A DNA stretch of 64,000 nucleotides from Knoellia locipacati. Lineage in GTDB: Bacteria; Actinomycetota; Actinomycetes; Actinomycetales; Dermatophilaceae. Below the pieces are notes generated by a model. That model was not told the origin of the DNA. It worked only from the letters and a program-made list of their open reading frames with translations, and searched no databases. This document shows positions 1 to 64,000 of this stretch, piece by piece. Each line of letters opens with the position of its first letter. Within the stretch, counting starts at the first letter, position 1. The translations under genes and the position numbers were made by a program. The stretch is from contig NZ_BKBA01000004.1 in NCBI RefSeq assembly GCF_007992835.1, positions 186,001-250,000 on the forward strand, in the 5' to 3' direction.

Positions 1-1
1 C

Positions 2-1132
2 CCGGTCTGCGGGTTCCTCCTGCCCGACCACATGGACGAGTCGCTCGAGGTCTTCGACCGCGCCGGAGACCCGATCGGCGAGCTCACCCACGACGCGATC
101 ACCGACGCGGTGACGTGGGAGCCGGCGCCCGGCCGGCCGATCCCCCCGGACGCGGGGCCGATGACGGCGCTGCCCGCGCACGCGCAGCACGTCGGGCTCT
201 TCGCGGACGGCGTGGTCCGCGCCGACATCGCCGCCCGCAACGGGACCACCGACCCCGGCGAGTCGAGCTCCCTCACCGCGCTGCTGCGGGCCGTCGACTC
301 GACGATGTGGTCGGTCGACGCGTTCTCGTCGCTCGGCACGCCCACCGTCGCCGGGCTCGTCGGCCGACCGATCGCGGTCGTGCGCGCCACCCTGCGGATC
401 GACGCACCCGACGACGTCGACGAGGTGACGGTCACCGCGGGTGGCGGGGGGACCGACGCGGTCGCGGCGCGGCGCGCGGCATACGCCGAGCTGTCGAGGC
501 ACCGGTTCCCGGTGCGCATCGGCGAGCTGGGACGCAGCGACGACGCGGTGCTCGGCTTCTTCGTCGACGACGACTACGCACGGTTCCACGTCGTCGACAA
601 GGTCGTCGCCGCGCTCGCCCTCGACACCGGACGCCACCGCGGGCAGCTCGGGCTGCTCGGCAGCAACGACGTGCCGGACGTCCGGCCGCTCGACCACCCC
701 TACCTCGAGCTCGAGGACACCGTCGAGGTCCGGCTCGGTGAGACCCGGCGGCTGACGATCCTCATGCTGCCCGGCGGCAAGGCGCACCTCACGTCCGGCA
801 TCCTGCCGCGCAAGTCGCTCGCGCTCGCCGACGAGTGGGTGAGTCCGGGGCTGCGCCGGCTCGTCCCGTCGCTGCGCACCGGGCCCGTCCTCGTCGACCC
901 GGCGCAGGTGCGGCTGCCCAAGGTGGCGTCGTTCGGTCCGGACCAGCAGTTCACCCGGCGCACCGGGCCGCTCACCTGGCGCGACGACCCGATCGTCGCG
1001 GCGTCGACCTCGGCCTACCTGCCGCCCATGCCGCACGAGGCCCAGGAGGGCTGGATCAGGGTGGCCCCCGCACCCGCGCCGAAGCCGGCAGCCGGTGGCG
1101 CCCAAGCCACACCGCCAGGGGGTGCCCCGTGA
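2..1132 (+). CDS. C-terminal part of a large uncharacterised protein (5' end outside window)
   Basis: The frame is open from base 2, before the first ATG at 32, so this is the 3' end of a longer gene; about 376 residues are visible. I do not recognise a family. The visible part is globular, with mixed alpha/beta character and no obvious membrane segment. It ends in a Pro/Ala-rich tail (APAPAPKPAAGG) that looks like a flexible linker. The TGA stop overlaps the GTG start of the next gene (GTGA at 1129-1132), so the two are translationally coupled and probably work together with the beta-propeller proteins downstream. A role in a surface or multiprotein assembly is possible but not shown. Confidence 0.75.
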   Translation, partial: PVCGFLLPDHMDESLEVFDRAGDPIGELTHDAITDAVTWEPAPGRPIPPDAGPMTALPAHAQHVGLFADGVVRADIAARNGTTDPGESSSLTALLRAVDSTMWSVDAFSSLGTPTVAGLVGRPIAVVRATLRIDAPDDVDEVTVTAGGGGTDAVAARRAAYAELSRHRFPVRIGELGRSDDAVLGFFVDDDYARFHVVDKVVAALALDTGRHRGQLGLLGSNDVPDVRPLDHPYLELEDTVEVRLGETRRLTILMLPGGKAHLTSGILPRKSLALADEWVSPGLRRLVPSLRTGPVLVDPAQVRLPKVASFGPDQQFTRRTGPLTWRDDPIVAASTSAYLPPMPHEAQEGWIRVAPAPAPKPAAGGAQATPPGGAP

Positions 1133-4100
1133 GCGACGTCGACGACGGCCGTCGCCGGGCCCGCGCTGCGCGCAAGGCGGTGCGCCGCGGCAACGCTCGC
1201 AGGCGACAGGCCTGGCGCGACGAGATGCGCGGCGAGCCGGACACCGCCGCCCTCGCCGAGGCGCTCCAGCGGCTGGCCGACGCCGAGGGCGAGGCCGCGG
1301 ACGACGACGCCGCGCGCGATGCCCGCCGTGGTGGGCCGCTCGCCGCGCCGTCGGCCACGGCCGCCGGACGCTGGGTGCCGGTCGGTCCCTCCGTCGTGCG
1401 GCGCGGGCAGGCGACCGGACGGCCGCGGGTCACCGGCCGGATCAACGACCTCGCCGTCTCCCCGAACGGCCTGCGCGCGTATGCCGCGTCCGGCAACGGA
1501 GGTCTCTGGTACACCGAGGACGCCGGCGCGACGTGGGCCCCCGTGGGTGGCTGGGTGACGCGGGGCCGGGTGGCGGGCGGCCGCACCAACGCGCTCACCG
1601 TCGGCTGTGTGGAGGTGGTCTTCGGCGCCGACGCCGAGCACGACCTCGTCCTCGTCGGCACGGGCGAGGTGTCCGCGAGTCCCTCGCACTCGGGTGCGGC
1701 GCAGGGTGGGATCGGGGTGCTGTCCGCCGTCGGGCCGGTGACGCTGGCGGTCACCCACGACGACCCGTGGGAGCCCGACGTCAACGCGCTCGCGACCTTC
1801 GAGGGCGCGCGGACCTATCGGATCGCCCACGACCCCAACACCGACGTCGGCGCCACGAGCGGGGTGCGGGCCCACCGCGTCATCGCCGCCAGCTCGGCGG
1901 GCCTGTTCACCGGGCTCCGTCAGGCGGTGCCGGCGGCGGGCGGGTTCCCGGCCCGCGGCACCTACCGGTGGACCCCCTGCGCGCTCGCCCACGTCGGCGG
2001 GGCGGCTCCTGCCGGCTGGCCCGCCGCGCCGGTCTTCACCGACGTGCTCTGGCTTCCCGGTGGCCGGCTCGTGCTCGCGGTCGACACGTTCGGCCTCGTG
2101 ACGAGCGACGACGCCGGGGCGACGATCGCCCCGGTCCCGACCCTCGGGCCGGGCACGGTCGTCGTCGACGACCGCATCTCGCTGGCGGTGGCGGCCGGCA
2201 ACCGGGTCTATGCGCTCTTCGCCTCGGGTGGGCCCGCCGCGGTCCACCAGATCGCAGACGCGACGCTCAACCCGCCCGTCGCGCAGCCGCTGCTCAACGT
2301 GCCGAACGCGTTCCGCACCGGGCAGAGCGACTACGACCAGTGCATCGTCGTGGACCGTGCGCCGGTGCCCGCGCTGCAGGACCTCGACGGGACCGCCGAC
2401 AGCACGGTGGACCGGCTCTACTTCGGCGGGAGCGCCTTCTCGCCCACGGGCACCGGCGGCTGGGTCGCGTCGCTGTGGGCGGTCGACGTCCAGGCTGGGC
2501 TGGCCGTGGTCGCGGCCCCCGGCCTCTCGACACTCGCGGACAGCGCGACCGACGCCGGGCTCATCGGCAACACGGTGCACTCCGACGTCCACGTCATCCG
2601 GCTCGTGGGTGCGCCGGGCAGCCGCACCGTGTGGGTGGGGTGTGACGGTGGGGTCTTCGTCTCGACCGTGGGCGGCCGGGCCCACTCCTTCGCCTCCCGT
2701 GGCGGTGGGCTGGCCACCCTCGAGGCGGGGTTCGTCGCCTCGCACCCGCTCTCGGGCCACACCCTCGCGATCGGGGTGCAGGACAACGGGGTCCTCCTTC
2801 GCACCGGCGACACGGTGTGGGACCAGGTGTACTCGGCCGACGGTGGTGGCGTGGCCTTCCACCCGACGCGTCACCACGTCCTCGTCGGGCAGGAGGTGCA
2901 GGGGGCGTGGCAGGGCAACGACGCCAGCTTCATCGACCCGCTCCAGCGCCAGCCGCTCGCCCCCAACTGGGGGTCGATCACCGCAGACCGCGAGAACAAC
3001 CTCTCCTCGTTCTACTCCGGCGCCTCCGCCGTGGCCCACGGCGCCGGAGGCCGGATCGCCCTCGGCACGAACCGGGTCTGGGTCAGCGACGACCTGGGCG
3101 GGGTCGGTCCGTGCACCTGGCGGGTGCTGCCGGTGCACACGGTGGCCACCGGAGCCCCCGCCGGCGACCGTCGCACCGCCGCGGGTGCCGACATCAACCT
3201 GGCGTCCCAGAGCCGTGGCGTCCCGCACGGCGGTACCCCCGACATCGGCTTCCGCCGGGTCCACACGGTCCGGTGGGTGACGGGGACCGAGCTGCTCGCG
3301 GCCTTCGACAACGGCATCGTCCGGTGGACCCAGCTCGGCTCGGGCAACTGGGTCGACAAGCGGTGGTCGCTGCGCGCGAGCGCCGTCGCGATCCCCCGCA
3401 CCCACGTCGTCACCGACGTTGCACCCGTCCCCGGGAGCCACGACTTCTACGTCACGACGCTCGGGACCCTCGGCAACGAAAGTGAGACGGTCTGGTGGTA
3501 CTCCTCGACCACCGACCGGTTCCGCGCCACGGGTCTGCGACGCCGCCTCCCCGGTCCGCTCGGCGTGCTGGGTCCGCTCGACCCGGCATACGCCGCGGTC
3601 GTCGACCCGGGGAACACGACCGAGGTCTACGTCGGGACGGCGACCGGTGTCTGGCACGGGCACCGTCGCGACGACGCCGGGCTGCACGACTGGGACCTCT
3701 ACGACAACGGCCTGCCCCAGACCACCGTCCAGGACCTCGGGATCTGGGTCGACCCCACGGTGCCGCCACTGCCCGCACCTCCCCCGCCGATCGCGACCCG
3801 CAGGCGGATGCTGCGGGCGGCGGTGCAGGCGCGCGGTGTGTGGGAGGTCGACCTGCTCACCGACGCCCGCCGCGAGACCTACGTGCGGGTCCACGCCGCC
3901 GACGACCGGCGCATGCTCCCGACACCGACGACCGACCCGCTGCGCCCCCCGGTCGCGGTCCTGCCGTCGCACAGCAGCCCCGACATCGTCGTGCGCCCCC
4001 GGGTCCCCGTGGCCGCCGCGCCCGCGTGGCAGGGCGGGCGGATCGACGCGCTCAACCCGAGTCCCTACGAGCTGTGGCAGTTCCAGACGGCGCTGCGGTG

Positions 4101-4908
4101 GCGCCATCCCAACATCGTCCCCACGGGGCAGTGGGACCCGCCGATCGGCGACATCGTCGCGTTCGAGCGGGCCCGGTTGGGGCTCCCTGCAGGGCAGTTC
4201 ATCGACCGGGCCCTCTGGGACCCGATCGTGGCGACCCGGCTCGCGCCGAACCTCACGGTCGCCCCCGGTCCCGCGGGCTCGCTCGCCGTATGCCGTCCGG
4301 CCTGGTCGACGCCGACCGTCCCGAACCTCGCCGCCGGGGAGGTCGACCTCATGGAGTGCGTCGTCCCGCCGGGCACCAACGCCGGCCACTGGAGCGTCTA
4401 CTCAGAGCCCTCGACCGTCGATGTCCTCCTGCACCACCGGGACTCGCGCGCCGTGGCCGCGGGTGACGCGTGGGCGGTGCTGCTGTGGCGGTTCGTCCCG
4501 ACCCTCGCCGCCGGCCTCACCGCGCCGGTCGCGGGTGTGGTCGACCTGCACACCCGGGCGTGGACGTCGGCGGCGCAGGGTGGGCCGGTCCCGGGCGGGT
4601 GGACGGTCACCCGGCTCCCCGACGGCTCGGCCCGCCACCCGCTCTCGGCGCCGCTCGACGCCCGGTCACCGCGCGCGGTCTCGTTCGACGTCGACCTCAC
4701 CGCGCCCGCCCTGCCGGCCGTCGCGCCGGTCGCCGCGGTCTTCCTCGCGCTCGTCGGGTCGTTCGACGACGACGTCGAGCCGCCCAACAACCCGATCCTG
4801 CCGATCGCACCGCTGCCGGTGACGGTCGAGCAGCTCGTCCGGCAGTGGCCGTATGCCGCGTGCCGGGTCGTCGCGCTGGCTCCCCGTCCGACGGTGGCCC
4901 TGCCGTGA
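1129..4908 (+). CDS. Large beta-propeller protein with Asp-box-like repeats
   Basis: 1259 residues from a GTG that overlaps the previous stop. The N-terminus (about residues 1-60) is strongly basic and Arg/Ala-rich. From about residue 85 there are repeated beta-propeller blades with Asp-box-like motifs, for example YTEDAGATWAPVG and VTSDDAGATI (compare SxDxGxTW). This is the fold of sialidases, sortilin/VPS10 and photosynthesis-assembly factor YCF48. There is no signal peptide or membrane segment, so it is either cytoplasmic or exported by an unconventional route. The C-terminal 300 residues look like a beta-sandwich. No catalytic residues could be assigned; binding or scaffolding is more likely than enzymatic activity. 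It is coupled to the genes on both sides, and a second smaller propeller lies at 5497. Confidence 0.85.
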   Translation: MSDVDDGRRRARAARKAVRRGNARRRQAWRDEMRGEPDTAALAEALQRLADAEGEAADDDAARDARRGGPLAAPSATAAGRWVPVGPSVVRRGQATGRPRVTGRINDLAVSPNGLRAYAASGNGGLWYTEDAGATWAPVGGWVTRGRVAGGRTNALTVGCVEVVFGADAEHDLVLVGTGEVSASPSHSGAAQGGIGVLSAVGPVTLAVTHDDPWEPDVNALATFEGARTYRIAHDPNTDVGATSGVRAHRVIAASSAGLFTGLRQAVPAAGGFPARGTYRWTPCALAHVGGAAPAGWPAAPVFTDVLWLPGGRLVLAVDTFGLVTSDDAGATIAPVPTLGPGTVVVDDRISLAVAAGNRVYALFASGGPAAVHQIADATLNPPVAQPLLNVPNAFRTGQSDYDQCIVVDRAPVPALQDLDGTADSTVDRLYFGGSAFSPTGTGGWVASLWAVDVQAGLAVVAAPGLSTLADSATDAGLIGNTVHSDVHVIRLVGAPGSRTVWVGCDGGVFVSTVGGRAHSFASRGGGLATLEAGFVASHPLSGHTLAIGVQDNGVLLRTGDTVWDQVYSADGGGVAFHPTRHHVLVGQEVQGAWQGNDASFIDPLQRQPLAPNWGSITADRENNLSSFYSGASAVAHGAGGRIALGTNRVWVSDDLGGVGPCTWRVLPVHTVATGAPAGDRRTAAGADINLASQSRGVPHGGTPDIGFRRVHTVRWVTGTELLAAFDNGIVRWTQLGSGNWVDKRWSLRASAVAIPRTHVVTDVAPVPGSHDFYVTTLGTLGNESETVWWYSSTTDRFRATGLRRRLPGPLGVLGPLDPAYAAVVDPGNTTEVYVGTATGVWHGHRRDDAGLHDWDLYDNGLPQTTVQDLGIWVDPTVPPLPAPPPPIATRRRMLRAAVQARGVWEVDLLTDARRETYVRVHAADDRRMLPTPTTDPLRPPVAVLPSHSSPDIVVRPRVPVAAAPAWQGGRIDALNPSPYELWQFQTALRWRHPNIVPTGQWDPPIGDIVAFERARLGLPAGQFIDRALWDPIVATRLAPNLTVAPGPAGSLAVCRPAWSTPTVPNLAAGEVDLMECVVPPGTNAGHWSVYSEPSTVDVLLHHRDSRAVAAGDAWAVLLWRFVPTLAAGLTAPVAGVVDLHTRAWTSAAQGGPVPGGWTVTRLPDGSARHPLSAPLDARSPRAVSFDVDLTAPALPAVAPVAAVFLALVGSFDDDVEPPNNPILPIAPLPVTVEQLVRQWPYAACRVVALAPRPTVALP

Positions 4909-4971
4909 GCGCCCCCTGACTGCAGTGGAACTCGCCCCGCACACGCGAACACCCCAGAGAGAGGTCTGACG

Positions 4972-5103
4972 ATGGAACCGTTCTTCGAGCAGTACCCGGT
5001 CCTGCTCATCCCGATCGTCATCCTCATCGTCGAGGGGTGGAACGCCGTCAAGGCCGCCGTGCGGTCGTGGCGCGCCAAGCCCGAGAGGGTGCGCCGGCCG
5101 TGA
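4972..5103 (+). CDS. 43-aa single-pass membrane micro-protein
   Basis: ATG at 4972 follows an AGAGAGAGG ribosome-binding site. The 43 codons encode a short acidic/aromatic N-terminus, one hydrophobic helix (about residues 9-20, PVLLIPIVILIV) and a basic tail rich in Arg/Lys, typical of an inner-membrane peptide with its C-terminus in the cytoplasm. The TGA at 5101 overlaps the GTG start of the next gene, so it sits inside the translationally coupled cluster. It could be a membrane anchor or adaptor for the propeller proteins. Function unknown. Confidence 0.7.
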   Translation: MEPFFEQYPVLLIPIVILIVEGWNAVKAAVRSWRAKPERVRRP

Positions 5104-5495
5104 CGCGCCCGAAGGGGCGGTCGACGGACAGCAGGAGCGGCGAGTCCGAGCTCGCGGGTCGGCACGAGCCGCCGAAGCCGCGACCCGCGAACCCCTCGGA
5201 CGCACTGGCCGAGCGCCTCGCGGCACGCGCCGCCGGCGATGGTGCGGATGGTGCCGCGGACGACTCCGGGATCGCGACCGGGGCCGCGGATCCAGCGGGT
5301 GGTGCCGCCGAGCCCGCCACCGACGCGCTGCTCGACGCCAAGGAGGCGCGCAAGTCCCGTCGCCGCAAGGCTCCCGGGCCGACCCGGGAAGGTGGAGCGG
5401 CGGACGCGACGGGGGCGGACGGCATACCGGATCTCGTCTGCAGCCCGGCCGAGGCCACCGAGCCGGGCGAGCCCACCGAGCGGCCCGGCGGCTGA
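5100..5495 (+). CDS. Low-complexity Ala/Gly/Asp/Glu-rich small protein
   Basis: 131 residues from GTG 5100, sharing GTGA with the upstream stop. The composition is biased (Ala, Gly, Pro, Asp, Glu, Arg), with a short Arg/Lys cluster (KEARKSRRRK, about residue 80) and no recognisable domain, signal or membrane segment; probably intrinsically disordered. It contains a rare ATA isoleucine codon inside one copy of the dispersed CGGCATAC octamer (5420-5427). Its position between a membrane micro-protein and two propeller genes suggests a linker or adaptor, which is inference only. Confidence 0.6.
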   Translation: MTRPKGRSTDSRSGESELAGRHEPPKPRPANPSDALAERLAARAAGDGADGAADDSGIATGAADPAGGAAEPATDALLDAKEARKSRRRKAPGPTREGGAADATGADGIPDLVCSPAEATEPGEPTERPGG

Positions 5496-5496
5496 C

Positions 5497-6744
5497 GTGG
5501 TGAGGATCCGCACCGACCTGGCGCTCGGCGACGCCGCGACCGGGATCCAGACCGGGACGGTGAGCGAGCCGAGCGTCGCCGCGTCGGGCAGCGGGCTGTT
5601 CGTGACGGGCAACTGGTACGCGACGCACTCGCCGGACATGGGTGCGAGCTGGGAGTTCCTCGACCCGTTCACCGAGCTGCCGGCCGACCGTGGGCGCTTC
5701 GGGTGCGACCAGGTGGTGCTGCGCGTCGGCCGGCTGTGGGTCTGGCTGCTGCAGTACGAGCCACCGCGGGCAGGCCAGAACAACATCCAGCGGCTCGCGG
5801 TGTCGAGCACCGGTCGACCGCGGTCCTGGCGCTGGTGGGACCTCGCGCCGAGCGACCTCGTGCGCTCGTGGGACAAGGTGTGGTTCGACTTCCCCGACCT
5901 CGGGCTCACCCGCAGGCACCTCGTCCTCACGACGAACGTCTACGACGCGAGCGACCGCTGGGTGCGCGCGGTCGTCGTGCGGTGGCCCCGGGCGGGGCTG
6001 ACGAAGGCGGGGCCGCTGCCCCACGAGTACTGGACGACGACCACGGCAGGGTCGCTGCGCCCCGTGGCCGGGGCGGGAGCAGGTGGCGCCGGCGACACGA
6101 TGTGGTTCGGGTCGACCGACGTGTCGAGCTCGTCGCTGCGGGTGTTCGCGTGGCCGGACTCGTCGCCGTCGGTGACCCAGTGGTCGGTGCGGGTGTCACC
6201 GTGGGACGACAGCGACTACGACTCCGTCGGGCCGGCCGGCGGCGAGTGGCTGTCGCGCGCCGACGACCGGGTCACCGGCGCGTTCCGGGTCGGGTCGCGG
6301 CTCGGCTTCGCGTGGTCGTCGGGGCGTCGCGCGGACCGGCCGCACCCGTTCGTCCGCTGCGCCGTCATCGACGAGTCCACGCTCGACGTCGTCGCCGAGC
6401 CGGACCTGTGGTCGGCGACGGGACCGTGGGCGTATCCCGCGCTCGCCCCCTCGGTGTCCGGACGGGTGGGGATGGCGGCGTACTTCGGTGAGCGCAACCT
6501 GCCCGCCCTGGCCGTCGGGGCGCTGTCGGGGTTCCCGCCCAGGAGTGGCGGTGCCGTGCCCGCGTGGGAGATGGCGACGGTCGCGAGGTCGACGCACACG
6601 CCCACCGACGGCAAGTGGGGCGACTACCTGACGGTCCGTCCGCACCCGAGCCGGCGCACGTCGTGGGTGGCGGCAGGGGCGACGCTCCAGGGCGGGACGA
6701 ACCGCCGCAACATCGAGCCGCGGGTCGTCGTCTTCTCGACCTGA
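5497..6744 (+). CDS. Sialidase-fold beta-propeller protein
   Basis: 415 residues from GTG 5497 (GTG 5500 is an alternative), one base after the preceding TGA, so probably read by coupled translation; no separate ribosome-binding site is visible. The opening sequence carries propeller features (FVTGNWYATHSPDMGASWEF resembles an Asp box), and blades continue to the C-terminus, as in BNR-repeat or exo-alpha-sialidase-like proteins. There is no signal peptide. The characteristic sialidase Arg triad was not identified, so hydrolase activity should not be assumed. It is the last gene of the 1-6.7 kb cluster and converges on the membrane-protein gene at 6768. Confidence 0.8.
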   Translation: MVRIRTDLALGDAATGIQTGTVSEPSVAASGSGLFVTGNWYATHSPDMGASWEFLDPFTELPADRGRFGCDQVVLRVGRLWVWLLQYEPPRAGQNNIQRLAVSSTGRPRSWRWWDLAPSDLVRSWDKVWFDFPDLGLTRRHLVLTTNVYDASDRWVRAVVVRWPRAGLTKAGPLPHEYWTTTTAGSLRPVAGAGAGGAGDTMWFGSTDVSSSSLRVFAWPDSSPSVTQWSVRVSPWDDSDYDSVGPAGGEWLSRADDRVTGAFRVGSRLGFAWSSGRRADRPHPFVRCAVIDESTLDVVAEPDLWSATGPWAYPALAPSVSGRVGMAAYFGERNLPALAVGALSGFPPRSGGAVPAWEMATVARSTHTPTDGKWGDYLTVRPHPSRRTSWVAAGATLQGGTNRRNIEPRVVVFST

Positions 6745-6767
6745 CCGCCCCGCGGACGCCGGGTCCG

Positions 6768-7430
6768 TCAGCGGGTGAGGTCGGCGAGGAGGGTGCGGGC
6801 ACGCTCGACCGGCTCGTCGCTCGCGAGCTCGTCGCGGGCCGCGGCCGACTCCGAGTAGAGCGCGACCATGTCCTGGTAGGGCAGCGGCGGCAGACCCTCG
6901 TGGGGCAGCGCGACGGCGTCGTTCTGCGCGACCTTGCGCCGACCCAGCAGCGGGAGCATGTGCTGGACCGGGACGGCAGGGCGCGTGGTCTCGACGATGA
7001 GGTCGGTCGGGGTGGTGACGAGGCCCCGCACGTCCTCCCACGGGACGAAGACCTCGGACCCGCCGCGCAGCTGGTGCAGACCTTCCGGGGTGAAGGTCAA
7101 CGTCCCGTCCCCAGCGCGGCCCGTGGCGCGCGCCCACGACAGGTAGGCCATGAGCCCACCCCCGACGAGACAGAAGGCCGCGGCGTACGGCTGCCCACCG
7201 AGCAGGAAGAAGACGCCCAGGACGAGAACCGCGACGGTCACGACCCACGCGACGATGCGCAGCGAGGGATGGCCGCGCCACGGATGGACCGCCAGCCCGT
7301 CGTGGCCGTGTGCCGAACCCCGGGTGACGACCTCGTCGAGGGGGCGACGCCGACGCGACAGCGCAAGGATCCCGATCGGGATGCCGAGGACGACGGCGAG
7401 CGCGAGGAGGCCACCGAGGGTGTCGAGCAT
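6768..7430 (-). CDS. Three-helix membrane protein with a cytosolic PH-like C-terminal region
   Basis: 220 residues. ATG at 7430 follows GGAGGAGCG. There are three hydrophobic helices (about residues 5-25, 55-75 and 80-97), then a roughly 110-residue soluble part containing LTFTPEGLHQLRGGSEVFVPWEDV. That pattern is common in actinobacterial membrane proteins with a bacterial PH-like (bPH) domain. The C-terminal segment is helical and charged. Function unknown. The longer frame extending upstream lacks a ribosome-binding site. Confidence 0.75.
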   Translation of the reverse strand: MLDTLGGLLALAVVLGIPIGILALSRRRRPLDEVVTRGSAHGHDGLAVHPWRGHPSLRIVAWVVTVAVLVLGVFFLLGGQPYAAAFCLVGGGLMAYLSWARATGRAGDGTLTFTPEGLHQLRGGSEVFVPWEDVRGLVTTPTDLIVETTRPAVPVQHMLPLLGRRKVAQNDAVALPHEGLPPLPYQDMVALYSESAAARDELASDEPVERARTLLADLTR

Positions 7431-7515
7431 CGCTCCTCCGTCCGCCGGGTCCTGTCGGTCCGGTCCGACAAGTGTGCCGGTTCGGGTGCCGGCGGACGCC
7501 CCGCAGGCGCAGGGG

Positions 7516-8502
7516 TCAGCGCGCGACGATGGCGGACCGCAGCGGGGCGGCGGTGACCTCGACGCCACGGATCGCGGACTCGGGCACGCGGTGCTCGCGC
7601 AGGGCGTTGGCGAGGGTGGCCGCGAGGCGCGCCCAGACCGGCGCGGTGACGGGCTCCCCGCCGGCGCGGACGAAGTCGAGGTGGGCGCCGGCGAGGCGCC
7701 GCAGGGCACCGACCGTCACGCCCTCGCCGGCCAGCATCATCATCGTCGTCATGACGTGGCGCCGCAGGGTCTCCTTGTCCATGCCGCCGAACCAGGGCCT
7801 GAGCTGCTCGTCGCCGGTGATCCGGTCGGTGATGCTCTGGATGACCCCGGACCAGGCGTCGCCGTCGGCGTAGTAGCGCAGCCACTCCTGGAGCGGCACC
7901 TCCTGCGTCCCGAGCCGCAGCGTCGGCGCGGTGCTGAGCCGATGGCCGATCGGCTGGTCGGCGAAGAGCAGGGCCGGGTCCGTGGTCGGGAGTGTCGGCG
8001 GCGCCACGGGCGCCGGGGATGACGCGGGCTCGGGCGCGGCCGCGGGTGGTGGCGGGTCGGTCGCCCGGGCGAAGGCCGGCCGGGGCGGGAGGACCGGCTC
8101 CGGTGCCGGACGCTCGGGCCCGAGCAGCTCGGTCGGCGCCGTCTCCTCGACGGTGCGCGTGGACGGGTCGCTCGCGGTCACGACGAAGATCGGCACCTCG
8201 TCAGCCGACACCGCGCGGATCTGCCCGGTCGGTGGCAGAGGCTCGGGCTCGGGTTCGGGTGCGGGCTCGTGCGGCGCGGGCTCAGCGGGCGCCGGCTCAG
8301 GAGAGGCCTGCTCGGGCATCACAGGCATCGGCGCCAGGGGCTCCGGCTCGTCCACGACGACCGGCGCGACGACGTCGTCCGCGACCGTCTCGCGCGAAAC
8401 ACGGGCGAGCCCGGCGTGGTAGTCGCGCAGGATCCGGTGGCGGGCGATGAGGGCACCGACGATGAGCAGGGTGCCCGCGACGATCATGAGCCACGGCCAC
8501 AT
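7516..8502 (-). CDS. Membrane-anchored protein with Pro/Glu-rich linker and truncated-hemoglobin-like domain
   Basis: 328 residues. ATG at 8502 is preceded by AAAGGAG. Residues about 2-19 form an N-terminal membrane helix (WPWLMIVAGTLLIVGALIA). A long Pro/Glu/Ala-rich stretch follows (about 45-185, with PEPAPAEPAPHEPAPEPEPE). The C-terminal 125 residues match the pattern of group I truncated hemoglobins: LRPWFGGMDKETLRRHV resembles the E-helix region, and AGAH with His274 is a candidate proximal heme ligand. Heme binding is inferred, not shown. A tethered globin would fit oxygen/NO sensing or detoxification at the membrane. The sequence could instead be a globin-like fold without heme. Confidence 0.75.
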   Translation of the reverse strand: MWPWLMIVAGTLLIVGALIARHRILRDYHAGLARVSRETVADDVVAPVVVDEPEPLAPMPVMPEQASPEPAPAEPAPHEPAPEPEPEPLPPTGQIRAVSADEVPIFVVTASDPSTRTVEETAPTELLGPERPAPEPVLPPRPAFARATDPPPPAAAPEPASSPAPVAPPTLPTTDPALLFADQPIGHRLSTAPTLRLGTQEVPLQEWLRYYADGDAWSGVIQSITDRITGDEQLRPWFGGMDKETLRRHVMTTMMMLAGEGVTVGALRRLAGAHLDFVRAGGEPVTAPVWARLAATLANALREHRVPESAIRGVEVTAAPLRSAIVAR

Positions 8503-8597
8503 GACTGCTCCTTTCGCGGTGGACCCGGTGCGCACGTGCGCGTCCCGAATGTTCTCAGGTTCGCACCACGCACCCGGCGGCGGCTCGCGGGCGAAAG

Positions 8598-8939
8598 TCA
8601 GCGGCCGGCATACGACCAGAGCGTGCGCGGGACGACCATGCACCACGCGTCGAGCACGAGCTCACGCATCCGCTCCTCGTCGAGTCGGTCGAGACGGGAC
8701 TCGACCCAGTTGAACCGCATCTCGGACTCGCGCGGCAGGAAGAACGTGTCGGGCTCCTGGGCGATGAGCCAGGCCCGCTCCTCCTTGGGGAAGGCGAAGC
8801 CCATCTCGGTCTCGGCGGCGTTGAACGCGACCCAGACGATGCTGCCGACGCGGAACTTCACGCGGTCACGAACGACGGCCTCGTAGGTGCGTGGCAGACC
8901 CTCCGCCACCGCGCGGACGTCGTCGATCGTGACCGCCAT
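8598..8939 (-). CDS. MmcQ/YjbR family protein
   Basis: 113 residues from ATG 8939. The sequence (RDRVKFRVGSIVWVAF; MRFNWVESRLDRLD) follows the MmcQ/YjbR-like pattern, a small double-wing fold that may bind DNA. Length is normal for the family. A longer frame runs upstream but is low-complexity and overlaps the neighbouring gene. Cytosolic; specific function unknown. Confidence 0.85.
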   Translation of the reverse strand: MAVTIDDVRAVAEGLPRTYEAVVRDRVKFRVGSIVWVAFNAAETEMGFAFPKEERAWLIAQEPDTFFLPRESEMRFNWVESRLDRLDEERMRELVLDAWCMVVPRTLWSYAGR

Positions 8940-8977
8940 GGCACCAGCGTGGCAGCGGGCGCCGACATCCGGCACCG

Positions 8978-9778
8978 TCAGATCGGGCCCCTCTCGAGGG
9001 CATCGCGGTAGGCGTCGAGGTCGGGGTCCACGTCGCTGAGCAGGCGGAACAGCGCGGCCCGCAGCATCGCCTGCCGCTCCGCGCCGCTCGCCCACTGCGC
9101 CATGACCGAGGCGTCGGCGCCGAGGTGCAGCACGGCGTCGAGGACGCAGACGGCGTCGGCCCAGAGCGCCGGTCGCCAGTACGGCGCGAGGTCGATGACG
9201 AGGGGGATGCCGTCCTTGTCGAGGAGGACGTTGCCGGCGAGGTCGCCGTGGACGAGCTGGTCGGGCCCGATGGCGGTCGCGTCGAGGGCCGCGACGATGC
9301 GGGTGGTGAGCATGGCCACGGGCGTCGGCAGGCCGACCGGTTGCCTCTCGCCGAACGCCACCAGTTCCGCTCTGGTCCAGCGGTTCTCGCGATCCCGTAT
9401 GCCGTCCGGCCGCGTCCCGACGCGCGCCGCCAGTCGCGCGTGGAGCAGGCGTCCGGTGGCGAGCAGGACGTCGAGGTCACGGCACGGGGTCGTGTCGGGT
9501 TCGTAGCGGCTGGCGCCCCAGCCGTCGACGACCCAGTTCAGGTCGCGGGTCGGGATGGGCATCGCCAGGCGCAGCGAGCGCGGGCGTTCGTGGTCGAGCT
9601 CGGCGGCCAGCGGCGCGACGACGGGGTTGAGCCAGCCGGCGGTGTGCGGGTCGCGCCCGGGTGACAGGACGAGGTCACCGGCGAGGACGCTGTGGCCGTG
9701 GCCGCCCTCGAGCGCCACGGCGTCGTCGGGCACGGCGAAGAGGTCGAAGACTCTGGCCGGCGGCTGCACGTCGCCCAC
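8978..9778 (-). CDS. TIGR02569-like actinobacterial protein with aminoglycoside-phosphotransferase fold
   Basis: 266 residues if started at GTG 9778 (VGDVQPPARVFDLF), which gives the usual length of about 270 for this actinobacterial family. The motif LVHGDLAGNVLLDKDG followed by PLVIDLAPYWRP is the Brenner-type catalytic loop of APH/choline-kinase-like phosphotransferases (HGDxxxxN plus a later ID). Kinase-like activity is therefore possible; the substrate is unknown. It starts divergently from the SDR gene at 9914, and the 135-bp gap contains TTGACT (9842-9847) but no clear matching -10 box. Residues of a rare-codon octamer copy (9396-9403) lie within the gene. Confidence 0.8.
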   Translation of the reverse strand: MGDVQPPARVFDLFAVPDDAVALEGGHGHSVLAGDLVLSPGRDPHTAGWLNPVVAPLAAELDHERPRSLRLAMPIPTRDLNWVVDGWGASRYEPDTTPCRDLDVLLATGRLLHARLAARVGTRPDGIRDRENRWTRAELVAFGERQPVGLPTPVAMLTTRIVAALDATAIGPDQLVHGDLAGNVLLDKDGIPLVIDLAPYWRPALWADAVCVLDAVLHLGADASVMAQWASGAERQAMLRAALFRLLSDVDPDLDAYRDALERGPI

Positions 9779-9913
9779 GGTGCCACATGCGCCGTCGGCG
9801 GGACCGGGTCGATGGTCCCTGTCGCGCTCGCACCACCGGGTCTTGACTGTCAGTGCAGGCCGGACCTGCCGTCCCCGGACGCACCGGGAGCCACGACTCG
9901 CAAGGAGCACAGC

Positions 9914-10666
9914 ATGGACAGGCTCGAAGGCCGCGTCGCCCTCGTCACCGGAGCAGCCAGTGGCATCGGCAGGGCCACCGCGTTCCGCCTCGCCGAGGAG
10001 GGAGCCGCCGTCCTCGTCACCGACATCCAGGTCGAGGCCGGGGAGGCGACGGTCCGCGAGCTCGTCGACGTCGGCCACCGCGCCGCCTTCCAGCGCCACG
10101 ACGTGTCGAGCGAGGCCGACTGGGAGGCGGCGACGGCGCGCGCACTCGAGGAGTTCGGCGGTCTCGACATCCTCGTCAACAACGCGGGCATGGGTGACAT
10201 CAAGCCGATCGAGGACACGACGCTCGAGGAGTGGGAACGCACGGTCGCGATCGACCAGACCGGCGTCTTCCTCGGCATGAAGGTCGCCGCGGCGGCCCTC
10301 AAGCGCTCGGGCAACGCGTCGGTCGTCAACATCAGCTCGATCTTCGGCGCGAGCGGCGGGTTCGGCACCTCGCCCGCCTACCACGCCGCGAAGGGAGCGG
10401 TCCGCACCCTCACGAAGAACATCGCGCTGCACTGGGCGACCCAGGGCGTGCGGGTCAACTCGATCCACCCGGGCTTCATCGCCACCCCGATCCTCGAGCA
10501 GGCACGTGGCACGGACATCTGGGACGGCATGACTGCGCTCACCCCGATGGGTCACCTCGGCCGGCCGGAGGACATCGCCGCAGGGGTGGCCTACCTCGCG
10601 AGCGACGACGCGGCGTTCGTCACCGGGCTCGAGCTCTACATCGACGGGGGCTACATGGCGCGCTGA
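9914..10666 (+). CDS. Short-chain dehydrogenase/reductase, NAD(H)-type
   Basis: 250 residues. ATG at 9914 follows CAAGGAGCACAGC. It is a classical SDR: cofactor motif TGAASGIG near the N-terminus, an Asp after beta-2 (VTDI) favouring NAD over NADP, NNAG, the catalytic Ser in NISS, and YHAAK. The C-terminal GLELYIDGGYMAR is typical of 3-beta/20-beta-hydroxysteroid or cyclopentanol dehydrogenase-like members. The substrate cannot be read from sequence. A strong inverted repeat 24 bases after the stop probably terminates the transcript. Confidence 0.92.
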   Translation: MDRLEGRVALVTGAASGIGRATAFRLAEEGAAVLVTDIQVEAGEATVRELVDVGHRAAFQRHDVSSEADWEAATARALEEFGGLDILVNNAGMGDIKPIEDTTLEEWERTVAIDQTGVFLGMKVAAAALKRSGNASVVNISSIFGASGGFGTSPAYHAAKGAVRTLTKNIALHWATQGVRVNSIHPGFIATPILEQARGTDIWDGMTALTPMGHLGRPEDIAAGVAYLASDDAAFVTGLELYIDGGYMAR

Positions 10667-10689
10667 CCCCGGCCACCACGAAGGACGCC

Positions 10690-10719
10690 GTATGCCGCGG
10701 AGCCGGCTCCACGGCATAC
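10690..10719. terminator. Hairpin built from an inverted pair of the GTATGCCG octamer
   Basis: GTATGCCGCGGAGCC (10690-10704) is followed directly by GGCTCCACGGCATAC (10705-10719), giving 14 of 15 complementary positions around the centre. There is no T-tract. It lies just after the SDR stop, so a terminator role is likely. The outer arms are two opposed copies of the dispersed octamer, as seen for inverted uptake sequences in Haemophilus and Neisseria. Confidence 0.7.
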
Positions 10720-10814
10720 GTGCCCGTGGTCGTGGGATTTGCCCGAAGGGCTGACGCGGTCGGGGTGGCTGCGGGACGATGGAGGGTCGGACGTTCTGGT
10801 GACAGGGGTGCCAG

Positions 10815-13800
10815 ATGAGTACGAGCTACGAACCTCCACCGCCTTCGGGCAGCGCACCGATGAGCGACGCCCCGGACCCGGTCGTGGCGATGATCGAGAC
10901 CGCCGGCCTCACGGTCGGGCCGGGGGTGGCCGACTCGGTCGCGTTGGCAGCGGCGGCGCACGGACAGCGCTACAGCGGGAGGAGGGCAGACGGCCCCCTC
11001 GTCAACCGGAGCACCTTCCTCTGGGCGCTCGGTCGCACCGACGACCGAGTGCGAGCGGCACTCGCAGAGAACGGGATCACCGTCGAGGCGCTCGCGGACC
11101 TCCTGGGTATCGGAGAGGACCTGGCGCCGTCGAGGGAGCCGTACGGACTCGACCGCGAGCTGACCCGGGCCCTCACCACCTACCTCCAGCCGAGCACGGC
11201 GCAACCGACGGTGACGCCATGGTCGCTCGCGCTCGCCGTCCTCGGGGACGTCGTGGCCTTCGGGGGCCTGCTCGACACCCGGCTGCGGGGCATGGGCGCC
11301 GATCCCACCGCGATCGTCAACTCCCTGCTGCGCCACACCCCGGTCGATCCGTCGCCGGTCGATCCCTCGCCGTCCACGCCCCAGGGTGACCTGCCGGTCA
11401 TGAAGGACATCACACCCGAGCGGTTCGGGGTCGTGGTGCCACAGGGCAGGACCGGGCCGCGGCCCTATGTCGAGCGTGACGTCGACCCCGAGCTGCGGCG
11501 GCAGCTGCGCGAGCACGTTCCTGTCGTCACCGTGGTGGCGCCGGGTGCGAGCGGCGCCTACCGCACGGTCTACGAGGCGCTGAGCCGCGAGCGTCCGGAT
11601 GCCCCGGTGCTGCTCCTGCACGAGTGGCTCGAGGGGCGCACCGGTGAACGCCAGCCCGACCCGGGCGAGATCGAGACCCTGCTGCGCAGCGGCGCCGAGG
11701 TCGTCTGGGTCCGCAACCTCGGCGAGCTGGTCCTGCTCCACCCCGTCCTCGAGGCGTGGTTCCGCAGCCGGGGGGACGCCGTCGCCGCGACCATCGTCAG
11801 CGTCGTGAGGCCGGACTTCGTGCAGCAGGCACGGGGTCTGGGTCTGCTCCCCGACGACGCCGTCGAGCTCGCGGCCGGGTTGTCGGCGGCCGAGCAGGCG
11901 CGCGCGGAGGAGCTCTACGAGGGAGACGTGTCCCAGGTGGGCTCGATCGCGTCGGCGACGGTGCGACGGACTGCCGTCCGGCGCGCCAACTACGCCGCCG
12001 ACTCGGCGAACGCCGCCCTGCTCGACGAGGGTCACGACGACCTCGACATCCGTGCCGACGTCGACATGCTCGCGCGGCTCATCGCGTCGAAGGACGTGCA
12101 CCCACCGCTGTCGATCGGCCTCTTCGGGGCGTGGGGGTCGGGCAAGAGCTTCATCATGAAGCAGGTCCAGCTGCACATCGACCGGCTGGCGGAGCAGTCG
12201 AAGCTGCTCGAGCAGCGCAACGCCGAGGCGAAGGCCAAGGACCCGGATGCCGCGACGGAGGAGACGGGATACCTGCGCGAGATCCTCCCGGTCGAGTTCA
12301 ACGCGTGGCAGTACGCCCACGGGGAGGCGCTGTGGGCCTCGCTCATCAACCGTGTCTTCGAGCAGATCCGTGAGCGCCTCACGGACGACAAGCGCTACCA
12401 GGAGATGTTGCAGGACCTGGCCGACAAGGACGAGCACGTCGCGCAGGCCCGGCGACGGGTCAGTGCCGCGCAGGACGAGCTGAGCAGGACCACTCCTGCG
12501 GCGGCCGACCGGGTCATCGGCGTCGTCGCCGCCGACCACGACATGGGCGCGAGATCGACGTCCCAGATCGAGGTCGCCCTCGACGTCGACGTGGCCAGGC
12601 AGCAGGTGAGCGACCTCCGGGTCGAGTACGACCGACTGCGGAGCACGGGCTCTCGCCTCCGCAAGGGGTGGGAGATCGCGCCCGCGTGGCGCAGGAGGAC
12701 CGTTGTCGTCCTCGCGATCGTCGCCGTCGCAGCCGGCCTGCTCTACTGGGCCGCGCCGGACGCGTTCGCCCACGTCGTCACCGCCGGCGCGGGGGTCCTC
12801 AGTGCCGCCGTCTCGCTCATCACCGGACTTGTCGGGGTGCTGCGACCGGTGAACCAGGGCCTCGACCAGGCGGCGAAGCTGTTGCGGGCCGACGAGGCGG
12901 ACAAGGAGAGGCTGCGTCGAGCGCAGGACGACCTCGTGCGCGCCACCGAGGCGCTCGCGGCGGCGAGGACCTCGGGCCTGGCCGGGCTCTACGGCTTCGT
13001 GAGCGACCGGAGCGCCGCTGCCGAGTACCGCCAGCACCTCGGCATGGCGCCGATGATCCGCGACGACCTCGCCAAGCTGGCGTCGCTGGCTGAGGGGAGC
13101 AACGGCACGCACGGCATCGAGCGGATCGTCATCTTCATCGACGACCTCGACCGCTGCCCGGCCAAGGAGGTCATCAGGGTGCTCGAGGCCGTCAACCTCC
13201 TCTTCGGCTTCGAGCTCTTCGTCGTGGTTGTCGCCGTCGACTCGCGCTGGCTCATCCGTTCTCTCGACGGCCAGTTCAGCGAGGCCTTCGACAAGGGTGA
13301 CCCCGAGGCGCCCACGCCGCAGAACTACCTCGAGAAGATCATCCAGATCCCGTTCTGGGTCCAGCCGATGGACTCCGGCGGCTTCGGCAAGCTCGTGACG
13401 AGCCTTGCGGGCGAGGTCGACGCGTCACCACGTCGCGTGGCGCCCGAGGTGTCGGGGGGGTCCGGGTCGGCCGACGGTGATGGTCACGGCGCAGCCCTGC
13501 CCTCGGGCCTGGTGTGGGATGGCCACGGACCGCAGGCTGGGGGCGGGGCCGGTGTCACGAGTCCTGATCCGGACGGGAGCGGGTCCGCCAGCCCTCTTGG
13601 CGGGACAGTCGGCAGCCTGAGCGTCCACGGCGACCGCGACACTCCCGTGGTCGACCCGGTGACGGAGGCCGCGGAGGACCTCAACCCCGCCGCCCTGCGC
13701 CTCACGTCGGACGAGCGCGACGTCATGATGACGTTCCTGCCCCTCATCGCGACGCCCCGGGCCGTCAAGCGCTTCCTCAACACCTACCAGCTGCTCCGCG

Positions 13801-14120
13801 TCTCGGTCGACGACGTCGACGCGTTCCTCGAGCGCAGGGAGTACGAGCCGGTCCTCGTCCTCCTCGCCCTCATGACGGGCACCGCACGGCTCGACGACGG
13901 CATGCTCCGCCAGCTCAAGGCGATGGGCCAGCCGAACCTCGCGCGCTTCCTCGAGGGCCTGCCGAAGCGACCCCCGGCAGATCAGAAGGACCCGTATGCC
14001 GGATGGCGACCGGTGAGCGTGGCGTGCGCCACGCTCCCTGCCGAGAAGCTCACCCCGGAGCTCATCGACCACTGGATGCCGCGGGTGGCGCGCTACTCCT
14101 TCCACGCGGTCGATGCGTGA
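10815..14120 (+). CDS. KAP-family P-loop NTPase with transmembrane segments
   Basis: 1101 residues from ATG 10815 (CAGGGGTGCC upstream). The N-terminal 430 residues hold a region with Clp-N-like helices and a second domain of unknown type. A KAP NTPase follows: Walker A GAWGSGKS (about 438-445) and Walker B IVIFIDDLDRCP (about 770-781). Hydrophobic helices lie at about 628-675 between these motifs, as usual for KAP proteins, whose inserted membrane segments place the ATPase on the cytoplasmic face. A Gly/Ser/Asp-rich insertion (about 870-955) interrupts the C-terminal half. Bacterial KAP NTPases include PifA, which excludes phage T7; a defence role here is possible but no partner gene is adjacent. 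Confidence 0.88.
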   Translation: MSTSYEPPPPSGSAPMSDAPDPVVAMIETAGLTVGPGVADSVALAAAAHGQRYSGRRADGPLVNRSTFLWALGRTDDRVRAALAENGITVEALADLLGIGEDLAPSREPYGLDRELTRALTTYLQPSTAQPTVTPWSLALAVLGDVVAFGGLLDTRLRGMGADPTAIVNSLLRHTPVDPSPVDPSPSTPQGDLPVMKDITPERFGVVVPQGRTGPRPYVERDVDPELRRQLREHVPVVTVVAPGASGAYRTVYEALSRERPDAPVLLLHEWLEGRTGERQPDPGEIETLLRSGAEVVWVRNLGELVLLHPVLEAWFRSRGDAVAATIVSVVRPDFVQQARGLGLLPDDAVELAAGLSAAEQARAEELYEGDVSQVGSIASATVRRTAVRRANYAADSANAALLDEGHDDLDIRADVDMLARLIASKDVHPPLSIGLFGAWGSGKSFIMKQVQLHIDRLAEQSKLLEQRNAEAKAKDPDAATEETGYLREILPVEFNAWQYAHGEALWASLINRVFEQIRERLTDDKRYQEMLQDLADKDEHVAQARRRVSAAQDELSRTTPAAADRVIGVVAADHDMGARSTSQIEVALDVDVARQQVSDLRVEYDRLRSTGSRLRKGWEIAPAWRRRTVVVLAIVAVAAGLLYWAAPDAFAHVVTAGAGVLSAAVSLITGLVGVLRPVNQGLDQAAKLLRADEADKERLRRAQDDLVRATEALAAARTSGLAGLYGFVSDRSAAAEYRQHLGMAPMIRDDLAKLASLAEGSNGTHGIERIVIFIDDLDRCPAKEVIRVLEAVNLLFGFELFVVVVAVDSRWLIRSLDGQFSEAFDKGDPEAPTPQNYLEKIIQIPFWVQPMDSGGFGKLVTSLAGEVDASPRRVAPEVSGGSGSADGDGHGAALPSGLVWDGHGPQAGGGAGVTSPDPDGSGSASPLGGTVGSLSVHGDRDTPVVDPVTEAAEDLNPAALRLTSDERDVMMTFLPLIATPRAVKRFLNTYQLLRVSVDDVDAFLERREYEPVLVLLALMTGTARLDDGMLRQLKAMGQPNLARFLEGLPKRPPADQKDPYAGWRPVSVACATLPAEKLTPELIDHWMPRVARYSFHAVDA

Positions 14121-14159
14121 GGCCGACCGCGAAGAGGCGTCACCGCACCAAGGGAGAGG

Positions 14160-14597
14160 TCAGATCCATCGGCGCACGCGGGCGCAGTAGTCGTCGTAGG
14201 CCTGCCCGAACGTCGCCCGCAGAGCCTCCTCCTCGGGGGCGATCTGGAACCGGTCGATCGCCGCGACGAAGCCGGCCACCGGGAACCACGGCGCGAGCCC
14301 ACCTCGTGCCACGGCGTGGGCGGTGAGCAGACCGGCGAGCCCGACGTACATCGGGTTGCGTGTCACCGCATTCGGACCGTCCGTGACGAGCGTGGTCGCC
14401 CTCGTGGGCTGCGTCGGGTCGACGGTGGTGTCTGCGGCGCGGAAGCGGCGGATCGTGGCGCCTGCCAGCCCGGCGCTGCCAGCAGCGAGCGCGAGGGCGA
14501 GGACCCGTCGGGTGGAGCCGGCCGAACCGTGAGGCGCGAGTGCGTGCTGGACCCCCGCGGCAGCGAGCGCGAACACGGGAGGCGGCACGTGCGGCAT
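14160..14597 (-). CDS. Isoprenylcysteine carboxyl methyltransferase (ICMT)-like membrane protein
   Basis: 145 residues from ATG 14597. Helical membrane segments are followed by TDGPNAVTRNPMYVG and a C-terminal PEEEALRATFGQAYDDYCARVRRW. These are the conserved elements of the ICMT/phospholipid-methyltransferase-like family (RNPxY, E-E, Y..Y...R). It probably methylates a small molecule or lipid using SAM at the membrane; the substrate is unknown. The start ATG lies within one copy of the dispersed CGGCATAC octamer. Confidence 0.85.
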   Translation of the reverse strand: MPHVPPPVFALAAAGVQHALAPHGSAGSTRRVLALALAAGSAGLAGATIRRFRAADTTVDPTQPTRATTLVTDGPNAVTRNPMYVGLAGLLTAHAVARGGLAPWFPVAGFVAAIDRFQIAPEEEALRATFGQAYDDYCARVRRWI

Positions 14598-14646
14598 ACG
14601 TCGACGATCCCACCCCGCGTCGCCGGCGTCACCCGGTCTGCGGTAT

Positions 14647-14883
14647 TCAGTCCAGGGCGGGCAGGCCGCCGCGACGGCCGAACAGGAAGTACGCGCACGG
14701 CCCGACCGTGTTGACGAAGGTGGCGCAGGTCCACGCCCACTTGGGGCCCTTGACCTCGGCGGGCGTGCGGCGGCGCAGGTCCCGCAGCGCGGCGCCCTGC
14801 AGGGTCACCTGCACCGCGGCGCCGAGCACGACGAGGCGGCGCTGGGTCGGGGAGAGCTCGGACCAGGACTTCTTGCGCTTCAC
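14647..14883 (-). CDS. Small membrane protein with PLDc_N-like motif
   Basis: 78 residues with two hydrophobic helices. WAWTCATFVNTVGPCAYFLFGR matches the short 'PLDc_N' membrane motif found at the N-terminus of cardiolipin synthases and in many stand-alone actinobacterial proteins. The basic start (MKRKKSW) and basic loop suggest a helical hairpin with cytoplasmic termini. Function unknown. It is oriented like the ICMT-like gene downstream but separated by about 50 bp. The 205-bp gap upstream to 15088 shows no recognisable site. Confidence 0.75.
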   Translation of the reverse strand: MKRKKSWSELSPTQRRLVVLGAAVQVTLQGAALRDLRRRTPAEVKGPKWAWTCATFVNTVGPCAYFLFGRRGGLPALD

Positions 14884-15088
14884 GGCTCACTCCTGATGGG
14901 TTCGATGCGGCTGGCTCGCAGGACCACTCAACTCGCGCGACCCCGAGCAGCGGCAGGGTCCGAGGTCCCGACTCCACGCGAGGGCGCTGCGGACGGGCCG
15001 TGAAGGCACGGGCTGCCTCCCGCCGCCGCGGCGTCGAACGTGGTGCGATGGACGCTCCCAGCCACACCACGCGAACCCGGAGTCCGCC

Positions 15089-16012
15089 ATGACACCCGTC
15101 GCCCAGGGCCGGCCCCTCTACCGCAGACCCGAGGAGCTCGGCCGGCGCATCGTCGGCGCCGTGGTCGCCTTCGTGATCAAGGCCTACGGCGCCGCCGCGG
15201 CGTTGAGCGTGGCGTTGAGCAGCTCGGAGTCCGTCGGCGGCAAGGCGTACGACGCGGTCCACGCGGTGCCCAACCTCACCGAGCGCTACCACCAGGCGGC
15301 CTACGTCGTCGAGCACCGCGAGCAGGTCCAGGCCACCCTCGACTACGCGCGAGACCACGCCCCCGACCCGCAGCAGCTCGACGCCGCGGTCCAGCGGAGC
15401 TCAGCGACCGTCGACCGCATCAGCACGACCTACGACGAGGTCACCGCGGCCAAGGACGCGCTCCTCGGCATCCGCCCGACCAACATCCTCGACACGGTCC
15501 CGCAGGTGAAGGACCACATCCAGGCAGCCTGGGCCGGACGACCCTCGCTCGAGTCGATCAAGGAGCTCGAGGGCCAGGCGCAGAACGCGCAGGCCTTCCT
15601 CACGCAGCTCAACCTCCAGGACCCCGTGGTCCGCAGGATCTACGCCGACCTGCGCAGCGTCCTCGACAACTTCGCGAGCGACGAGATCGCCTCGACCCTC
15701 GGTGTCATGGGGTTCGCGCTCGCCCTCGCGTGGGCGATGAGCATCGCCGTCGGCTTCTGGAGCCGCAGGGGAAGACCGGGACTCGTCGCCGGCACCCTCC
15801 AGCGTTGGGGTGCTCGGCGCTTCCGCCCCTGGTACGCCCACAACCTCGAGCACGCCATGGGCGCACCGATGTATGCCGTGGCGCGCGACCGCATCCGGCG
15901 CGACATCGTCGCGGACCCGGAGCAGGCCCTCGACCCCGAAGCCCTGGCCGAGCTCGAGCGCTGGTTCGAGCGCCGACGTGCCCTCAGCTCGGCATCGTCC
16001 GCAGCCGACTGA
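15089..16012 (+). CDS. Uncharacterised two-helix membrane protein with long coiled region
   Basis: 307 residues from ATG 15089 (GGAG upstream). A hydrophobic segment near residues 20-40 is followed by about 150 residues of helical, charged sequence (possible coiled coil or extracytoplasmic helical bundle). A second hydrophobic segment (about 206-223, LGVMGFALALAWAMSIAVGF) and a basic cytosolic tail follow. The layout resembles sensor-like or filament-like membrane proteins, but no family was recognised and no enzymatic motif is visible. It ends at a strong bidirectional hairpin shared with the convergent gene. Confidence 0.75.
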   Translation: MTPVAQGRPLYRRPEELGRRIVGAVVAFVIKAYGAAAALSVALSSSESVGGKAYDAVHAVPNLTERYHQAAYVVEHREQVQATLDYARDHAPDPQQLDAAVQRSSATVDRISTTYDEVTAAKDALLGIRPTNILDTVPQVKDHIQAAWAGRPSLESIKELEGQAQNAQAFLTQLNLQDPVVRRIYADLRSVLDNFASDEIASTLGVMGFALALAWAMSIAVGFWSRRGRPGLVAGTLQRWGARRFRPWYAHNLEHAMGAPMYAVARDRIRRDIVADPEQALDPEALAELERWFERRRALSSASSAAD

Positions 16013-16025
16013 TCTGCCCCTGAAC

Positions 16026-16063
16026 CGCGGGACACCAGGAACGGACGCCCCTGGTGTCCCGCG
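16026..16063. terminator. Bidirectional hairpin terminator
   Basis: Perfect 14-bp arms (16026-16039 and 16050-16063, CGCGGGACACCAGG and its complement) enclose a 10-nt loop between two convergent genes. There is no T-run, which is usual for actinobacterial terminators. Confidence 0.85.
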
Positions 16064-16069
16064 CCCACG

Positions 16070-16450
16070 TCAGGACGTGAAGTACTCGTTCCGGCAGCCT
16101 GTGGTCGTCCGCATCTGCTGAGCAGGCGACCAGACCCAGTCGCAGACCGTCATGCGGACGCTCACACCGTCGGCGATCCCACCGTCGGCGACGCAGCCGT
16201 TGTACGTGAGGTTGCCACCCCAGGCCCATCCGCCCCCCTGGACCGAGGCCGTCGCCCCGTCGCCGTCCCCGTTGACCATGTCGCACATGACGATCCGGTT
16301 GTTCGGGTCGTCGTACCAGCCGTAGGACTTCCCACTCGCCGAGTACAGGTAGTGGTCTGCTGCCTGGGCCGGCGCTGCCATCGTCACCACCGCCACGGAC
16401 GCCATGGCCGCGACCGCGGCCGCCGAGACGAACTTCGACGCCATCTTCAT
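16070..16450 (-). CDS. Small secreted protein with four cysteines
   Basis: 126 residues. A Sec signal peptide runs from MKMASKF through a hydrophobic core to APAQA/AD (cleavage near residue 30). The mature part is about 95 residues with Cys in MCDM, NGC, VCDW and GCR, so two disulfides are likely. SYGWYDDPNNRIVMCD parallels AKAWYDDSTDNLCVRS of the secreted protein at 47529, so the two appear paralogous. Function unknown; small beta-rich secreted proteins of this type include peptidase inhibitors, but no such motif is proven here. Confidence 0.85.
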   Translation of the reverse strand: MKMASKFVSAAAVAAMASVAVVTMAAPAQAADHYLYSASGKSYGWYDDPNNRIVMCDMVNGDGDGATASVQGGGWAWGGNLTYNGCVADGGIADGVSVRMTVCDWVWSPAQQMRTTTGCRNEYFTS

Positions 16451-16472
16451 GTGCTTCTCCCCTGGTTGAGTG

Positions 16473-16496
16473 CGCGAGGCACGGGCGCACCTCGCG
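16473..16496. promoter_or_regulatory. Dyad upstream of secreted-protein gene
   Basis: CGCGAGG (16473-16479) and CCTCGCG (16490-16496) are perfect 7-bp arms separated by 10 bp, 23 bp upstream of the ATG at 16450. It could be an operator or a 5'-UTR hairpin; no regulator can be assigned. Confidence 0.35.
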
Positions 16497-16592
16497 ACGG
16501 ATGTGGACGAGGGAACCCCACTCGATGAACCCCCTGGGCGCGGAGATTATCGGACCCGGGAGCAGGTCAGGCGTCAGCGTCGCAGGGCATTT

Positions 16593-17117
16593 TCAGGTGC
16601 CCGACCGAGCGCCGATGGGCCGTCGCGCCTGTGCCCTCCGCAGGTGGCTGAACCGTCGGGCGGCCATGACTCCGACGACGGCGAGCATGCCGACGAGCAG
16701 ACCTTGGTATGCCGTGTGGGCACCTGTGCGTGCGGAGTCCGAGTACCCGCCGTCGAAGAAGCCCGACACGATGCAGACCGGCTCGACGACGGCGAGCAGG
16801 GCGCTCGCGACGAGGGCCGGGCGGCGACGGCGACCGGACGCCACCCAAGCGGCGACGAGCTGGGCGAGCATCATCGGGACCGGGATCGACAGCCGCCCGG
16901 TCGGACCCATCGCGTCGAGGAGGGTGTCGGCGAGACCGCCGGCGACCGACACGAACGCCCCGCCGACCGAGACGGCCGCGAGCACGACGGCGGCGACCAT
17001 GACGGTCCTCTCGGGGGCGGCCGAAGGGTGGGTGCGGTTCCCACGCTCTGGGTGGGACGGCATACGGAAGTCGGCCGCGGAGCGGTCGCGGGTGGGGAGG
17101 TTCTGGGAGGTGGTCAT
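16593..17117 (-). CDS. Four-helix membrane protein, uncharacterised
   Basis: 174 residues from ATG 17117; an upstream ATG (17174) would run into the promoter region of the divergent regulator. A polar N-terminus of about 35 residues is followed by hydrophobic segments near 38-60, 70-90, 100-120 and 130-152, then a basic tail. The pattern fits a small integral membrane protein. It is divergent from the BTAD regulator with only about 100 bp between the starts, so it may be a target of that regulator. Confidence 0.7.
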   Translation of the reverse strand: MTTSQNLPTRDRSAADFRMPSHPERGNRTHPSAAPERTVMVAAVVLAAVSVGGAFVSVAGGLADTLLDAMGPTGRLSIPVPMMLAQLVAAWVASGRRRRPALVASALLAVVEPVCIVSGFFDGGYSDSARTGAHTAYQGLLVGMLAVVGVMAARRFSHLRRAQARRPIGARSGT

Positions 17118-17215
17118 GGAGCCAGAGTCCCGGGAGGCGCTTGAGCCGGGCTTGCGCGCGACTGGCGCAGGCAAACCTGCCCCGTGCGGACCCGGACGTC
17201 AGTAGCGTGGCCGGG

Positions 17216-20200
17216 GTGTCGGTGCAGGTCAGCGTGCTCGGGGCGACGGCGCTCCGCGGGTCCGACGGGCCCGTCGAGATCGCGGCGCGCAAGCGTCGTG
17301 CGCTGCTCGCCGCCCTCGCGCTGGACCTCGGGCCGGTCGTGTCGGCGGACCGGCTCGTCGCGCTCATGTGGGGGGACGAGGCGCCGCCAGGGGCGTTCGG
17401 CACGCTCCACTCGTACGTGTCGGGGCTGCGGCGGCTGCTCGAGCCGGGGTTGGAGCCGCGCGCGAAGCCGACGGTGCTGCTCACCTCGGACGAGGGCTAC
17501 CGGCTCGCGCTGCCTCGTGAGGCGGTCGACGCCACGGCGTTCGTCGACGAGGTCCGCACCCGCCACCGCGTACTGGTGGGTCTGGCCTCCCAGCTCACGA
17601 CCGGTCCCGACGCGAGCTGGCCGGAGCGGGCCGAGGTCGAGGAGCAGGTCGAGGGGCTCGAACAGCTGCTGCGGACCTGGCGCGGCACGCCCTACGCCGA
17701 CCTCACCGACCACCCCGACGTCCTCACCGAGCGCACCGGGCTCGAGGCGCTGCGCACCACCGCGAGCGACGACCTCGCGCTGGGACTGCTGGCCCTCGGT
17801 GAGCACGCCACAGTGCTCGCGCTCACCGAGCAGGCCACGGTCCGGGACCCGTTGCGCGAGCGCGGCTGGTCGCTGCACGCGCTGGCGCTGGCCCGCGCGG
17901 GGCGGCAGGCCGAGGCGCTCGACGCGATCCGGCGACTGCGCCGCCTCCTCGACGACGAGCTCGGGCTCGACCCCGGTCAGGAGGTGCGCGACCTCGAGGC
18001 AGCGCTGCTCCAGCAGGATCCCGCCGTCCTGCGCGGGTGGCTGGCGAACGGGTCCCCAGCGTCACCGGTCGGCAGGGCCCGGGTGGAGGATCGCCGGGGC
18101 CAGGACCCCGGCGATCCTCCACCCGAGCCGCCGGGCGGGGGCGCGAGCGGGGCTGAGGCGGTCGGGCGGGACGAGCGACCACTCGTGGGCCGCACCCGCG
18201 AGCGCGAGGCCATCGCGCAGCTGCTCGACAGCGCCGGGGCTGGTCGGCCGGCCACCGTGCGGCTCGTCGGTGAGGCGGGCGCGGGCAAGTCCCGCCTCGT
18301 CCAGTGGGCGGTCGCCGAGGCGCTGAGCCGGGGCATGGCTGCGGCGGTCGGGACCTGCTCGGCGGACGAGGGGGCCCCGCCGCTCTGGCCGTGGCGACAG
18401 GTCCTCGCCGGGCTCGACCTGCCGTCGCCGCCGGAGCTCGCCCCTGCGCTCCCTGCCGGTGCCCAAGCCGACTCCCAGCCCGACCCCCAGGGCGACGCTC
18501 ACGCCGATCCCGGCCCCCGCCCCGATGCCCGCACCGCCGACGCCAGCAGCGGCACCACCGCCGAACGAGCCTTCGCCGCCCACGACGCCATCGCAGAGGC
18601 GCTGCGCGACGCCGCGCGCGACCGTGGTCTGCTCGTCGTCCTCGACGACCTGCACTGGGCCGACACCCCGACGATGCGCTGCCTCGCGCAGGTCGTCGCG
18701 AGCCTGCGCGCCGGGGACCGGGTCGCCGTCATCGCCACCCGCCGACCCACCACGAGCGCCCACACCGCCGACACCGCCGGCACCGACCTCGACGCCGCCC
18801 TGGCCCGGCACGGCGCCACCACGCTCGAGCTCGACGGGCTCGCCGCCGACGAGGCCCGCGACCTCGTCGGGTCCATCCTCGGCGACGGGACCGAGCCCGG
18901 CGTCGTCGCCGACTGGCGGGTCCGCACCGACGGCAACCCATTCTTCCTCGTCGAGCTGGCCCGGCTCGCGGAGCAGTCCGGCCGGGTCGACGGAGAGGTC
19001 CCCGAGAGCGTCCAGTCCGTCGTCCGGCACCGCGTCGCCGCGCTGCCCGAACCCGTCCGCGAGCTCCTGCTCCTCGCCGCAGCACTGGGCCGCCAGCACC
19101 CGCCGCTGCTGCTGGCCAGGATCGCCGAGCTCGACCCCGACGACCTGCTCGACCGCCTGGAGGTGGCGCAGGAGGCCGGGATCATCCACAGCGCGCAGGG
19201 TCTGCTCGCCTTCGACCACGCGCTGACGCGCGACGCGATCCTCGCCATGACGACGCCGAACCGCGTCGCGCGCACCCACGCTCGCATCGCCCGCGCCCTC
19301 GAGGCCGCTCCCCCGTCGGCGGTCAACCCGGCCGAGCGCGCCTTCGACCTCGCCCACCACTGGCTCGCTGCCGGACCCCTGTATGCCGCGAACGCCTGGC
19401 CCGCTGCCGCCGCGGCCGGCGCCCTGGCCGCCGACGACTTCGCCAACGTCGAGGCGGCCGACCTGTTCCACGCCGCGCTCGAGGCGCAGGCGGTCGACCC
19501 GCAGGGGACGGCATACGAACGCTTCGATCTCCTGCTGCGGCTCAACGAGAGCGCGGCTCGCGCAGGCATGTGGCGCGAGGCCGTCGGTGCGGTGGTCGTC
19601 GCGGTCGCCCTGTCGCGAGCACTCGGTGACCCGGTGCGGATGGCGACGGCGGTGGCGTCGCTGACGCGCTACTCGGTGTGGACGCCGATGGAGTACGGCG
19701 TCGTCGAGCACGAGCTCATCGACGACCTGCGGACCACGCTGGGGCGGCTCGCGTCCGGTGACTCGGCGGAGCGTTGCACCCTCATGCTCGCGCTCGCGGC
19801 CCAGCTCTACTACCTGCCGGGGTCGGACGCCGAGGTGGCCGCGCTCACCGACGAGGGCATGGCGATGGCCCGGCGGCTCGGCGACCCGACCCTGCTCGCG
19901 TGGGCGGCGAGGACGGCGCAGATCGCCCTGTGGCGGTGCCCTGCTCTCGCGGCGCGACGGGCCTTGGCGGAGGAGGAGGTCGCTGCCGCCCGGGCGAGCG
20001 GGGACGTCACGGCGGAGGCGGTGGCGCTCGCGGGCATGGCGGGTGTGGCGGTGGAGGCCGGCGACGTGGCGACGTGGGAGTGGGCGAGCTCGGAGGCCCT
20101 GGAGATCGCGCGGCGGAGGCGCCTGTCGTTCGTCGAGTTCGCGCTCCGGTTCGTCGAGCTCAGTCTCGACGTGCTGAGGGGTGGGGGTGACAGGGAGGCC

Positions 20201-20755
20201 GCCGCCGACGCCCTGCGCACGATGACCGGGGTGCGGATGTCGATCCCGGCGACGGACTACATCGAGTTCGGCATCGCCTACGCCCTCTCGGGGTGGGACC
20301 CGGTGGCCGCGCGGTGGCTCGTCGACAGCGTGCTCGCCGTCGACCCCGACGGCGGCGACGACATCACGCGGACGCCGATCCTCCAGCTGCTCGCGGTGTG
20401 CGGGGACCGCGAACGCCTCGCCCCGCTGCTGCGTGGCGCCGCACTGCCGTCGGAGGACTGGAGCCAGTCGCTCGACCTCGCGATCCTGGCCTTCGCGTAT
20501 GCCGTCGCCGCTGACTCCGAGGGCGCGCGCACCGTGGCCGGGGCGCTGGGTCCGCTCTCCGGGCGGATGGCCGTGGCCGGGGTGGCGAGCCTGCAGGGTC
20601 CGGTCGACTGCTTCCTCGCGATGGCGCTCGCGACAGCGGGCGAGGCGGAGGCGGCGCGCGCCGCGGCCGAGCGCGGGGAGGCACTGGCCCGCGAGTGGGG
20701 CATGACGGCCTTCCTCGACCGGTTCGCGGAGCAACGCCGCAGCCTCGGCTTCTAG
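17216..20755 (+). CDS. BTAD/SARP-type transcriptional regulator with AAA ATPase domain
   Basis: 1179 residues from GTG 17216. Residues about 1-100 form an OmpR-like winged helix (VSVLGATALRGSDGPVEI), and 105-260 the all-helical BTAD domain of SARP regulators (ARAGRQAEALDAIRRLRRLL; LDDELGLDPGQEVRDLEAALL). After a Pro/Gly-rich linker comes a STAND/AAA-type NTPase: Walker A GEAGAGKS (about 352-360) and Walker B LLVVLDDLHWAD (about 470-481). A long helical, TPR-like C-terminus follows, without a terminal LuxR helix-turn-helix. This is the AfsR/large-SARP architecture; such proteins bind heptamer direct repeats at 11-bp period. The linker contains a perfect 20-bp inverted repeat. It may control the secreted-protein operons that carry such repeats, which is inference. 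Confidence 0.92.
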   Translation: MSVQVSVLGATALRGSDGPVEIAARKRRALLAALALDLGPVVSADRLVALMWGDEAPPGAFGTLHSYVSGLRRLLEPGLEPRAKPTVLLTSDEGYRLALPREAVDATAFVDEVRTRHRVLVGLASQLTTGPDASWPERAEVEEQVEGLEQLLRTWRGTPYADLTDHPDVLTERTGLEALRTTASDDLALGLLALGEHATVLALTEQATVRDPLRERGWSLHALALARAGRQAEALDAIRRLRRLLDDELGLDPGQEVRDLEAALLQQDPAVLRGWLANGSPASPVGRARVEDRRGQDPGDPPPEPPGGGASGAEAVGRDERPLVGRTREREAIAQLLDSAGAGRPATVRLVGEAGAGKSRLVQWAVAEALSRGMAAAVGTCSADEGAPPLWPWRQVLAGLDLPSPPELAPALPAGAQADSQPDPQGDAHADPGPRPDARTADASSGTTAERAFAAHDAIAEALRDAARDRGLLVVLDDLHWADTPTMRCLAQVVASLRAGDRVAVIATRRPTTSAHTADTAGTDLDAALARHGATTLELDGLAADEARDLVGSILGDGTEPGVVADWRVRTDGNPFFLVELARLAEQSGRVDGEVPESVQSVVRHRVAALPEPVRELLLLAAALGRQHPPLLLARIAELDPDDLLDRLEVAQEAGIIHSAQGLLAFDHALTRDAILAMTTPNRVARTHARIARALEAAPPSAVNPAERAFDLAHHWLAAGPLYAANAWPAAAAAGALAADDFANVEAADLFHAALEAQAVDPQGTAYERFDLLLRLNESAARAGMWREAVGAVVVAVALSRALGDPVRMATAVASLTRYSVWTPMEYGVVEHELIDDLRTTLGRLASGDSAERCTLMLALAAQLYYLPGSDAEVAALTDEGMAMARRLGDPTLLAWAARTAQIALWRCPALAARRALAEEEVAAARASGDVTAEAVALAGMAGVAVEAGDVATWEWASSEALEIARRRRLSFVEFALRFVELSLDVLRGGGDREAAADALRTMTGVRMSIPATDYIEFGIAYALSGWDPVAARWLVDSVLAVDPDGGDDITRTPILQLLAVCGDRERLAPLLRGAALPSEDWSQSLDLAILAFAYAVAADSEGARTVAGALGPLSGRMAVAGVASLQGPVDCFLAMALATAGEAEAARAAAERGEALAREWGMTAFLDRFAEQRRSLGF
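18080..18125. repeat. Perfect 20-bp inverted repeat inside the regulator gene
   Basis: Left arm 18080-18099 and right arm 18106-18125 are exact complements around a 6-nt loop (CCAGGA). It sits in the linker-coding region between the BTAD and ATPase domains and keeps the frame open. No T-run follows. It is far longer than coding constraint would require. Confidence 0.9.
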
Positions 20756-20804
20756 GCGGTTGCCGAGGCGGTTGCCGAGGCGGCTGCCGAGGCGGGTGGC
20801 CGAG
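20756..20804. repeat. Four tandem 12-bp repeats
   Basis: GCGGTTGCCGAG occurs twice exactly (20756-20767, 20768-20779), then as GCGGCTGCCGAG (20780-20791) and a degenerate 13-bp copy (20792-20804). The array lies between the convergent ends of the BTAD regulator and the SGNH lipoprotein, immediately after the TAG stop at 20753-20755. Confidence 0.85.
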
Positions 20805-20814
20805 GCGAGGTGCC

Positions 20815-21675
20815 CTAGGCGAGGGGCGCGAAGCCGAGGTCGACGAGGACCTTGGCGATCTCGTCGTTGCCCTTCTGCGACGGGTGGGTGTAGTCGTCGG
20901 CGAGCAGGTCACCGCTGGGCTTGTCACCCGTGGGGCCGTTGAACGCGTGGTAGATGTCGGCGCAGCTGAACTCGTGGGCCTTGGCCGAGTCGCAGATCAT
21001 CGCGCTCCACGCGTCATGGATGAGCACCGTGCGCTTCGCCTGGTCGGCGGTGAGGCCGAGTGTGCTCGAGCCGACCCAGTCGTTGTACTTGTTGAGGGCG
21101 ATGAGGATCGTGGGCTTGCCCACCCTCTGGGCCGCGACCTTGGTGAACAGCGCGTCGTAGCCGGGACGCGAGGCTGCCGCCGACCGGGTGGCGCACGCCT
21201 GGTCGACCTTGGTCCAGTCCTTGAGGGCGCCGGTGGCGGGGTCGAAGGCCGAGCCGCAGGGCGTGTCCGTCCCGAGCTCGATGCTGTTGTGGGCGATCCC
21301 CACGATGATCGCGTCGGCCGCGGCGAGGTCCTTGGAGAGCGAGTCGAGGTTGTCGAGGAGCCGAGGCAGGGTGAGCCCGGTGTGGTCGGAGAGGTTGTTC
21401 GGGCGCACCCCGCGTCCGGTCGCCTTGGCCAGCGCGTCGCCGTACTGGTAGACGAACGCCGTGCAGTTCGGGCAGTCGTCCTTGCTGTTGAAGGGGATCG
21501 AGTCGCCGATGGCGACGAGCGACAGCGGGGGTGCTGTCGGACTCGGCGTGGAGCTTGCGGTCGAGGATGGCGACGGGCTCGTGGCCGGCTCCTCGGACGC
21601 ACCGCAGCCCGCGAGGACTGCGACGGCACCGAGCGCGACAGCGCCGAGCGCCACGACCCGTCCGATGCGTCTCAT
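20815..21675 (-). CDS. SGNH/GDSL-family lipoprotein hydrolase
   Basis: 286 residues from ATG 21675. A lipoprotein signal (MRRIGRVVALGAVALGAVAV, lipobox LAGC) is followed by a Ser/Thr/Pro-rich tether. The SGNH block I motif is VAIGDSI (nucleophile Ser), the central region includes GIAHNSIE, and block V is DDYTHPSQKG with the Asp-x-x-His pair. It should be an extracytoplasmic, membrane-attached esterase or deacetylase; the substrate is unknown. Several Cys pairs in the mature domain suggest disulfides. It starts divergently from the AraC gene with a 213-bp shared upstream region. Confidence 0.88.
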   Translation of the reverse strand: MRRIGRVVALGAVALGAVAVLAGCGASEEPATSPSPSSTASSTPSPTAPPLSLVAIGDSIPFNSKDDCPNCTAFVYQYGDALAKATGRGVRPNNLSDHTGLTLPRLLDNLDSLSKDLAAADAIIVGIAHNSIELGTDTPCGSAFDPATGALKDWTKVDQACATRSAAASRPGYDALFTKVAAQRVGKPTILIALNKYNDWVGSSTLGLTADQAKRTVLIHDAWSAMICDSAKAHEFSCADIYHAFNGPTGDKPSGDLLADDYTHPSQKGNDEIAKVLVDLGFAPLA

Positions 21676-21888
21676 CTCGCCGTCCTGCCCTTCGCTCGCG
21701 CCCACGACCTGCCGTTGCCGGCCGGGTCGGGCCCGGCCCCACACCCGGCTGACCCGGTCGACCCGGCCGACAACGGCGAATCCGCCCCTGGTGCGGGTCC
21801 GCGTCCCTACTATCGAGGGGTCGGGATTCCCTCGCCTAGGACGAAAGCGACGTGTCTGCCGGCGCCCACCCACTGGCGAGGAGGGTCG

Positions 21889-22716
21889 ATGAGCACCCTC
21901 CAGTCCGCCCTGCCGTGCCCGGCGCTGCGCGATCTCGTCCGGGCCTACGCCCAGCGCACCACCGGCGCGAGCGAGGCCCCGGTGGTGCAGCTGGTGCCGG
22001 CCTCGCTCGAGGTGGTCCTCGGGTTCGAGTTCGGCTCGCTCTTCACCGTCGACTACCGCGACGGGAGCAGCGAGCCCGCCCACCGCATCGCCCTCGTGGG
22101 CTCGCACTGCTCCCCGAACGCGAGGCTCACCCTAGGCGCCGGGGTCGAGTCGTTCGCGATCTTCCTCCAGCCCACCGCCCTCCAGCGCCTGCTCGGCATC
22201 CCCACGCACCACGTGGCCGACCGGTCCTACCCGGCAGTCGACGTGCTCGGCCCCGGCGTCGAGGTGCTCTGGTCGCTCCTCGCCGCCGCCGCGACCTTCG
22301 AGGAGCGGGTCCGGCTCAGCGAGACCTTCCTCCTGCGGATGCTGCTGGACGCCGAACCCACGACGATCGCGCATGTCGCGATGGACACCTTCCGCGGCCA
22401 CGGGCGCCGGCCTGTGGTCGAGATGGCTGCGCTGGCCTCGCTCAGCGTCCGCCAGTTCGAGAGGCAGTTCGAGCGGGAGTTGGGCATGCCGCCCAAGCGG
22501 TTCGCGCGCATCGCCCGGTTCCAGTTCGCCCTCGACGCCAAGCTCGTCGACCCGCGCCGGTCCTGGCTCGAGGTCGCCCACGGCGCCGGCTACTACGACC
22601 AGATGCACCTCGTGCGCGACTTCCACAGCCTGAGCGGGGCGAGCCCCACCCGGCTCGTCGCCGAGCTGGGTGACACCCGCCCGCCGGCGCTCGCGGGGTC
22701 GGACGCGCAGGACTGA
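21889..22716 (+). CDS. AraC-family transcriptional regulator
   Basis: 275 residues. ATG at 21889 follows GAGGAGGGTCG. The N-terminal ligand-sensing part resembles DUF6597-type domains (PCPALRDLVRAYAQR). The C-terminal 100 residues carry two helix-turn-helix units with the AraC signature (ASLSVRQFERQFERELGMPPKRFARIARFQ; SWLEVAHGAGYYDQMHLVRDF). It is a soluble DNA-binding activator or repressor; its target may be the divergent SGNH lipoprotein gene. Confidence 0.9.
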   Translation: MSTLQSALPCPALRDLVRAYAQRTTGASEAPVVQLVPASLEVVLGFEFGSLFTVDYRDGSSEPAHRIALVGSHCSPNARLTLGAGVESFAIFLQPTALQRLLGIPTHHVADRSYPAVDVLGPGVEVLWSLLAAAATFEERVRLSETFLLRMLLDAEPTTIAHVAMDTFRGHGRRPVVEMAALASLSVRQFERQFERELGMPPKRFARIARFQFALDAKLVDPRRSWLEVAHGAGYYDQMHLVRDFHSLSGASPTRLVAELGDTRPPALAGSDAQD

Positions 22717-22778
22717 CTCTTGTCACACCGTGTGCCGCGGGTGGGAGTTGTCCTTGGGTGTCGCGGGGTCGGCGAGGG

Positions 22779-23630
22779 TCAGGTCAACCGGTCCCAGAAC
22801 CGGCGCACGTGGGCGGCCACCTCCTCCGGCTGCTCCAGAGGGACCAGGGTCCGGGCGCCGGCGACCACCACGGCCTCGGCACCGGGCACGAGATCGGCCG
22901 CCGCCTGCGCGTCCTGCGGGGTCCAGTCGCCGCGGTCGTCGGAGGAGACGAACAGGCTCGGCACGGTGATGTCGGGCAGCTCCCCGGTCACGTCGACGCG
23001 GTTGAGGATGAAGGAGCGCACCGCCAACGCCATGCTGCGACGAGTCGGGCGGCCCATCGACTCCTCGACGACTCGACGGATCGCGTCGTCGGCTGCGGAC
23101 GCGTCGGTGAGCATCGCCGTCAGCACGGCCGAGCGCACGGGGCCAACGGGTCCAGCGGCTCGCAGGATCGGCAGCAGGATGCTGATCTGCCTGCGCAGCG
23201 CCGGGGCAACCGGTTGGGCCGGAGAGCTGATGGCCACGAGGCTGCGGAGGACGCCCTGGCGGGCGGCGAGCGTGAAGCCGACGTGTCCCCCGAACGCGTT
23301 GCCGACCCAGTCGACCGGGTCGTGGACGCCGAGCCCGTCGAGCAGGTCCGTGGCGGCGTCTGCAGCGCCGGTGATGTCGCTCGCGTGGTCCAGTGCCTCG
23401 CTTCGACCCAGACCAGGTGGGTCGACCAGCAGGTACCGGCGGCCCGTCGGCAGCAACGGGATCATCCGGTCCCAGGTGTGGCTGTCGACGAACATCGACG
23501 ACCACAGCACGGTCGGTGTGCCCGTACCGGTGGATCGGACGTGGAGCCGCCCGAGCCGGGTGCGGACCGAGGTGGCGCTTTCGTCGAGCGTGCCGCCGCT
23601 CCCCGCGTTCGGGACGTTGCGGTGGTTCAT
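22779..23630 (-). CDS. Alpha/beta-hydrolase homologue lacking nucleophile and catalytic histidine
   Basis: 283 residues. ATG at 23630 lies 7 bases after AAGGAGGG. The overall sequence is a standard alpha/beta hydrolase (YLLVDPPGLGRSE; VDWVGNAFGGHVGF). The nucleophile elbow reads G-N-A-F-G, with Ala112 where Ser is expected, and the C-terminal motif reads AGARTLVPLE, with Thr261 where the family normally has His (AGAGHLVPLE). The Asp region (SSDDRGDWTP) is kept. It is therefore probably a pseudo-enzyme (ligand-binding or regulatory) rather than a hydrolase. It is divergent from a TetR gene across a strong operator-like dyad, so it is likely repressed by it. Confidence 0.88.
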   Translation of the reverse strand: MNHRNVPNAGSGGTLDESATSVRTRLGRLHVRSTGTGTPTVLWSSMFVDSHTWDRMIPLLPTGRRYLLVDPPGLGRSEALDHASDITGAADAATDLLDGLGVHDPVDWVGNAFGGHVGFTLAARQGVLRSLVAISSPAQPVAPALRRQISILLPILRAAGPVGPVRSAVLTAMLTDASAADDAIRRVVEESMGRPTRRSMALAVRSFILNRVDVTGELPDITVPSLFVSSDDRGDWTPQDAQAAADLVPGAEAVVVAGARTLVPLEQPEEVAAHVRRFWDRLT

Positions 23631-23649
23631 GGTGCGGCCCTCCTTCATG

Positions 23650-23684
23650 AGATATCGATGTGAGTGAGACTCACGTGAATATCT
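23650..23684. promoter_or_regulatory. Dyad operator between TetR gene and pseudo-hydrolase
   Basis: Within 73 bp between the two divergent starts there is a 35-bp dyad: outer AGATAT (23650-23655) and ATATCT (23679-23684), inner GTGAGT/ACTCAC (23660-23665, 23669-23674) around GAG. The high A+T in this window makes it conspicuous. It is the obvious binding site for the adjacent TetR protein. Confidence 0.8.
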
Positions 23685-23703
23685 TGAGGTTAACATCGTT
23701 GTC

Positions 23704-24309
23704 ATGAAAGACAAGGCCCCTCGGCCGTATCGGATGACGGCCCGGGCCCAGGCGGCCGAGCGGACGGGCGAGCGGATCCTCGACGCGATGCTGGCGCGGT
23801 TCGCCACCGTGGCCTACGACCGCATCCGTCTCGAGGACGTCGCCGCCGATGCCGAGGTCACGGTGCAGACGCTCATCCGTCGCTTCGGCACCAAGCACGG
23901 GCTGCTGGCCGCCACGGTCGAGCGTGAGTTCGTCCGTCTCGCTGCCGATCGCACGGCTGCCATGGGGGACAGCCCCGAGCGCACGCTCCACGCCCTCGTC
24001 GAGTACTACGAGCACCATGGCGCGCTCATCCTCAAGCTCTACGCCGAGGCCGCCCAGGCCCCCGGCGTGCCGGAGCTCGCAGCCCGCAGCCGCGCGTACC
24101 ACGTGGACTGGTGTCGCGCGGCCTTCTCCGAGTCGCTCGAACCGAGCCGGGACCGGTCGACCCGCGCGCGACGGCTGGCCCAGGTCGTCGCCCTCTGCGA
24201 CGCCACGACGTGGCGGATCCTGCGGTTCGACAGTGGGCTCTCCCCGCATCAGACCGAGCAGGCACTCCTCGAGATGCTGCTCCCCCTGCTGGGGCCGCAG
24301 AACGGGTAA
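23704..24309 (+). CDS. TetR/AcrR-family transcriptional regulator
   Basis: 201 residues. The N-terminal helix-turn-helix spans about residues 20-65 (GERILDAMLARFATVAYDRI, RLEDVAADAEVTVQTLIRRF, GTKHGLL), followed by a helical ligand-binding domain. It is divergent from the pseudo-hydrolase gene and very probably autoregulates through the dyad at 23650-23684. The ligand is unknown; the neighbour's lost catalytic residues leave open whether that protein binds the same ligand. Confidence 0.92.
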   Translation: MKDKAPRPYRMTARAQAAERTGERILDAMLARFATVAYDRIRLEDVAADAEVTVQTLIRRFGTKHGLLAATVEREFVRLAADRTAAMGDSPERTLHALVEYYEHHGALILKLYAEAAQAPGVPELAARSRAYHVDWCRAAFSESLEPSRDRSTRARRLAQVVALCDATTWRILRFDSGLSPHQTEQALLEMLLPLLGPQNG

Positions 24310-24341
24310 GGACCGGGCGACGTGGAGCCGCCCGGCCGGCG

Positions 24342-25061
24342 TCAGCCGCTGACCCCGACCAGGCCGCCGTGACGGAAGGCCCGCTGCTCGTGACGCGCGT
24401 ACGAGCCGCGCACCACGGCATACAGGAGCTTGAACGGGGGACCGCTGAAGGCGAAGAAGCGCTCGAGAGCCTCCGGCGGCAAGCCGTCGACGACCCAGCC
24501 GATCATGAAGGGCGTGTCGCGCAGGCGGTAGCCCTTCTGGATCTCACGCTCGACGCCGGCGAACTCGTCCTCGGTCATGACGCGCTGGACGAGCGGGAGG
24601 ACGACGGTCTCCTCATGCTGGAGATGGGCGCCGAGCACCTCCCGCAGGCCGGCGAGCCGGATCTCGATCGCGTGCCGGTGGTCGTCGCACGGGTGGTCGG
24701 CCATGGCGCGCCAGGCGCTGGTGAGGGCGGTGAGCGCGGGGTCGATCTCGGCGTGCTCGTCGCTCATGGCCGCGACCTCGGCGCGGTCGGAGTCGGTGCC
24801 GCGGGCTTGGACGGCGGTGTCGAGGACGGGCCAATAGAGCGTGTCCTCGGCGTGGTGGTGCTCGTGGAGGACGTGGCAGAACCGGTCCCATCTCGCGCTG
24901 AGGGCGGCCCAGGTGTCGGGCTCGCCGAGCGGCGTGGCGGTCGCGGCTGAGGCGAACCGTGCGAGGTCGCGGCGGAAGGCGTGGTGCATGACATACATGC
25001 CGGTGTGGTCGAGCGGGCCCTCGGCAACATGCGTCTGGCCGGGGAGGTCGAGCTGCCTCAC
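24342..25061 (-). CDS. Hemerythrin HHE-domain protein
   Basis: 239 residues from GTG 25061 (GTG 25064 possible); the start overlaps the TGA of the upstream gene (GTGA) and follows GGAAGGGG. The residues expected for a di-iron four-helix bundle are present: HHAFRRDL, LHEHHHAEDTLYWP, MSDEHAEID and LQHEETVVLP. The domain covers about residues 10-155; the C-terminal 80 residues are an unassigned extension found in several actinobacterial homologues. Likely cytosolic oxygen, iron or redox binding. Co-translated with an NmrA-like reductase. Confidence 0.88.
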   Translation of the reverse strand: MRQLDLPGQTHVAEGPLDHTGMYVMHHAFRRDLARFASAATATPLGEPDTWAALSARWDRFCHVLHEHHHAEDTLYWPVLDTAVQARGTDSDRAEVAAMSDEHAEIDPALTALTSAWRAMADHPCDDHRHAIEIRLAGLREVLGAHLQHEETVVLPLVQRVMTEDEFAGVEREIQKGYRLRDTPFMIGWVVDGLPPEALERFFAFSGPPFKLLYAVVRGSYARHEQRAFRHGGLVGVSG

Positions 25062-26032
25062 CACAGTGCCCCTTCCGTCTCCGAAGCAGCCGGTATGCCG
25101 TCCGCTCCCGTTGCGGTGGCCGGCGCGAGTCCGTGCTCGTCGACGATGCGGGCGACGAACTCGGTGAAGTCGGTCGGCGGTCGGCCGAGCAGGCGAGTCA
25201 TGGCGTCGAGCTCGGACTTCTTGGTTTTGACAGCGAACTCGCGCAGGGCCTTGAAGGACGACTTCCAGTCCTCGAGGCGGTAGCCGGTGAGGTGGGCGGT
25301 GAGGGCGGCATCGATGGCCGCGTCGTCGTCGCCGACGTACTTGACGGGAGTGCCAAGGGCGTCGGACCAGGTGGCGGCGCACTCAGCTCCCGTGACCGAG
25401 CGCGGGCCGCAGACGGGGTAGGCGCCGGCGGGGATGCTCGGGTCGAGCAGGACGTTGGCGACGATGTCACCGAGGTCCTTGAGGTCGACGCGGTTGAGGC
25501 CCTTGGGGTGGGTCGGGAGGACGAACTGGCCGCCGCGGATGACGTCGATGAGGACCTCGTCGCACTGCATGAAGTTGCCGACGCCGAGAACGACCGGGCG
25601 GGTGTTGGAGGTCTCGACCATGTGGCCGATCGAGATCTTGCCGCGGTAGCGCGGGAGCAGCCGACCGTAGAGGGTGCGCATCGCCCACTTGGCGAGTCGG
25701 TTGGAGGCGTCGATGTGGATGCCGGAGAAGACGAGGCGGGCGCCTTCGTGCTCGACGGCATCGAGGACGGCGCGGGTGAGCTCGACCTCGTCGGCCTCGT
25801 GCGGGGAGATGTGGAAGACGGCGTCGACGCCTCGCATGGCTGCTCGGAGGGAGGCCGGGTCGCGGAGGTCGCCTCGGTGGACCTCGACGTGGTCGGTCGG
25901 GCGGAGACGGCCCGGGTCGCGGACGAGGACTCGCGGGGTGACGCCACGCTCGTTGAGCGAGCGGACGACCTCGCGACCCATGAGTCCTGTGGACCCGAGG
26001 ACGAGGATGGAGGGCTGGGCGGGGGCGGACAT
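25058..26032 (-). CDS. NmrA-like NAD(P)-binding protein
   Basis: 324 residues. ATG at 26032 follows AGGAGTCACCG. The N-terminal Rossmann motif ILVLGSTGLMGREVVRSL and the lack of an SDR Ser-Tyr-Lys triad fit the NmrA/HSCARG-type atypical SDR group, which senses or reduces quinones or NADP. The last 30 residues form a low-complexity tail. The stop overlaps the hemerythrin start, so the two are coupled. The pair could form a redox-sensing unit (inference). Confidence 0.87.
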   Translation of the reverse strand: MSAPAQPSILVLGSTGLMGREVVRSLNERGVTPRVLVRDPGRLRPTDHVEVHRGDLRDPASLRAAMRGVDAVFHISPHEADEVELTRAVLDAVEHEGARLVFSGIHIDASNRLAKWAMRTLYGRLLPRYRGKISIGHMVETSNTRPVVLGVGNFMQCDEVLIDVIRGGQFVLPTHPKGLNRVDLKDLGDIVANVLLDPSIPAGAYPVCGPRSVTGAECAATWSDALGTPVKYVGDDDAAIDAALTAHLTGYRLEDWKSSFKALREFAVKTKKSELDAMTRLLGRPPTDFTEFVARIVDEHGLAPATATGADGIPAASETEGALW

Positions 26033-26407
26033 CGGTGACTCCTGTCGTGGACGTGTCGAGCTGCTGTTCACGACAGTGACGGAGGGTTCTTGTGCCACGC
26101 TTGCGTTGTTCTTCAGCCGCAGCCTGGGGCAGTGGCTTCCGGGGGCTGATGCCGTTGCGGAAGGTGCGTTACGCCAGCAGCAACGCCAGAAGTAGAACGC
26201 GATCTGCCAGTTTGCCTTCGAGCCTCTACCTAACTCGGGGATCAATTGGTGCTTGAGGATGGTCTTGTGCAACTCAACAAAGCGCTAGAGCACCAGATCG
26301 TCACTTGGTGAGAGCGGCAGTGGCAAGACCCTTCTTGATCTCATCGTTCTACGGAGACACTCAGGAGCCGCCGTAGGTCTGTGCGGCCTGCCATGGGGCG
26401 TGCACGA
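26033..26407. other. 375-bp gap at the left edge of the defence island
   Basis: No complete gene is visible. GC falls toward the island. On the plus strand an open stretch from 26289 to the TAG at 26409-26411 encodes a P-loop-like string (SLGESGSGKTLLDLIVLRR), possibly a remnant of an ATPase gene. The promoter of the NmrA-like gene must lie near 26040-26100. No integrase or direct repeat was recognised. Confidence 0.4.
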
Positions 26408-28273
26408 TTAGGGGACGTCACCGGCCGCGACGGTCGTCAGGTCGTCGGGGTTCCAGAGCGTCTTGGCGATGTCGCTGTACAAGTTGCCACGTTCGACGAT
26501 GCCAGACGCCTTGAATTCCTCGTACGCGTGGAAGGGCAGACCCGACGTCTTGACGAACGCTAGGAAACCAGGGTTCTTTTCGTAGGCTTGAGGATCCAGG
26601 CTCGCGGCGAGCAAGTTTTGGCTGAAGTACCTCGGGCGCTTCTGCGCATAGGTCTCGTCGTTGTAGCTGGCGTTGAACTGCTTTGGTAGCAGCAACAGGT
26701 CACCGATCCGATTTCGATGACGGGCGAAGTCGGCTTCGTGGCTGAAGTCGTCGGTGTGCCGCTCGGGATGGTCGGCCCAGATGTGCTCGACCTCGTATTT
26801 CACCTTGGCACCGTTGGTGAGTTCGATGTAGTTCGAGGCTTGCCCGGACCTCACGGTGATGTAGTCAGTGATCCGGGCCAGGATCTTGTGTAGTTGGCTG
26901 CGGTTCTGCTGGTGGACGTACAAGCCGTCGTAGTCGAAGGATTCGTCAATCTTGAGCAGGTAATCACGGAGCACCTGAGCTAGGGCAGGCTCGCTCAGGC
27001 CACGAATGTCACGCATGACGGTGAACATCGCGTACTGCATTGTTGAGTAAGCCGTCGCGCGGAAGTTCCAGATGCGGCGCGCGAGCAGGATGTCGGTGAA
27101 GCGGCCGACAAGCTCCAACTTCCTGTCGATGATGGCCGAGTTGTCCTCGACACGCAGTGGCGCTAGGAGCAGTTGATTCTGGAGGGTGAAGCCGAGATCG
27201 GCATTGAAGCGGACGAAGCGCAGAGCACTATCGGGCTCGAACGGTCCAGTCGACGCGTTGAGGATGCGCGCATAGTGATGGCTGTAAAAGTCGAGGTCAC
27301 GGACCACGAACTGGTAGTAGTCATCCGGTGTTTTCAGGCCCACGCTGTCGTGCGCACCCCGGAGCCAGCGGTGGAACTCCGTCCCGATACGATCCCAGTC
27401 CTCGGGCCGCGCCCCCTTCTTTCGCTCTCGGATCTTTGTGGAGTACTGACTCCGCAGCCAAGTCTTGAGGAAGTCGGAACTAGCGTCCTCCGCCTGCTCG
27501 TCAAGGTTGCGGAGCCGCTTGCGCCACAGATCGTTCGCCTTGGTGCGTGGCTTCCCGTCCTCCATGTTGGCGAGCAAGTACCCCTTAAGCATGTCTGCGG
27601 GGGTGAGCTTGAGGCCGCGATCGTTCATCGTTTCGAAGATGGCGTAGGCGTCGTCGTCGCTGTAGGCAGTGATCTGGACGAGCTGGACCCGGTCCTTCAA
27701 CCAGTCGATGAAGAATGGGAGGGCCCCTTCCTTCAACTCGTCCGGGAACAGCCGGTCAAGCTCCGCGTAGCGGGCGACCAAGGTGTGCACGGACTCGGAC
27801 GCGTCAGCAGGCGGCTCGTACTCGCCAAACTCGAACAAGGCCTCCATGCAATCGTTACGGTCGGCCACATCAAGGTTGAACGACTTCTCCCCGAACTTTT
27901 CGGAGTAGATGAGTTCATCGACGTTGACGACTTCATCTCGGCCCTGTTGCAGTCGCCGTAGATAGGTCAGGAACAGCGTGAGGCTCGTAAGCCGCTGCTG
28001 GCCGTCGACGACGAACGGCTGACTTCCCTTCTGGGAAATGATGATCGAGCCGAGGTAGTAGCCAGGGTACTTGGCGACGTGTTTGCGGGCGTGGTCGGGC
28101 TGATACAGGTCGAGGAACTTAGCAGTCAGATCAGCGACGAGCTCGGCAATCTGCTTCGACTCCCACTTGTATTCGCGCTGGTAGTAGTCGATCGAGTACT
28201 TCTTTTTCTCCAGGACCTCGGCGATTGTCTTGGCAACGCCGTCGATGGTGCGGTCGATCTCGGTCACGCTCAT
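26408..28273 (-). CDS. GmrSD-like DUF262/DUF1524 nuclease
   Basis: 621 residues from ATG 28273. GGGAGG abuts that ATG, so the GTG six bases later (28267) may be the true start. The N-terminal DUF262 (GmrS-like) domain has YQREYKW and the DGQQRLTSL motif (about 88-96), linked to NTP-dependent, ParB-like activity. The C-terminal DUF1524 (GmrD-like) HNH region has VEHIWADHPERH (about 493) and HRNRIGDLLLLPKQFN. Single-chain DUF262-DUF1524 proteins are type IV restriction enzymes (GmrSD, BrxU) that cut modified phage DNA. Here it is the last gene of a type III-like operon, 5 bp after Res, suggesting a combined defence: unmodified DNA cut by Mod/Res, modified DNA by this enzyme. Confidence 0.88.
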   Translation of the reverse strand: MSVTEIDRTIDGVAKTIAEVLEKKKYSIDYYQREYKWESKQIAELVADLTAKFLDLYQPDHARKHVAKYPGYYLGSIIISQKGSQPFVVDGQQRLTSLTLFLTYLRRLQQGRDEVVNVDELIYSEKFGEKSFNLDVADRNDCMEALFEFGEYEPPADASESVHTLVARYAELDRLFPDELKEGALPFFIDWLKDRVQLVQITAYSDDDAYAIFETMNDRGLKLTPADMLKGYLLANMEDGKPRTKANDLWRKRLRNLDEQAEDASSDFLKTWLRSQYSTKIRERKKGARPEDWDRIGTEFHRWLRGAHDSVGLKTPDDYYQFVVRDLDFYSHHYARILNASTGPFEPDSALRFVRFNADLGFTLQNQLLLAPLRVEDNSAIIDRKLELVGRFTDILLARRIWNFRATAYSTMQYAMFTVMRDIRGLSEPALAQVLRDYLLKIDESFDYDGLYVHQQNRSQLHKILARITDYITVRSGQASNYIELTNGAKVKYEVEHIWADHPERHTDDFSHEADFARHRNRIGDLLLLPKQFNASYNDETYAQKRPRYFSQNLLAASLDPQAYEKNPGFLAFVKTSGLPFHAYEEFKASGIVERGNLYSDIAKTLWNPDDLTTVAAGDVP

Positions 28274-28278
28274 CCTCC

Positions 28279-31200
28279 CTACGCCGTCACGAGTTCCATG
28301 AGCTTCGAGTAGCTGTCGGCGACGTCGTACTTCACTTGACCCTCGAACTTCTTGTTGACTTCTGCGAAGAACTTCCGGGCGCACTCGATCTTGGCATCCT
28401 CGACACCCTTGAGTTGCAAGGTGGAGAGGGAACCTTTCGTCTCAGCGACGAAGTACACGTGCTTGACCGATCCCCCGGTGAACGCGATCGCCCAGTCCGG
28501 GTTGTAGTTGCCGACGGGGGTCGGGATGAAGAAGCCGCGGGGCAACTTGGCGTACACCTCGACCTCGGTGCTCGTGTCCAGCTCCGTGACGAAGTCACGC
28601 TCGAGCTTCGAGTCCGTGACGACGTAGTCGTACACGTGCTTCTTGAGCTTCTCACCTGCCTTGGCGAAGTTCTGTGCGCTCTGGTTCTCCGTGAAGATGG
28701 CGGTGTCGAAGCTGTCTTCGAGTGCGTCGTACGCGAGGTGCTCAACGATGACTGTCGCCTTCTGCTCGTTGATCAGACGTGCGGCTTCGGTGATGAACTG
28801 CTCTGCGTTAAGGCGGAACTTGGCGAAGGTGTTCGGGTTGATCCGGCCAAGGATCGCAGCGGCGGTGCGCCGGGTGAGCTGGGTCTTCTCAGTGATCTCC
28901 CCGAGCAGGTCGTACTGCACCTGAGACCCCGCGGAAACGGTCTCGGTCTGCGTTGACGTCTTGGAGAGGTCGAACCCCGCACCGCTGGCCAGGTCGTCAG
29001 CGTCTAGCGACTCTCGCTGCCGGCCCGCCTGAATGACGTACTGCATGGCGGCGACGTTCAAGTGGGTGTCCAGAGATGCCACGCACTTGCCAATCAGCTC
29101 AGCCGAGTCGAACTCGACCTGGTAGACGGCCTTGTGGTTGATCCGATTCCAGAGCTCTTGGAACTCCTTCTTCTTGAAGTTCGCCTCGTTGAGCGGGATC
29201 TTCTTCGGTTTGCGAGCGTCTGAAGGGACGGGCAGGTCGACGTACAGTGCGTCGACCAGGGGCCAGACGAAGTCGATGACGGGCTTCAGGACATCGGACG
29301 TCGGCTGTGCGAGGGTCCCGTTTTTTTTGGCTTCGATGTAAGCGTCGGAGACTGTGTCGTCATCGTTGATGTAGTCGTTCTTGACCAGGTACTTGTAAAG
29401 CGCCTGGGCGAGCGCTTCCTCGACAATCGACTCGCCGTCCGCGGTGTGGATCGTCTTGCCGGTGAAGAACTTGACGCTGGCCTTGCGCGGCCGCGCCGCG
29501 AGGGACGCGGCGATCTCCTTCTGCAGCCCAGCGACGAAGTCGGTGTAGGACTCGTCGGTCACGACGGTGAGTTCGTTGATGTCGTGGACCGTGACGGGGT
29601 TGTCCATGCGCTCTCCATGCTGGTCCACCGCCAGCCGCAGGCCACGCCCGATCTCCTGACGACGAGAGATCGTGTTGTCGCTCTTCTTGAGCATGCCCAT
29701 CACGAACACGTTGGGGTTGTCCCAGCCCTCGCGGAGAGCCGAGTGCGAGAACAAGAACCGCACCGGCTCCTCGAAGGACAGGAGGCGTTCCTTGTTCTTG
29801 AGGATCAGGTCGTATGCCGCAACGTCTTTCGACTGGCCCTTCTCGTCGCCGGTCTTGTGTACGTCGCCGTCGACCAGCCGCTTGCTCTTCCTGTCGATCG
29901 AGAAGTAGCCCTGGTGCACCCCGCGGGCCGTATCCCGGGTGAGGTACTGCTTGTAGGCCGCTGTTGCTCCATCCAGATCCAACTCCCCGAGCACCTCGTC
30001 AACAAGAGCGGCGTACTCCTCCTCAAACAGGCGGGCGTAGTCGCCGAGCGTGTCCTCACGGTCATAGTCGCGGTACTTGGCGACCTCGTCGATGAAGAAG
30101 AGTGAGAGGACCTTGATGTCCTGGCTGAAGAGCTCGCGTTCCTTATCGATGTGGGCGCGGATGACCTCGCGAATCTGTATGCGGCGCTTGGTTTCCTCGG
30201 TGACGTCACGGTCAGCGAGCTGCCCTGCGACGACGACGTCCCCGCTGCTCAAGGTGATGGTGTCGTCGATGGCACTAACGTCGTTGACAACGAGTCCCTT
30301 GTAGGCCTCGATGCCGTTCGCGAGGTCGTGGAGTCGGGTGCCCTTGGTAACGCGCTTGAGCTGGCGCTTGATTGGACCACCCTTGGTTTGGACTTCCAAC
30401 TCGACGCGGGCGGTAGGCGGCTGGCCCTTCTTCACCTCAATCGCGTCAAGGTAGAGGTACGCCGTAGACCCGGCGAGGCCCTTGACCGTGATCCCGCGCA
30501 CTGCGATCTTCTTGACAAGCCTCTGGTTGTAGGCGTCGAGCGCGTCGAGTCGGTGGATTTTGGTGTGCTCGACCTTATGGGTCGCCGAGTAGCGAAGCAC
30601 CATCAGGGCGTTGAACCGCGACAAAGCTTCCAGCGACTTCGGAGCGCCGATCTTTTGTGGTTCGTCGATGATCACAATGGGCCGGTTTGCGCTAATGACA
30701 TCGATCGGCCGCCGGGACTGGAAGTCGTCCAAGACGTCGTAGATGCGCCGGTTTTCCTTGCCCGTGGAGTTGAAGGCCTGGATGTTGATGACCATGACCT
30801 GCACGCCAGCATCCGAACTGAAGCGCTCGAGCTCGTGCAGTTGGGTGGAGTTGTAGATGAACGAACGAGGCTTCGTGCCATACGTCTGCTGGAAGTGTTC
30901 CGCGGTCACGTCGAACGATTTCTTGACACCCTCGCGGATTGCGACCGATGGCACAACGATGATGAACTTCGACCAGCCGTAGCGCTTGTTCAGCTCCATA
31001 ATCGTCTTGATGTAGACGTACGTCTTGCCCGTGCCGGTCTCCATCTCGATGTCGAGATTGGGTGCGCCTGGCGCCGCCTTGCTGTCCAGAATCATGGGCG
31101 CCAGCGGCAGGTTTCGGGACTTCTGTACCTCATGCAGGTTTTCGAGCAACTGCGTCGCCGAGAGCTCGATCTCGGCGTTGCGCAGACCTGAGTCCGGCGT

Positions 31201-31359
31201 CGTACTGGTCTCGAACAGAGCCGGAGCGGCGCTCGGCTTCAGGCGGCCGGGGTCGATCCTGTAGGAGATGCCGGTCTGTCGAGACTGTCCCGTAAACACG
31301 TCGACCACCGAATCGACTGCGTCCGTCTGGTACTTCTGAATCTTGAATTGGAGTTGCAT
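28279..31359 (-). CDS. res: Type III restriction endonuclease subunit Res
   Basis: 1026 residues. N-terminal SF2 helicase: motif I METGTGKT (about 104-111), motif II VIIDEPQ (about 229-234) and motif III YSATHK. RQEIGRGLRL is motif VI. The C-terminus has a PD-(D/E)xK nuclease: NPDWAIAF (about 952) followed by VAETKGS (about 972). This is the full Res architecture: ATP-driven translocation and cleavage 25-27 bp from the recognition site, requiring Mod. It begins 5 bp after the mod stop. GC and codon use are visibly lower than in flanking genes, consistent with horizontal transfer. Confidence 0.93.
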   Translation of the reverse strand: MQLQFKIQKYQTDAVDSVVDVFTGQSRQTGISYRIDPGRLKPSAAPALFETSTTPDSGLRNAEIELSATQLLENLHEVQKSRNLPLAPMILDSKAAPGAPNLDIEMETGTGKTYVYIKTIMELNKRYGWSKFIIVVPSVAIREGVKKSFDVTAEHFQQTYGTKPRSFIYNSTQLHELERFSSDAGVQVMVINIQAFNSTGKENRRIYDVLDDFQSRRPIDVISANRPIVIIDEPQKIGAPKSLEALSRFNALMVLRYSATHKVEHTKIHRLDALDAYNQRLVKKIAVRGITVKGLAGSTAYLYLDAIEVKKGQPPTARVELEVQTKGGPIKRQLKRVTKGTRLHDLANGIEAYKGLVVNDVSAIDDTITLSSGDVVVAGQLADRDVTEETKRRIQIREVIRAHIDKERELFSQDIKVLSLFFIDEVAKYRDYDREDTLGDYARLFEEEYAALVDEVLGELDLDGATAAYKQYLTRDTARGVHQGYFSIDRKSKRLVDGDVHKTGDEKGQSKDVAAYDLILKNKERLLSFEEPVRFLFSHSALREGWDNPNVFVMGMLKKSDNTISRRQEIGRGLRLAVDQHGERMDNPVTVHDINELTVVTDESYTDFVAGLQKEIAASLAARPRKASVKFFTGKTIHTADGESIVEEALAQALYKYLVKNDYINDDDTVSDAYIEAKKNGTLAQPTSDVLKPVIDFVWPLVDALYVDLPVPSDARKPKKIPLNEANFKKKEFQELWNRINHKAVYQVEFDSAELIGKCVASLDTHLNVAAMQYVIQAGRQRESLDADDLASGAGFDLSKTSTQTETVSAGSQVQYDLLGEITEKTQLTRRTAAAILGRINPNTFAKFRLNAEQFITEAARLINEQKATVIVEHLAYDALEDSFDTAIFTENQSAQNFAKAGEKLKKHVYDYVVTDSKLERDFVTELDTSTEVEVYAKLPRGFFIPTPVGNYNPDWAIAFTGGSVKHVYFVAETKGSLSTLQLKGVEDAKIECARKFFAEVNKKFEGQVKYDVADSYSKLMELVTA

Positions 31360-31364
31360 CTTCG

Positions 31365-33251
31365 TCAGATGACCTTCACGTCAGATGAGGGGGAGATCTC
31401 TTTGAAGATCTGCTCCGCGTTGATCCGCGCATCGTCGGAGGCAAATCCTGCGTCTCGAAAGACAGCTCGCAACGGCTGTCGCTTCGCCAGGTCGCGGACG
31501 AGTTCGGGCGAGATGCGCTTGCTGAAGCATGCGACGAGCGCGCCACCATCGACGAGGAAGACCTCGTGCTCCTCGACCGTCTCGGACACGATGGGCGCGG
31601 TGATCTCTAGCCCCCAATCCAACAGCACTTGGAAGAGAAGGTCCTCTCCGGTTCGTCCTTGCTTCACACTAGACCCGAGACCCTCCAGTGACTGTTGGTC
31701 GGTCTCGTCAGGCACGCGTAGCACGTCAGCCATATTCGTGGTGTCGACTCGAACGGCTCGGAAACCGACGTCAAGTTGATCGCCAATCATGCCCGCACCG
31801 TCACGGATAGAAGTTCCCGCTCGTCGGATCCGCTCCTTCGCAATCTCGGCAATGTTTGAATAGCCGGCCTTTGCGGCAGCCGAGCCCGCTGGAACCTTTT
31901 CGGCCAATTGGACCTGAATAAAACTACGACGTCCGCCGTCAGTAGCGTTCAACTCCATGACTGCGTGGGCAGTCGTGCCCGAACCAGCAAAAAAGTCGAG
32001 CACCAGTGAGTCCGAATCGGTCGCGATGTGGAGTATCTTCCTCAGAAGGCCGACCGGCTTGGGGTTGGAAAAAATTCCGGCACCGAGAAGGTCTTTGACC
32101 ACCATGGTTGCCTTTTTGTTTCCCTCGATGTCATCCCAATAGTTTGAAACCTGCTTGGTACGACCTTCGAGGTAATATTTCACGTAAGGCTTCCAAATCC
32201 CCGACAGGTCGCTGTTCCAAACAATCATGTCCTCAGCGACCCAGCGATCGTATTGGTCCCTCCCAGCACGCCACCTGCTCTCGTACCCTCCGGGCCCCAC
32301 GGGGTAAACGGCGGTTCCATCCGGCGCCGTAACCGCGTAGTACATCGATGGCCGATCTTCACGGCGATCGTTGCTTCCGGTCTTGCGGAACTGGAGTGTG
32401 CTGAATCGGCCGCGCTCATCCGCTTCGCGGAACCTGGCGACGTCCTTATCGTCGAGCGGCAACCCATTGGGCACATAGGAATTTCGGTTGCGCGCAGCCA
32501 CCAGCAGGAAGTCGATACTGCTACCGATATGGCTCGCATCTTGGCCAGTGGTCGTTCCCTTGGAGACAGCAATCTGGCCGATGAAGTTCGCTTCACCGAA
32601 AACGGCATCCATTAGTTTCCGCAGATTGTCGACCTCGTGTTCGCTAATGCTCACGAAAATCACCCCGTCGTCGGACAGAAGGTTCCTAGCCAGCCTTAGG
32701 CGCGGATACATAAAACTAAGCCAGTCCGAGTGGAATCGCCCACTGGTCTCGAGATTGGTGATCAGGCGAGAGCCTTCGTCGTTGGATTGGCCGGATTTAG
32801 CCAGGTAGTCTGCGACTGTCTCACCGAAGTCATCGTTGTAGACGAAGTCGTGGCCGGTGTTATAAGGCGGGTCAATGTAGATTACCTTAACCTTACTGAG
32901 GTACGACTCCTGAAGCAGTTTCAGCGCATCAAGGTTGTCACCTTCGATGAACAGGTTTTTTGTGGCGTCGAAGTCCACTGACTCCTTACGAATGGGTCGG
33001 AGCGTCTTTGCGATGGGAGCGTTGGCTGCGAACGCCGAGGCACGCTTGCCCGGCCAGTCGAGCTGGTAACGCTCTTGCGGCCCCTCTACTAGGTGATCGG
33101 AAAGTTCCTGGCGAAGCAGGTCGAAGTCGACTGCACGGACCGTGTTTCCTTCCGGGTCGACGGCCTCTGTCATGACGCCCGGAAACAACTCGGCGATCTT
33201 GGCGGTGTTGTTCGCCGTCACGTCCGATGATGTCATTCGAAGCTTCTCCAC
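31365..33251 (-). CDS. mod: Type III DNA adenine methyltransferase Mod
   Basis: 628 residues from GTG 33251, chosen because GAGG precedes it and the opening MEKLRM is typical of this family (ATG 33236 is internal). Motif IV DPPYNTG (about 127-133) precedes motif I FAGSGTT (about 418-424), the beta-class order of N6-adenine methyltransferases such as EcoP15I Mod. The region between holds the target-recognition domain (about 200-390). Mod defines the recognition sequence for both methylation and Res cleavage. It starts 8 bp after DUF4391. Confidence 0.93.
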   Translation of the reverse strand: MEKLRMTSSDVTANNTAKIAELFPGVMTEAVDPEGNTVRAVDFDLLRQELSDHLVEGPQERYQLDWPGKRASAFAANAPIAKTLRPIRKESVDFDATKNLFIEGDNLDALKLLQESYLSKVKVIYIDPPYNTGHDFVYNDDFGETVADYLAKSGQSNDEGSRLITNLETSGRFHSDWLSFMYPRLRLARNLLSDDGVIFVSISEHEVDNLRKLMDAVFGEANFIGQIAVSKGTTTGQDASHIGSSIDFLLVAARNRNSYVPNGLPLDDKDVARFREADERGRFSTLQFRKTGSNDRREDRPSMYYAVTAPDGTAVYPVGPGGYESRWRAGRDQYDRWVAEDMIVWNSDLSGIWKPYVKYYLEGRTKQVSNYWDDIEGNKKATMVVKDLLGAGIFSNPKPVGLLRKILHIATDSDSLVLDFFAGSGTTAHAVMELNATDGGRRSFIQVQLAEKVPAGSAAAKAGYSNIAEIAKERIRRAGTSIRDGAGMIGDQLDVGFRAVRVDTTNMADVLRVPDETDQQSLEGLGSSVKQGRTGEDLLFQVLLDWGLEITAPIVSETVEEHEVFLVDGGALVACFSKRISPELVRDLAKRQPLRAVFRDAGFASDDARINAEQIFKEISPSSDVKVI

Positions 33252-33259
33252 GGTGATCC

Positions 33260-33961
33260 TCAGTTCGTGTTGCCCGGGGACGGGCTGTCGATCGGGCTCG
33301 TGAGGTCCACGAGCATTGCTTGCTTGGTTTTTAAGGTTCGACGCAGATCGAACCTGCGATTGAGTTGCGGTTCGTTCCGGAGCTTCCGCTCCAGAACAGC
33401 GATCTCGCGCTCCAATGACCGAACGGTCGTGAGCCTGGCGATGACCTCCGACACGTTTTCGCCAGGGCGCGACGCGACTGGCATCAGCGGCTGTATCAGA
33501 GCTGTGTACATGCTCGTCAGGTCGATGGCGGTCGGAAGCGGCACTCGGCGATGGGGTGTCTGCTGCCATTCGGTGCTGAAGTAGGGGCCCACTTTTGGGG
33601 CACCGGCGCCGAGTTGCTTGTGAGCGGCCACCATGCGGATGCTTCCGATTGCGCCCTCCCCGCGGCTGATCTCGAAAATGATCGGTGTTCGTACAGCCTT
33701 GTCGATCGCAGCCAGCACACTCTCCGCGACGTCCTCGTCCTTGGCGACGATCTCGAAGATCTGGATCTCGACAACCTCACCGCTGCCCGGAAGGTTAATC
33801 GTCGACTCGGCAAGCTTGTAAGCCCAGGTGATCCGTCGTACGTCGGACACGAAGCGATCCTTGACGGTTGCGCCGAGAGAGGCGCGTTCGTAGAACTTGG
33901 TCTTCGGCACAATCCGTCCGAACTCCGCCGCACTCGGCCACCGGTAGAGCGGCACCGTCAT
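33260..33961 (-). CDS. DUF4391-family protein of the restriction operon
   Basis: 233 residues. The ATG (33961) overlaps the stop of the upstream helicase as ATGA. The sequence (VPLYRWPSAAEFGRIVPKTKFYERA; MVAAHKQL; GPYFSTEWQQ) matches my recollection of DUF4391, which is repeatedly found next to type III mod genes and large helicases. The C-terminal third is a predicted coiled coil (VRSLEREIAVLERKLRNEPQ). It has no known activity and may be an adaptor joining the helicase to Mod/Res. Confidence 0.78.
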   Translation of the reverse strand: MTVPLYRWPSAAEFGRIVPKTKFYERASLGATVKDRFVSDVRRITWAYKLAESTINLPGSGEVVEIQIFEIVAKDEDVAESVLAAIDKAVRTPIIFEISRGEGAIGSIRMVAAHKQLGAGAPKVGPYFSTEWQQTPHRRVPLPTAIDLTSMYTALIQPLMPVASRPGENVSEVIARLTTVRSLEREIAVLERKLRNEPQLNRRFDLRRTLKTKQAMLVDLTSPIDSPSPGNTN

Positions 33962-36900
33962 GGGCTCCCCTGCTCCGGATCAACGACGGCAAGGAACGCA
34001 ATCAGCTCGAAGTCCTCGAGGCCGCCGATGGCCTGGCTGAGGGCCGTTGTCGGGCCATCGGTGAAGAGACTATCCAGGTCGCGTTCGTCGGTGACCTCGA
34101 TCATTGACCGGATAGCTGCGGTGAGCAGTTCGGAGTACCTGCCCATCTCGGCGCCTTCACCGGTTGACGCGTTGAAGACACGTGTGACCGCACCTACTGG
34201 TTCGTCGTACGGGCGGCAGCCGGCACGGATCACATCCAGCAGTTGCTTCACCTCGGTGTGGTCTGCAATGACGTTGCCGGCCTCGTCCAGGTAGATCAGG
34301 TAGTGAGGGTGGAGGCGGTTGCCGCGGTCGATGTTCTCGTCAGCGTCCACGTTGCGAAGCGCAAAGATGACGCCCGGCTTGAGCCCGTTGGTCCGGTCCG
34401 CCGGGACGACGGCGTGGAGCCCCTTCGGCAGCGTGTCGAGTGCGCCGTGCTCGTTGATATACCCGAGAAGGTCCATCCGGAAGTCATTGAGGCCGAGGTC
34501 AGTGATGGAGACGCCGGTGCGCACGTCTTCGAGCTCGATGATGTCGTCCTGGAGTTTGCGGAGCTGCTCCTTGCGGTAGGCCGCGTCAGCGCTGGCCGGG
34601 TCGAGGATGTTGTCGTCGCCCACGGCCGCGAGGTCCGCGATCACCATGCGATTCTCGACGCGTTCCTTAAGGTTGATGTACTCGTCCAGCGAGATGTCGG
34701 GCCAGAAGTTGACGAGCTGAATCTGCGCGTTGGTCGAGCCGATGCGGTCGACTCGACCGAAGCGCTGGATGATTCGTACCGGGTTCCAATGGATGTCGTA
34801 GTTGACCAGGTAGTCGCAGTCCTGGAGGTTCTGACCCTCACTGATGACGTCGGTTCCGATGAGAACGTCGAGTTCGGCGGTCTCCTTCGGCATGGTGAGG
34901 TGGCGCTGCTTCGAGCGGGGCGAGAACAGCGTCAGGACCTGCTGAAAGTCGTGGCCGGGGCCGAGGGTTGTCTTGGCTGCGTGTGCGCCTCCCGTGATGA
35001 TCGCGCTCTCCAGGCCCACCTTGCTGAACGAAGGCGCGAGCTCTCGGAAAAGGTAGTGGGCCGTGTCGGCGAAGGCAGTAAAGATCAGCGCCTTGTGGTT
35101 GCCGAGATTGATGGGGTTGGCGGCCTTGTCCTCGATCAACCGTTTGAGCCGCTGAAGCTTTGCGTCGCGGTCGGGCGTGACCTTCTCCATCTCCTCCAGC
35201 AACTCTCGGAGGGTCTCCCGGTCGTTCCAAAGGTCGCTTCGCCAGGACTCGACGTCGATGTCTTCAAGGTCGATCTTGATCTTCTCGCCAAAAGTCAGTG
35301 CTTCAAGGTTGGCGTCATCATCGTCATCGACGTCGAGGTCGAGGTTGGCGAAGTCCACATCCAGTTCTGTCATCGCGCCCCCACGTGTCTCGAGTCGGCC
35401 AAGCGTCTCGTCGACGGCGCCTTCGATCCTCCCGACCGTGAGTCTGAACGCTTCAACCGAGCTCTCCAGTCGCTTGAGCAGGTTGACCGTCATCAGTTTC
35501 TTCAAGCCTTGCTCGCGGCCGAGCTGGCCGAGGTTGGACCGTGCGGTGCCGCCCTTGACGTTGTAAAGGTCCTCGTACTTGCCGATCCTGCTAGGAAAGA
35601 CATAGGCCAGGGGGGTGTAGACCGCGAGCGTCAGAGCTTGAATCTGTTCGAAAATCTCGTTGAAGGTGGCGACCCCTGCTAGGTCGGTGAGCGGCGCTCG
35701 AATCGAGACCGGTGGGAGACGCTCGGGGAACGCTCCGATCTCCGTGGTGTCGTAGAAGGCTTGGATGTGCTTACGAGATCGGGCGATGGTCACGGCGTCC
35801 AAGAGCTCGAAAAAGTCGAAGTCGAGCATCTTGAGGATCTGGTCGGTGGTTCGGGTCTCCGGTGGCAGTTTCGACCAGTTGTTGAAGACACGCTGAGCGT
35901 CGCGGAATACGTTCTCGACGGTGGTCGACAGGTTGAGGTGTTGGGTGAGGCTCTCCGACTCGCCCTCGTAAGCAAGTTGAAGTTGGTTCTTCAGGTCGTT
36001 GAATCGGTTGTTGACCGGTGTGGCCGAGAGCATCAGGACCTTGGTCTTGACGCCTTCGCGGATGACGCGGCGCATGAGGCGCTGGTATCGGGACTCCTTC
36101 TCTTCCGCGTAATCGGCATTCCGGAAGTTGTGTGACTCGTCGATCACGACGAGGTCGTAGTTGCCCCAGTTGATCCGGTCGAGACGCAGTCCCATGGACT
36201 CACCGCGACTGCGCGAGAGATCGGTGTGTGCCAGCACGTCGTAGTTGAACCGGTCGGTCGCGAAGATATTGGTCGTGAGGTTGGCGTTGTAGTTGGTCCA
36301 GTTCTCCGACAGCTTCTTTGGGGCGAGAACCAGGACCGACTTGTTGCGCAGTTCATAATATTTGATGACGGCCAGCGCGGTGAAGGTCTTGCCGAGGCCG
36401 ACGCTGTCGGCGAGTATGCAGCCGTTGTAGGTCTCCAGCTTATTGATGATGCCGATCGCCGCATCGCGCTGGAAGTTGTAAAGGCTCTGCCACACCTGGG
36501 TCTCTTGGTAGCCCGTGCGGTCGTTCGGAAGCACGTCTTCGTTGATGTCGTCGAGGAACTTTGCGAACAGGTTGTAGAGGATCAGGAAGTAGATACGCGC
36601 TGGGGAGTTCTCGGCATATACGCCGGCGATGTGCTCAACCACCGCGTCCGTCACATCATCGAGCTGCGCAGGGTTGTTCCAGATCTGGTCAAAGAGCGCG
36701 ACGTACTGCGACGTCATCGGCGCGTCGTCGACGCGGTGGACCATGTTGGAGACCGCATTGCCCCGTTCGTAGCCGAGGTCTGCGGTCGTGAATCCCTGAA
36801 GAGGCATGTACGCGGTCTTGTCATCCACTACGGCGAACTGCTGCATCGGGTTGCCAGTGGAGTTCGACTGAAACCGGACTTTCCGCCGAACCCAGTCAGC

Positions 36901-37227
36901 ACACTCTTTCGCGATCGCGCGTTGGGTGAGTTTGTTGCGAAGGCGAATCTCGAACTCGGAGCCATAGAGACTCGATTCGCCGCTGCCGCCCCTCGGAATG
37001 AAGAACTCCCGACGTTCCTTGCGAAGCCTGTCAGTGACCTTCTCAGTGACGAACGCGGGCGAGGTGAAGATGAACTCCAACTCACTCACTTGCTCGAGCT
37101 CCTTGCGGAGCGCCTCGAAGGCGAAGATTGAGAACGTCGAGGCAGCGATCCGAACCTTCGATCCTGGAGTGATCTCATCCTTGAGGTCATCCCCCAGCAG
37201 CGAGTTGAGGTTGTCGATGATCTTCAC
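33958..37227 (-). CDS. SNF2-like SF2 helicase with N-terminal PLD-like region
   Basis: 1089 residues from GTG 37227, sharing GTGA with the upstream stop. The first 190 residues resemble a phospholipase-D/nuclease-type fold (AASTFSIFAFEALRKEL; FAVVDDKTAYM), but a clear HKD motif is not visible, so nuclease activity is doubtful. Helicase motifs: ILADSVGLGKT (about 270-280), VIDESHNFRN (about 361-370), LMLSATPVNNR, LIGTDVISEGQNLQ and QRFGRVDRIGS (about 820). An acidic stretch (LDVDDDDDANLE) splits the two RecA lobes. Similar PLD-helicases occur in DISARM-like and other helicase-methylase defence loci. Function in this operon is unknown. Confidence 0.88.
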   Translation of the reverse strand: MKIIDNLNSLLGDDLKDEITPGSKVRIAASTFSIFAFEALRKELEQVSELEFIFTSPAFVTEKVTDRLRKERREFFIPRGGSGESSLYGSEFEIRLRNKLTQRAIAKECADWVRRKVRFQSNSTGNPMQQFAVVDDKTAYMPLQGFTTADLGYERGNAVSNMVHRVDDAPMTSQYVALFDQIWNNPAQLDDVTDAVVEHIAGVYAENSPARIYFLILYNLFAKFLDDINEDVLPNDRTGYQETQVWQSLYNFQRDAAIGIINKLETYNGCILADSVGLGKTFTALAVIKYYELRNKSVLVLAPKKLSENWTNYNANLTTNIFATDRFNYDVLAHTDLSRSRGESMGLRLDRINWGNYDLVVIDESHNFRNADYAEEKESRYQRLMRRVIREGVKTKVLMLSATPVNNRFNDLKNQLQLAYEGESESLTQHLNLSTTVENVFRDAQRVFNNWSKLPPETRTTDQILKMLDFDFFELLDAVTIARSRKHIQAFYDTTEIGAFPERLPPVSIRAPLTDLAGVATFNEIFEQIQALTLAVYTPLAYVFPSRIGKYEDLYNVKGGTARSNLGQLGREQGLKKLMTVNLLKRLESSVEAFRLTVGRIEGAVDETLGRLETRGGAMTELDVDFANLDLDVDDDDDANLEALTFGEKIKIDLEDIDVESWRSDLWNDRETLRELLEEMEKVTPDRDAKLQRLKRLIEDKAANPINLGNHKALIFTAFADTAHYLFRELAPSFSKVGLESAIITGGAHAAKTTLGPGHDFQQVLTLFSPRSKQRHLTMPKETAELDVLIGTDVISEGQNLQDCDYLVNYDIHWNPVRIIQRFGRVDRIGSTNAQIQLVNFWPDISLDEYINLKERVENRMVIADLAAVGDDNILDPASADAAYRKEQLRKLQDDIIELEDVRTGVSITDLGLNDFRMDLLGYINEHGALDTLPKGLHAVVPADRTNGLKPGVIFALRNVDADENIDRGNRLHPHYLIYLDEAGNVIADHTEVKQLLDVIRAGCRPYDEPVGAVTRVFNASTGEGAEMGRYSELLTAAIRSMIEVTDERDLDSLFTDGPTTALSQAIGGLEDFELIAFLAVVDPEQGSP

Positions 37228-37424
37228 TGAGTTGCCCCCGCGGCCGTAGTCTCGTCAGCGCCGGACCGGCGCACCCACTTGTCGACCTCGGTGATCTGAG
37301 ACTTCCAGAGGCGTCCAACTCGACGAGCTGGCATGCCCTGCTTGGAGATCCATGTATAGACGGTGTCCTTGGTGACGCCGAGGTGTTCAGCGATCACCTC
37401 AGCAGACACCCAAGCCTCGGTCAC
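37224..37424 (-). CDS. Excisionase/MerR-type helix-turn-helix protein
   Basis: 66 residues. The HTH_17 pattern WVSAEVIAEHLGVTKDTVYT, WISKQGMPARRVGRLWK, is nearly the whole protein. It is the first gene of the six-gene operon and its stop overlaps the helicase start (GTGA), so it is likely the operon's regulator rather than a recombination factor; no integrase accompanies it. Confidence 0.85.
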   Translation of the reverse strand: MTEAWVSAEVIAEHLGVTKDTVYTWISKQGMPARRVGRLWKSQITEVDKWVRRSGADETTAAGATQ

Positions 37425-38786
37425 GCCTGCAGGTTAGCCCGGGTCTGAACGTGTGTTGGCCAATTGCGCCATGTTTCGCGAAACAGGCATCTACGCATCA
37501 TCGTGCCCTCTACGTTGATGCCCTCAGCAGCCGAAAAGGGGGGGCCAGATGTCACGAGGACGAACGCGCGGTCGGGCGGAAGCGCACCCGCGCCCCGGAC
37601 GTGAGGGCGACACGACTTCGAGCGTCCGAAGGGTTTTTGCCGTTTCTGACCCCGTGGTCGGTGTTCTGGTGAGGGAACTGGACCGTCCTCAAGCGGAGGC
37701 TGTTCTCATCTGCCAGAGAGACTCGCCCACTGTGCTGGATCTCGCTAAGTCCCGGGACGCCTGGCTTGGGAAGGGGCGATTCGAACACCCGGCGTGGGAA
37801 CGCTCGCGATCCTGGGCATTGCATAGGTGCACATGCAAAGGCCGCCACCGATGCCGGGTCGAGGGCCGGGCCAACTACGGAAACATCCATGTCGTGGATG
37901 TTGCTTTGCGATGCGGATCCGGCTTGGCGGCCGTCATATCGGCGTTCGTCGAGGGGTTTGCGTTCGGTGACGGTGTTGAGCCTCCAACCGCAGTCGTATC
38001 GCTAGGCAAACATCCCCTGAACTCGATCGAGGTGGTGCTGGGAAAGGCTCAGCAGCGCGTGGAAGGCAAACATTGGCATCCACGCCAAGACAGTGGCTCC
38101 GCGGTTGCCTTGGGCGCTCTGTGGCACCGGGGCGCCAGCTGGTTCGAGCAGCGTGCGTACGAGGAGTGATGGGCCGGGCCCCTGCCCTTGTGGTGGCGCT
38201 TCTTTGGCACGTCTCCGCTCGATCTGCCGGTCGAGGTGGCAGGCGGATGGTCTGGTGCACGCGGTTTTGAGCCCCCCGGGTCGCACGGTGAGTGGTTCCT
38301 CAAGTCCTCGTAGTTAATCGGTCGTCGTCGTGCTGCGACCGGCAGTGCGGCGCTGCGTCACGTCGCACTGTCCGAAGAACTCACGCAGGGTGGGCGGGTC
38401 TCGGACCGCGCCAGATGCCGCATGAGGTTCGAGATTTCGGGCCCCACCTCACGGGCAACCGGAGTGGATTGCAGTTTCTGGCCCGCACACCGCCAGGGCA
38501 CCGCCAAGAACCAGGCCGCAGGTCCCATGGGATTGACGTGCGGCTTCCGTCGCGGCCAGGGAGGGGTCGAAGTGGCGCCCTTTGGATTCCAGCCAGCGCG
38601 GTCGTCAACAATGACCTCATGCCACTTCCGAAATGTGGCTGGTCGATACAGAACGGCGGCCGAGGCTAGTCCGCGGTACGGGCCCTACGACTTAGCCCAC
38701 CGCTTGCGTATCTGGACGGCATACATCGCCTCCTTCCCCCTGTAGCCGTCACCGTGACGGCGCAGGGGAACGCAAGGGAGCACGAC
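37425..38786. other. Poorly coding junction between island and core genome
   Basis: About 1.36 kb with intermediate GC. Apart from a doubtful plus-strand frame (37549-38169), no convincing gene is seen. The operon promoter should lie just upstream of 37424. A T-arm-like string exists at 37772-37790, but no matching tRNA body. One CGGCATAC octamer occurs at 38717-38724, marking the return of core-like sequence. No flanking repeats were recognised by eye. Confidence 0.5.
37549..38169 (+). CDS. Doubtful hypothetical protein
   Basis: 206 residues from ATG 37549 with a G-rich stretch (AAAAGGGGGGG) just upstream. Codon third positions are only moderately GC-rich compared with core genes. The N-terminal third is Arg-rich and low-complexity; the centre contains a Cys/His-rich piece (HRCTCKGRHRCR) and a moderately hydrophobic segment (GSGLAAVISAFVEGFAF). 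No family recognised. It could be a degraded or spurious frame. Confidence 0.25.
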   Translation: MSRGRTRGRAEAHPRPGREGDTTSSVRRVFAVSDPVVGVLVRELDRPQAEAVLICQRDSPTVLDLAKSRDAWLGKGRFEHPAWERSRSWALHRCTCKGRHRCRVEGRANYGNIHVVDVALRCGSGLAAVISAFVEGFAFGDGVEPPTAVVSLGKHPLNSIEVVLGKAQQRVEGKHWHPRQDSGSAVALGALWHRGASWFEQRAYEE

Positions 38787-39470
38787 ATGGCCAAGTACGT
38801 GGGGTCGTGGTGGATCCGCGACAACATCGACGGGCGCCGGCTCGAGGCTGAGGGGTTCGCCTCGACGCTGGGCGGCCTCGCCGAGTTCGACTGGACCCAG
38901 AACCACGGCGAGAGCGACGTCAAGGAGTCCGACTTCGTCACGACCGCGAGCACCACGCAGCGCAGCGACCAGGTCGACGCGATGCAGATGAGCTCACACG
39001 GCTGGCAGGACGGGTTCCTCGTCTGGGGCGGCAGCGTCGACACCAGCGAGGCGGTCGACTTCGGCAAGAACGACCTCGAGATCTTCGCGACGCACGCGTG
39101 CGACCTGCTCCACCACGGCTCGGACAACAGCGTCGGCCGCTGGATCCCCGCCTTCGAGCGGCTGCACTACATGCTCGGCTTCCATAACAGCAGCTACTCC
39201 GGCGGCGGCCAGAACGCCCGCGGCACCTGGTTCGCCATGTACGCCGCGTGGTTCTTCTACGGCCCGCTGAGCTGGCTCTTCAAGGTCGACATGCCGGTCC
39301 GCGAAGCCTGGGCCGAGGCCAACGAGATCGTCGAGGGCAGCAACGTGCAGTGGGCCTACCTGCGGGCCGAGGCCCCCGGCGCCCCCACCTACAACGAGCG
39401 GCTGCGCGTCGCCGAGACCACCGACCCCGTGAGCAACCGGTCCTTCTGGACCGCGCGCGGCACCTGCTGA
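38787..39470 (+). CDS. DUF6345-like protein
   Basis: 227 residues. ATG at 38787 follows AAGGGAG. The sequence (MAKYVGSWWIRDN; QMSSHGWQDGFLVWGG; DLEIFATHACDLLHH) resembles the DUF6345 family, proteins of unknown function with conserved His and Cys residues around SSHG and HACD. That arrangement recalls the His/Cys dyad of caspase/gingipain-like clan CD peptidases; this similarity is only suggestive. There is no signal peptide. It is followed 40 bp later by a co-oriented unknown gene, so the two may be an operon. Confidence 0.75.
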   Translation: MAKYVGSWWIRDNIDGRRLEAEGFASTLGGLAEFDWTQNHGESDVKESDFVTTASTTQRSDQVDAMQMSSHGWQDGFLVWGGSVDTSEAVDFGKNDLEIFATHACDLLHHGSDNSVGRWIPAFERLHYMLGFHNSSYSGGGQNARGTWFAMYAAWFFYGPLSWLFKVDMPVREAWAEANEIVEGSNVQWAYLRAEAPGAPTYNERLRVAETTDPVSNRSFWTARGTC

Positions 39471-39510
39471 CCGCGCCCCAGCCGGCGCCCGAGACTTAAA
39501 GGATCCAGCC

Positions 39511-40476
39511 ATGCCACTGACCTTCAACGAGATCGACTTCAAGGTCGACCTCCCCGACATCCCCCGCTCCACCCCGGTCGTGTCGCACACCGCGCCCTGC
39601 CTCAAGGAGCACGACGAGACGACGCGGGCCATCGCCAAGGTCCTCGACATCGACGTCCGCGGCACCGCCCAAGTGCCTCACGGCTATGCCATCGGCAGCA
39701 GCCGCGGCCAGGTCGAGGTCTTCGCCGCGAGCGGCGCGGTCCGGGCGCGCAACACCGAGCGGCTCACGGCATACGAGGATGAGAGCCGTCGCTGGGAGGG
39801 CGTCGAGCGCGACGACGACGGCACCTACCGCCTCTCCGACGACGCGAGCAAGCGCCTGAGCCACCACGGACTCGAGGTCCTGTACCAGGTCGGCATCCGC
39901 GCCGAGTACGCCGGACTCGACGTCACCCTCGGCCAGTGGGCTCGCTTCAACGAGGACGGCAAGGAGGAGGACTCCGGTCCCGGACGTGCCACCGTCCGTC
40001 TTTCGTATGCCGTCCACGGCCTGCCGCTCATCGGTCCCGGCGCGAAGACGAACCTGCACTTCGACCCCGAGGACGACGGCCAGACACCGGCGCTCGCGCG
40101 AATGTTCCACGTCAACCGCGGCATCGAGACGACCGGCGAGGTAGCCACCCAGTCGCTCGACGAGGCGTTCTCCGGGCTGCTCCGGCAGAGCTGGTCCGGC
40201 AAGGGCATCCGTGACGGCGAGGGCCGGATCACGATCACGGCGGCGACGTTCGGGCTGCTGGCACTGCCGGCCGACGTCGTGCAGACGTTCGCGGCACCGG
40301 CGCTCATGGTCGAGGGATCGGTCAGCGGCGTCGAGGTCGGCAAGGACGAGACGGTGACGGTGCGCTTCGGCCAGTACCTCCCGCTCGCCCACCCCAAAGC
40401 GCTCGCCGAGGCGGGCTATGGCGGCGGTCGGCTGGAGCCGGGTGTCGTGGTGAGGGGCCGCACTCGCGGTCAGTGA
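39511..40476 (+). CDS. Uncharacterised partner of the DUF6345-like gene
   Basis: 321 residues. ATG at 39511 follows AAAGGATCCAGCC. No family recognised. The sequence is soluble, mixed alpha/beta, without signal peptide or membrane helices, and contains two copies of the dispersed octamer. Its proximity and orientation suggest co-expression with the preceding gene; if that gene is a clan CD-like peptidase, this could be a substrate or regulator. That is inference. Confidence 0.65.
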   Translation: MPLTFNEIDFKVDLPDIPRSTPVVSHTAPCLKEHDETTRAIAKVLDIDVRGTAQVPHGYAIGSSRGQVEVFAASGAVRARNTERLTAYEDESRRWEGVERDDDGTYRLSDDASKRLSHHGLEVLYQVGIRAEYAGLDVTLGQWARFNEDGKEEDSGPGRATVRLSYAVHGLPLIGPGAKTNLHFDPEDDGQTPALARMFHVNRGIETTGEVATQSLDEAFSGLLRQSWSGKGIRDGEGRITITAATFGLLALPADVVQTFAAPALMVEGSVSGVEVGKDETVTVRFGQYLPLAHPKALAEAGYGGGRLEPGVVVRGRTRGQ

Positions 40477-40495
40477 CCACTGAGGGTGGGGGCGC

Positions 40496-40543
40496 CTCGG
40501 TCCTCACAAAGGCGTACCAGGGACCGCCTTTGTGAGGACCGAG
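40496..40543. terminator. Perfect 19-bp stem between convergent genes
   Basis: CTCGGTCCTCACAAAGGCG (40496-40514) pairs exactly with 40525-40543 across a 10-nt loop. It lies between the stops at 40476 (plus) and 40580 (minus). No T-run. A bidirectional terminator is the likeliest role. Confidence 0.85.
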
Positions 40544-40579
40544 TGCCGTTGGCCATACTCGGCCGACGTCAGAAGTGGT

Positions 40580-41023
40580 TCAGAGGCCCATCTTGGACTT
40601 GAACTCGGGGCACTGGACCTCAATGGTGATGACGGCGACCTTGGCGGCCACGTCACCTTCCAGCCCGAAGGTGTCCTTCATCCACGGGCCGACCTCACCG
40701 GCCTTGCCCGACCCGATCCGGGTGCAGATGCCGCTGGCGAGCTCGTCCATCTTGGCCGTCTCGGTCATGCCGGCCGCCTTGGCCACTGCGTAGAACCCGA
40801 TCTTGGCGCCCATCTCTTGGCCCGCGGACTCCGCGCCGGAAGCGCTGGAGGTGGGGGATGGGCTGCTCGTGCTCAGGGTGGATGACGGCGAGGCCTGAGG
40901 GGCTGCGGCGGTCGTGGTCGGGCTCGATGACACGGTGTCACCGGACTCGCTGCCGCAGGCCGACAGGGCGAGGCAGCAGAGCACCGCGGCCACCAGTGAA
41001 GTGTTGTGCCGAACCGTGCCCAT
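40580..41023 (-). CDS. DUF732-like lipoprotein
   Basis: 147 residues from ATG 41023 (GGGGATCAGC upstream; an in-frame ATG at 41035 is the alternative). The signal ends in a lipobox LSAC, followed by a Ser/Thr/Pro/Ala tether and a small helical domain with two Cys (GICTRIG; VQCPEF). That layout matches the DUF732-type domain common in actinobacterial lipoproteins. Cell-surface, function unknown. Confidence 0.8.
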   Translation of the reverse strand: MGTVRHNTSLVAAVLCCLALSACGSESGDTVSSSPTTTAAAPQASPSSTLSTSSPSPTSSASGAESAGQEMGAKIGFYAVAKAAGMTETAKMDELASGICTRIGSGKAGEVGPWMKDTFGLEGDVAAKVAVITIEVQCPEFKSKMGL

Positions 41024-41141
41024 GCTGATCCCCATTCCCCCGATGCCCCTGTGGCCGGCTCACCTTATGCGACAGCGCGCATCCAGCGGCGAATCGTCAC
41101 GTCGCGAGGCTGTGCGGCAGCCCCTTGCGTCACCCGCCGAC

Positions 41142-41157
41142 GCAAAGGCACTCCTCT
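41142..41157. repeat. Dispersed intergenic repeat, copy 1
   Basis: GCAAAGGCACTCCTCT. Near-identical copies are at 43632-43647 and 46185-46200, all intergenic. It overlaps a TTGCGTC/GACGCAA hairpin (41125-41145) just past the 3' end of the CHAP amidase gene. Confidence 0.7.
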
Positions 41158-41225
41158 ACACCGCAGTGTGTTGGCTCCGCCCGGCGCGGGCGCCGGCGCC
41201 GGCCGCGATCGCCAGGCGACCAGTC

Positions 41226-42131
41226 CTACTTCCCCCGCCACTCCTTGTGGAAGGCGACGAAGGCACGGTCCGTCCCGGGACCCCAGTTGCTGTCCTGCTC
41301 GACCTTGAGGATCTTCTGGAACTTCTTGACGATGACCCTCACGGCGGCCCGCGTCTCGGGTCCGTAGCTGCCGTCGCCGGAGACGTCGACGATCGCCTGC
41401 ACGATCTTGATCTGGGTCCTGTTCTGCGGCAGCGACGCCGCGGCGACCGCCCTGAACGCCTGGGCCCGCAGCTCGGTGTCGGCACCCCAGTGCGAGTCCA
41501 GCGCTGCCTCGAGAAGGAACTGCATCGCGTGGACGTCCTCGCGCGACCAGCGCAGCGGATGCGCCGTCGTCGGGGTCGTGGTGGTCGTGGTCGTCGTCGG
41601 GTGGGTGACCGGCGGGGACGGCGCGTAGTTCGGGCGGAAGAAACCACGCACGAACTTGCCCGTCCGCTTCTTCCGATAGACGCCGTCGCCGTTGTTCTGC
41701 GAGCCGACGTTGCTCGGGGACGTGTTGCCCTCGATGGTGGTGATGACGAGGTCCTTGGACCCGAGGGCGCCCTGGCGGGTGACCTTCTCGACGATGCCGA
41801 TGTGCGAGCTCTTGGTCTTGCCCATGACGACCCAGTCGCCGACCTTGGGAGTCGTGTGCCACTGCCCCGCCGCCCTCGCGTCGGCCTCGATCTGCGGGAC
41901 GTAGTAGGGCCCCCAGCCGAAGTCGTCGGTCATGTCCTTGCCCCCGACCTTCGCACCCGACTGGAGGAAGGCCGCACACCACGAGGCGCCGTTCCACGAC
42001 GGCTTGGTGTTGAGCCAGTACTTCACCTGGTTGCTGCCGGGCGGTGACTCCGTCGTCCCGATCTGGGACGCGGCCCAGAAGAGGAACTCCTGCTTCGTGA
42101 GATGCCTGAGGATCTCTGCGGTGGCGGCCAT
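41226..42131 (-). CDS. CHAP-domain peptidoglycan amidase with C-terminal peptidoglycan-binding-like repeats
   Basis: 301 residues from ATG 42131 (overlaps the upstream TGA as TGATG; GAGGAGGAG precedes). The N-terminal CHAP/NlpC-type domain has the catalytic Cys in SWCAAFLQ and His in SHIGIVEKV. A Pro/Thr tether (PTTTTTTTTPTTAHP) follows, then a region with GDGSYGPETRAAVRVIVKKFQ, typical of PG_binding_1 or phage-endolysin-like repeats. No classical signal peptide is visible, so export may depend on another route or on lysis. It may be endolysin-like, but no phage genes surround it. Confidence 0.85.
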   Translation of the reverse strand: MAATAEILRHLTKQEFLFWAASQIGTTESPPGSNQVKYWLNTKPSWNGASWCAAFLQSGAKVGGKDMTDDFGWGPYYVPQIEADARAAGQWHTTPKVGDWVVMGKTKSSHIGIVEKVTRQGALGSKDLVITTIEGNTSPSNVGSQNNGDGVYRKKRTGKFVRGFFRPNYAPSPPVTHPTTTTTTTTPTTAHPLRWSREDVHAMQFLLEAALDSHWGADTELRAQAFRAVAAASLPQNRTQIKIVQAIVDVSGDGSYGPETRAAVRVIVKKFQKILKVEQDSNWGPGTDRAFVAFHKEWRGK

Positions 42132-42289
42132 CACTCCTCCTCGTAGATCGAGCTGTCCGGCGCCGGCGTCTGGTCCGGGAGGGTCTCGCCCTCGGGGAAG
42201 TCGTCGGTGTCGCTCAGGTCCTCGACGAGCGGGGGCGGACCCACCTGCTCGAAGAACGGCGGGATCTCCGGCATCGTGCTGTCGGACAT
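42131..42289 (-). CDS. 52-aa acidic Pro-rich micro-protein coupled to the CHAP amidase
   Basis: ATG at 42289 is preceded by a strong CAGGAGGTCAGCC site. The product is acidic (ending in EEE) and Pro-rich, with no signal or membrane segment. Its TGA overlaps the amidase ATG (TGATG), indicating coupled translation. It could be an antagonist or chaperone of the amidase; function unknown. Confidence 0.65.
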   Translation of the reverse strand: MSDSTMPEIPPFFEQVGPPPLVEDLSDTDDFPEGETLPDQTPAPDSSIYEEE

Positions 42290-42482
42290 GGCTGACCTCC
42301 TGAGGCGTCCGAGCACCCGACGTGTGCGGGTCTGCTTGGCCACGCGGTCGGGCTCATCCAGCCCTCCCACGGTAGACCCGCTCCGGTCTGCTTTTCAGCC
42401 GTTTCGGACAGGTCCCGACAGAGGAGCACACACGGCATACGCGATGGACGTGCCCTCCTGGCAGGGTAGGGGTCGACTGCCC

Positions 42483-43442
42483 TCAGACCTTCGGGACCGC
42501 TGCGCTCAGGACGCGCCATCCGCGCTGCATCCACGTGAGCTGGACGTGGACCTTGCCCAAGTTCTCGGCGACGGTGACCTTGGTGGCCAGCTTCGAGCTC
42601 AGGGGAGTGGTGGTGCCCGCCCGCGTCACGTTCTTGGTCGCCGACCAGCACCGGTTCGCATCGAGCCCGATCCCCAGTGCGTCGGTCAGGAGCGACTGCG
42701 TGCTCTGCGGGTCCAGCGGTCTGTCCAGCTCAGCAGCAGTGCTGCCGATCTGGTAGCCGGACAGCGTGCACTGCGCCAGGGCCGCGCGAGGAGTCCCGCG
42801 TCGGGTCAGGGCCGACTGCACCAGTTCCGTACCCATCGACGTCAGCTCGTCGGCCGTGACATCGTGGACCACCCAGCTGACGTCGAGCGCTCGGTCGAGG
42901 GCCCACGACACCTCGGTCGGCCTCGCGAAGAAGACGACCTGGTCCTCGGGGGCGAGAACGGTGCGCCCCAACGTGTCCTGGTCGACGACCGAGCGGAACG
43001 ACACGGCGCGCGTGGACTCATGGGTCCGCTCCGGGAGGCGCGTGAGCGGTGGGGACGTGGCGACCCACACCGCATCGGAGTTGTTGCGCAGCCACAGCCG
43101 GGTGCCGTCGGTCGTGCAGGCCCTGATGGTCTCGAGGTAGGGCAGCTCCTCCTCGAACTCCGCCCTGACCGTCAGGCCGGTCCAGCCATCCGGGCACTCG
43201 CCGTCGGGCGTCGTCGACGCCCAGGACGAGTCCACGGTCTGCGTCGGCGGGGCGTCAGTCGGTGAAGGGTCCGGTGTGGGGGGCGCAGAGGTCGAGACGT
43301 CAGTGCCCGTGGTCGACGGCGGCCCGCTCGTCATCGGGAAGTCTCCCGACCCGTCGGCACTCCCCGCTGACGTAGAGCCGCACGCTGCGAGAGCGAGCGT
43401 GGCGACGAGCGCTGCGCTGAGAACTGTGGGCTGGCGGAGCAT
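42483..43442 (-). CDS. Uncharacterised lipoprotein
   Basis: 319 residues. ATG at 43442 follows GAAAGAGG. The signal ends with LAAC, followed by a Gly/Ser/Thr/Pro tether to about residue 65. The mature domain has Cys in GECPDG, RACTT, AQCTL and NRCWS, so two disulfides are plausible; WVATSPPLTRLP and VVFFARPTEV belong to a beta-rich fold. No family recognised. Surface-exposed. Confidence 0.8.
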   Translation of the reverse strand: MLRQPTVLSAALVATLALAACGSTSAGSADGSGDFPMTSGPPSTTGTDVSTSAPPTPDPSPTDAPPTQTVDSSWASTTPDGECPDGWTGLTVRAEFEEELPYLETIRACTTDGTRLWLRNNSDAVWVATSPPLTRLPERTHESTRAVSFRSVVDQDTLGRTVLAPEDQVVFFARPTEVSWALDRALDVSWVVHDVTADELTSMGTELVQSALTRRGTPRAALAQCTLSGYQIGSTAAELDRPLDPQSTQSLLTDALGIGLDANRCWSATKNVTRAGTTTPLSSKLATKVTVAENLGKVHVQLTWMQRGWRVLSAAVPKV

Positions 43443-43740
43443 CGTGGCCCTCTTTCACCGTGGTGGGGCTCATGGTCTCGTCGGCGCGACCCGGACCGCA
43501 TGACCCGAACGGCCTGACCCGCATGGGTGGGGATCGGCACCGTCGGGCACGTTCGGACACCGCGTGGCCGTCAGACCCGCTCCCACCCGTTCCGAGACTG
43601 CTGAGCACGTGCACGCGCTTCACCCTCTGACGCAAAGACACTCCTCCACGTGACCCCTGCGCGAGACACGACGACACGCTCGTATGCCGTCCGCCCCCGT
43701 CTCGCGGAACCCGTCACCACCGCGGTCCGTTGAACTCCTC
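43443..43740. other. Divergent intergenic region
   Basis: About 300 bp between the lipoprotein and the DUF5701-like gene. It holds one copy of the dispersed repeat (43632-43647) and one GTATGCCG octamer (43682-43689). No clear promoter or gene was recognised. Confidence 0.5.
43632..43647. repeat. Dispersed intergenic repeat, copy 2
   Basis: GCAAAGACACTCCTCC, preceded by GAC as in copy 1, in the divergent region upstream of the DUF5701-like gene. Confidence 0.7.
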
Positions 43741-44352
43741 ATGCCCCTCCCGCCGCTGCCCCCACTGTCCGGCCAGGCCACTCGACTCGTGGAGCTCGGG
43801 GTGCACGAGCTCGCCGGCCTCACCGCGGCGGACCTGCGACAGCGCGCAAACGCCTCTGCCGAGGGGCTGCTCGTGACACCTGCACCCGCGTCGGCCCTCG
43901 CCAGCCTGCTCCGCCTCGACGGCAAGGAGGGCTTCGTCGTCGAGGACATGACCGACGTCGACGTCTTCGCCCCCATCGAGGAGGCGGCCCGACCGGACGG
44001 CGTCTACGTCGTCGACGGCCTCGACCGTGGCGACGGCCACCGCAACCGCACGCCGGCCGAGGCGCTCCCCGACATCGTTGCGGCACAACGGTCCCCGCTC
44101 ACCCTCGAGGAGGGCCTGCACTGGGCGATCCAGAACCCCGCCGTCCTCGAGCGCAACCACTGCTTCATGACGATCGGCTCACGGCTGCGCAAGCCTCAGG
44201 GCGGGTTCGACGCCCGAACGCCGGCCCTGTGGATCAGCAACGGCACCGGTCGCGACGGCCGCGCGCGAGCCGGCGCACCCAAGCTGGGCTGGTGCTGGTG
44301 GGGCAACCGGCACACGTGGCTCGGCATCGCGTCCTGCGCCTCGTGGGGCTGA
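43741..44352 (+). CDS. DUF5701-like protein
   Basis: 203 residues from ATG 43741. An upstream ATG at 43684 lies within an octamer copy, has no ribosome-binding site and would add a low-complexity leader. The sequence (VELGVHELAGLTAADLRQRA; TLEEGLHWAIQNPAVLERNHCFM; PALWISNGTG) matches the actinobacterial DUF5701 family. Soluble, function unknown. Confidence 0.8.
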   Translation: MPLPPLPPLSGQATRLVELGVHELAGLTAADLRQRANASAEGLLVTPAPASALASLLRLDGKEGFVVEDMTDVDVFAPIEEAARPDGVYVVDGLDRGDGHRNRTPAEALPDIVAAQRSPLTLEEGLHWAIQNPAVLERNHCFMTIGSRLRKPQGGFDARTPALWISNGTGRDGRARAGAPKLGWCWWGNRHTWLGIASCASWG

Positions 44353-44372
44353 GCCGCCCAGCCGGGCCCGCG

Positions 44373-44840
44373 TCAGTGGTGGTGGTGCCCGAACGACGTC
44401 TCGAGGGCATCGAGGGTGGCGGTCCGCTCGCGCGACGCCATCCAGTGCATGACCGGTGTCGCCAGGTGGTAGAGACCGTGGGTCTCGAGCCGCACGTGAT
44501 GGTGGACGAGCGTCGTGTGGTCGCCCTTGGCCTCGAGCCGGTAACCGGGCCACCCCTCGGCCTTGACCTTGCCCGCGGCCGTCTTGTCCCACCAGTGGTA
44601 GACGAGGGTCGTCGGGGGCTCGAACTCCGAGATCTCCCCGGGCATCGACCCGGCCATCGTCCGGTCGACGTAGGTCGTGCCCTTGGCCGGTGGACCCGGC
44701 GACGTCTGCTCGGTGCGGTGCAGGATGCTGCCCCGCTTCGGCATCCAAGCGTTGTGGCCCTCGATGTCGGCCAGGCGGGCGAACACGTCGGCCACCGGCG
44801 CATGGATGATGCGCTCCAGGTCGAACTCGACGACGCCCAT
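44373..44840 (-). CDS. SRPBCC-fold protein (polyketide cyclase/dehydrase type)
   Basis: 155 residues. The START-like helix-grip fold is shown by the opening VEFDLERIIHAPVADVFARL and the paired beta strands PTTLVYHWWD and HTTLVHHHVRLE. The cavity-forming family binds hydrophobic ligands. It ends in four His (GHHHH), which is natural. It starts divergently from the tail-tube/GNAT fusion gene. Confidence 0.85.
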   Translation of the reverse strand: MGVVEFDLERIIHAPVADVFARLADIEGHNAWMPKRGSILHRTEQTSPGPPAKGTTYVDRTMAGSMPGEISEFEPPTTLVYHWWDKTAAGKVKAEGWPGYRLEAKGDHTTLVHHHVRLETHGLYHLATPVMHWMASRERTATLDALETSFGHHHH

Positions 44841-44925
44841 ACCCCAGAGTCCTCCCGTTCTGCTCCGGGCTCAAGATCGCGCAGGTAGCGTTCGAGCCGG
44901 GCACCTGGGCCCCCCGGAGGTGAGC

Positions 44926-45837
44926 ATGACCATCGACCCCGAGCGCGCCGCGCGGGCGGAGCCGTATGGGTCCTTCATGTTCACGGTGCGCGGTGGAGGC
45001 CGCGAGGTGGCGGGGTTCTCCAGCCTGACCGTCGTCAAGCGGACGACCGCGGTCGTCGTCGGGGACGCCCCACCGACCGACGGTCCGGTGTCGGAGGCCA
45101 TCGCCCTCGAACACGGCGCGAGCCACGACTCCGACTTCGTCGCGTGGGCCGCTCGGGGCGAGCTCGCGTCCCACATGGACCTCGACATCCACGTGCACGA
45201 CGAGGCGGGGCGGCTCGTGCGGACCTACCAGCTGACCGGCTGCTGGGTCTCCGAGTTCCAGTCGCTGCCGGACCTCGACGGCGACAGCAACGCCGTGACG
45301 ATCGGCCACCTCAGGCTCGAGAACCAGGGCTGGACCAGCGTCGCCGCCGTGCCCGAGCCGGAGGAGATCACCCTCCCCGACGACCAGCCGGACCTCGCGT
45401 CGCACATCAGCCTGCGCCCGGTGGGCGAGGACTGGCGCGAGGTCGGCGACGTGCGGCCCAAGGACGACCAGCGCGAGTTCGTGCACCCCATGGCGGCCGG
45501 CTACCTCCTCATGACCGAGCGCCCCGGCCCGTGGAACTCGCTCGGCATCTACGAGGGCGACACCGTCGTCGGGCATGCGATGTGGGGCCTGGACGACGAC
45601 GAGGCGCACTGGATCGGGGGCTTCGTCATCGACCAGACCGCCCAGGGCCGAGGGCTGGGTCGAGCGGCGATGGTCGCGCTCATGGCGTGGCTCGCCGAGC
45701 AGCCCGGACACTGGGTCACCCGGTTGTCCCACCACCCCGACAACGTCGTGGCTGCGCAGCTCTACGCCGAGCTCGGCTTCACCCCGACCGGGGGGACCGA
45801 CGAGGACGGCGAGATCATCCTCGAGATCCGGGCCTGA
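44926..45837 (+). CDS. Phage tail-tube (T4 gp19-like) domain fused to GNAT acetyltransferase
   Basis: 303 residues. ATG at 44926 follows GGAGGTGAGC. Residues about 14-145 match the T4_gp19-like tail-tube pattern: YGSFMFTVRGGGREVAGFSS, then DSDFVAWAARGE, LDIHVHDEAGRLVRTYQLTG and LDGDSNAVTIGHLRLENQG. Residues about 160-300 are a GNAT domain with acetyl-CoA motif QGRGLGRAAM (about 240-249) and FVIDQTAQ. Tail-tube proteins normally form contractile-injection or phage tubes; here no sheath, baseplate or spike genes are adjacent. The fusion could be a cargo of, or a modifier delivered through, a tube, or a domain reused as a scaffold. Homology of the N-terminal half rests on motif recognition by eye. 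Confidence 0.82.
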   Translation: MTIDPERAARAEPYGSFMFTVRGGGREVAGFSSLTVVKRTTAVVVGDAPPTDGPVSEAIALEHGASHDSDFVAWAARGELASHMDLDIHVHDEAGRLVRTYQLTGCWVSEFQSLPDLDGDSNAVTIGHLRLENQGWTSVAAVPEPEEITLPDDQPDLASHISLRPVGEDWREVGDVRPKDDQREFVHPMAAGYLLMTERPGPWNSLGIYEGDTVVGHAMWGLDDDEAHWIGGFVIDQTAQGRGLGRAAMVALMAWLAEQPGHWVTRLSHHPDNVVAAQLYAELGFTPTGGTDEDGEIILEIRA

Positions 45838-45845
45838 GGAGCGCT

Positions 45846-46145
45846 GTGCGACGACGCTTCACCGCTCCCCTCTGGCAGTGGCAGGCCCGGGACGGCTGGT
45901 ACTTCGTCACCCTCCCGGCCGACGTCGCCGACGAGATCGCCGACGGCATCGCCGACCTCGACCGCGCCCCGAGTGGGTTCGGCGCCGTCAGGGTGCGCGT
46001 CACCGTCGGCAGGACGACCTGGGATACCTCCGTCTTCCCCGACGCGACGCTCGGCAGCTACGTCCTCCCCGTCAAGAAGGCCGTCCGCAACGCCGAGTCG
46101 CTCACTGAGGGGTCCGACGTGGACGTCCACCTCGAGGTGCTCTGA
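45846..46145 (+). CDS. DUF1905-domain protein
   Basis: 99 residues from GTG 45846 (GAGGAGCGCT upstream), 8 bp after the fusion gene, so probably co-transcribed. It matches the DUF1905 pattern (FTAPLWQWQARDGWYFVTLP; GFGAVRVRVTVGRTTWDTSVFP). A compact beta-barrel-like protein of unknown function, often found alone or next to YdeI-type proteins. Confidence 0.85.
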   Translation: MRRRFTAPLWQWQARDGWYFVTLPADVADEIADGIADLDRAPSGFGAVRVRVTVGRTTWDTSVFPDATLGSYVLPVKKAVRNAESLTEGSDVDVHLEVL

Positions 46146-46184
46146 CCCCGGTCACCCTCGCGGACCGGTGCCTCACCACGTGGA

Positions 46185-46200
46185 GCAAAGACACTCCTCT
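46185..46200. repeat. Dispersed intergenic repeat, copy 3
   Basis: GCAAAGACACTCCTCT between the convergent ends of the DUF1905 and LLM genes; flanked by CCACG/CGTGG, which may form a stem-loop. Confidence 0.7.
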
Positions 46201-46273
46201 GCGTGGGAGGTGCACCGCGCAACCGCCCAAGCGCGCCAGCGCCCCCCAGCGCCCAGCACCCAGCGCCCCGGCC

Positions 46274-47359
46274 TCAGTCGGTCCCGGCCGCCAGCAGCTC
46301 ACGCACCCGCGGAGCGACCTGCTCACCGAACAGCCGGATCGAGCTCATCCGCAGCTCGTGCGGCAGCCTCCCGTTCGAGTACTTGAACTGGAAGCGCTTC
46401 GCCCCGAGCGTCCGGCACGTCGCGACGATCTTGCGCGCCACCGTCTCGGGCGACCCGCAGTAGGCCGCACCCTCCGGCCCCACCTGCGCCCGCGCAGCCT
46501 CCTCGGTCATCGGCGCCCATCCGCGTTCGCGCCCGAGCTTGCGCATCTGCTCGATGAAGTGCGGCAGGTACTCCTCGACCGCCTGCTCGTCGGTCTCGGC
46601 CACGTGCCCGGGTGAGTGCACGCCCACGGGCAACCCGGCATACCCGTATTCGGCACAGGCGCGCCGGTAGAGGTCCGCCAGCGGAGCGAACTGAGCGGCA
46701 GACCCGCCGATGATCGCGATGACGACCGGCATGCCGTACTGCGCCGCCCGCACCACCGACGCCGGCGTCCCACCCACGCCGACCCAGGTCCGCAGCGCAC
46801 CCGACTCGGTCGGCGGCATCACCGGACCGGACGTCCGCACCGGCGGCCGCGTCGTCCCCGACCACTCGAAGGCCCTCTCCTGCAACACCTTCGCGAGCAG
46901 GTCGAGCTTCTCCGAGAACAGCACCTCGTAGTCGTCGAGCGACAGCCCGAACAGCGGGAACGACTCGATGAACGAGCCGCGCCCGACGCAGATCTCGGCC
47001 CGCCCACCCGACAGCGCGTCCACCGTCGAGAACCGCTGGAACACCCGGATCGGGTCATCCGACGACAGCACCGTCACCGACGTGCCCAGCCGGATCTGCG
47101 AGGTCGTCGTCGCCAGCCCGGCGAGCAGCGTGTCCGGGGCGGAGATCGCGTAGTCCGGCCGGTGGTGCTCGCCCACCCCGAAGAAGTCGAGCCCCAGCGA
47201 GTCCGCGAGCTGCCCCTCGGCGAGCACCTCGCGGATGACGACGGCCGCCGGCAGCGGCTCCCCGTCCGCGCCGAGGGCGATGTCACCGAACGTGTCGAGC
47301 CCCAGCTCGATCGCCGGAGTGGACGAGGGAGTGGGCGGGTGTGCGGCCGTGTCCGTCAT
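46274..47359 (-). CDS. LLM-class (luciferase-like) flavin-dependent oxidoreductase
   Basis: 361 residues. ATG at 47359 follows GGGAGGC. A (beta/alpha)8 LLM protein: LGLDFFGVGEHHRPDYAISAP, LLAGLATTTSQIRLGTSV, and RFSTVDALSGGRAEICVGRG are the hallmark FMN/F420-binding strands of the group close to bacterial luciferase. Substrate unknown; cytosolic. Confidence 0.92.
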   Translation of the reverse strand: MTDTAAHPPTPSSTPAIELGLDTFGDIALGADGEPLPAAVVIREVLAEGQLADSLGLDFFGVGEHHRPDYAISAPDTLLAGLATTTSQIRLGTSVTVLSSDDPIRVFQRFSTVDALSGGRAEICVGRGSFIESFPLFGLSLDDYEVLFSEKLDLLAKVLQERAFEWSGTTRPPVRTSGPVMPPTESGALRTWVGVGGTPASVVRAAQYGMPVVIAIIGGSAAQFAPLADLYRRACAEYGYAGLPVGVHSPGHVAETDEQAVEEYLPHFIEQMRKLGRERGWAPMTEEAARAQVGPEGAAYCGSPETVARKIVATCRTLGAKRFQFKYSNGRLPHELRMSSIRLFGEQVAPRVRELLAAGTD

Positions 47360-47448
47360 GCCTCCCGAGCGTAGTCAGGCCCACCCCACCCCGTAGGCCG
47401 GCCCGCGCACTGGGTGGGACCCGCGCCCTCGTCCCGCTGCGGACGCAC

Positions 47449-47477
47449 CGCAGCGCTTTCGCAGCGCATCCGCAGCG
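47449..47477 (+). promoter_or_regulatory. Three heptamers at 11-bp period (SARP-type site)
   Basis: CGCAGCG occurs at 47449, 47460 and 47471, exactly 11 bp apart with 4-bp spacers. This is the architecture of SARP/BTAD binding sites. It ends 51 bp before the first ATG of the secreted-protein operon. A matching element lies upstream of the operon at 61479. Confidence 0.75.
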
Positions 47478-47528
47478 CACCCCGTGACGCTCGGCCCACC
47501 GACGCACGTTCTCCACCTGAGGAGCACC

Positions 47529-47897
47529 ATGAAGCGCACCATCACCGCCACTGCCATCACCGGACTCGCCCTCGCGGCAGCGACCGCGACGGCAGGTCCG
47601 GCGCAGGCCAACGACAAGACCCTGCAGATCTGGAACGCCGCCGGCACGAAGGTCGTCGCCAAGGCCTGGTACGACGACTCCACCGACAACCTCTGCGTCC
47701 GCAGCTACGTCCAGGGGCAGATGGCCACGGTCCGCATCGGCCCCTCTGGCGGCAGCACCTTCGCCAGCGCCAACGACGCCGGCTTCGGCAAGTCGACGAA
47801 CTGCACCGGCAACATGTCGATCCCCGAGGACCGCTACTACTGGATGACGCTGAGCTATCCGGGGCGGCCGTCCAAGGACGCGAACTTCTACACGTGA
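47529..47897 (+). CDS. Small secreted protein, paralogue A
   Basis: 122 residues. ATG at 47529 follows GAGGAGCACC. The Sec signal peptide (MKRTITATAITGLALAAATA) ends near AGPAQA/ND. The mature domain of about 95 residues contains AKAWYDDSTDNLCVRSYV and NCTGNMSIPEDRYYWM, with two Cys likely forming one disulfide. The downstream gene repeats the CTGN(L/M)SIPEDR signature, so the two are tandem duplicates. A calyx-like or inhibitor-like beta fold is possible; function unknown. Confidence 0.85.
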   Translation: MKRTITATAITGLALAAATATAGPAQANDKTLQIWNAAGTKVVAKAWYDDSTDNLCVRSYVQGQMATVRIGPSGGSTFASANDAGFGKSTNCTGNMSIPEDRYYWMTLSYPGRPSKDANFYT

Positions 47898-47908
47898 TCG
47901 GGGGAGCC

Positions 47909-48289
47909 ATGCACCGCACCACACTCGCCGGCCTCGGCGCCGTCGCAGCCACGGTCGTCGCGGTCGGGATCGCCGCGCCGGCCCAGGCCGCGAGCAAGTC
48001 CGTCACCCTGACGAACCCCTCCGGAGGGGCCCACGCCGTCCTCCACTGGGACGACACCTACGACACCCTCTGCCTGACCCTGAAGTCGACGGCGGCGAGC
48101 GCCTATGCCGACGCCGACATGAGCCTCACCGACGGCACCCACTTCCACCACCTGCGGGTCACCCGGTCCAAGACGAGGGACTGCACCGGCAACCTCTCGA
48201 TCCCTGAGGACCGGGCGGCGCAGATGAGTGTCAACGGCGGGACCAACTCGTTCCACAGGACCTCGGGCTGGGTGGGCTTCTTCACCTGA
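47909..48289 (+). CDS. Small secreted protein, paralogue B
   Basis: 126 residues. ATG at 47909 follows GGGGAGCC, 11 bp after the upstream stop. The signal peptide ends at APAQA/AS. The mature part shows HWDDTYDTLCLTLKS and DCTGNLSIPEDR, aligning with paralogue A. Co-transcribed with it and therefore probably under the same 11-bp-period site. Confidence 0.85.
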   Translation: MHRTTLAGLGAVAATVVAVGIAAPAQAASKSVTLTNPSGGAHAVLHWDDTYDTLCLTLKSTAASAYADADMSLTDGTHFHHLRVTRSKTRDCTGNLSIPEDRAAQMSVNGGTNSFHRTSGWVGFFT

Positions 48290-48334
48290 GCGCCTCGGCC
48301 CTGCGGCGTCACACCGGCGCCGTAGGGTCGAGCC

Positions 48335-49291
48335 ATGCCCCTGCGCACCCTCGCGAACGTCCTCGACTCCGCGCTCGACCGCACCGTCGTGCCCGGCTTC
48401 TCCAAGATCGGGTATGCCGTCCGCCGTCGCCTCCCGACGTGGCCGGCCGACCCGGCGCCCGGCTCCCTCGCGGGCCGGCACGTCGTCGTGACGGGTGCGA
48501 CCTCCGGCCTCGGCACCGCGACGGCTCGCCAGCTGAGCGCCCTCGGCGCCCACGTGCACCTCGTCGTCCGCAACGCCGACAAGGCCGCCGACGTGGCGCG
48601 CGAGCTCCCCGGGCCGTCGACCACGTGGACCTGCGACCTCGGCGACCTCGACAGCGTGCGCGCCTGTGCCGCAGCGATGCTCGCCGACGCCCCACCGCTC
48701 GACGCCATCGTCCACAACGCCGGCGCCATGCCGGCCGAGCGCACCGAGTCGCCGCAGGGCCACGAGCTCTCGATGTCGATCCACGTCCTCGGCCCGGTCC
48801 TGCTCACCGACCTGCTCCTGCCCAAGCTCGAGGGGCACGAGGCCCGCGTCGTGCTCGTGACGTCCGGTGGCATGTACGCCCAGGCGCTCCCGGTCGACGA
48901 CCCGGACTACACGCGGGGCACCTACGCGCCGCCCACGGCATACGCACGGAGCAAGCGCACCCAGGTCGAGCTCCTCGACATCCTCACGGTCCGGTGGGCC
49001 CGGGCGGGCGTCGCGGTCTACGTCATGCACCCCGGCTGGGCCGCGACGCCCGGCGTCACCGAGTCGCTGCCGACGTTCGACAAGGTCATGGGTCCGGTCC
49101 TGCGGGACGCCGATCAGGGCAGCGACACGACGACCTGGCTCGTCGGCGCGCAGCCGCGACCGCGCGGTGGCGGCCTGTGGATGGACCGGCGCGAACGCCC
49201 CACCGCGTACTTCGGTCGCAACGCCGCCAGCTCGGACGAGCGCCGGCGCATGTGGCAGTGGGTCGCCGACGCGACCGGCCTCACCCCCTGA
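48335..49291 (+). CDS. SDR of the DHRS12/retinol-dehydrogenase-like type
   Basis: 318 residues. A membrane-associating N-terminal extension of about 45 residues precedes the Rossmann motif VVVTGATSGLGTATARQL. NAGAMP, the Ser in VTSGG and YARSKRTQVELL give the catalytic triad. The N-terminal length matches DHRS12-like short-chain dehydrogenases. Substrate unknown. AlkA follows after 4 bp. Confidence 0.88.
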   Translation: MPLRTLANVLDSALDRTVVPGFSKIGYAVRRRLPTWPADPAPGSLAGRHVVVTGATSGLGTATARQLSALGAHVHLVVRNADKAADVARELPGPSTTWTCDLGDLDSVRACAAAMLADAPPLDAIVHNAGAMPAERTESPQGHELSMSIHVLGPVLLTDLLLPKLEGHEARVVLVTSGGMYAQALPVDDPDYTRGTYAPPTAYARSKRTQVELLDILTVRWARAGVAVYVMHPGWAATPGVTESLPTFDKVMGPVLRDADQGSDTTTWLVGAQPRPRGGGLWMDRRERPTAYFGRNAASSDERRRMWQWVADATGLTP

Positions 49292-49295
49292 GCCG

Positions 49296-49943
49296 ATGGA
49301 CCACGCGCGCTGGGAGCAGCACGTGCACGAGGTCGCGACGCTCCACCCCCACCTCGCCGCCGAGCTCGACGAGCACGGTGTCCCCGAGCGCTGGTCGCGT
49401 CCACCGGGGTTCCCCAGCCTCGTGCTCCTCATCCTCGAGCAGCAGGTCTCGCTCGCCTCGGCGGCCGCGGCCTATGCCCGGGTGCGAGCCCGCGCCGGCG
49501 CCATGACCCCGACCGCGCTGCTCGCCACCACCCCGGAGCAGCTGCGCGAGGACGGCGTCTCGCGCCAGAAGGACCGCTACCTCCGGGCGCTCGCGACCGC
49601 GGTCGAGTCCGGCGAGCTCGACCTCGAAGCCCTGGCGACGCTCCCCGACGACGAGGTCGCCGCGCGGCTCACCGCCCTGCCCGGCATCGGGCGCTGGACC
49701 GCCGAGGCCTACCTCCTCGCGTGCCTCGACCGCCCCGACGTGTGGCCGATCGGGGACCGTGCCCTCCAGGTCGCCGTGGGCGAACGGCTCGGTCTCGCCG
49801 AGGTGCCGGTGGGTGCGGCGCTCGAGGAGCTCGGCGAGCAGTGGCGCCCGCACCGGTCGACCGCGGCGCGGCTGCTCTGGCACGGCTACCTCACCCGGCG
49901 CGGCCGACGCGAGACCGACGTCGACCTCCGGCCGGGCGACTGA
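49296..49943 (+). CDS. alkA: DNA-3-methyladenine glycosylase II (AlkA type)
   Basis: 215 residues. The helix-hairpin-helix LPGIGRWTAEAYLL and the catalytic Asp154 (PIGDRAL) form the HhH-GPD signature of AlkA-like glycosylases. EQQVSLASAAAAYARV is the first conserved helix. It removes alkylated purines in base-excision repair in the cytosol. The N-terminal DUF of E. coli AlkA is absent, which is usual for this shorter subgroup. It starts 4 bp after the SDR stop. Confidence 0.93.
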   Translation: MDHARWEQHVHEVATLHPHLAAELDEHGVPERWSRPPGFPSLVLLILEQQVSLASAAAAYARVRARAGAMTPTALLATTPEQLREDGVSRQKDRYLRALATAVESGELDLEALATLPDDEVAARLTALPGIGRWTAEAYLLACLDRPDVWPIGDRALQVAVGERLGLAEVPVGAALEELGEQWRPHRSTAARLLWHGYLTRRGRRETDVDLRPGD

Positions 49944-49947
49944 GCGC

Positions 49948-50403
49948 TCAGTCCTCGGCGACCGCCGCGAAGCGCGCCAGCAGGTGCGGCCACTCGCTGA
50001 ACGTGCTGCGCCGGGCGATGTTGTCCGGGTTCCACCCGTCGTGGGTGAGCGTCACGAGGGTGCCGTCGTCGGTCGGCTCGAAGTCGACGACGAGCTCGGT
50101 CGGGTGGTCACGCGGCAGCGAGAGGTGGAACGTCATCGCGAACCGCTCACCCGTCGTCCACTCGGTGACCTGCCCGATCGGGTAGTCCTCACCGTCGTGG
50201 TGCAGCACCACCTGGCCGCCCTCGACCTCCTCGACGTCGGCGCCCTCGTAGGTCGACGGGTCCGCGGTCAGCCTCGGGTCCCACCAGTCGCCCAGCCGCT
50301 CCGTGAACACCTCGAAGGCGTGCACCGGGTCTGCCTCCACCTGCTGCGTGCACACGATGGCACCGTCGCCGTCCAGCGCTGTGTCGTGGTCCCGGGGAAG
50401 CAC
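49948..50403 (-). CDS. SRPBCC/AHSA1-like protein
   Basis: 151 residues from GTG 50403 (GGAGG lies very close upstream, so the exact start is uncertain). The AHSA1 pattern is clear: VHAFEVFTERLGDWWDPRLT, GQVTEWTTGERFAMTFHL, GTLVTLTHDGW. A soluble cavity protein; ligand unknown. Convergent with AlkA, 4 bp between stops. Confidence 0.85.
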   Translation of the reverse strand: MLPRDHDTALDGDGAIVCTQQVEADPVHAFEVFTERLGDWWDPRLTADPSTYEGADVEEVEGGQVVLHHDGEDYPIGQVTEWTTGERFAMTFHLSLPRDHPTELVVDFEPTDDGTLVTLTHDGWNPDNIARRSTFSEWPHLLARFAAVAED

Positions 50404-50600
50404 GCCTCCAGTGTGCTCCGAAATGCTGCGCTCGCGCGAGATGAGAGCTAAGAAAACGCGTGAAGGACGTCGGTCGCACCGGTGTGTCGGTGGCCGATCG
50501 TAGGCTGTCGCGAAGGGGTATGCCGTGCGCCGCTCTGTGTGTGAGTTCGCCTGTCGCTCAGTCGAATTCGTCGTTCACAGGTCCGCTCGAACGCTTGACT

Positions 50601-50618
50601 CTCGAACAGGAGTTCGAG
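50601..50618. promoter_or_regulatory. LexA (SOS) box
   Basis: CTCGAACAGGAGTTCGAG contains the exact mycobacterial/Gram-positive SOS consensus TCGAAC-N4-GTTCGA; the full palindrome extends to 50599-50620 with 9-bp arms. It lies 10 bp upstream of the HNH start, so LexA binding would block transcription. Confidence 0.92.
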
Positions 50619-50628
50619 AGAATGGGGT

Positions 50629-52263
50629 ATGGACATCGAGGTCGCAGACGGGCAGGGCGCTCCCCATGCTGCCGTCGTCGCGCTCGAGTCCGCCCGGTCG
50701 GCCCTCACTGCGGTCCGGGAGGCGCTGCCGCAGCTCAGTGGCGCCGAGCTGGCCGAGGTCCTGCGTCTCGCCGACGCGGTGAAGGCGCAGGCCTGCGCGA
50801 CGCAGGTTCTCGTGACGACCGAGGCCGCCCATCGAGGGGAGTTCACCTCCGCCCGACGAGGCGCCGGGTCCGCCCACGAGTGGGTCCTCGAGCACGCACC
50901 GTCGCTGCGACAGGGCGGCGCCGGGCAGCTCGCGTCGTTCGCCGTCGACGTCGCCCACTGCACGCCGGGCGGTCAGTGGTCGACCGAGGGTCCTCGTGCG
51001 GGAGCGTTCGCCGATCCGCAGCGGGCCGAGGGTGTCGTGTGGGCGCGGGTCGTCACGGGCGAGGTCGGGGTGCCGCTGGCGCGAACGATGCTCACCGAGA
51101 TCGCGCGTCTCGCCGACCGGCTGCGGCCCGAGGCGATCCCGACCGTGGCCGCGGCGATGCTCGACCACGGTGTGCTGTGCGGCGTCCGCGACGTCAAGCG
51201 GGTGCGCACGCGGCTCCTGGCCCAGCACGGTCTCGACGGCGAGCTCGACGATGACCAGCGACGACTGCGGACCGCCGCCCACCTGTCCCAGCCCGAAGTG
51301 TCCGAGGGTGACATCACCGAGTACCGCATGGGCCTCACCCCCGAGCAGTCCGCTGCCCTCGAGGCCGCGCTGGGTCCGCTCGCCAGTCCGGTGCCCGACC
51401 CGGCGACCGGAGCCTTCGACCCGCGCTCCCACGGTCAGCGCCGCGCCGAAGCCCTCATGTCGATCGTCACCGGGCACGCGGCGCGCGACGGTGAGGTCGC
51501 CGGCCCGGCGGCGGCGCCGACGGCTCTCCACGTGACGATGGGCCTGACCGACCTCGTGCGGTTCCTCGACCTGTCCGGCACTTCGGTCCCGGGGTGCCCG
51601 TCGACGACCGCGTTCGGGACGGTGGTCGGGTCCACCGCGGCCGGCACCATCCTCAACGCGGGTGACGTCCGGCGGCTGGCCTGCGACGCCGACATCATCC
51701 CGGTCGTCCTCGGCAGCGCCGGGGAGGTGCTCGACGTGGGTCGCGCGGCGCGGCTGTTCACCCGTGGCCAGCGCCGGGCCCTGACCCACCGCGACGGTGG
51801 CTGCACGTGGCCCGGGTGCGACGCACCGGCATCGTGGGGCCGCGCCCACCACGTCGTGCACTGGGTCGACGGCGGGCGGTCGGACCTCGACAACGCAGCC
51901 CTGCTCTGCCAGCGACATCACACCCACGTCCACGACCAGCGCCTCGTGGCCACGGTCCATCCGCCCGACGAGTTCGGCCGTTCCGTCACGTGGGACGGCA
52001 CTCCGGGGAGCTACGACATCGCCCTGTCCCGCCGGCTCGCCGCCCGGCGGCGCGACGGTGAGCGCCGACGAGCCGACCGGCGGCGCGACGCGGAGCATCG
52101 ACGGCGCGCCCTCGACGTGGGTGGACCCGACCCGTGGGCCGGCGCCTGGGCGCGCTCGTGGGCCGACGACGAGGACCTCGTGGCCGAGCTCGAGGCGATC
52201 CATGACGCCGACGTGCGCGGTCCGGGGAGCCTCCACGAGATGCCGGAGCCCGCGGCGGCCTGA
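50629..52263 (+). CDS. DUF222/HNH endonuclease (13E12-type)
   Basis: 544 residues. DUF222 covers about residues 20-330 (AELAEVLRLADAVKAQACATQ). The C-terminal HNH is GGCTWPGCDAPASWGRAHHV with a downstream NAALLCQRHH. Members are abundant in actinobacteria (13E12 repeat family) and probably act on damaged or branched DNA. Regulation by SOS is shown by the LexA box at 50601-50618. The start ATG at 50629 is chosen for frame. Confidence 0.92.
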   Translation: MDIEVADGQGAPHAAVVALESARSALTAVREALPQLSGAELAEVLRLADAVKAQACATQVLVTTEAAHRGEFTSARRGAGSAHEWVLEHAPSLRQGGAGQLASFAVDVAHCTPGGQWSTEGPRAGAFADPQRAEGVVWARVVTGEVGVPLARTMLTEIARLADRLRPEAIPTVAAAMLDHGVLCGVRDVKRVRTRLLAQHGLDGELDDDQRRLRTAAHLSQPEVSEGDITEYRMGLTPEQSAALEAALGPLASPVPDPATGAFDPRSHGQRRAEALMSIVTGHAARDGEVAGPAAAPTALHVTMGLTDLVRFLDLSGTSVPGCPSTTAFGTVVGSTAAGTILNAGDVRRLACDADIIPVVLGSAGEVLDVGRAARLFTRGQRRALTHRDGGCTWPGCDAPASWGRAHHVVHWVDGGRSDLDNAALLCQRHHTHVHDQRLVATVHPPDEFGRSVTWDGTPGSYDIALSRRLAARRRDGERRRADRRRDAEHRRRALDVGGPDPWAGAWARSWADDEDLVAELEAIHDADVRGPGSLHEMPEPAAA

Positions 52264-52309
52264 CGGGGGGAGTGTCGCCCGGAACGACGCACCCCGTCCT
52301 GACCTGCAA

Positions 52310-55079
<2,770 letters not shown>

Positions 55080-55108
55080 GCACCAACCCCCGCCCGGTGC
55101 GGGTTATC

Positions 55109-55156
55109 GAAGGTCCTGTCAGGCGCGCGAACTATGGCGCGTCTGGCAGGACCTTC
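55109..55156 (+). terminator. Hairpin after katG
   Basis: Arms 55109-55127 and 55138-55156 (19 bp, two positions as G-U) around a 10-nt loop, followed by CTGTTTC. A terminator for the furA-katG transcript. Confidence 0.85.
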
Positions 55157-55266
55157 CTGTTTCAACCCCAGAATGGCCGAGAACCTACGGCCGGCGAAGA
55201 ACAAGGGAATCGCATCGGCTACCTTTCTGCCTGCGCCTGTCCGCAATGTCAGCTAGGGGAATTCAC

Positions 55267-56358
55267 ATGCTTCGCTCACTCTTCACTGCGACGGTCGTCG
55301 TCCTCGCTCTGGCCTCCTGTGGGGGCGGCGAGAAAACATCGGAAAGCGACACTAGCGACCCCAAGGTGCCAGCTGCGCAGACCACGCCGCCAAAAGAGCT
55401 TGGTGCGCTCGTGAAGTCAGGATTCGGTCAGAGAGACGAATACGTGTGGGTGACGGCCATAGTTCACAACAACTCGACCTACGTCGGACAGACGGTCACT
55501 GTGAACTTCAATGTGCTTGACGACAAGGGCTCTGTGCTGAAGTCCGAAGCCCAGGTCGAGTCCTTCTCCCAGCCGGACGCTGACCACATCATCGGAACTC
55601 AGGTCAGCCTTGAGCCAGGGATGAAGGCCGCCAAGGTCGAGGCGACATTGGACGTGGAGGCGAACGGAACTTTCAGTGACAAGCCGTTCCCTGCCCTCCC
55701 CGTTTCGAAGGTGGTCATCAAGAAGTCCGAGTACGGCGGTCAGGAGGCGAGTTTCGAGGTCTCGAATCCCACATCACAGCCGCTGAAAGACCTCCGCCTT
55801 GCCATTGCATGCGCTGACGCTGCCGGGAACCTCGTCGGTGGAGGGTCCGAGTTCCCGGAGCTGGTGCCAGCAAACGGAAAGGTCCGAGTGGATTCGAACA
55901 TCATCGTTTCGGGTAACCCAGCATCGTGCTCGGTCTACACGGGCTCGCTCGGAGAGTCAGAGCCGTCGGCGGGCGCTTCCCCTTCGCCAACAGCAGCCGC
56001 GGTGTCCGGATCGGCTGAGTCTGCGTTCAAAATCTGGGTAGACCAGTTCTCGAAGAAGGACTGGAAGGCTCAGTACGTGACGCTCGTCAGTGCGCAGCAG
56101 AAGATCATCTCCGAAAAGGAGTACGTGGCCTGCCGAAACAGTGAGCAGGTGCCGGATCTGAAGTGGTCGAAACTCCTGAGCGTGACCGATGTTGGAACCA
56201 TCACGATCCCGGGTACGAGCGCGAAACTGCCTGCGACGAAGGTGTCCGCCCAAGTGACTACGTCCGGCATGCAGGTCCCCGTTGACGCCCGAATGTTGAG
56301 CGAGGATGGACTGTGGAAGTGGTCTATGACGCAGGAGAACGTCGACAATTGCGCGTGA
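55267..56358 (+). CDS. Lipoprotein with FxLYD-like domain
   Basis: 363 residues. ATG at 55267 follows AGGGGAATTC. Lipobox LASC near residue 18, then a Lys/Thr/Ser tether. VWVTAIVHNNSTYVGQTVTV resembles the FxLYD beta-sandwich; a second beta-rich domain and a C-terminal domain (AFKIWVDQFSKKDWKAQYVT) follow. GC is lower and codon use less biased than in neighbours, suggesting transfer. Surface-exposed; function unknown. Confidence 0.82.
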   Translation: MLRSLFTATVVVLALASCGGGEKTSESDTSDPKVPAAQTTPPKELGALVKSGFGQRDEYVWVTAIVHNNSTYVGQTVTVNFNVLDDKGSVLKSEAQVESFSQPDADHIIGTQVSLEPGMKAAKVEATLDVEANGTFSDKPFPALPVSKVVIKKSEYGGQEASFEVSNPTSQPLKDLRLAIACADAAGNLVGGGSEFPELVPANGKVRVDSNIIVSGNPASCSVYTGSLGESEPSAGASPSPTAAAVSGSAESAFKIWVDQFSKKDWKAQYVTLVSAQQKIISEKEYVACRNSEQVPDLKWSKLLSVTDVGTITIPGTSAKLPATKVSAQVTTSGMQVPVDARMLSEDGLWKWSMTQENVDNCA

Positions 56359-56499
56359 TTGCCAGCTGACGGCGTATTCAGGCGCCTTGGATCTGCGGTT
56401 CTTCTCCGTTTGCCGCTGCCCCCCGTTGCCAAACCCTTCCGCTCCTGGCCATTGTGGAGCCCGCCCTAGTCGGAGCAGACTGGTTCCGAGGTGAGCGCA

Positions 56500-56832
56500 A
56501 TGGCCGGCATCCTCGGGGTGGTCGTGATGGCGCTGCTCGGCGCCCTGCTCCCGGTCGTCGTGGCCCGCCGCGACCGCCACCCGCCCGAGCCCCTCGCCCC
56601 CGTCCTGCTCGGGCTCGAGCTGGCCCGGCTCGCCGACCACCTGCGTCAGGTCGAGGAGGGCAACCAGCCCAACAAGGCCGAGCGGCTGGCCGCCAGCACC
56701 CTGGCCTATGACCTGGCGCTGCGCGACTACTGCCGCAGCGTGGACCTGCCCGTCCCCGACGGGCTCGGGCTGTCGCGCAGCGAGCGGTTCGAGCTCGAGT
56801 CGGCGCTCCTCGTCCACGGCCACGACTGGTAG
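56500..56832 (+). CDS. Small membrane-anchored protein
   Basis: 110 residues from ATG 56500 (GAGGTGAG upstream; a GTG at 56491 would add three residues). One N-terminal helix (MAGILGVVVMALLGALLPVVVA) followed by an amphipathic, charged cytosolic part. No family recognised. Confidence 0.7.
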   Translation: MAGILGVVVMALLGALLPVVVARRDRHPPEPLAPVLLGLELARLADHLRQVEEGNQPNKAERLAASTLAYDLALRDYCRSVDLPVPDGLGLSRSERFELESALLVHGHDW

Positions 56833-56840
56833 CCCTGCCG

Positions 56841-56915
56841 CCACTGATTGCCCCATCGGGCCCCACCGCGGGCGGCGCACGTGGGCCGGAAGACGCGCGG
56901 TGGGGCAATAAGTGG
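56841..56915. repeat. Nested, mutually exclusive inverted repeats
   Basis: Outer: CCACTGATTGCCCCA (56841-56855) against TGGGGCAATAAGTGG (56901-56915), one mismatch. Inner: CCCCACCGCG (56861-56870) against CGCGGTGGGG (56896-56905), perfect. The right strand TGGGG is shared, so only one hairpin can form at a time. Located between a gene end and the topoisomerase IB start. Confidence 0.7.
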
Positions 56916-56941
56916 CGAGATAGGCTTCCTGACCTGCGACG

Positions 56942-57946
56942 ATGGCGCGCATGACCCGACTGCGCACCGTCTCCCCGCAGGACCGCGGCTGGACCCGGCG
57001 TCGCGCCGGCAAGGGCTTCACCTACCTCGACCGCGAGGGCAAGCGGCTGCCGCAGCCCGAGGTCGAGCGGATCCGCTCGCTCGCCATCCCGCCCGCGTGG
57101 GAGGACGTGTGGATCTGCTCCGTCGCCAACGGCCACATCCAGGCCGTCGGCACCGACGACGCGGGCCGGCGGCAGTACCTCTACCACCCCGACTGGCGGG
57201 TCAAGCGCGACGAGCTCAAGTTCCAGCGCATCCTCGAGGCCGCCGAGCAGCTCCCGGCCGCCCGCCGTCGCGTCACCCGTGACCTCCACCGCGACGGTAT
57301 GCCGTTGGAGCGCGCCGCCGCTGTCGCCGTGCGCCTGCTCGACCTCGGCTACTTCCGGATCGGCAACGACGTCTACACCGACGCCAACGGCTCGTTCGGC
57401 CTCACGACGCTCGAGCGCCAGCACGTCCGCAAGGTCGGCGAGGGACTCGTCTTCGCCTTCGACGGCAAGAGCGGTGTCTCGCAGAAGGTGACGATCCGCG
57501 ACGAGGACGTCGCCGCGGCGATCGGCGAGATGCGCAAGCGCCGCTCGACGTCCAAGCGGGTCCTCGCCTACCGCACGGACTCGGGTTGGCGCGACCTCGA
57601 GGCGCCCGACGTCAACGCCTACCTCCACGACATCTTCGACGCCGAGGTCACCGCCAAGGACTTCCGCACGTGGCACGCCACCGTCCACGCGGCGGTGGGC
57701 CTGGCCTCGTCGCCCGAGCCGGGCGACACGCAGGCCTCGCGCAAGCGCGCGGTCAAGGAGGCCGTCCAGCAGGTCTCGGACTACCTCGGCAACACCCCCA
57801 CCATCGCCAAGAACTCCTACGTCGACCCCCGGGTCATCGACCGCTACGACAACGGCGAGACGATCACCGTCCCGAAGGCCACCGGTCGCAACCCGATGCG
57901 CCGGCAGGAGGCGATCGAGAAGGAGGTCCGCACCCTCCTGAGCTGA
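56942..57946 (+). CDS. DNA topoisomerase IB
   Basis: 334 residues from ATG 56942. Bacterial/poxviral-type IB enzyme: N-terminal RGWTRRRAGKGFTYLDREGK, catalytic core RIGNDVYTDANGSFGLTTL, and nucleophile Tyr293 in AKNSYVDPRVIDRY. It relaxes both positive and negative supercoils by a 3'-phosphotyrosine intermediate without ATP. Confidence 0.93.
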   Translation: MARMTRLRTVSPQDRGWTRRRAGKGFTYLDREGKRLPQPEVERIRSLAIPPAWEDVWICSVANGHIQAVGTDDAGRRQYLYHPDWRVKRDELKFQRILEAAEQLPAARRRVTRDLHRDGMPLERAAAVAVRLLDLGYFRIGNDVYTDANGSFGLTTLERQHVRKVGEGLVFAFDGKSGVSQKVTIRDEDVAAAIGEMRKRRSTSKRVLAYRTDSGWRDLEAPDVNAYLHDIFDAEVTAKDFRTWHATVHAAVGLASSPEPGDTQASRKRAVKEAVQQVSDYLGNTPTIAKNSYVDPRVIDRYDNGETITVPKATGRNPMRRQEAIEKEVRTLLS

Positions 57947-58018
57947 GCACTTCGCGCGCCATGGCGGGGTTCTCCCGAACCCCTGCCGCGACCCGTGGCA
58001 CAGGAATAGCCTCCGAGG

Positions 58019-59812
58019 ATGACGAACCCCTCGGTTGACCGGCGCAGCGTCCTCAAGGGCGTGGCCGTCGCGAGTGCAGCGTTTGCACTTCCTCGAGCCT
58101 TCGACCCAGCGGCAGCAGCCGCACCCGCCTCCAAAGGCATCTTCGGCTACGGCGTCGCCAGCGGTGACCCGACCGGCGACTCCGTCATCATCTGGACCCG
58201 CGCGACCCCGCCCCAGCGGCACAAGGGCGACCCGGTCGCGACCCCCGGCAGCGGTCTCGGTGCCTCGATCCCGGTGCGGTGGCAGGTCGCCCGCGACCCC
58301 CGCTTCACCCGGGTCGTCGCCCACGGCCTGGTGCACACCAGCCCCGACCGCGACCACACCGTCAAGGTCGACGTGCAGGACCTCGACCCCTACACGCGCT
58401 ACTACTACCGCTTCCAGAGCCTCGGCGAGTTCTCCGAGACGGGCCGCACCCAGACCGCGGGTGACATCCCCGGCGAGACCCACGCCCTGCGTCTCGCGCT
58501 CGTGAGCTGCAGCAACTACACGGGCGGGTACTTCACGGCATACCGGGCCCTCGCGCAGCGAGACGACCTCGACTTCGTGCTCCACGTGGGTGACTACATC
58601 TACGAGTACGGCAACGGCGCCGACCGCTACGGCCCGGCCTCGCTCGCCGGCGTCCGCGACAGCCAGCCCCCGACCGAGACGATCGACCTCACGGGCTACC
58701 GCCTGCGGCACGCGCTGCACAAGGCCGACCCCGACCTGCAGGCGGCGCACCGGCAGCACGCGTGGATCACGATCTTCGACGACCACGAGGTCGCCAACAA
58801 CGCGTGGGCCGGGGGCGCCGGCAACCACCAGGCCAGCGAGGGCGACTACCTCGTGCGCCGGGCGCAGGCGATGCAGGCCTACCTCGAGTGGATGCCGTTC
58901 CGCCTGCCCGACCAGTCGCAGTCGACGCCGCACCGGGGCACCCGCTTCTTCCGGCGGTTCACCTTCGGCGACCTCGGGGACCTCTCGATCGTCGAGACCC
59001 GCCAGAACCGCAGCCTCCAGGTCACCGTGCCCGGCGTGCCGTTCGACGGGTTCGTCCCCGTCGGGCTCAACCCGGCCATCGACGGTGCCATCGCCCACCC
59101 CGGCCGGCACCTGCCCGAGCCCGAGCAGCTCACCTGGATCAAGGACGGACTCACGGGCAGGCGCCGCTGGCACCTCCTCGGCAACCAGGTCATGGTGACG
59201 CCCGTGCTCTACCCGGGTGCCGCGCTCGGCGCCCCCGGCCTGACGTTCGTCAACGCCGACCAGTGGGACGGCTACACCGCCGACCGCACCAACCTGCTCA
59301 CGCACGCCGCGGCCCAGCCGAGCGCCGACTCGGGTGACGTCGTCGTCCTCACCGGCGACATCCACGCGTCCTTCGTCGGCGACCTGCCGGTCGCCGCGTC
59401 GCCGGGCAACCCGACCTACACGTCCGCCGGCGTGGAGTTCGTCTGCCCGAGCGTGACGAGCGACGGCTTCGTCGAGGTCCTCGCCGGCACGAAGGACCTC
59501 CTGGGCAAGCCGCCGGAGGTCGTCGTCGGCGCCACCCGGCAGGCCATCGGCGCTGCACAGCAGCTCAACCCGTGGCTGCGCTACATCGACGGGGTGAGCC
59601 ACGGCTTCGTCGTCCTCGACGTCACACCCGAGCGGGTGCACGCCGACTACCACCACACGCCGGCCCCGACGAGTGCGCAGCCGGACCCGCGCACCGTCCC
59701 GACGGTCGTGCCGACCTACACCCGCAGCTTCCAGACCCTCGCCGGCAGCCGTCGCGCCACCGCGGCGAGCGGTCCGGTCGGTCCGCGCTCGGACCGTCCG
59801 CGGGGCGACTAG
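58019..59812 (+). CDS. phoD: Tat-exported alkaline phosphatase D (PhoD family)
   Basis: 597 residues. The Tat signal DRRSVLKGVAVASAAFALP (about 7-25) precedes the PhoD_N domain (FGYGVASGDPTGDSVIIWTR) and the phosphodiesterase/monoesterase core with metal ligands in LHVGDYIYEYG, FDDHEVANNAWAGG and LTGDIHASF. It is a Ca/Fe-dependent secreted phosphatase for phosphate scavenging. Its stop TAG overlaps the stop of the opposing gene inside one CTAG palindrome (59809-59812). Confidence 0.94.
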   Translation: MTNPSVDRRSVLKGVAVASAAFALPRAFDPAAAAAPASKGIFGYGVASGDPTGDSVIIWTRATPPQRHKGDPVATPGSGLGASIPVRWQVARDPRFTRVVAHGLVHTSPDRDHTVKVDVQDLDPYTRYYYRFQSLGEFSETGRTQTAGDIPGETHALRLALVSCSNYTGGYFTAYRALAQRDDLDFVLHVGDYIYEYGNGADRYGPASLAGVRDSQPPTETIDLTGYRLRHALHKADPDLQAAHRQHAWITIFDDHEVANNAWAGGAGNHQASEGDYLVRRAQAMQAYLEWMPFRLPDQSQSTPHRGTRFFRRFTFGDLGDLSIVETRQNRSLQVTVPGVPFDGFVPVGLNPAIDGAIAHPGRHLPEPEQLTWIKDGLTGRRRWHLLGNQVMVTPVLYPGAALGAPGLTFVNADQWDGYTADRTNLLTHAAAQPSADSGDVVVLTGDIHASFVGDLPVAASPGNPTYTSAGVEFVCPSVTSDGFVEVLAGTKDLLGKPPEVVVGATRQAIGAAQQLNPWLRYIDGVSHGFVVLDVTPERVHADYHHTPAPTSAQPDPRTVPTVVPTYTRSFQTLAGSRRATAASGPVGPRSDRPRGD

Positions 59813-60513
59813 GTCAGCGCGAGGACGAGGCTGGCCGCGGCCCAGCTCGCCGCCGCCAGCACGGCCGCGAAGGTCCCGACCCACAGCGGGGCCGGGATGC
59901 CGGTGAGCTGGCCGAGCACGGCCGCGTCACTCCCGCGGTCGCGTCGGCCGGCGCCGACGAGGGCGCCGAGGTGGCGCCAGGCGCCGACGAGCAGCACGAA
60001 GCCGGTGGCCACGACGGCGAGCACCTGGACCTCGTCGTTGCGCCACCACCACAGACCCCCCACCGCCGCGCCCGCGGCGAGCACGGTGAGCAGTGTCCCG
60101 GCCGAGCGCACGAACACGAGGACGACGACGAGGGTGAGGAGCAGACCGAAGAGGAGCGCGCCGGCATACCCACGTGTCGCTGCCCACAGCATGAGGAGGC
60201 CGACGAGCGCCGGCATCGGGTAGCCCGCCCAGGTCGTCGCGATCCGCCCGAAGCCGCGCGCCGGGCCGACGGTGACGGCGTGGCCGGACATGTCGCCGCG
60301 GACGACGAAGCCGGTGAACCGGCGCCCCGACAGGACACCGACGACCGCGTGGCCCAGCTCGTGGACGAGCGTGATGGCGATTCGCAGGCGCAGCCAGATC
60401 GTCGGGACGAGGACGACGACGAGCGCAGCGAGCCCCGCCGTCGCCACCGCCCCCGCCGGGAGTCCGGGGGTGGCGGCGGCGAGGCGGGTGCTGAGCTCGG
60501 TGCCGACGTCCAT
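59809..60513 (-). CDS. M50B-like membrane metalloprotease
   Basis: 234 residues, about six hydrophobic segments. The zinc motif HELGHAVVG lies at about 51-59 near an early helix; a downstream Asp expected for M50 was not clearly located, so catalytic competence is uncertain. Typical of actinobacterial 'M50 family metallopeptidase' proteins that act in or on membranes. Convergent with phoD with overlapping stops. Confidence 0.83.
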   Translation of the reverse strand: MDVGTELSTRLAAATPGLPAGAVATAGLAALVVVLVPTIWLRLRIAITLVHELGHAVVGVLSGRRFTGFVVRGDMSGHAVTVGPARGFGRIATTWAGYPMPALVGLLMLWAATRGYAGALLFGLLLTLVVVLVFVRSAGTLLTVLAAGAAVGGLWWWRNDEVQVLAVVATGFVLLVGAWRHLGALVGAGRRDRGSDAAVLGQLTGIPAPLWVGTFAAVLAAASWAAASLVLALT

Positions 60514-60590
60514 GGGCGCAGAACGTAGCCGGGAAGGCTGTGGGGCCCCCGACCGGCCCGTGCGCCGCGTGCGTCAGCGCGTCGTGCGCG

Positions 60591-61034
60591 TCAGCCGGTG
60601 TATGCCGTCACGCCCACCTTGAGGGCGATCTCGTGCTGGCCCGGGCCGAGGATCGTGCCCTCCACGCGCGCGCGGGTGCGGCGGTCCATCGTCGCCGTGG
60701 GGGCGGACGTGAAGTCGTTGCCGTAGCGACCGACCCGCACGCCGTGCTTGACCCCGTCGGTTGTCTGGATGCTCACCTTGGTCTCCCAGGCGGTGGCCGA
60801 GCCGAGGTGGACGTGCGCCCAGTTGCGCAGGTTGCCGTCGCACCAGCCCCAGTACTGGGTCAGCGTTCCGACGCGGTCGTCCCAGACGGTGTAGATGCCC
60901 GTGCTGTTGACGAAGTGCGGTGTGCCGCAACCGCTCGGGGAGGTGTTCGCGCTCGCGGGGCCGACGCCGGCCAGCGTCGTCGCGAGGACGGCGGTCGCGA
61001 CGGCTGCGACCCGGACTCTCTGCTTGGTCGTCAT
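60591..61034 (-). CDS. Small secreted protein, paralogue D
   Basis: 147 residues. ATG at 61034 follows AAGGAACCCACC. Signal MTTKQRVRVAAVATAVLATT, cleavage near GPASA/NT. The mature part has two Cys (GCGTP, GWCDG) and a beta-rich sequence (YTVWDDRVGTLTQYWGWC). Function unknown. Second gene of an operon with the gene at 61051-61479. Confidence 0.82.
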   Translation of the reverse strand: MTTKQRVRVAAVATAVLATTLAGVGPASANTSPSGCGTPHFVNSTGIYTVWDDRVGTLTQYWGWCDGNLRNWAHVHLGSATAWETKVSIQTTDGVKHGVRVGRYGNDFTSAPTATMDRRTRARVEGTILGPGQHEIALKVGVTAYTG

Positions 61035-61050
61035 GGTGGGTTCCTTCCGG

Positions 61051-61479
61051 TCAGGTGGCGGACGAGCCTGCGGGGGCGGTGATGAGCTGCCACGAGTCGT
61101 AGGCCGAGTCGTAGCGCCACTCGTCCCAGTGGACGGTGTTGCGGGTGCCGTTCGGCTTGTACTCGCGCAGGTCGTAGGCGCAGCGCTTCCACGTGCCGCT
61201 GCCCCCGGCGTTGCGGCACGAGCCGGACTCCTCGCCCGTGGCGGTGCGCCAGCGGACGACGGCGGAGTTGCCGTCGGCGTCCCCGTCGTAGACCCAGAAG
61301 TTGTCGAAGTGGCGGTCGTAGCAGCTGTAGACGGGGTTCCAGCCGCCGGTGTTCCACGTCGCGCAGATGAGCTGCGCGGCCGGGTCGGCCGGGGGTCTGG
61401 GTGCGGCATGGGCCGGCGTGGGGCCGACCAGGAGGAACCCGGTCGTCGCCACGGCAAGGGTCAGGATCTTCTTCTTCAC
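61051..61479 (-). CDS. Small secreted protein, paralogue C
   Basis: 142 residues from GTG 61479 (AGGGGAGAGTC upstream). Signal MKKKILTLAVATTGFLLVG, cleavage near AHA/AP. Cys in LICATW, YSCYD, GSCRN and KRCAY suggest two disulfides. FWVYDGDADGNSAVVRW parallels MVNGDGDGATASVQ of the protein at 16070. First gene of the operon headed by an 11-bp-period element. Confidence 0.83.
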   Translation of the reverse strand: MKKKILTLAVATTGFLLVGPTPAHAAPRPPADPAAQLICATWNTGGWNPVYSCYDRHFDNFWVYDGDADGNSAVVRWRTATGEESGSCRNAGGSGTWKRCAYDLREYKPNGTRNTVHWDEWRYDSAYDSWQLITAPAGSSAT

Positions 61480-61521
61480 GACTCTCCCCTTCGTTGGTGG
61501 TGGGGAGAGCGTGGCGAGGAC

Positions 61522-61550
61522 GGCTGCGCATCCACTGCGAAACCGCTGCG
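61522..61550 (-). promoter_or_regulatory. Three heptamers at 11-bp period (SARP-type site)
   Basis: On the minus strand CGCAGCG (from 61550), CGCAGTG (from 61539) and CGCAGCC (from 61528), exactly 11 bp apart, 42 bp before the GTG at 61479. Alignment with the element at 47449 also conserves TTTCGCAG and a downstream ACGCTC at identical spacing. Confidence 0.75.
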
Positions 61551-61581
61551 GACGAGCCGCAGCGATCCGGTGACGCCGGGC

Positions 61582-62733
61582 CTAGGAGCTCGCCCCGGGG
61601 CGCCGCGCGTGCGGGTAGGCCTCGTCGCGGTCCTGGAACGCGAGGATCGCCGGGTTGCGGATCTCGCCGTCCTGGATCTCGATCGCCCGCTCGATCGTCG
61701 GCTCGGCCGGCCACGCCTCGGGGCCGGTGAGGACGGTGCGCAGGTGTGGGAGCAGCGCCTCGCTGTTGACCCACGTGGCCGACTCCCACAGGTACGACGG
61801 CGTGTGGTCGACGGCGTAGTAGGTGACGTTGTCGCCGACGGTGAAGGTCGGGTCCTCGAACGACGTGGGTTTGGCCCAGCTGAAACCCATGCCCTCGTCG
61901 CACGACACGTCCACGATGATGCTGCCCGGCCGGAACCGGTCGAGGTCGTCCTCGACGAGAAACGTCCACGGCGACGCGGTGTCCTGCAGGACGCAGTTGA
62001 CGACGATGTCGTTGTCGGCGAGGTAGGGCGCGAGAGGCACCCTGCCCGTCGTGGTCACCGCGCAGGTCTGTGACGGGTCGTCGTCGTCGTGGTCGAGGTG
62101 GACGATCTGCACCGAGTGGATCGGGGATGCCACCGCGGCGACCTTGCGGTTGGTGAGGACGCGGACGTCGGAGATGCCCAGCGCGCTCAGGCCGGTGACG
62201 GCGCCCCGGGCCGTCGCACCGAAGCCGATGACGACCGCGCGCAGCCGGCGGCCGTAGGTGCCGGTCGTGCCTGCGAGCGAGAGCGCGTGCAGCACGGAGC
62301 TGTATCCCGCGAGCTCGTTGTTGAGGTGGAAGACGTGGAGGAGGAAGCTGCCGTCACGGGCCCAGTGGTTCATCGCCTCGAACGCGATGAGGGTGAGGCG
62401 CCTGTCGATCGCCTCCTGGGTCAGCGCTGCGTCCTGGACGCAGTGCGGCCACCCCCAGACGACCTGTCCCTCGCGCATCTCGGCGAGGTCCTCGGCCTGG
62501 ACCTTGGGCAGGAGGATGACGTCGCACTCGGCCAGCAGCTCGGCGCGGGTCCGGACGCCGCCGAGGGAGGCGGCGAGCGTCTCGTCGGAGACGCCGAACC
62601 GCAGGCCGTAGCCCTCCTCGACGAAGATCCGGGCGCGCAGGTCGGCATCGATCCGGTCGACGTGCTCCGGGTGGATCGGGAGCCGGTGCTCGTTCTCCTT
62701 GCGCGAGTGGGCGAGGACCCCGAGCGACAGCAT
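61582..62733 (-). CDS. Alanine dehydrogenase/PNT-fold oxidoreductase, N5-carboxyethylornithine synthase-like
   Basis: 383 residues from ATG 62733. AlaDh_PNT N-terminal domain (LGVLAHSRKENEHRLPIHP) and NAD-binding domain (RAVVIGFGATARGAVTGL), with HxxP and WGWPHCVQD motifs. Closest in pattern to N5-(1-carboxyethyl)-L-ornithine synthase and saccharopine-dehydrogenase-like members rather than alanine dehydrogenase; the product could be an opine-type imino acid. Cytosolic. Confidence 0.82.
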   Translation of the reverse strand: MLSLGVLAHSRKENEHRLPIHPEHVDRIDADLRARIFVEEGYGLRFGVSDETLAASLGGVRTRAELLAECDVILLPKVQAEDLAEMREGQVVWGWPHCVQDAALTQEAIDRRLTLIAFEAMNHWARDGSFLLHVFHLNNELAGYSSVLHALSLAGTTGTYGRRLRAVVIGFGATARGAVTGLSALGISDVRVLTNRKVAAVASPIHSVQIVHLDHDDDDPSQTCAVTTTGRVPLAPYLADNDIVVNCVLQDTASPWTFLVEDDLDRFRPGSIIVDVSCDEGMGFSWAKPTSFEDPTFTVGDNVTYYAVDHTPSYLWESATWVNSEALLPHLRTVLTGPEAWPAEPTIERAIEIQDGEIRNPAILAFQDRDEAYPHARRPGASS

Positions 62734-62743
62734 CGACGCCAAG

Positions 62744-62878
62744 TCAGCGCTTCTTGCCGTGGAGGGTGGTCTCGATCCCGGTGGCCTCGTTGGCCTTGGC
62801 GCGCTTGTCGGCGCGCTTCTCCTTGATCGACTTGTCGGACTTCTTCGAGAGCGAGTGGCGCGGAGACTTGTCGGACAT
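62744..62878 (-). CDS. 44-aa basic micro-protein
   Basis: ATG at 62878 follows GAGGGACACACC. The product begins MSDKSPRHSLSKKSDKSIKE and ends GKKR, rich in Lys/Ser/Arg; the same type of short Lys-rich protein is widespread in actinobacteria. No hydrophobic segment. Ten bp separate its stop from the AlaDH-like ATG, so the two may be co-expressed. Confidence 0.7.
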   Translation of the reverse strand: MSDKSPRHSLSKKSDKSIKEKRADKRAKANEATGIETTLHGKKR

Positions 62879-63051
62879 GGTGTGTCCCTCGGTTGGGAGA
62901 CCCGAAGGGTCCCTGTGGTCCGACAGTACGCCCGTGGCATCGCTGCCGACCGGGGTGCATCGACCATCGTGACCAGGTGGGGCCCCGGTCAGGTCGGCTC
63001 GGGCCCGGGGTCGGGCCGGGACGGGCCCGTTCAGGCTGGGTCAGGCCCGGG

Positions 63052-63975
63052 TCACCCGGTGCCGGTGCGGACGACGACGACCGGGCAGTGCGCCCGGCTC
63101 AGCACGCCCTGGCTCACCGACCCGACCAGCCTGCCGCTCACGCCGCCGATCCCTCGACTGCCGACGACGAGGAGCTCGGCGCCGCGGGAGTGGTCCACGA
63201 GCGCCTTGACCGGGTCGGCCCGCAGGACATGCCGACGGACCCGGACGTCGGGGTACTGCTCGGACCATCCGGTGACCTCCTCGGCCGTGGCCGCCTGTTC
63301 CTCCGCAACCCGGGCCGCCGGGTCGTCGGAGAGCCACGGTGCGACGTACCCTCCGCTCGAGCGGGAGGGGCAGGCGTGCACGACCGTCAGAGGCAGGCGG
63401 CGCAGGGAGGCCTGGGCGAAGGCGTAGCCGATGGCCTCGGTCGAGAGCCCGGAGCCGTCCGTCCCCACGACGACGCTCGGACGCTCGGTCTCCACCACCC
63501 CGAGGCGACGCACCACGACGACGGGGCAGGAGGCGCGGACCGCGACCTCCGCCGACGTCGTCCCGAGCACGGCCCCGGTGAGAGCCCCACGCCCGCGCGA
63601 GCCCACGACCACGCACGACGCAGACTCCGAGGCCGCCACGAGGGCGGTCGCCGGGCTCTCGTCGCTCACCTGCGTCGTCACCTCGAGGTCGGGAGCCACG
63701 GTGCGGGCGCGGACCAGCGCCGTCTCGACGACGGTCCGCACGGGGTCCGGGTCCTGGGCGCCGGGTGCCACCGGCCCGGAGCTGTCCTGACGGGCGCGGG
63801 CGTGGAGCAGGTGCAGGGGCCGCTTCCGGCGCGTCGCCTCCTCGATGGCCCAAGTCAGCGCGGCGCGGCTCTCGGGAGCCGAGTCCACACCGACGACCAC
63901 CGGGCCACCGTGCGCGATCGCGGGAGGCGGGCCGGAGTGGCCCGCCCCCGTCGTCCAGCCGGAAGCCGCGTCCAT
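63052..63975 (-). CDS. Tandem universal stress protein
   Basis: 307 residues from ATG 63975 (GAGGTG upstream; a GTG at 63990 is possible). Two USP domains: VVVGVDSAPESRAALTWA with ATP motif GSRGRGALTGAVLGTTS, and VVVGTDGSGLSTEAIGYA with GSRGIGGVSGRLVGSVS. Both have the G-2x-G-9x-G-(S/T) ATP-binding signature. Cytosolic; associated with dormancy and stress in actinobacteria. The 170-bp region downstream of the neighbouring micro-protein start holds no clear gene. Confidence 0.93.
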   Translation of the reverse strand: MDAASGWTTGAGHSGPPPAIAHGGPVVVGVDSAPESRAALTWAIEEATRRKRPLHLLHARARQDSSGPVAPGAQDPDPVRTVVETALVRARTVAPDLEVTTQVSDESPATALVAASESASCVVVGSRGRGALTGAVLGTTSAEVAVRASCPVVVVRRLGVVETERPSVVVGTDGSGLSTEAIGYAFAQASLRRLPLTVVHACPSRSSGGYVAPWLSDDPAARVAEEQAATAEEVTGWSEQYPDVRVRRHVLRADPVKALVDHSRGAELLVVGSRGIGGVSGRLVGSVSQGVLSRAHCPVVVVRTGTG

Positions 63976-64000
63976 GCGCCGGCACCTCACTCCCTGAGTC

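Follow-up and report, generated by a model that had tools for sequence, protein, structure and literature searches.

Repeat elements and genes at the two window loci

The window, a stretch of 64,000 nucleotides from Knoellia locipacati (NZ_BKBA01000004.1, positions 186,001 to 250,000), contains two copies of a heptamer repeat element, each lying upstream of a pair of secreted-protein genes. Putative operator 1 (47449..47477, forward strand) consists of three CGCAGCG heptamers at an 11-bp period and is followed, 8 bp 3' of the third heptamer, by the -10-like hexamer GACGCT (47486..47491). Putative operator 2 (61522..61550, reverse strand) likewise has three heptamers at an 11-bp period, with the -10-like hexamer CACGCT (61513-61508) 8 bp 3' of the third. 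The CGCAG triplets placed by the first-pass annotation at 47449/47460/47471 (+) and 61550/61539/61528 (-) were confirmed as CGCAGYG-like heptamers with 4-bp spacers. Its distances from the third heptamer to the start codon also proved correct (51 bp to the ATG at 47529 and 42 bp to the GTG at 61479), as did the identical spacing at both sites of a common TTTCGCAG and of ACGCTC, the latter overlapping GACGCT and CACGCT. An inverted heptamer copy, CGCTGCGG, lies upstream of operator 1 (47435..47442, +) and of operator 2 (61557..61564, -), and among 23 aligned sites this upstream copy is common to the two window sites only.

The first gene behind operator 1 (47529..47897, +) encodes a small secreted protein of 122 amino acids, and the second (47909..48289, +) a secreted protein of 126 amino acids that is a paralog of the first with 35% identity. 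A homolog of the 47529 protein with 51% identity is present in genome G186, there too behind an operator. The model of this protein is a beta-sandwich (pLDDT 74.6) with weak Ig/FnIII-like matches only, the best E-values being 0.0097 (PDB) and 0.0072 (viral library). Behind operator 2, the first gene (61051..61479, -) and the second (60591..61034, -) encode small secreted orphan proteins of 142 and 147 amino acids.

The exact triple repeat matched twice in the window and once in total over 2000 dinucleotide-preserving shuffles, and addition of the -10 element reduced the matches over the same window shuffles to 0. At up to three mismatches, the window pattern was not enriched (10 matches versus 13.3 expected), so only the near-exact triple repeat is meaningful.

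Sites, promoters and targets across the genome

A search for further matches to the three-repeat pattern at an 11-bp period, suggested in the first-pass annotation as a check, identified nine sites in the 3.59-Mb genome, eight of them exact and one (C3:814909) with a single mismatch that passed the other tests. The overlapping places C4:292029 and 292040 were counted once, and C12:59117, a one-mismatch match with unlike spacers and without a -10 match, was left out of the counts. Reversed-pattern controls gave 0 versus 8 forward places for the tighter pattern at up to three mismatches (one of the 8 being the other strand of C4:292029), 4 versus 11 for the loose pattern at up to one mismatch, and 0 versus 10 for a degenerate 27-mer at up to two mismatches. 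The relative G003 harbors ten sites, three overlapping pairs having each been counted once, and the conserved core of the 19 sites in this genome (G000) and G003 is CGCAGYG. No additional members consisting of two repeats and a -10 element were found in this genome beyond the nine sites; the background of the two-repeat pattern was 3 places in G007 and G008 and 4 reversed-control places in nine genomes.

A -10-like A...T arrangement (xAnnnT) lies exactly 8 bp past the third heptamer at all nine genome sites and at 8/10 sites in G003 (the -10 match being absent at the other two), and any other offset in a scan of 0-39 gives at most one. In G004 it lies there at 3/4 sites. The -10-like hexamers at the sites include CACGCT, CACCGT and GACGGT. 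The published SARP promoter rule (PMC10936776) sets the same distance of 8 bp between the -10 element and the 3' repeat. The SARP-type architecture claimed at the outset was borne out in its heptamer direct repeats, its 11-bp period and this published 8-bp spacing.

Seven of the nine genome sites lie upstream of secreted-protein genes, one lies upstream of an AfsR-type SARP gene on contig C3, and one looks like a remnant. The target classes comprise wall hydrolases (CHAP, M23, I36/phage-type lysozyme and probable M15-like proteins) and small orphans. In a crude test for the presence of a signal-peptide gene 25-200 bp downstream, 7/9 sites here, 8/10 in G003 and 12/12 in other genera passed, versus 284/3000 random places; no secreted target was found at C4:292029 in this genome or at C1:110773 in G003. 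The suggested checks on position before starts and on signal peptides were positive for seven of nine genome sites. The proposed regulon of small secreted proteins holds as a scattered secreted regulon but not as one of small proteins only, as wall hydrolases make up a large part of it. Judged from the genes at the sites, the targets do not lie in a biosynthetic cluster: at the nine dispersed places there are genes for secreted proteins, the gene of the regulator and, in one case, no target.

The M15-like proteins (L014:9717-10598 and L013:6221-7084) were assigned tentatively, from motifs. An M15-type peptidase would have a VanY-like fold with its zinc ligands in HxxxGGG..D and HxH, and THxGGG..D and HIH are invariant in five of five homologs. 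Neither Pfam nor PDB searches returned an M15 match, the structural model was too poor to use (pLDDT 58), and the M15-like assignment is at most probable.

A candidate regulator and its distribution in relatives

Amid three of the sites lies the gene for an AfsR-type large SARP regulator (C3, about 816.7-820.0 kb). The protein contains Trans_reg_C (31.7 bits, cut-off 26.2) followed by BTAD (101.9 bits, cut-off 22.1), which define it as a SARP, and NB-ARC (44.7 bits) and TPR_12 (57.6 bits), both above their cut-offs of 23.5 and 30.1, place it among the large SARPs. With 284.6 bits against a cut-off of 1430 for the AfsR equivalog NF053617, it is AfsR-type rather than AfsR itself, and its closest solved chain is the AfsR SARP structure 8hvr (E 8.3e-22). 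The helix core RNR[VI]Q was found in 18/18 members of its subclade and 0/25 other aligned SARP entries.

Of the 186 family genomes, 18 contain the SARP DNA-binding subclade with scores of at least 215 bits, the next best score being 132. Exact sites occur in 11/18 subclade genomes versus 2/168 others (p 1.3e-11) and, without the seven profile-building genomes, in 4/11 versus 2/168 (p 1.1e-4), both p values ignoring shared ancestry. Conservation in relatives, another of the suggested checks, was positive, and sites co-occur with the SARP subclade in family genomes. Seven of the 18 subclade genomes lack an exact triple site, and in G181, G184, G187 and G190 both a near site and a CHAP gene were not found around the regulator. 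The twelve sites in other genera are all upstream of signal-peptide genes, several of them homologous to targets here, and the targets in relatives extend to nuclease-family, GH25 muramidase, NlpC/P60-like and GH43 proteins. G004, one of the two genomes with exact sites outside the subclade, contains no subclade regulator and has four sites, none with an intact target and none passing the signal-peptide test (0/4). Loss of the regulator appears to have taken place in this genome, which offers a natural experiment with an apparent joint decay of regulator and targets. Among 362 sampled genomes of other families, there were 0 sites and 0 subclade members.

When the loose exact pattern was applied without the -10 element to 57 relatives, it gave 10 places outside G000, G003 and G004 versus 24 in the reversed control, so the loose motif is unusable alone outside G003 and G004. 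Loose-pattern places in G001, G005, G013, G014, G015, G025, G033 and G057 were left out for unlike spacers. A lone one-mismatch site upstream of a 206-aa gene in G001, a genome without the subclade regulator, was also left out.

Regulation, role and relation to known systems

On the basis of these features, we consider it highly probable that the element is the operator of the C3 AfsR-type large SARP, controlling dispersed secretome promoters. The sites, the fixed -10 spacing, the targets, the co-occurrence with the regulator, and the loss of or damage to targets in its absence were observed here; binding and activation by the SARP at the sites we infer. The first-pass annotation had instead linked the repeats to a BTAD/SARP-type regulator encoded in the window (17207..20755, +; Trans_reg_C, BTAD, AAA_16). 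That product is indeed a SARP-type protein, a gene for a small secreted protein (16070-16450) lies close to its own, and its helix has VSGLRR, a partial likeness to the C3 regulator. However, about 27 kb separate the gene from the nearest site, no CGCAG triplet lies ahead of 16070-16450, the helix lacks the RNRVQ core, and G003 has ten sites, yet its best match to the 17207 product among three compared SARP loci is 31% (a fourth, partial match being left out). The distance to the sites, the G003 comparison and the helix core led us to reject it, and a role as cognate activator is very improbable. The link was not borne out, and a different SARP, of the AfsR type, tracks the motif over 186 genomes; the C3 SARP, rather than the window BTAD protein, is the likely activator. 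Binding by a response regulator of the OmpR/PhoB type, for instance MtrA or PhoP, is still less probable. Such regulators can control wall hydrolases, OmpR-type domains have the winged helix and 11-bp repeat period in common with SARPs, and MtrA in mycobacteria controls cell-wall and division genes, but MtrA/PhoP operators are GTNAC or GTTCACC-type repeats, unlike the CGCAGYG core. Patchy co-occurrence with one SARP subclade is not predicted by a general, widely conserved regulator, and next to three sites a SARP gene is present with no response-regulator gene seen. Tandem CGCAG repeats do exist in some family genomes, such as a four-copy repeat in G173 that was left out of the counts. Structural or mobile DNA without regulatory function, for example a repeat family, is nevertheless a nearly negligible prospect given the fixed -10 spacing, the downstream signal-peptide genes, the divergent spacers and the co-occurrence with one regulator.

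In the proposed mechanism, SARP monomers would occupy the 11-bp repeats on one DNA face, beside a poor -10 element (xAnnnT) 8 bp downstream, and the bound SARP would hold RNA polymerase on the weak promoter, as published for AfsR. Scattered promoters may be turned on in this way, those of small orphan secreted proteins as well as those of CHAP, M23, I36-lysozyme and probable M15-like hydrolases, and the regulator gene itself sits behind one of the sites.

As for its role, we lean slightly toward the lysing or scavenging of other cells rather than own-wall remodelling. A SARP-driven regulon serving the cell's own growth, division or dormancy is somewhat doubtful. M23, CHAP, NlpC/P60 and muramidases are classes that also remodel the own wall, and EmbR, which is related to SARPs and whose structure has been solved, acts on wall genes. 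Against this, the subclade is present in just 18/186 family genomes and apparently lost in G004, so the regulon is not essential, and its targets in relatives further include a GH25 muramidase, GH43 proteins and a secreted protein of a nuclease family. Tentatively, the bacteriolytic reading may be extended to a rewiring in which an AfsR-type regulator, by means of a distinct recognition helix, would have exchanged the control of antibiotics for that of a dispersed bacteriolytic secretome, made up of new families of small secreted proteins together with wall hydrolases, muramidases and nuclease-family proteins. Its NB-ARC/TPR half would be an intracellular sensor, perhaps by way of Ser/Thr kinases responding to wall fragments. 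Part of one actinobacterial family would then run an inducible kill-and-digest program that is acquired and lost as a whole.

Work on SARPs has dealt mostly with the activation of antibiotic clusters. In this genome, one SARP appears to control secreted, for the most part wall-lytic, proteins genome-wide, which is unusual for an antibiotic-linked family; among the matches listed, which covered few subscription papers, none described secreted wall hydrolases as a SARP regulon. The operator sequence, promoter rule and recognition-helix signature are clear enough for direct testing. Orphan secreted proteins gain a common regulatory identity, and the motif can flag such proteins in unannotated genomes. 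If the bacteriolysis reading is true, over-expressing one regulator in a laboratory strain could expose a hidden set of lytic enzymes.

MtrA/OmpR-type regulons resemble this system in placing wall-hydrolase genes under one activator of the same broad winged-helix fold with an 11-bp period, but differ in operator letters and in using a response regulator rather than a SARP-NB-ARC-TPR protein. The main operator of the PimR-type SARP-LAL has, like the sites here, three heptamers with 4-bp spacers and an 11-bp period, and full activity needs all three repeats; its heptamer is CGGCAAG as opposed to CGCAGYG, it does not overlap the -35 box, and PimR controls one antifungal cluster gene (PMC5930380). 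AfsR of Streptomyces coelicolor shares with the C3 regulator the order of SARP (winged helix and BTAD), NB-ARC-type domain and TPR. According to PMC10936776, the afs box also has 11-bp direct repeats and 8 bp to a poor -10 element (CACTGT in afsS), but with two repeats instead of the three CGCAGYG repeats found here. When the two are aligned, T88 and R92, residues with which AfsR contacts bases, fall on A59 and G63 of the C3 regulator, whose targets, unlike those of AfsR, are dispersed secreted-protein genes.

Operator sites and the genes behind them

The first-pass annotation described triple CGCAG-type heptamers with an 11-bp period before two operons in the window, and its positions and distances to the starts match exactly. 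Within the window there are two copies of the exact pattern CGCAG-N6-CGCAG-N6-CGCAG, against a total of one match in 2000 dinucleotide-preserving shuffles. The genome-wide search proposed at that stage, run over 3.59 Mb in 19 contigs, did yield further copies, giving eight exact sites and one good one-mismatch site in all, the two window sites included. A degenerate 27-mer form with at most two mismatches gave 10 matches at nine places in this genome, 13 matches at ten places in the relative G003, four in G004, one in G001 and none in the five others of nine genus genomes, and the reversed pattern, used as control, gave no match in the same nine.

Gene calls came from a simple script as opposed to curated annotation. 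The window sites precede two paralogous small secreted proteins (C4:233449; window 47529-47897 and 47909-48289) and two orphan small secreted proteins (C4:247524; window 61479-61051 and 61034-60591). Outside the window, sites were found before a peptidoglycan-binding, probable M15-like protein followed by an I36 plus Phage_lysozyme2 protein (C2:6140), a CHAP protein (C3:814909), a second M15-like protein (C3:816662), an AfsR-type regulator's own gene (C3:820145; 1058 or 1083 aa by start chosen), an orphan secreted protein of 160 aa (C3:854223) and an M23 peptidase (C3:877337). No secreted target was found behind the site at C4:292029. Its G003 counterpart has an I36-domain secreted protein, without a match in the corresponding stretches of this genome or G004, between the site and an ATPase gene; the ATPase gene downstream of C4:292029 is 94% identical in G003.

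That secreted proteins lie behind the sites, a check also suggested earlier, was borne out by a crude script that looked, 25-200 bp past the 27-mer, for a start codon with a signal-peptide-like beginning and a ribosome-site match. Passing sites numbered 7/9 here, 8/10 in G003 and 12/12 in other genera (27 of 31; binomial 4.9e-24), and random places in the same stretches passed in 284/3000 cases; none of the four G004 sites passed. In a separate version based on called genes, 45/191 genes in this genome's stretches passed, targets included. At C1:3909760, one of the G003 failures, a Tat-like secreted nuclease-family protein begins 24 bp downstream, narrowly missing the limits; the other, C1:110773, has no frame behind it. 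The latter (L061:4774-4800) is a perfect triple site with a -10 element, followed by a terminator-like inverted repeat, and is a relic or else drives a short non-coding transcript.

An inverted heptamer copy, CGCTGCGG, lies 14 bp before the first repeat at window 47435-47442 and 61557-61564, in both window operators and in no others among 23 aligned; one of the two window promoters may have arisen as a copy of the other. Elsewhere in the window, a small secreted protein of 126 aa with no confident Pfam family (16070-16450, minus strand) lacks an upstream CGCAG triplet and is possibly a private target of the nearby BTAD regulator at 17207. A CHAP-domain protein (41226-42131, minus strand) with a weak C-terminal peptidoglycan-binding match shows neither an evident signal peptide nor a triple operator; it shares 30% identity with the G186 CHAP protein over 162 residues. 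A block of large same-orientation genes (26408-37227, minus strand; 619, 1026 and 1089 aa) has lower coding scores per residue than its neighbours in the script gene caller and is possibly acquired DNA.

The candidate regulator and its co-occurrence with sites

The AfsR-type regulator gene (L014:10708-13884) lies amid three sites and encodes Trans_reg_C, BTAD, NB-ARC and TPR domains. A seven-row profile of its DNA-binding domain (A2), with at most 15 candidates scored per genome, detected subclade members, all scoring at least 215 bits, in 18/186 family genomes, the next match being at 132 bits. The helix core RNR[VI]Q was present in the 18 members and in 0/25 other entries of a 45-entry alignment in which two members and two others were entered twice.

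Exact triple sites with a -10 element occurred at 29 places in 13/186 genomes, compared with one reversed-control place. The regulator is present in 11 of these 13, the exceptions being G173, where the match is a tandem repeat, and G004 (Fisher p 1.3e-11, shared ancestry ignored). Five of the seven profile-building genomes had been picked through their sites; without all seven, p is 1.1e-4, shared ancestry again ignored. In an order-wide sample of 396 genomes, of which 34 belong to this family by a count of the listing, the 362 outside it had no sites (one reversed-control place) and no subclade members among at most seven candidates scored per genome.

The exact site was absent in 7/18 regulator genomes; the search pattern is exact and passes over weaker sites elsewhere. 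In G189 the CHAP gene has a one-mismatch site in front of it; within the 13 kb surrounding the regulator, G181, G184, G187 and G190 had neither CHAP nor a site, even with three mismatches allowed alongside the -10; G078 had no site in the 14 kb searched; and the G188 regulator is on a 3.7-kb contig.

The same-genus G004 has no detected subclade regulator, and none of its four sites has an intact target. One (L069) lies beside a dioxygenase gene where this genome and G003 carry CHAP, M15-like and regulator genes; at L067 the secreted gene present in G003 is absent; at L073 a frame without signal peptide matches the Exo_endo_phos profile below cut-off and in its C-terminal half only; and at L068 a homolog of the 160-aa protein has ACG at the start-codon position. 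As G004 is one assembly, single-base changes could be errors. Because of these leftover sites, we infer that G004 probably lost the system, as opposed to never having had it.

Sites and targets in other genera

Outside the genus there are 13 exact places, one of them the tandem repeat; the remaining 12 are followed, 46-127 bp on, by signal-peptide genes, one of which (at G186 C1:1684031) the gene caller missed and tblastn found. G186 carries a homolog of the window 47529 protein (51% identical) behind a site, and CHAP targets are homologous to the CHAP protein here at 44-51% identity. Other targets include three I36-domain proteins (the one scanned, in G080, also has GH25), an RTX-repeat M23 protein (G177), a GH43 protein (G080, and behind a two-mismatch site in G003) and, with matches below cut-off, NlpC/P60-like (G200) and extensin-like C-terminal (G183) proteins. 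The regulator adjoins a CHAP target gene in five genus g2 genomes (G182, G183, G185, G186, G189) and a target gene in G177, G200, G080 and G081; it is not beside one in G034 and G078. One-mismatch sites flank the G200 regulator: one has a nuclease-family gene behind it, the other an M15-like gene and then a homolog of the 160-aa protein.

In G177, two secreted RTX-repeat proteins flank the regulator (L121:3747-4682 and 8192-9214). The one that ends in M23 has a triple site before it, and the one with a weak NlpC/P60 match has a two-repeat site with -10. The same I36 module has three C-terminal halves among relatives (L013:7149-8006, L062:3421-4275, L125:7545-8591), namely Phage_lysozyme2, a part that has an HYDHVH motif but matches no Pfam family, and GH25; it is possibly an interchangeable unit for wall targeting or protection. 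Judged by target content and patchy distribution, the role of the regulon may be attack or scavenging, as opposed to remodelling of the cell's own wall.

Comparison with known SARP regulators

The regulon is judged to be real, with a known kind of regulator apparently in an unusual job; no report of such a regulon was among the literature matches listed. When sites were aligned on the third CGCAG and hexamer offsets 0 to 39 were compared, A at position 2 plus T at position 6 was found in 9/9 sites here and 8/10 in G003 for the hexamer that begins 10 bases past CGCAG, or 8 bp past the full heptamer CGCAGYG (pooled, T in 19/19 and A in 17/19), and the count at all remaining offsets was 0 or 1. 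A search with two repeats plus -10 returned the same nine sites and no new one in this genome, with eight in G003, three in G004, two in G007 and one in G008, and four places for the reversed control. The 8-bp spacing is the published SARP rule, by which direct repeats are set at 11 or 22 bp from each other and the 3' one at 8 bp from the -10 (PMC10936776).

AfsR SARP protomers line up as neighbours on the 11-bp repeats, touch both sigma region 4 and RNA polymerase, and act at promoters whose -10 is suboptimal and whose -35 is poor (PMC10936776); by analogy, the regulator here would act in the same mode. AfsR is further described as responding to phosphorylation and nucleotide (PMC10936776, PMC10972967). 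In the alignment, A59 and G63 of the regulator here stand where AfsR has its base-contacting T88 and R92, in keeping with a different heptamer. Glycine at the R92-equivalent position is shared with the window BTAD protein (17207-20755), the candidate regulator of the first-pass annotation; the RNRVQ core is unique to the subclade among the entries aligned. PimR likewise uses three heptamers with 4-bp spacers (PMC5930380).
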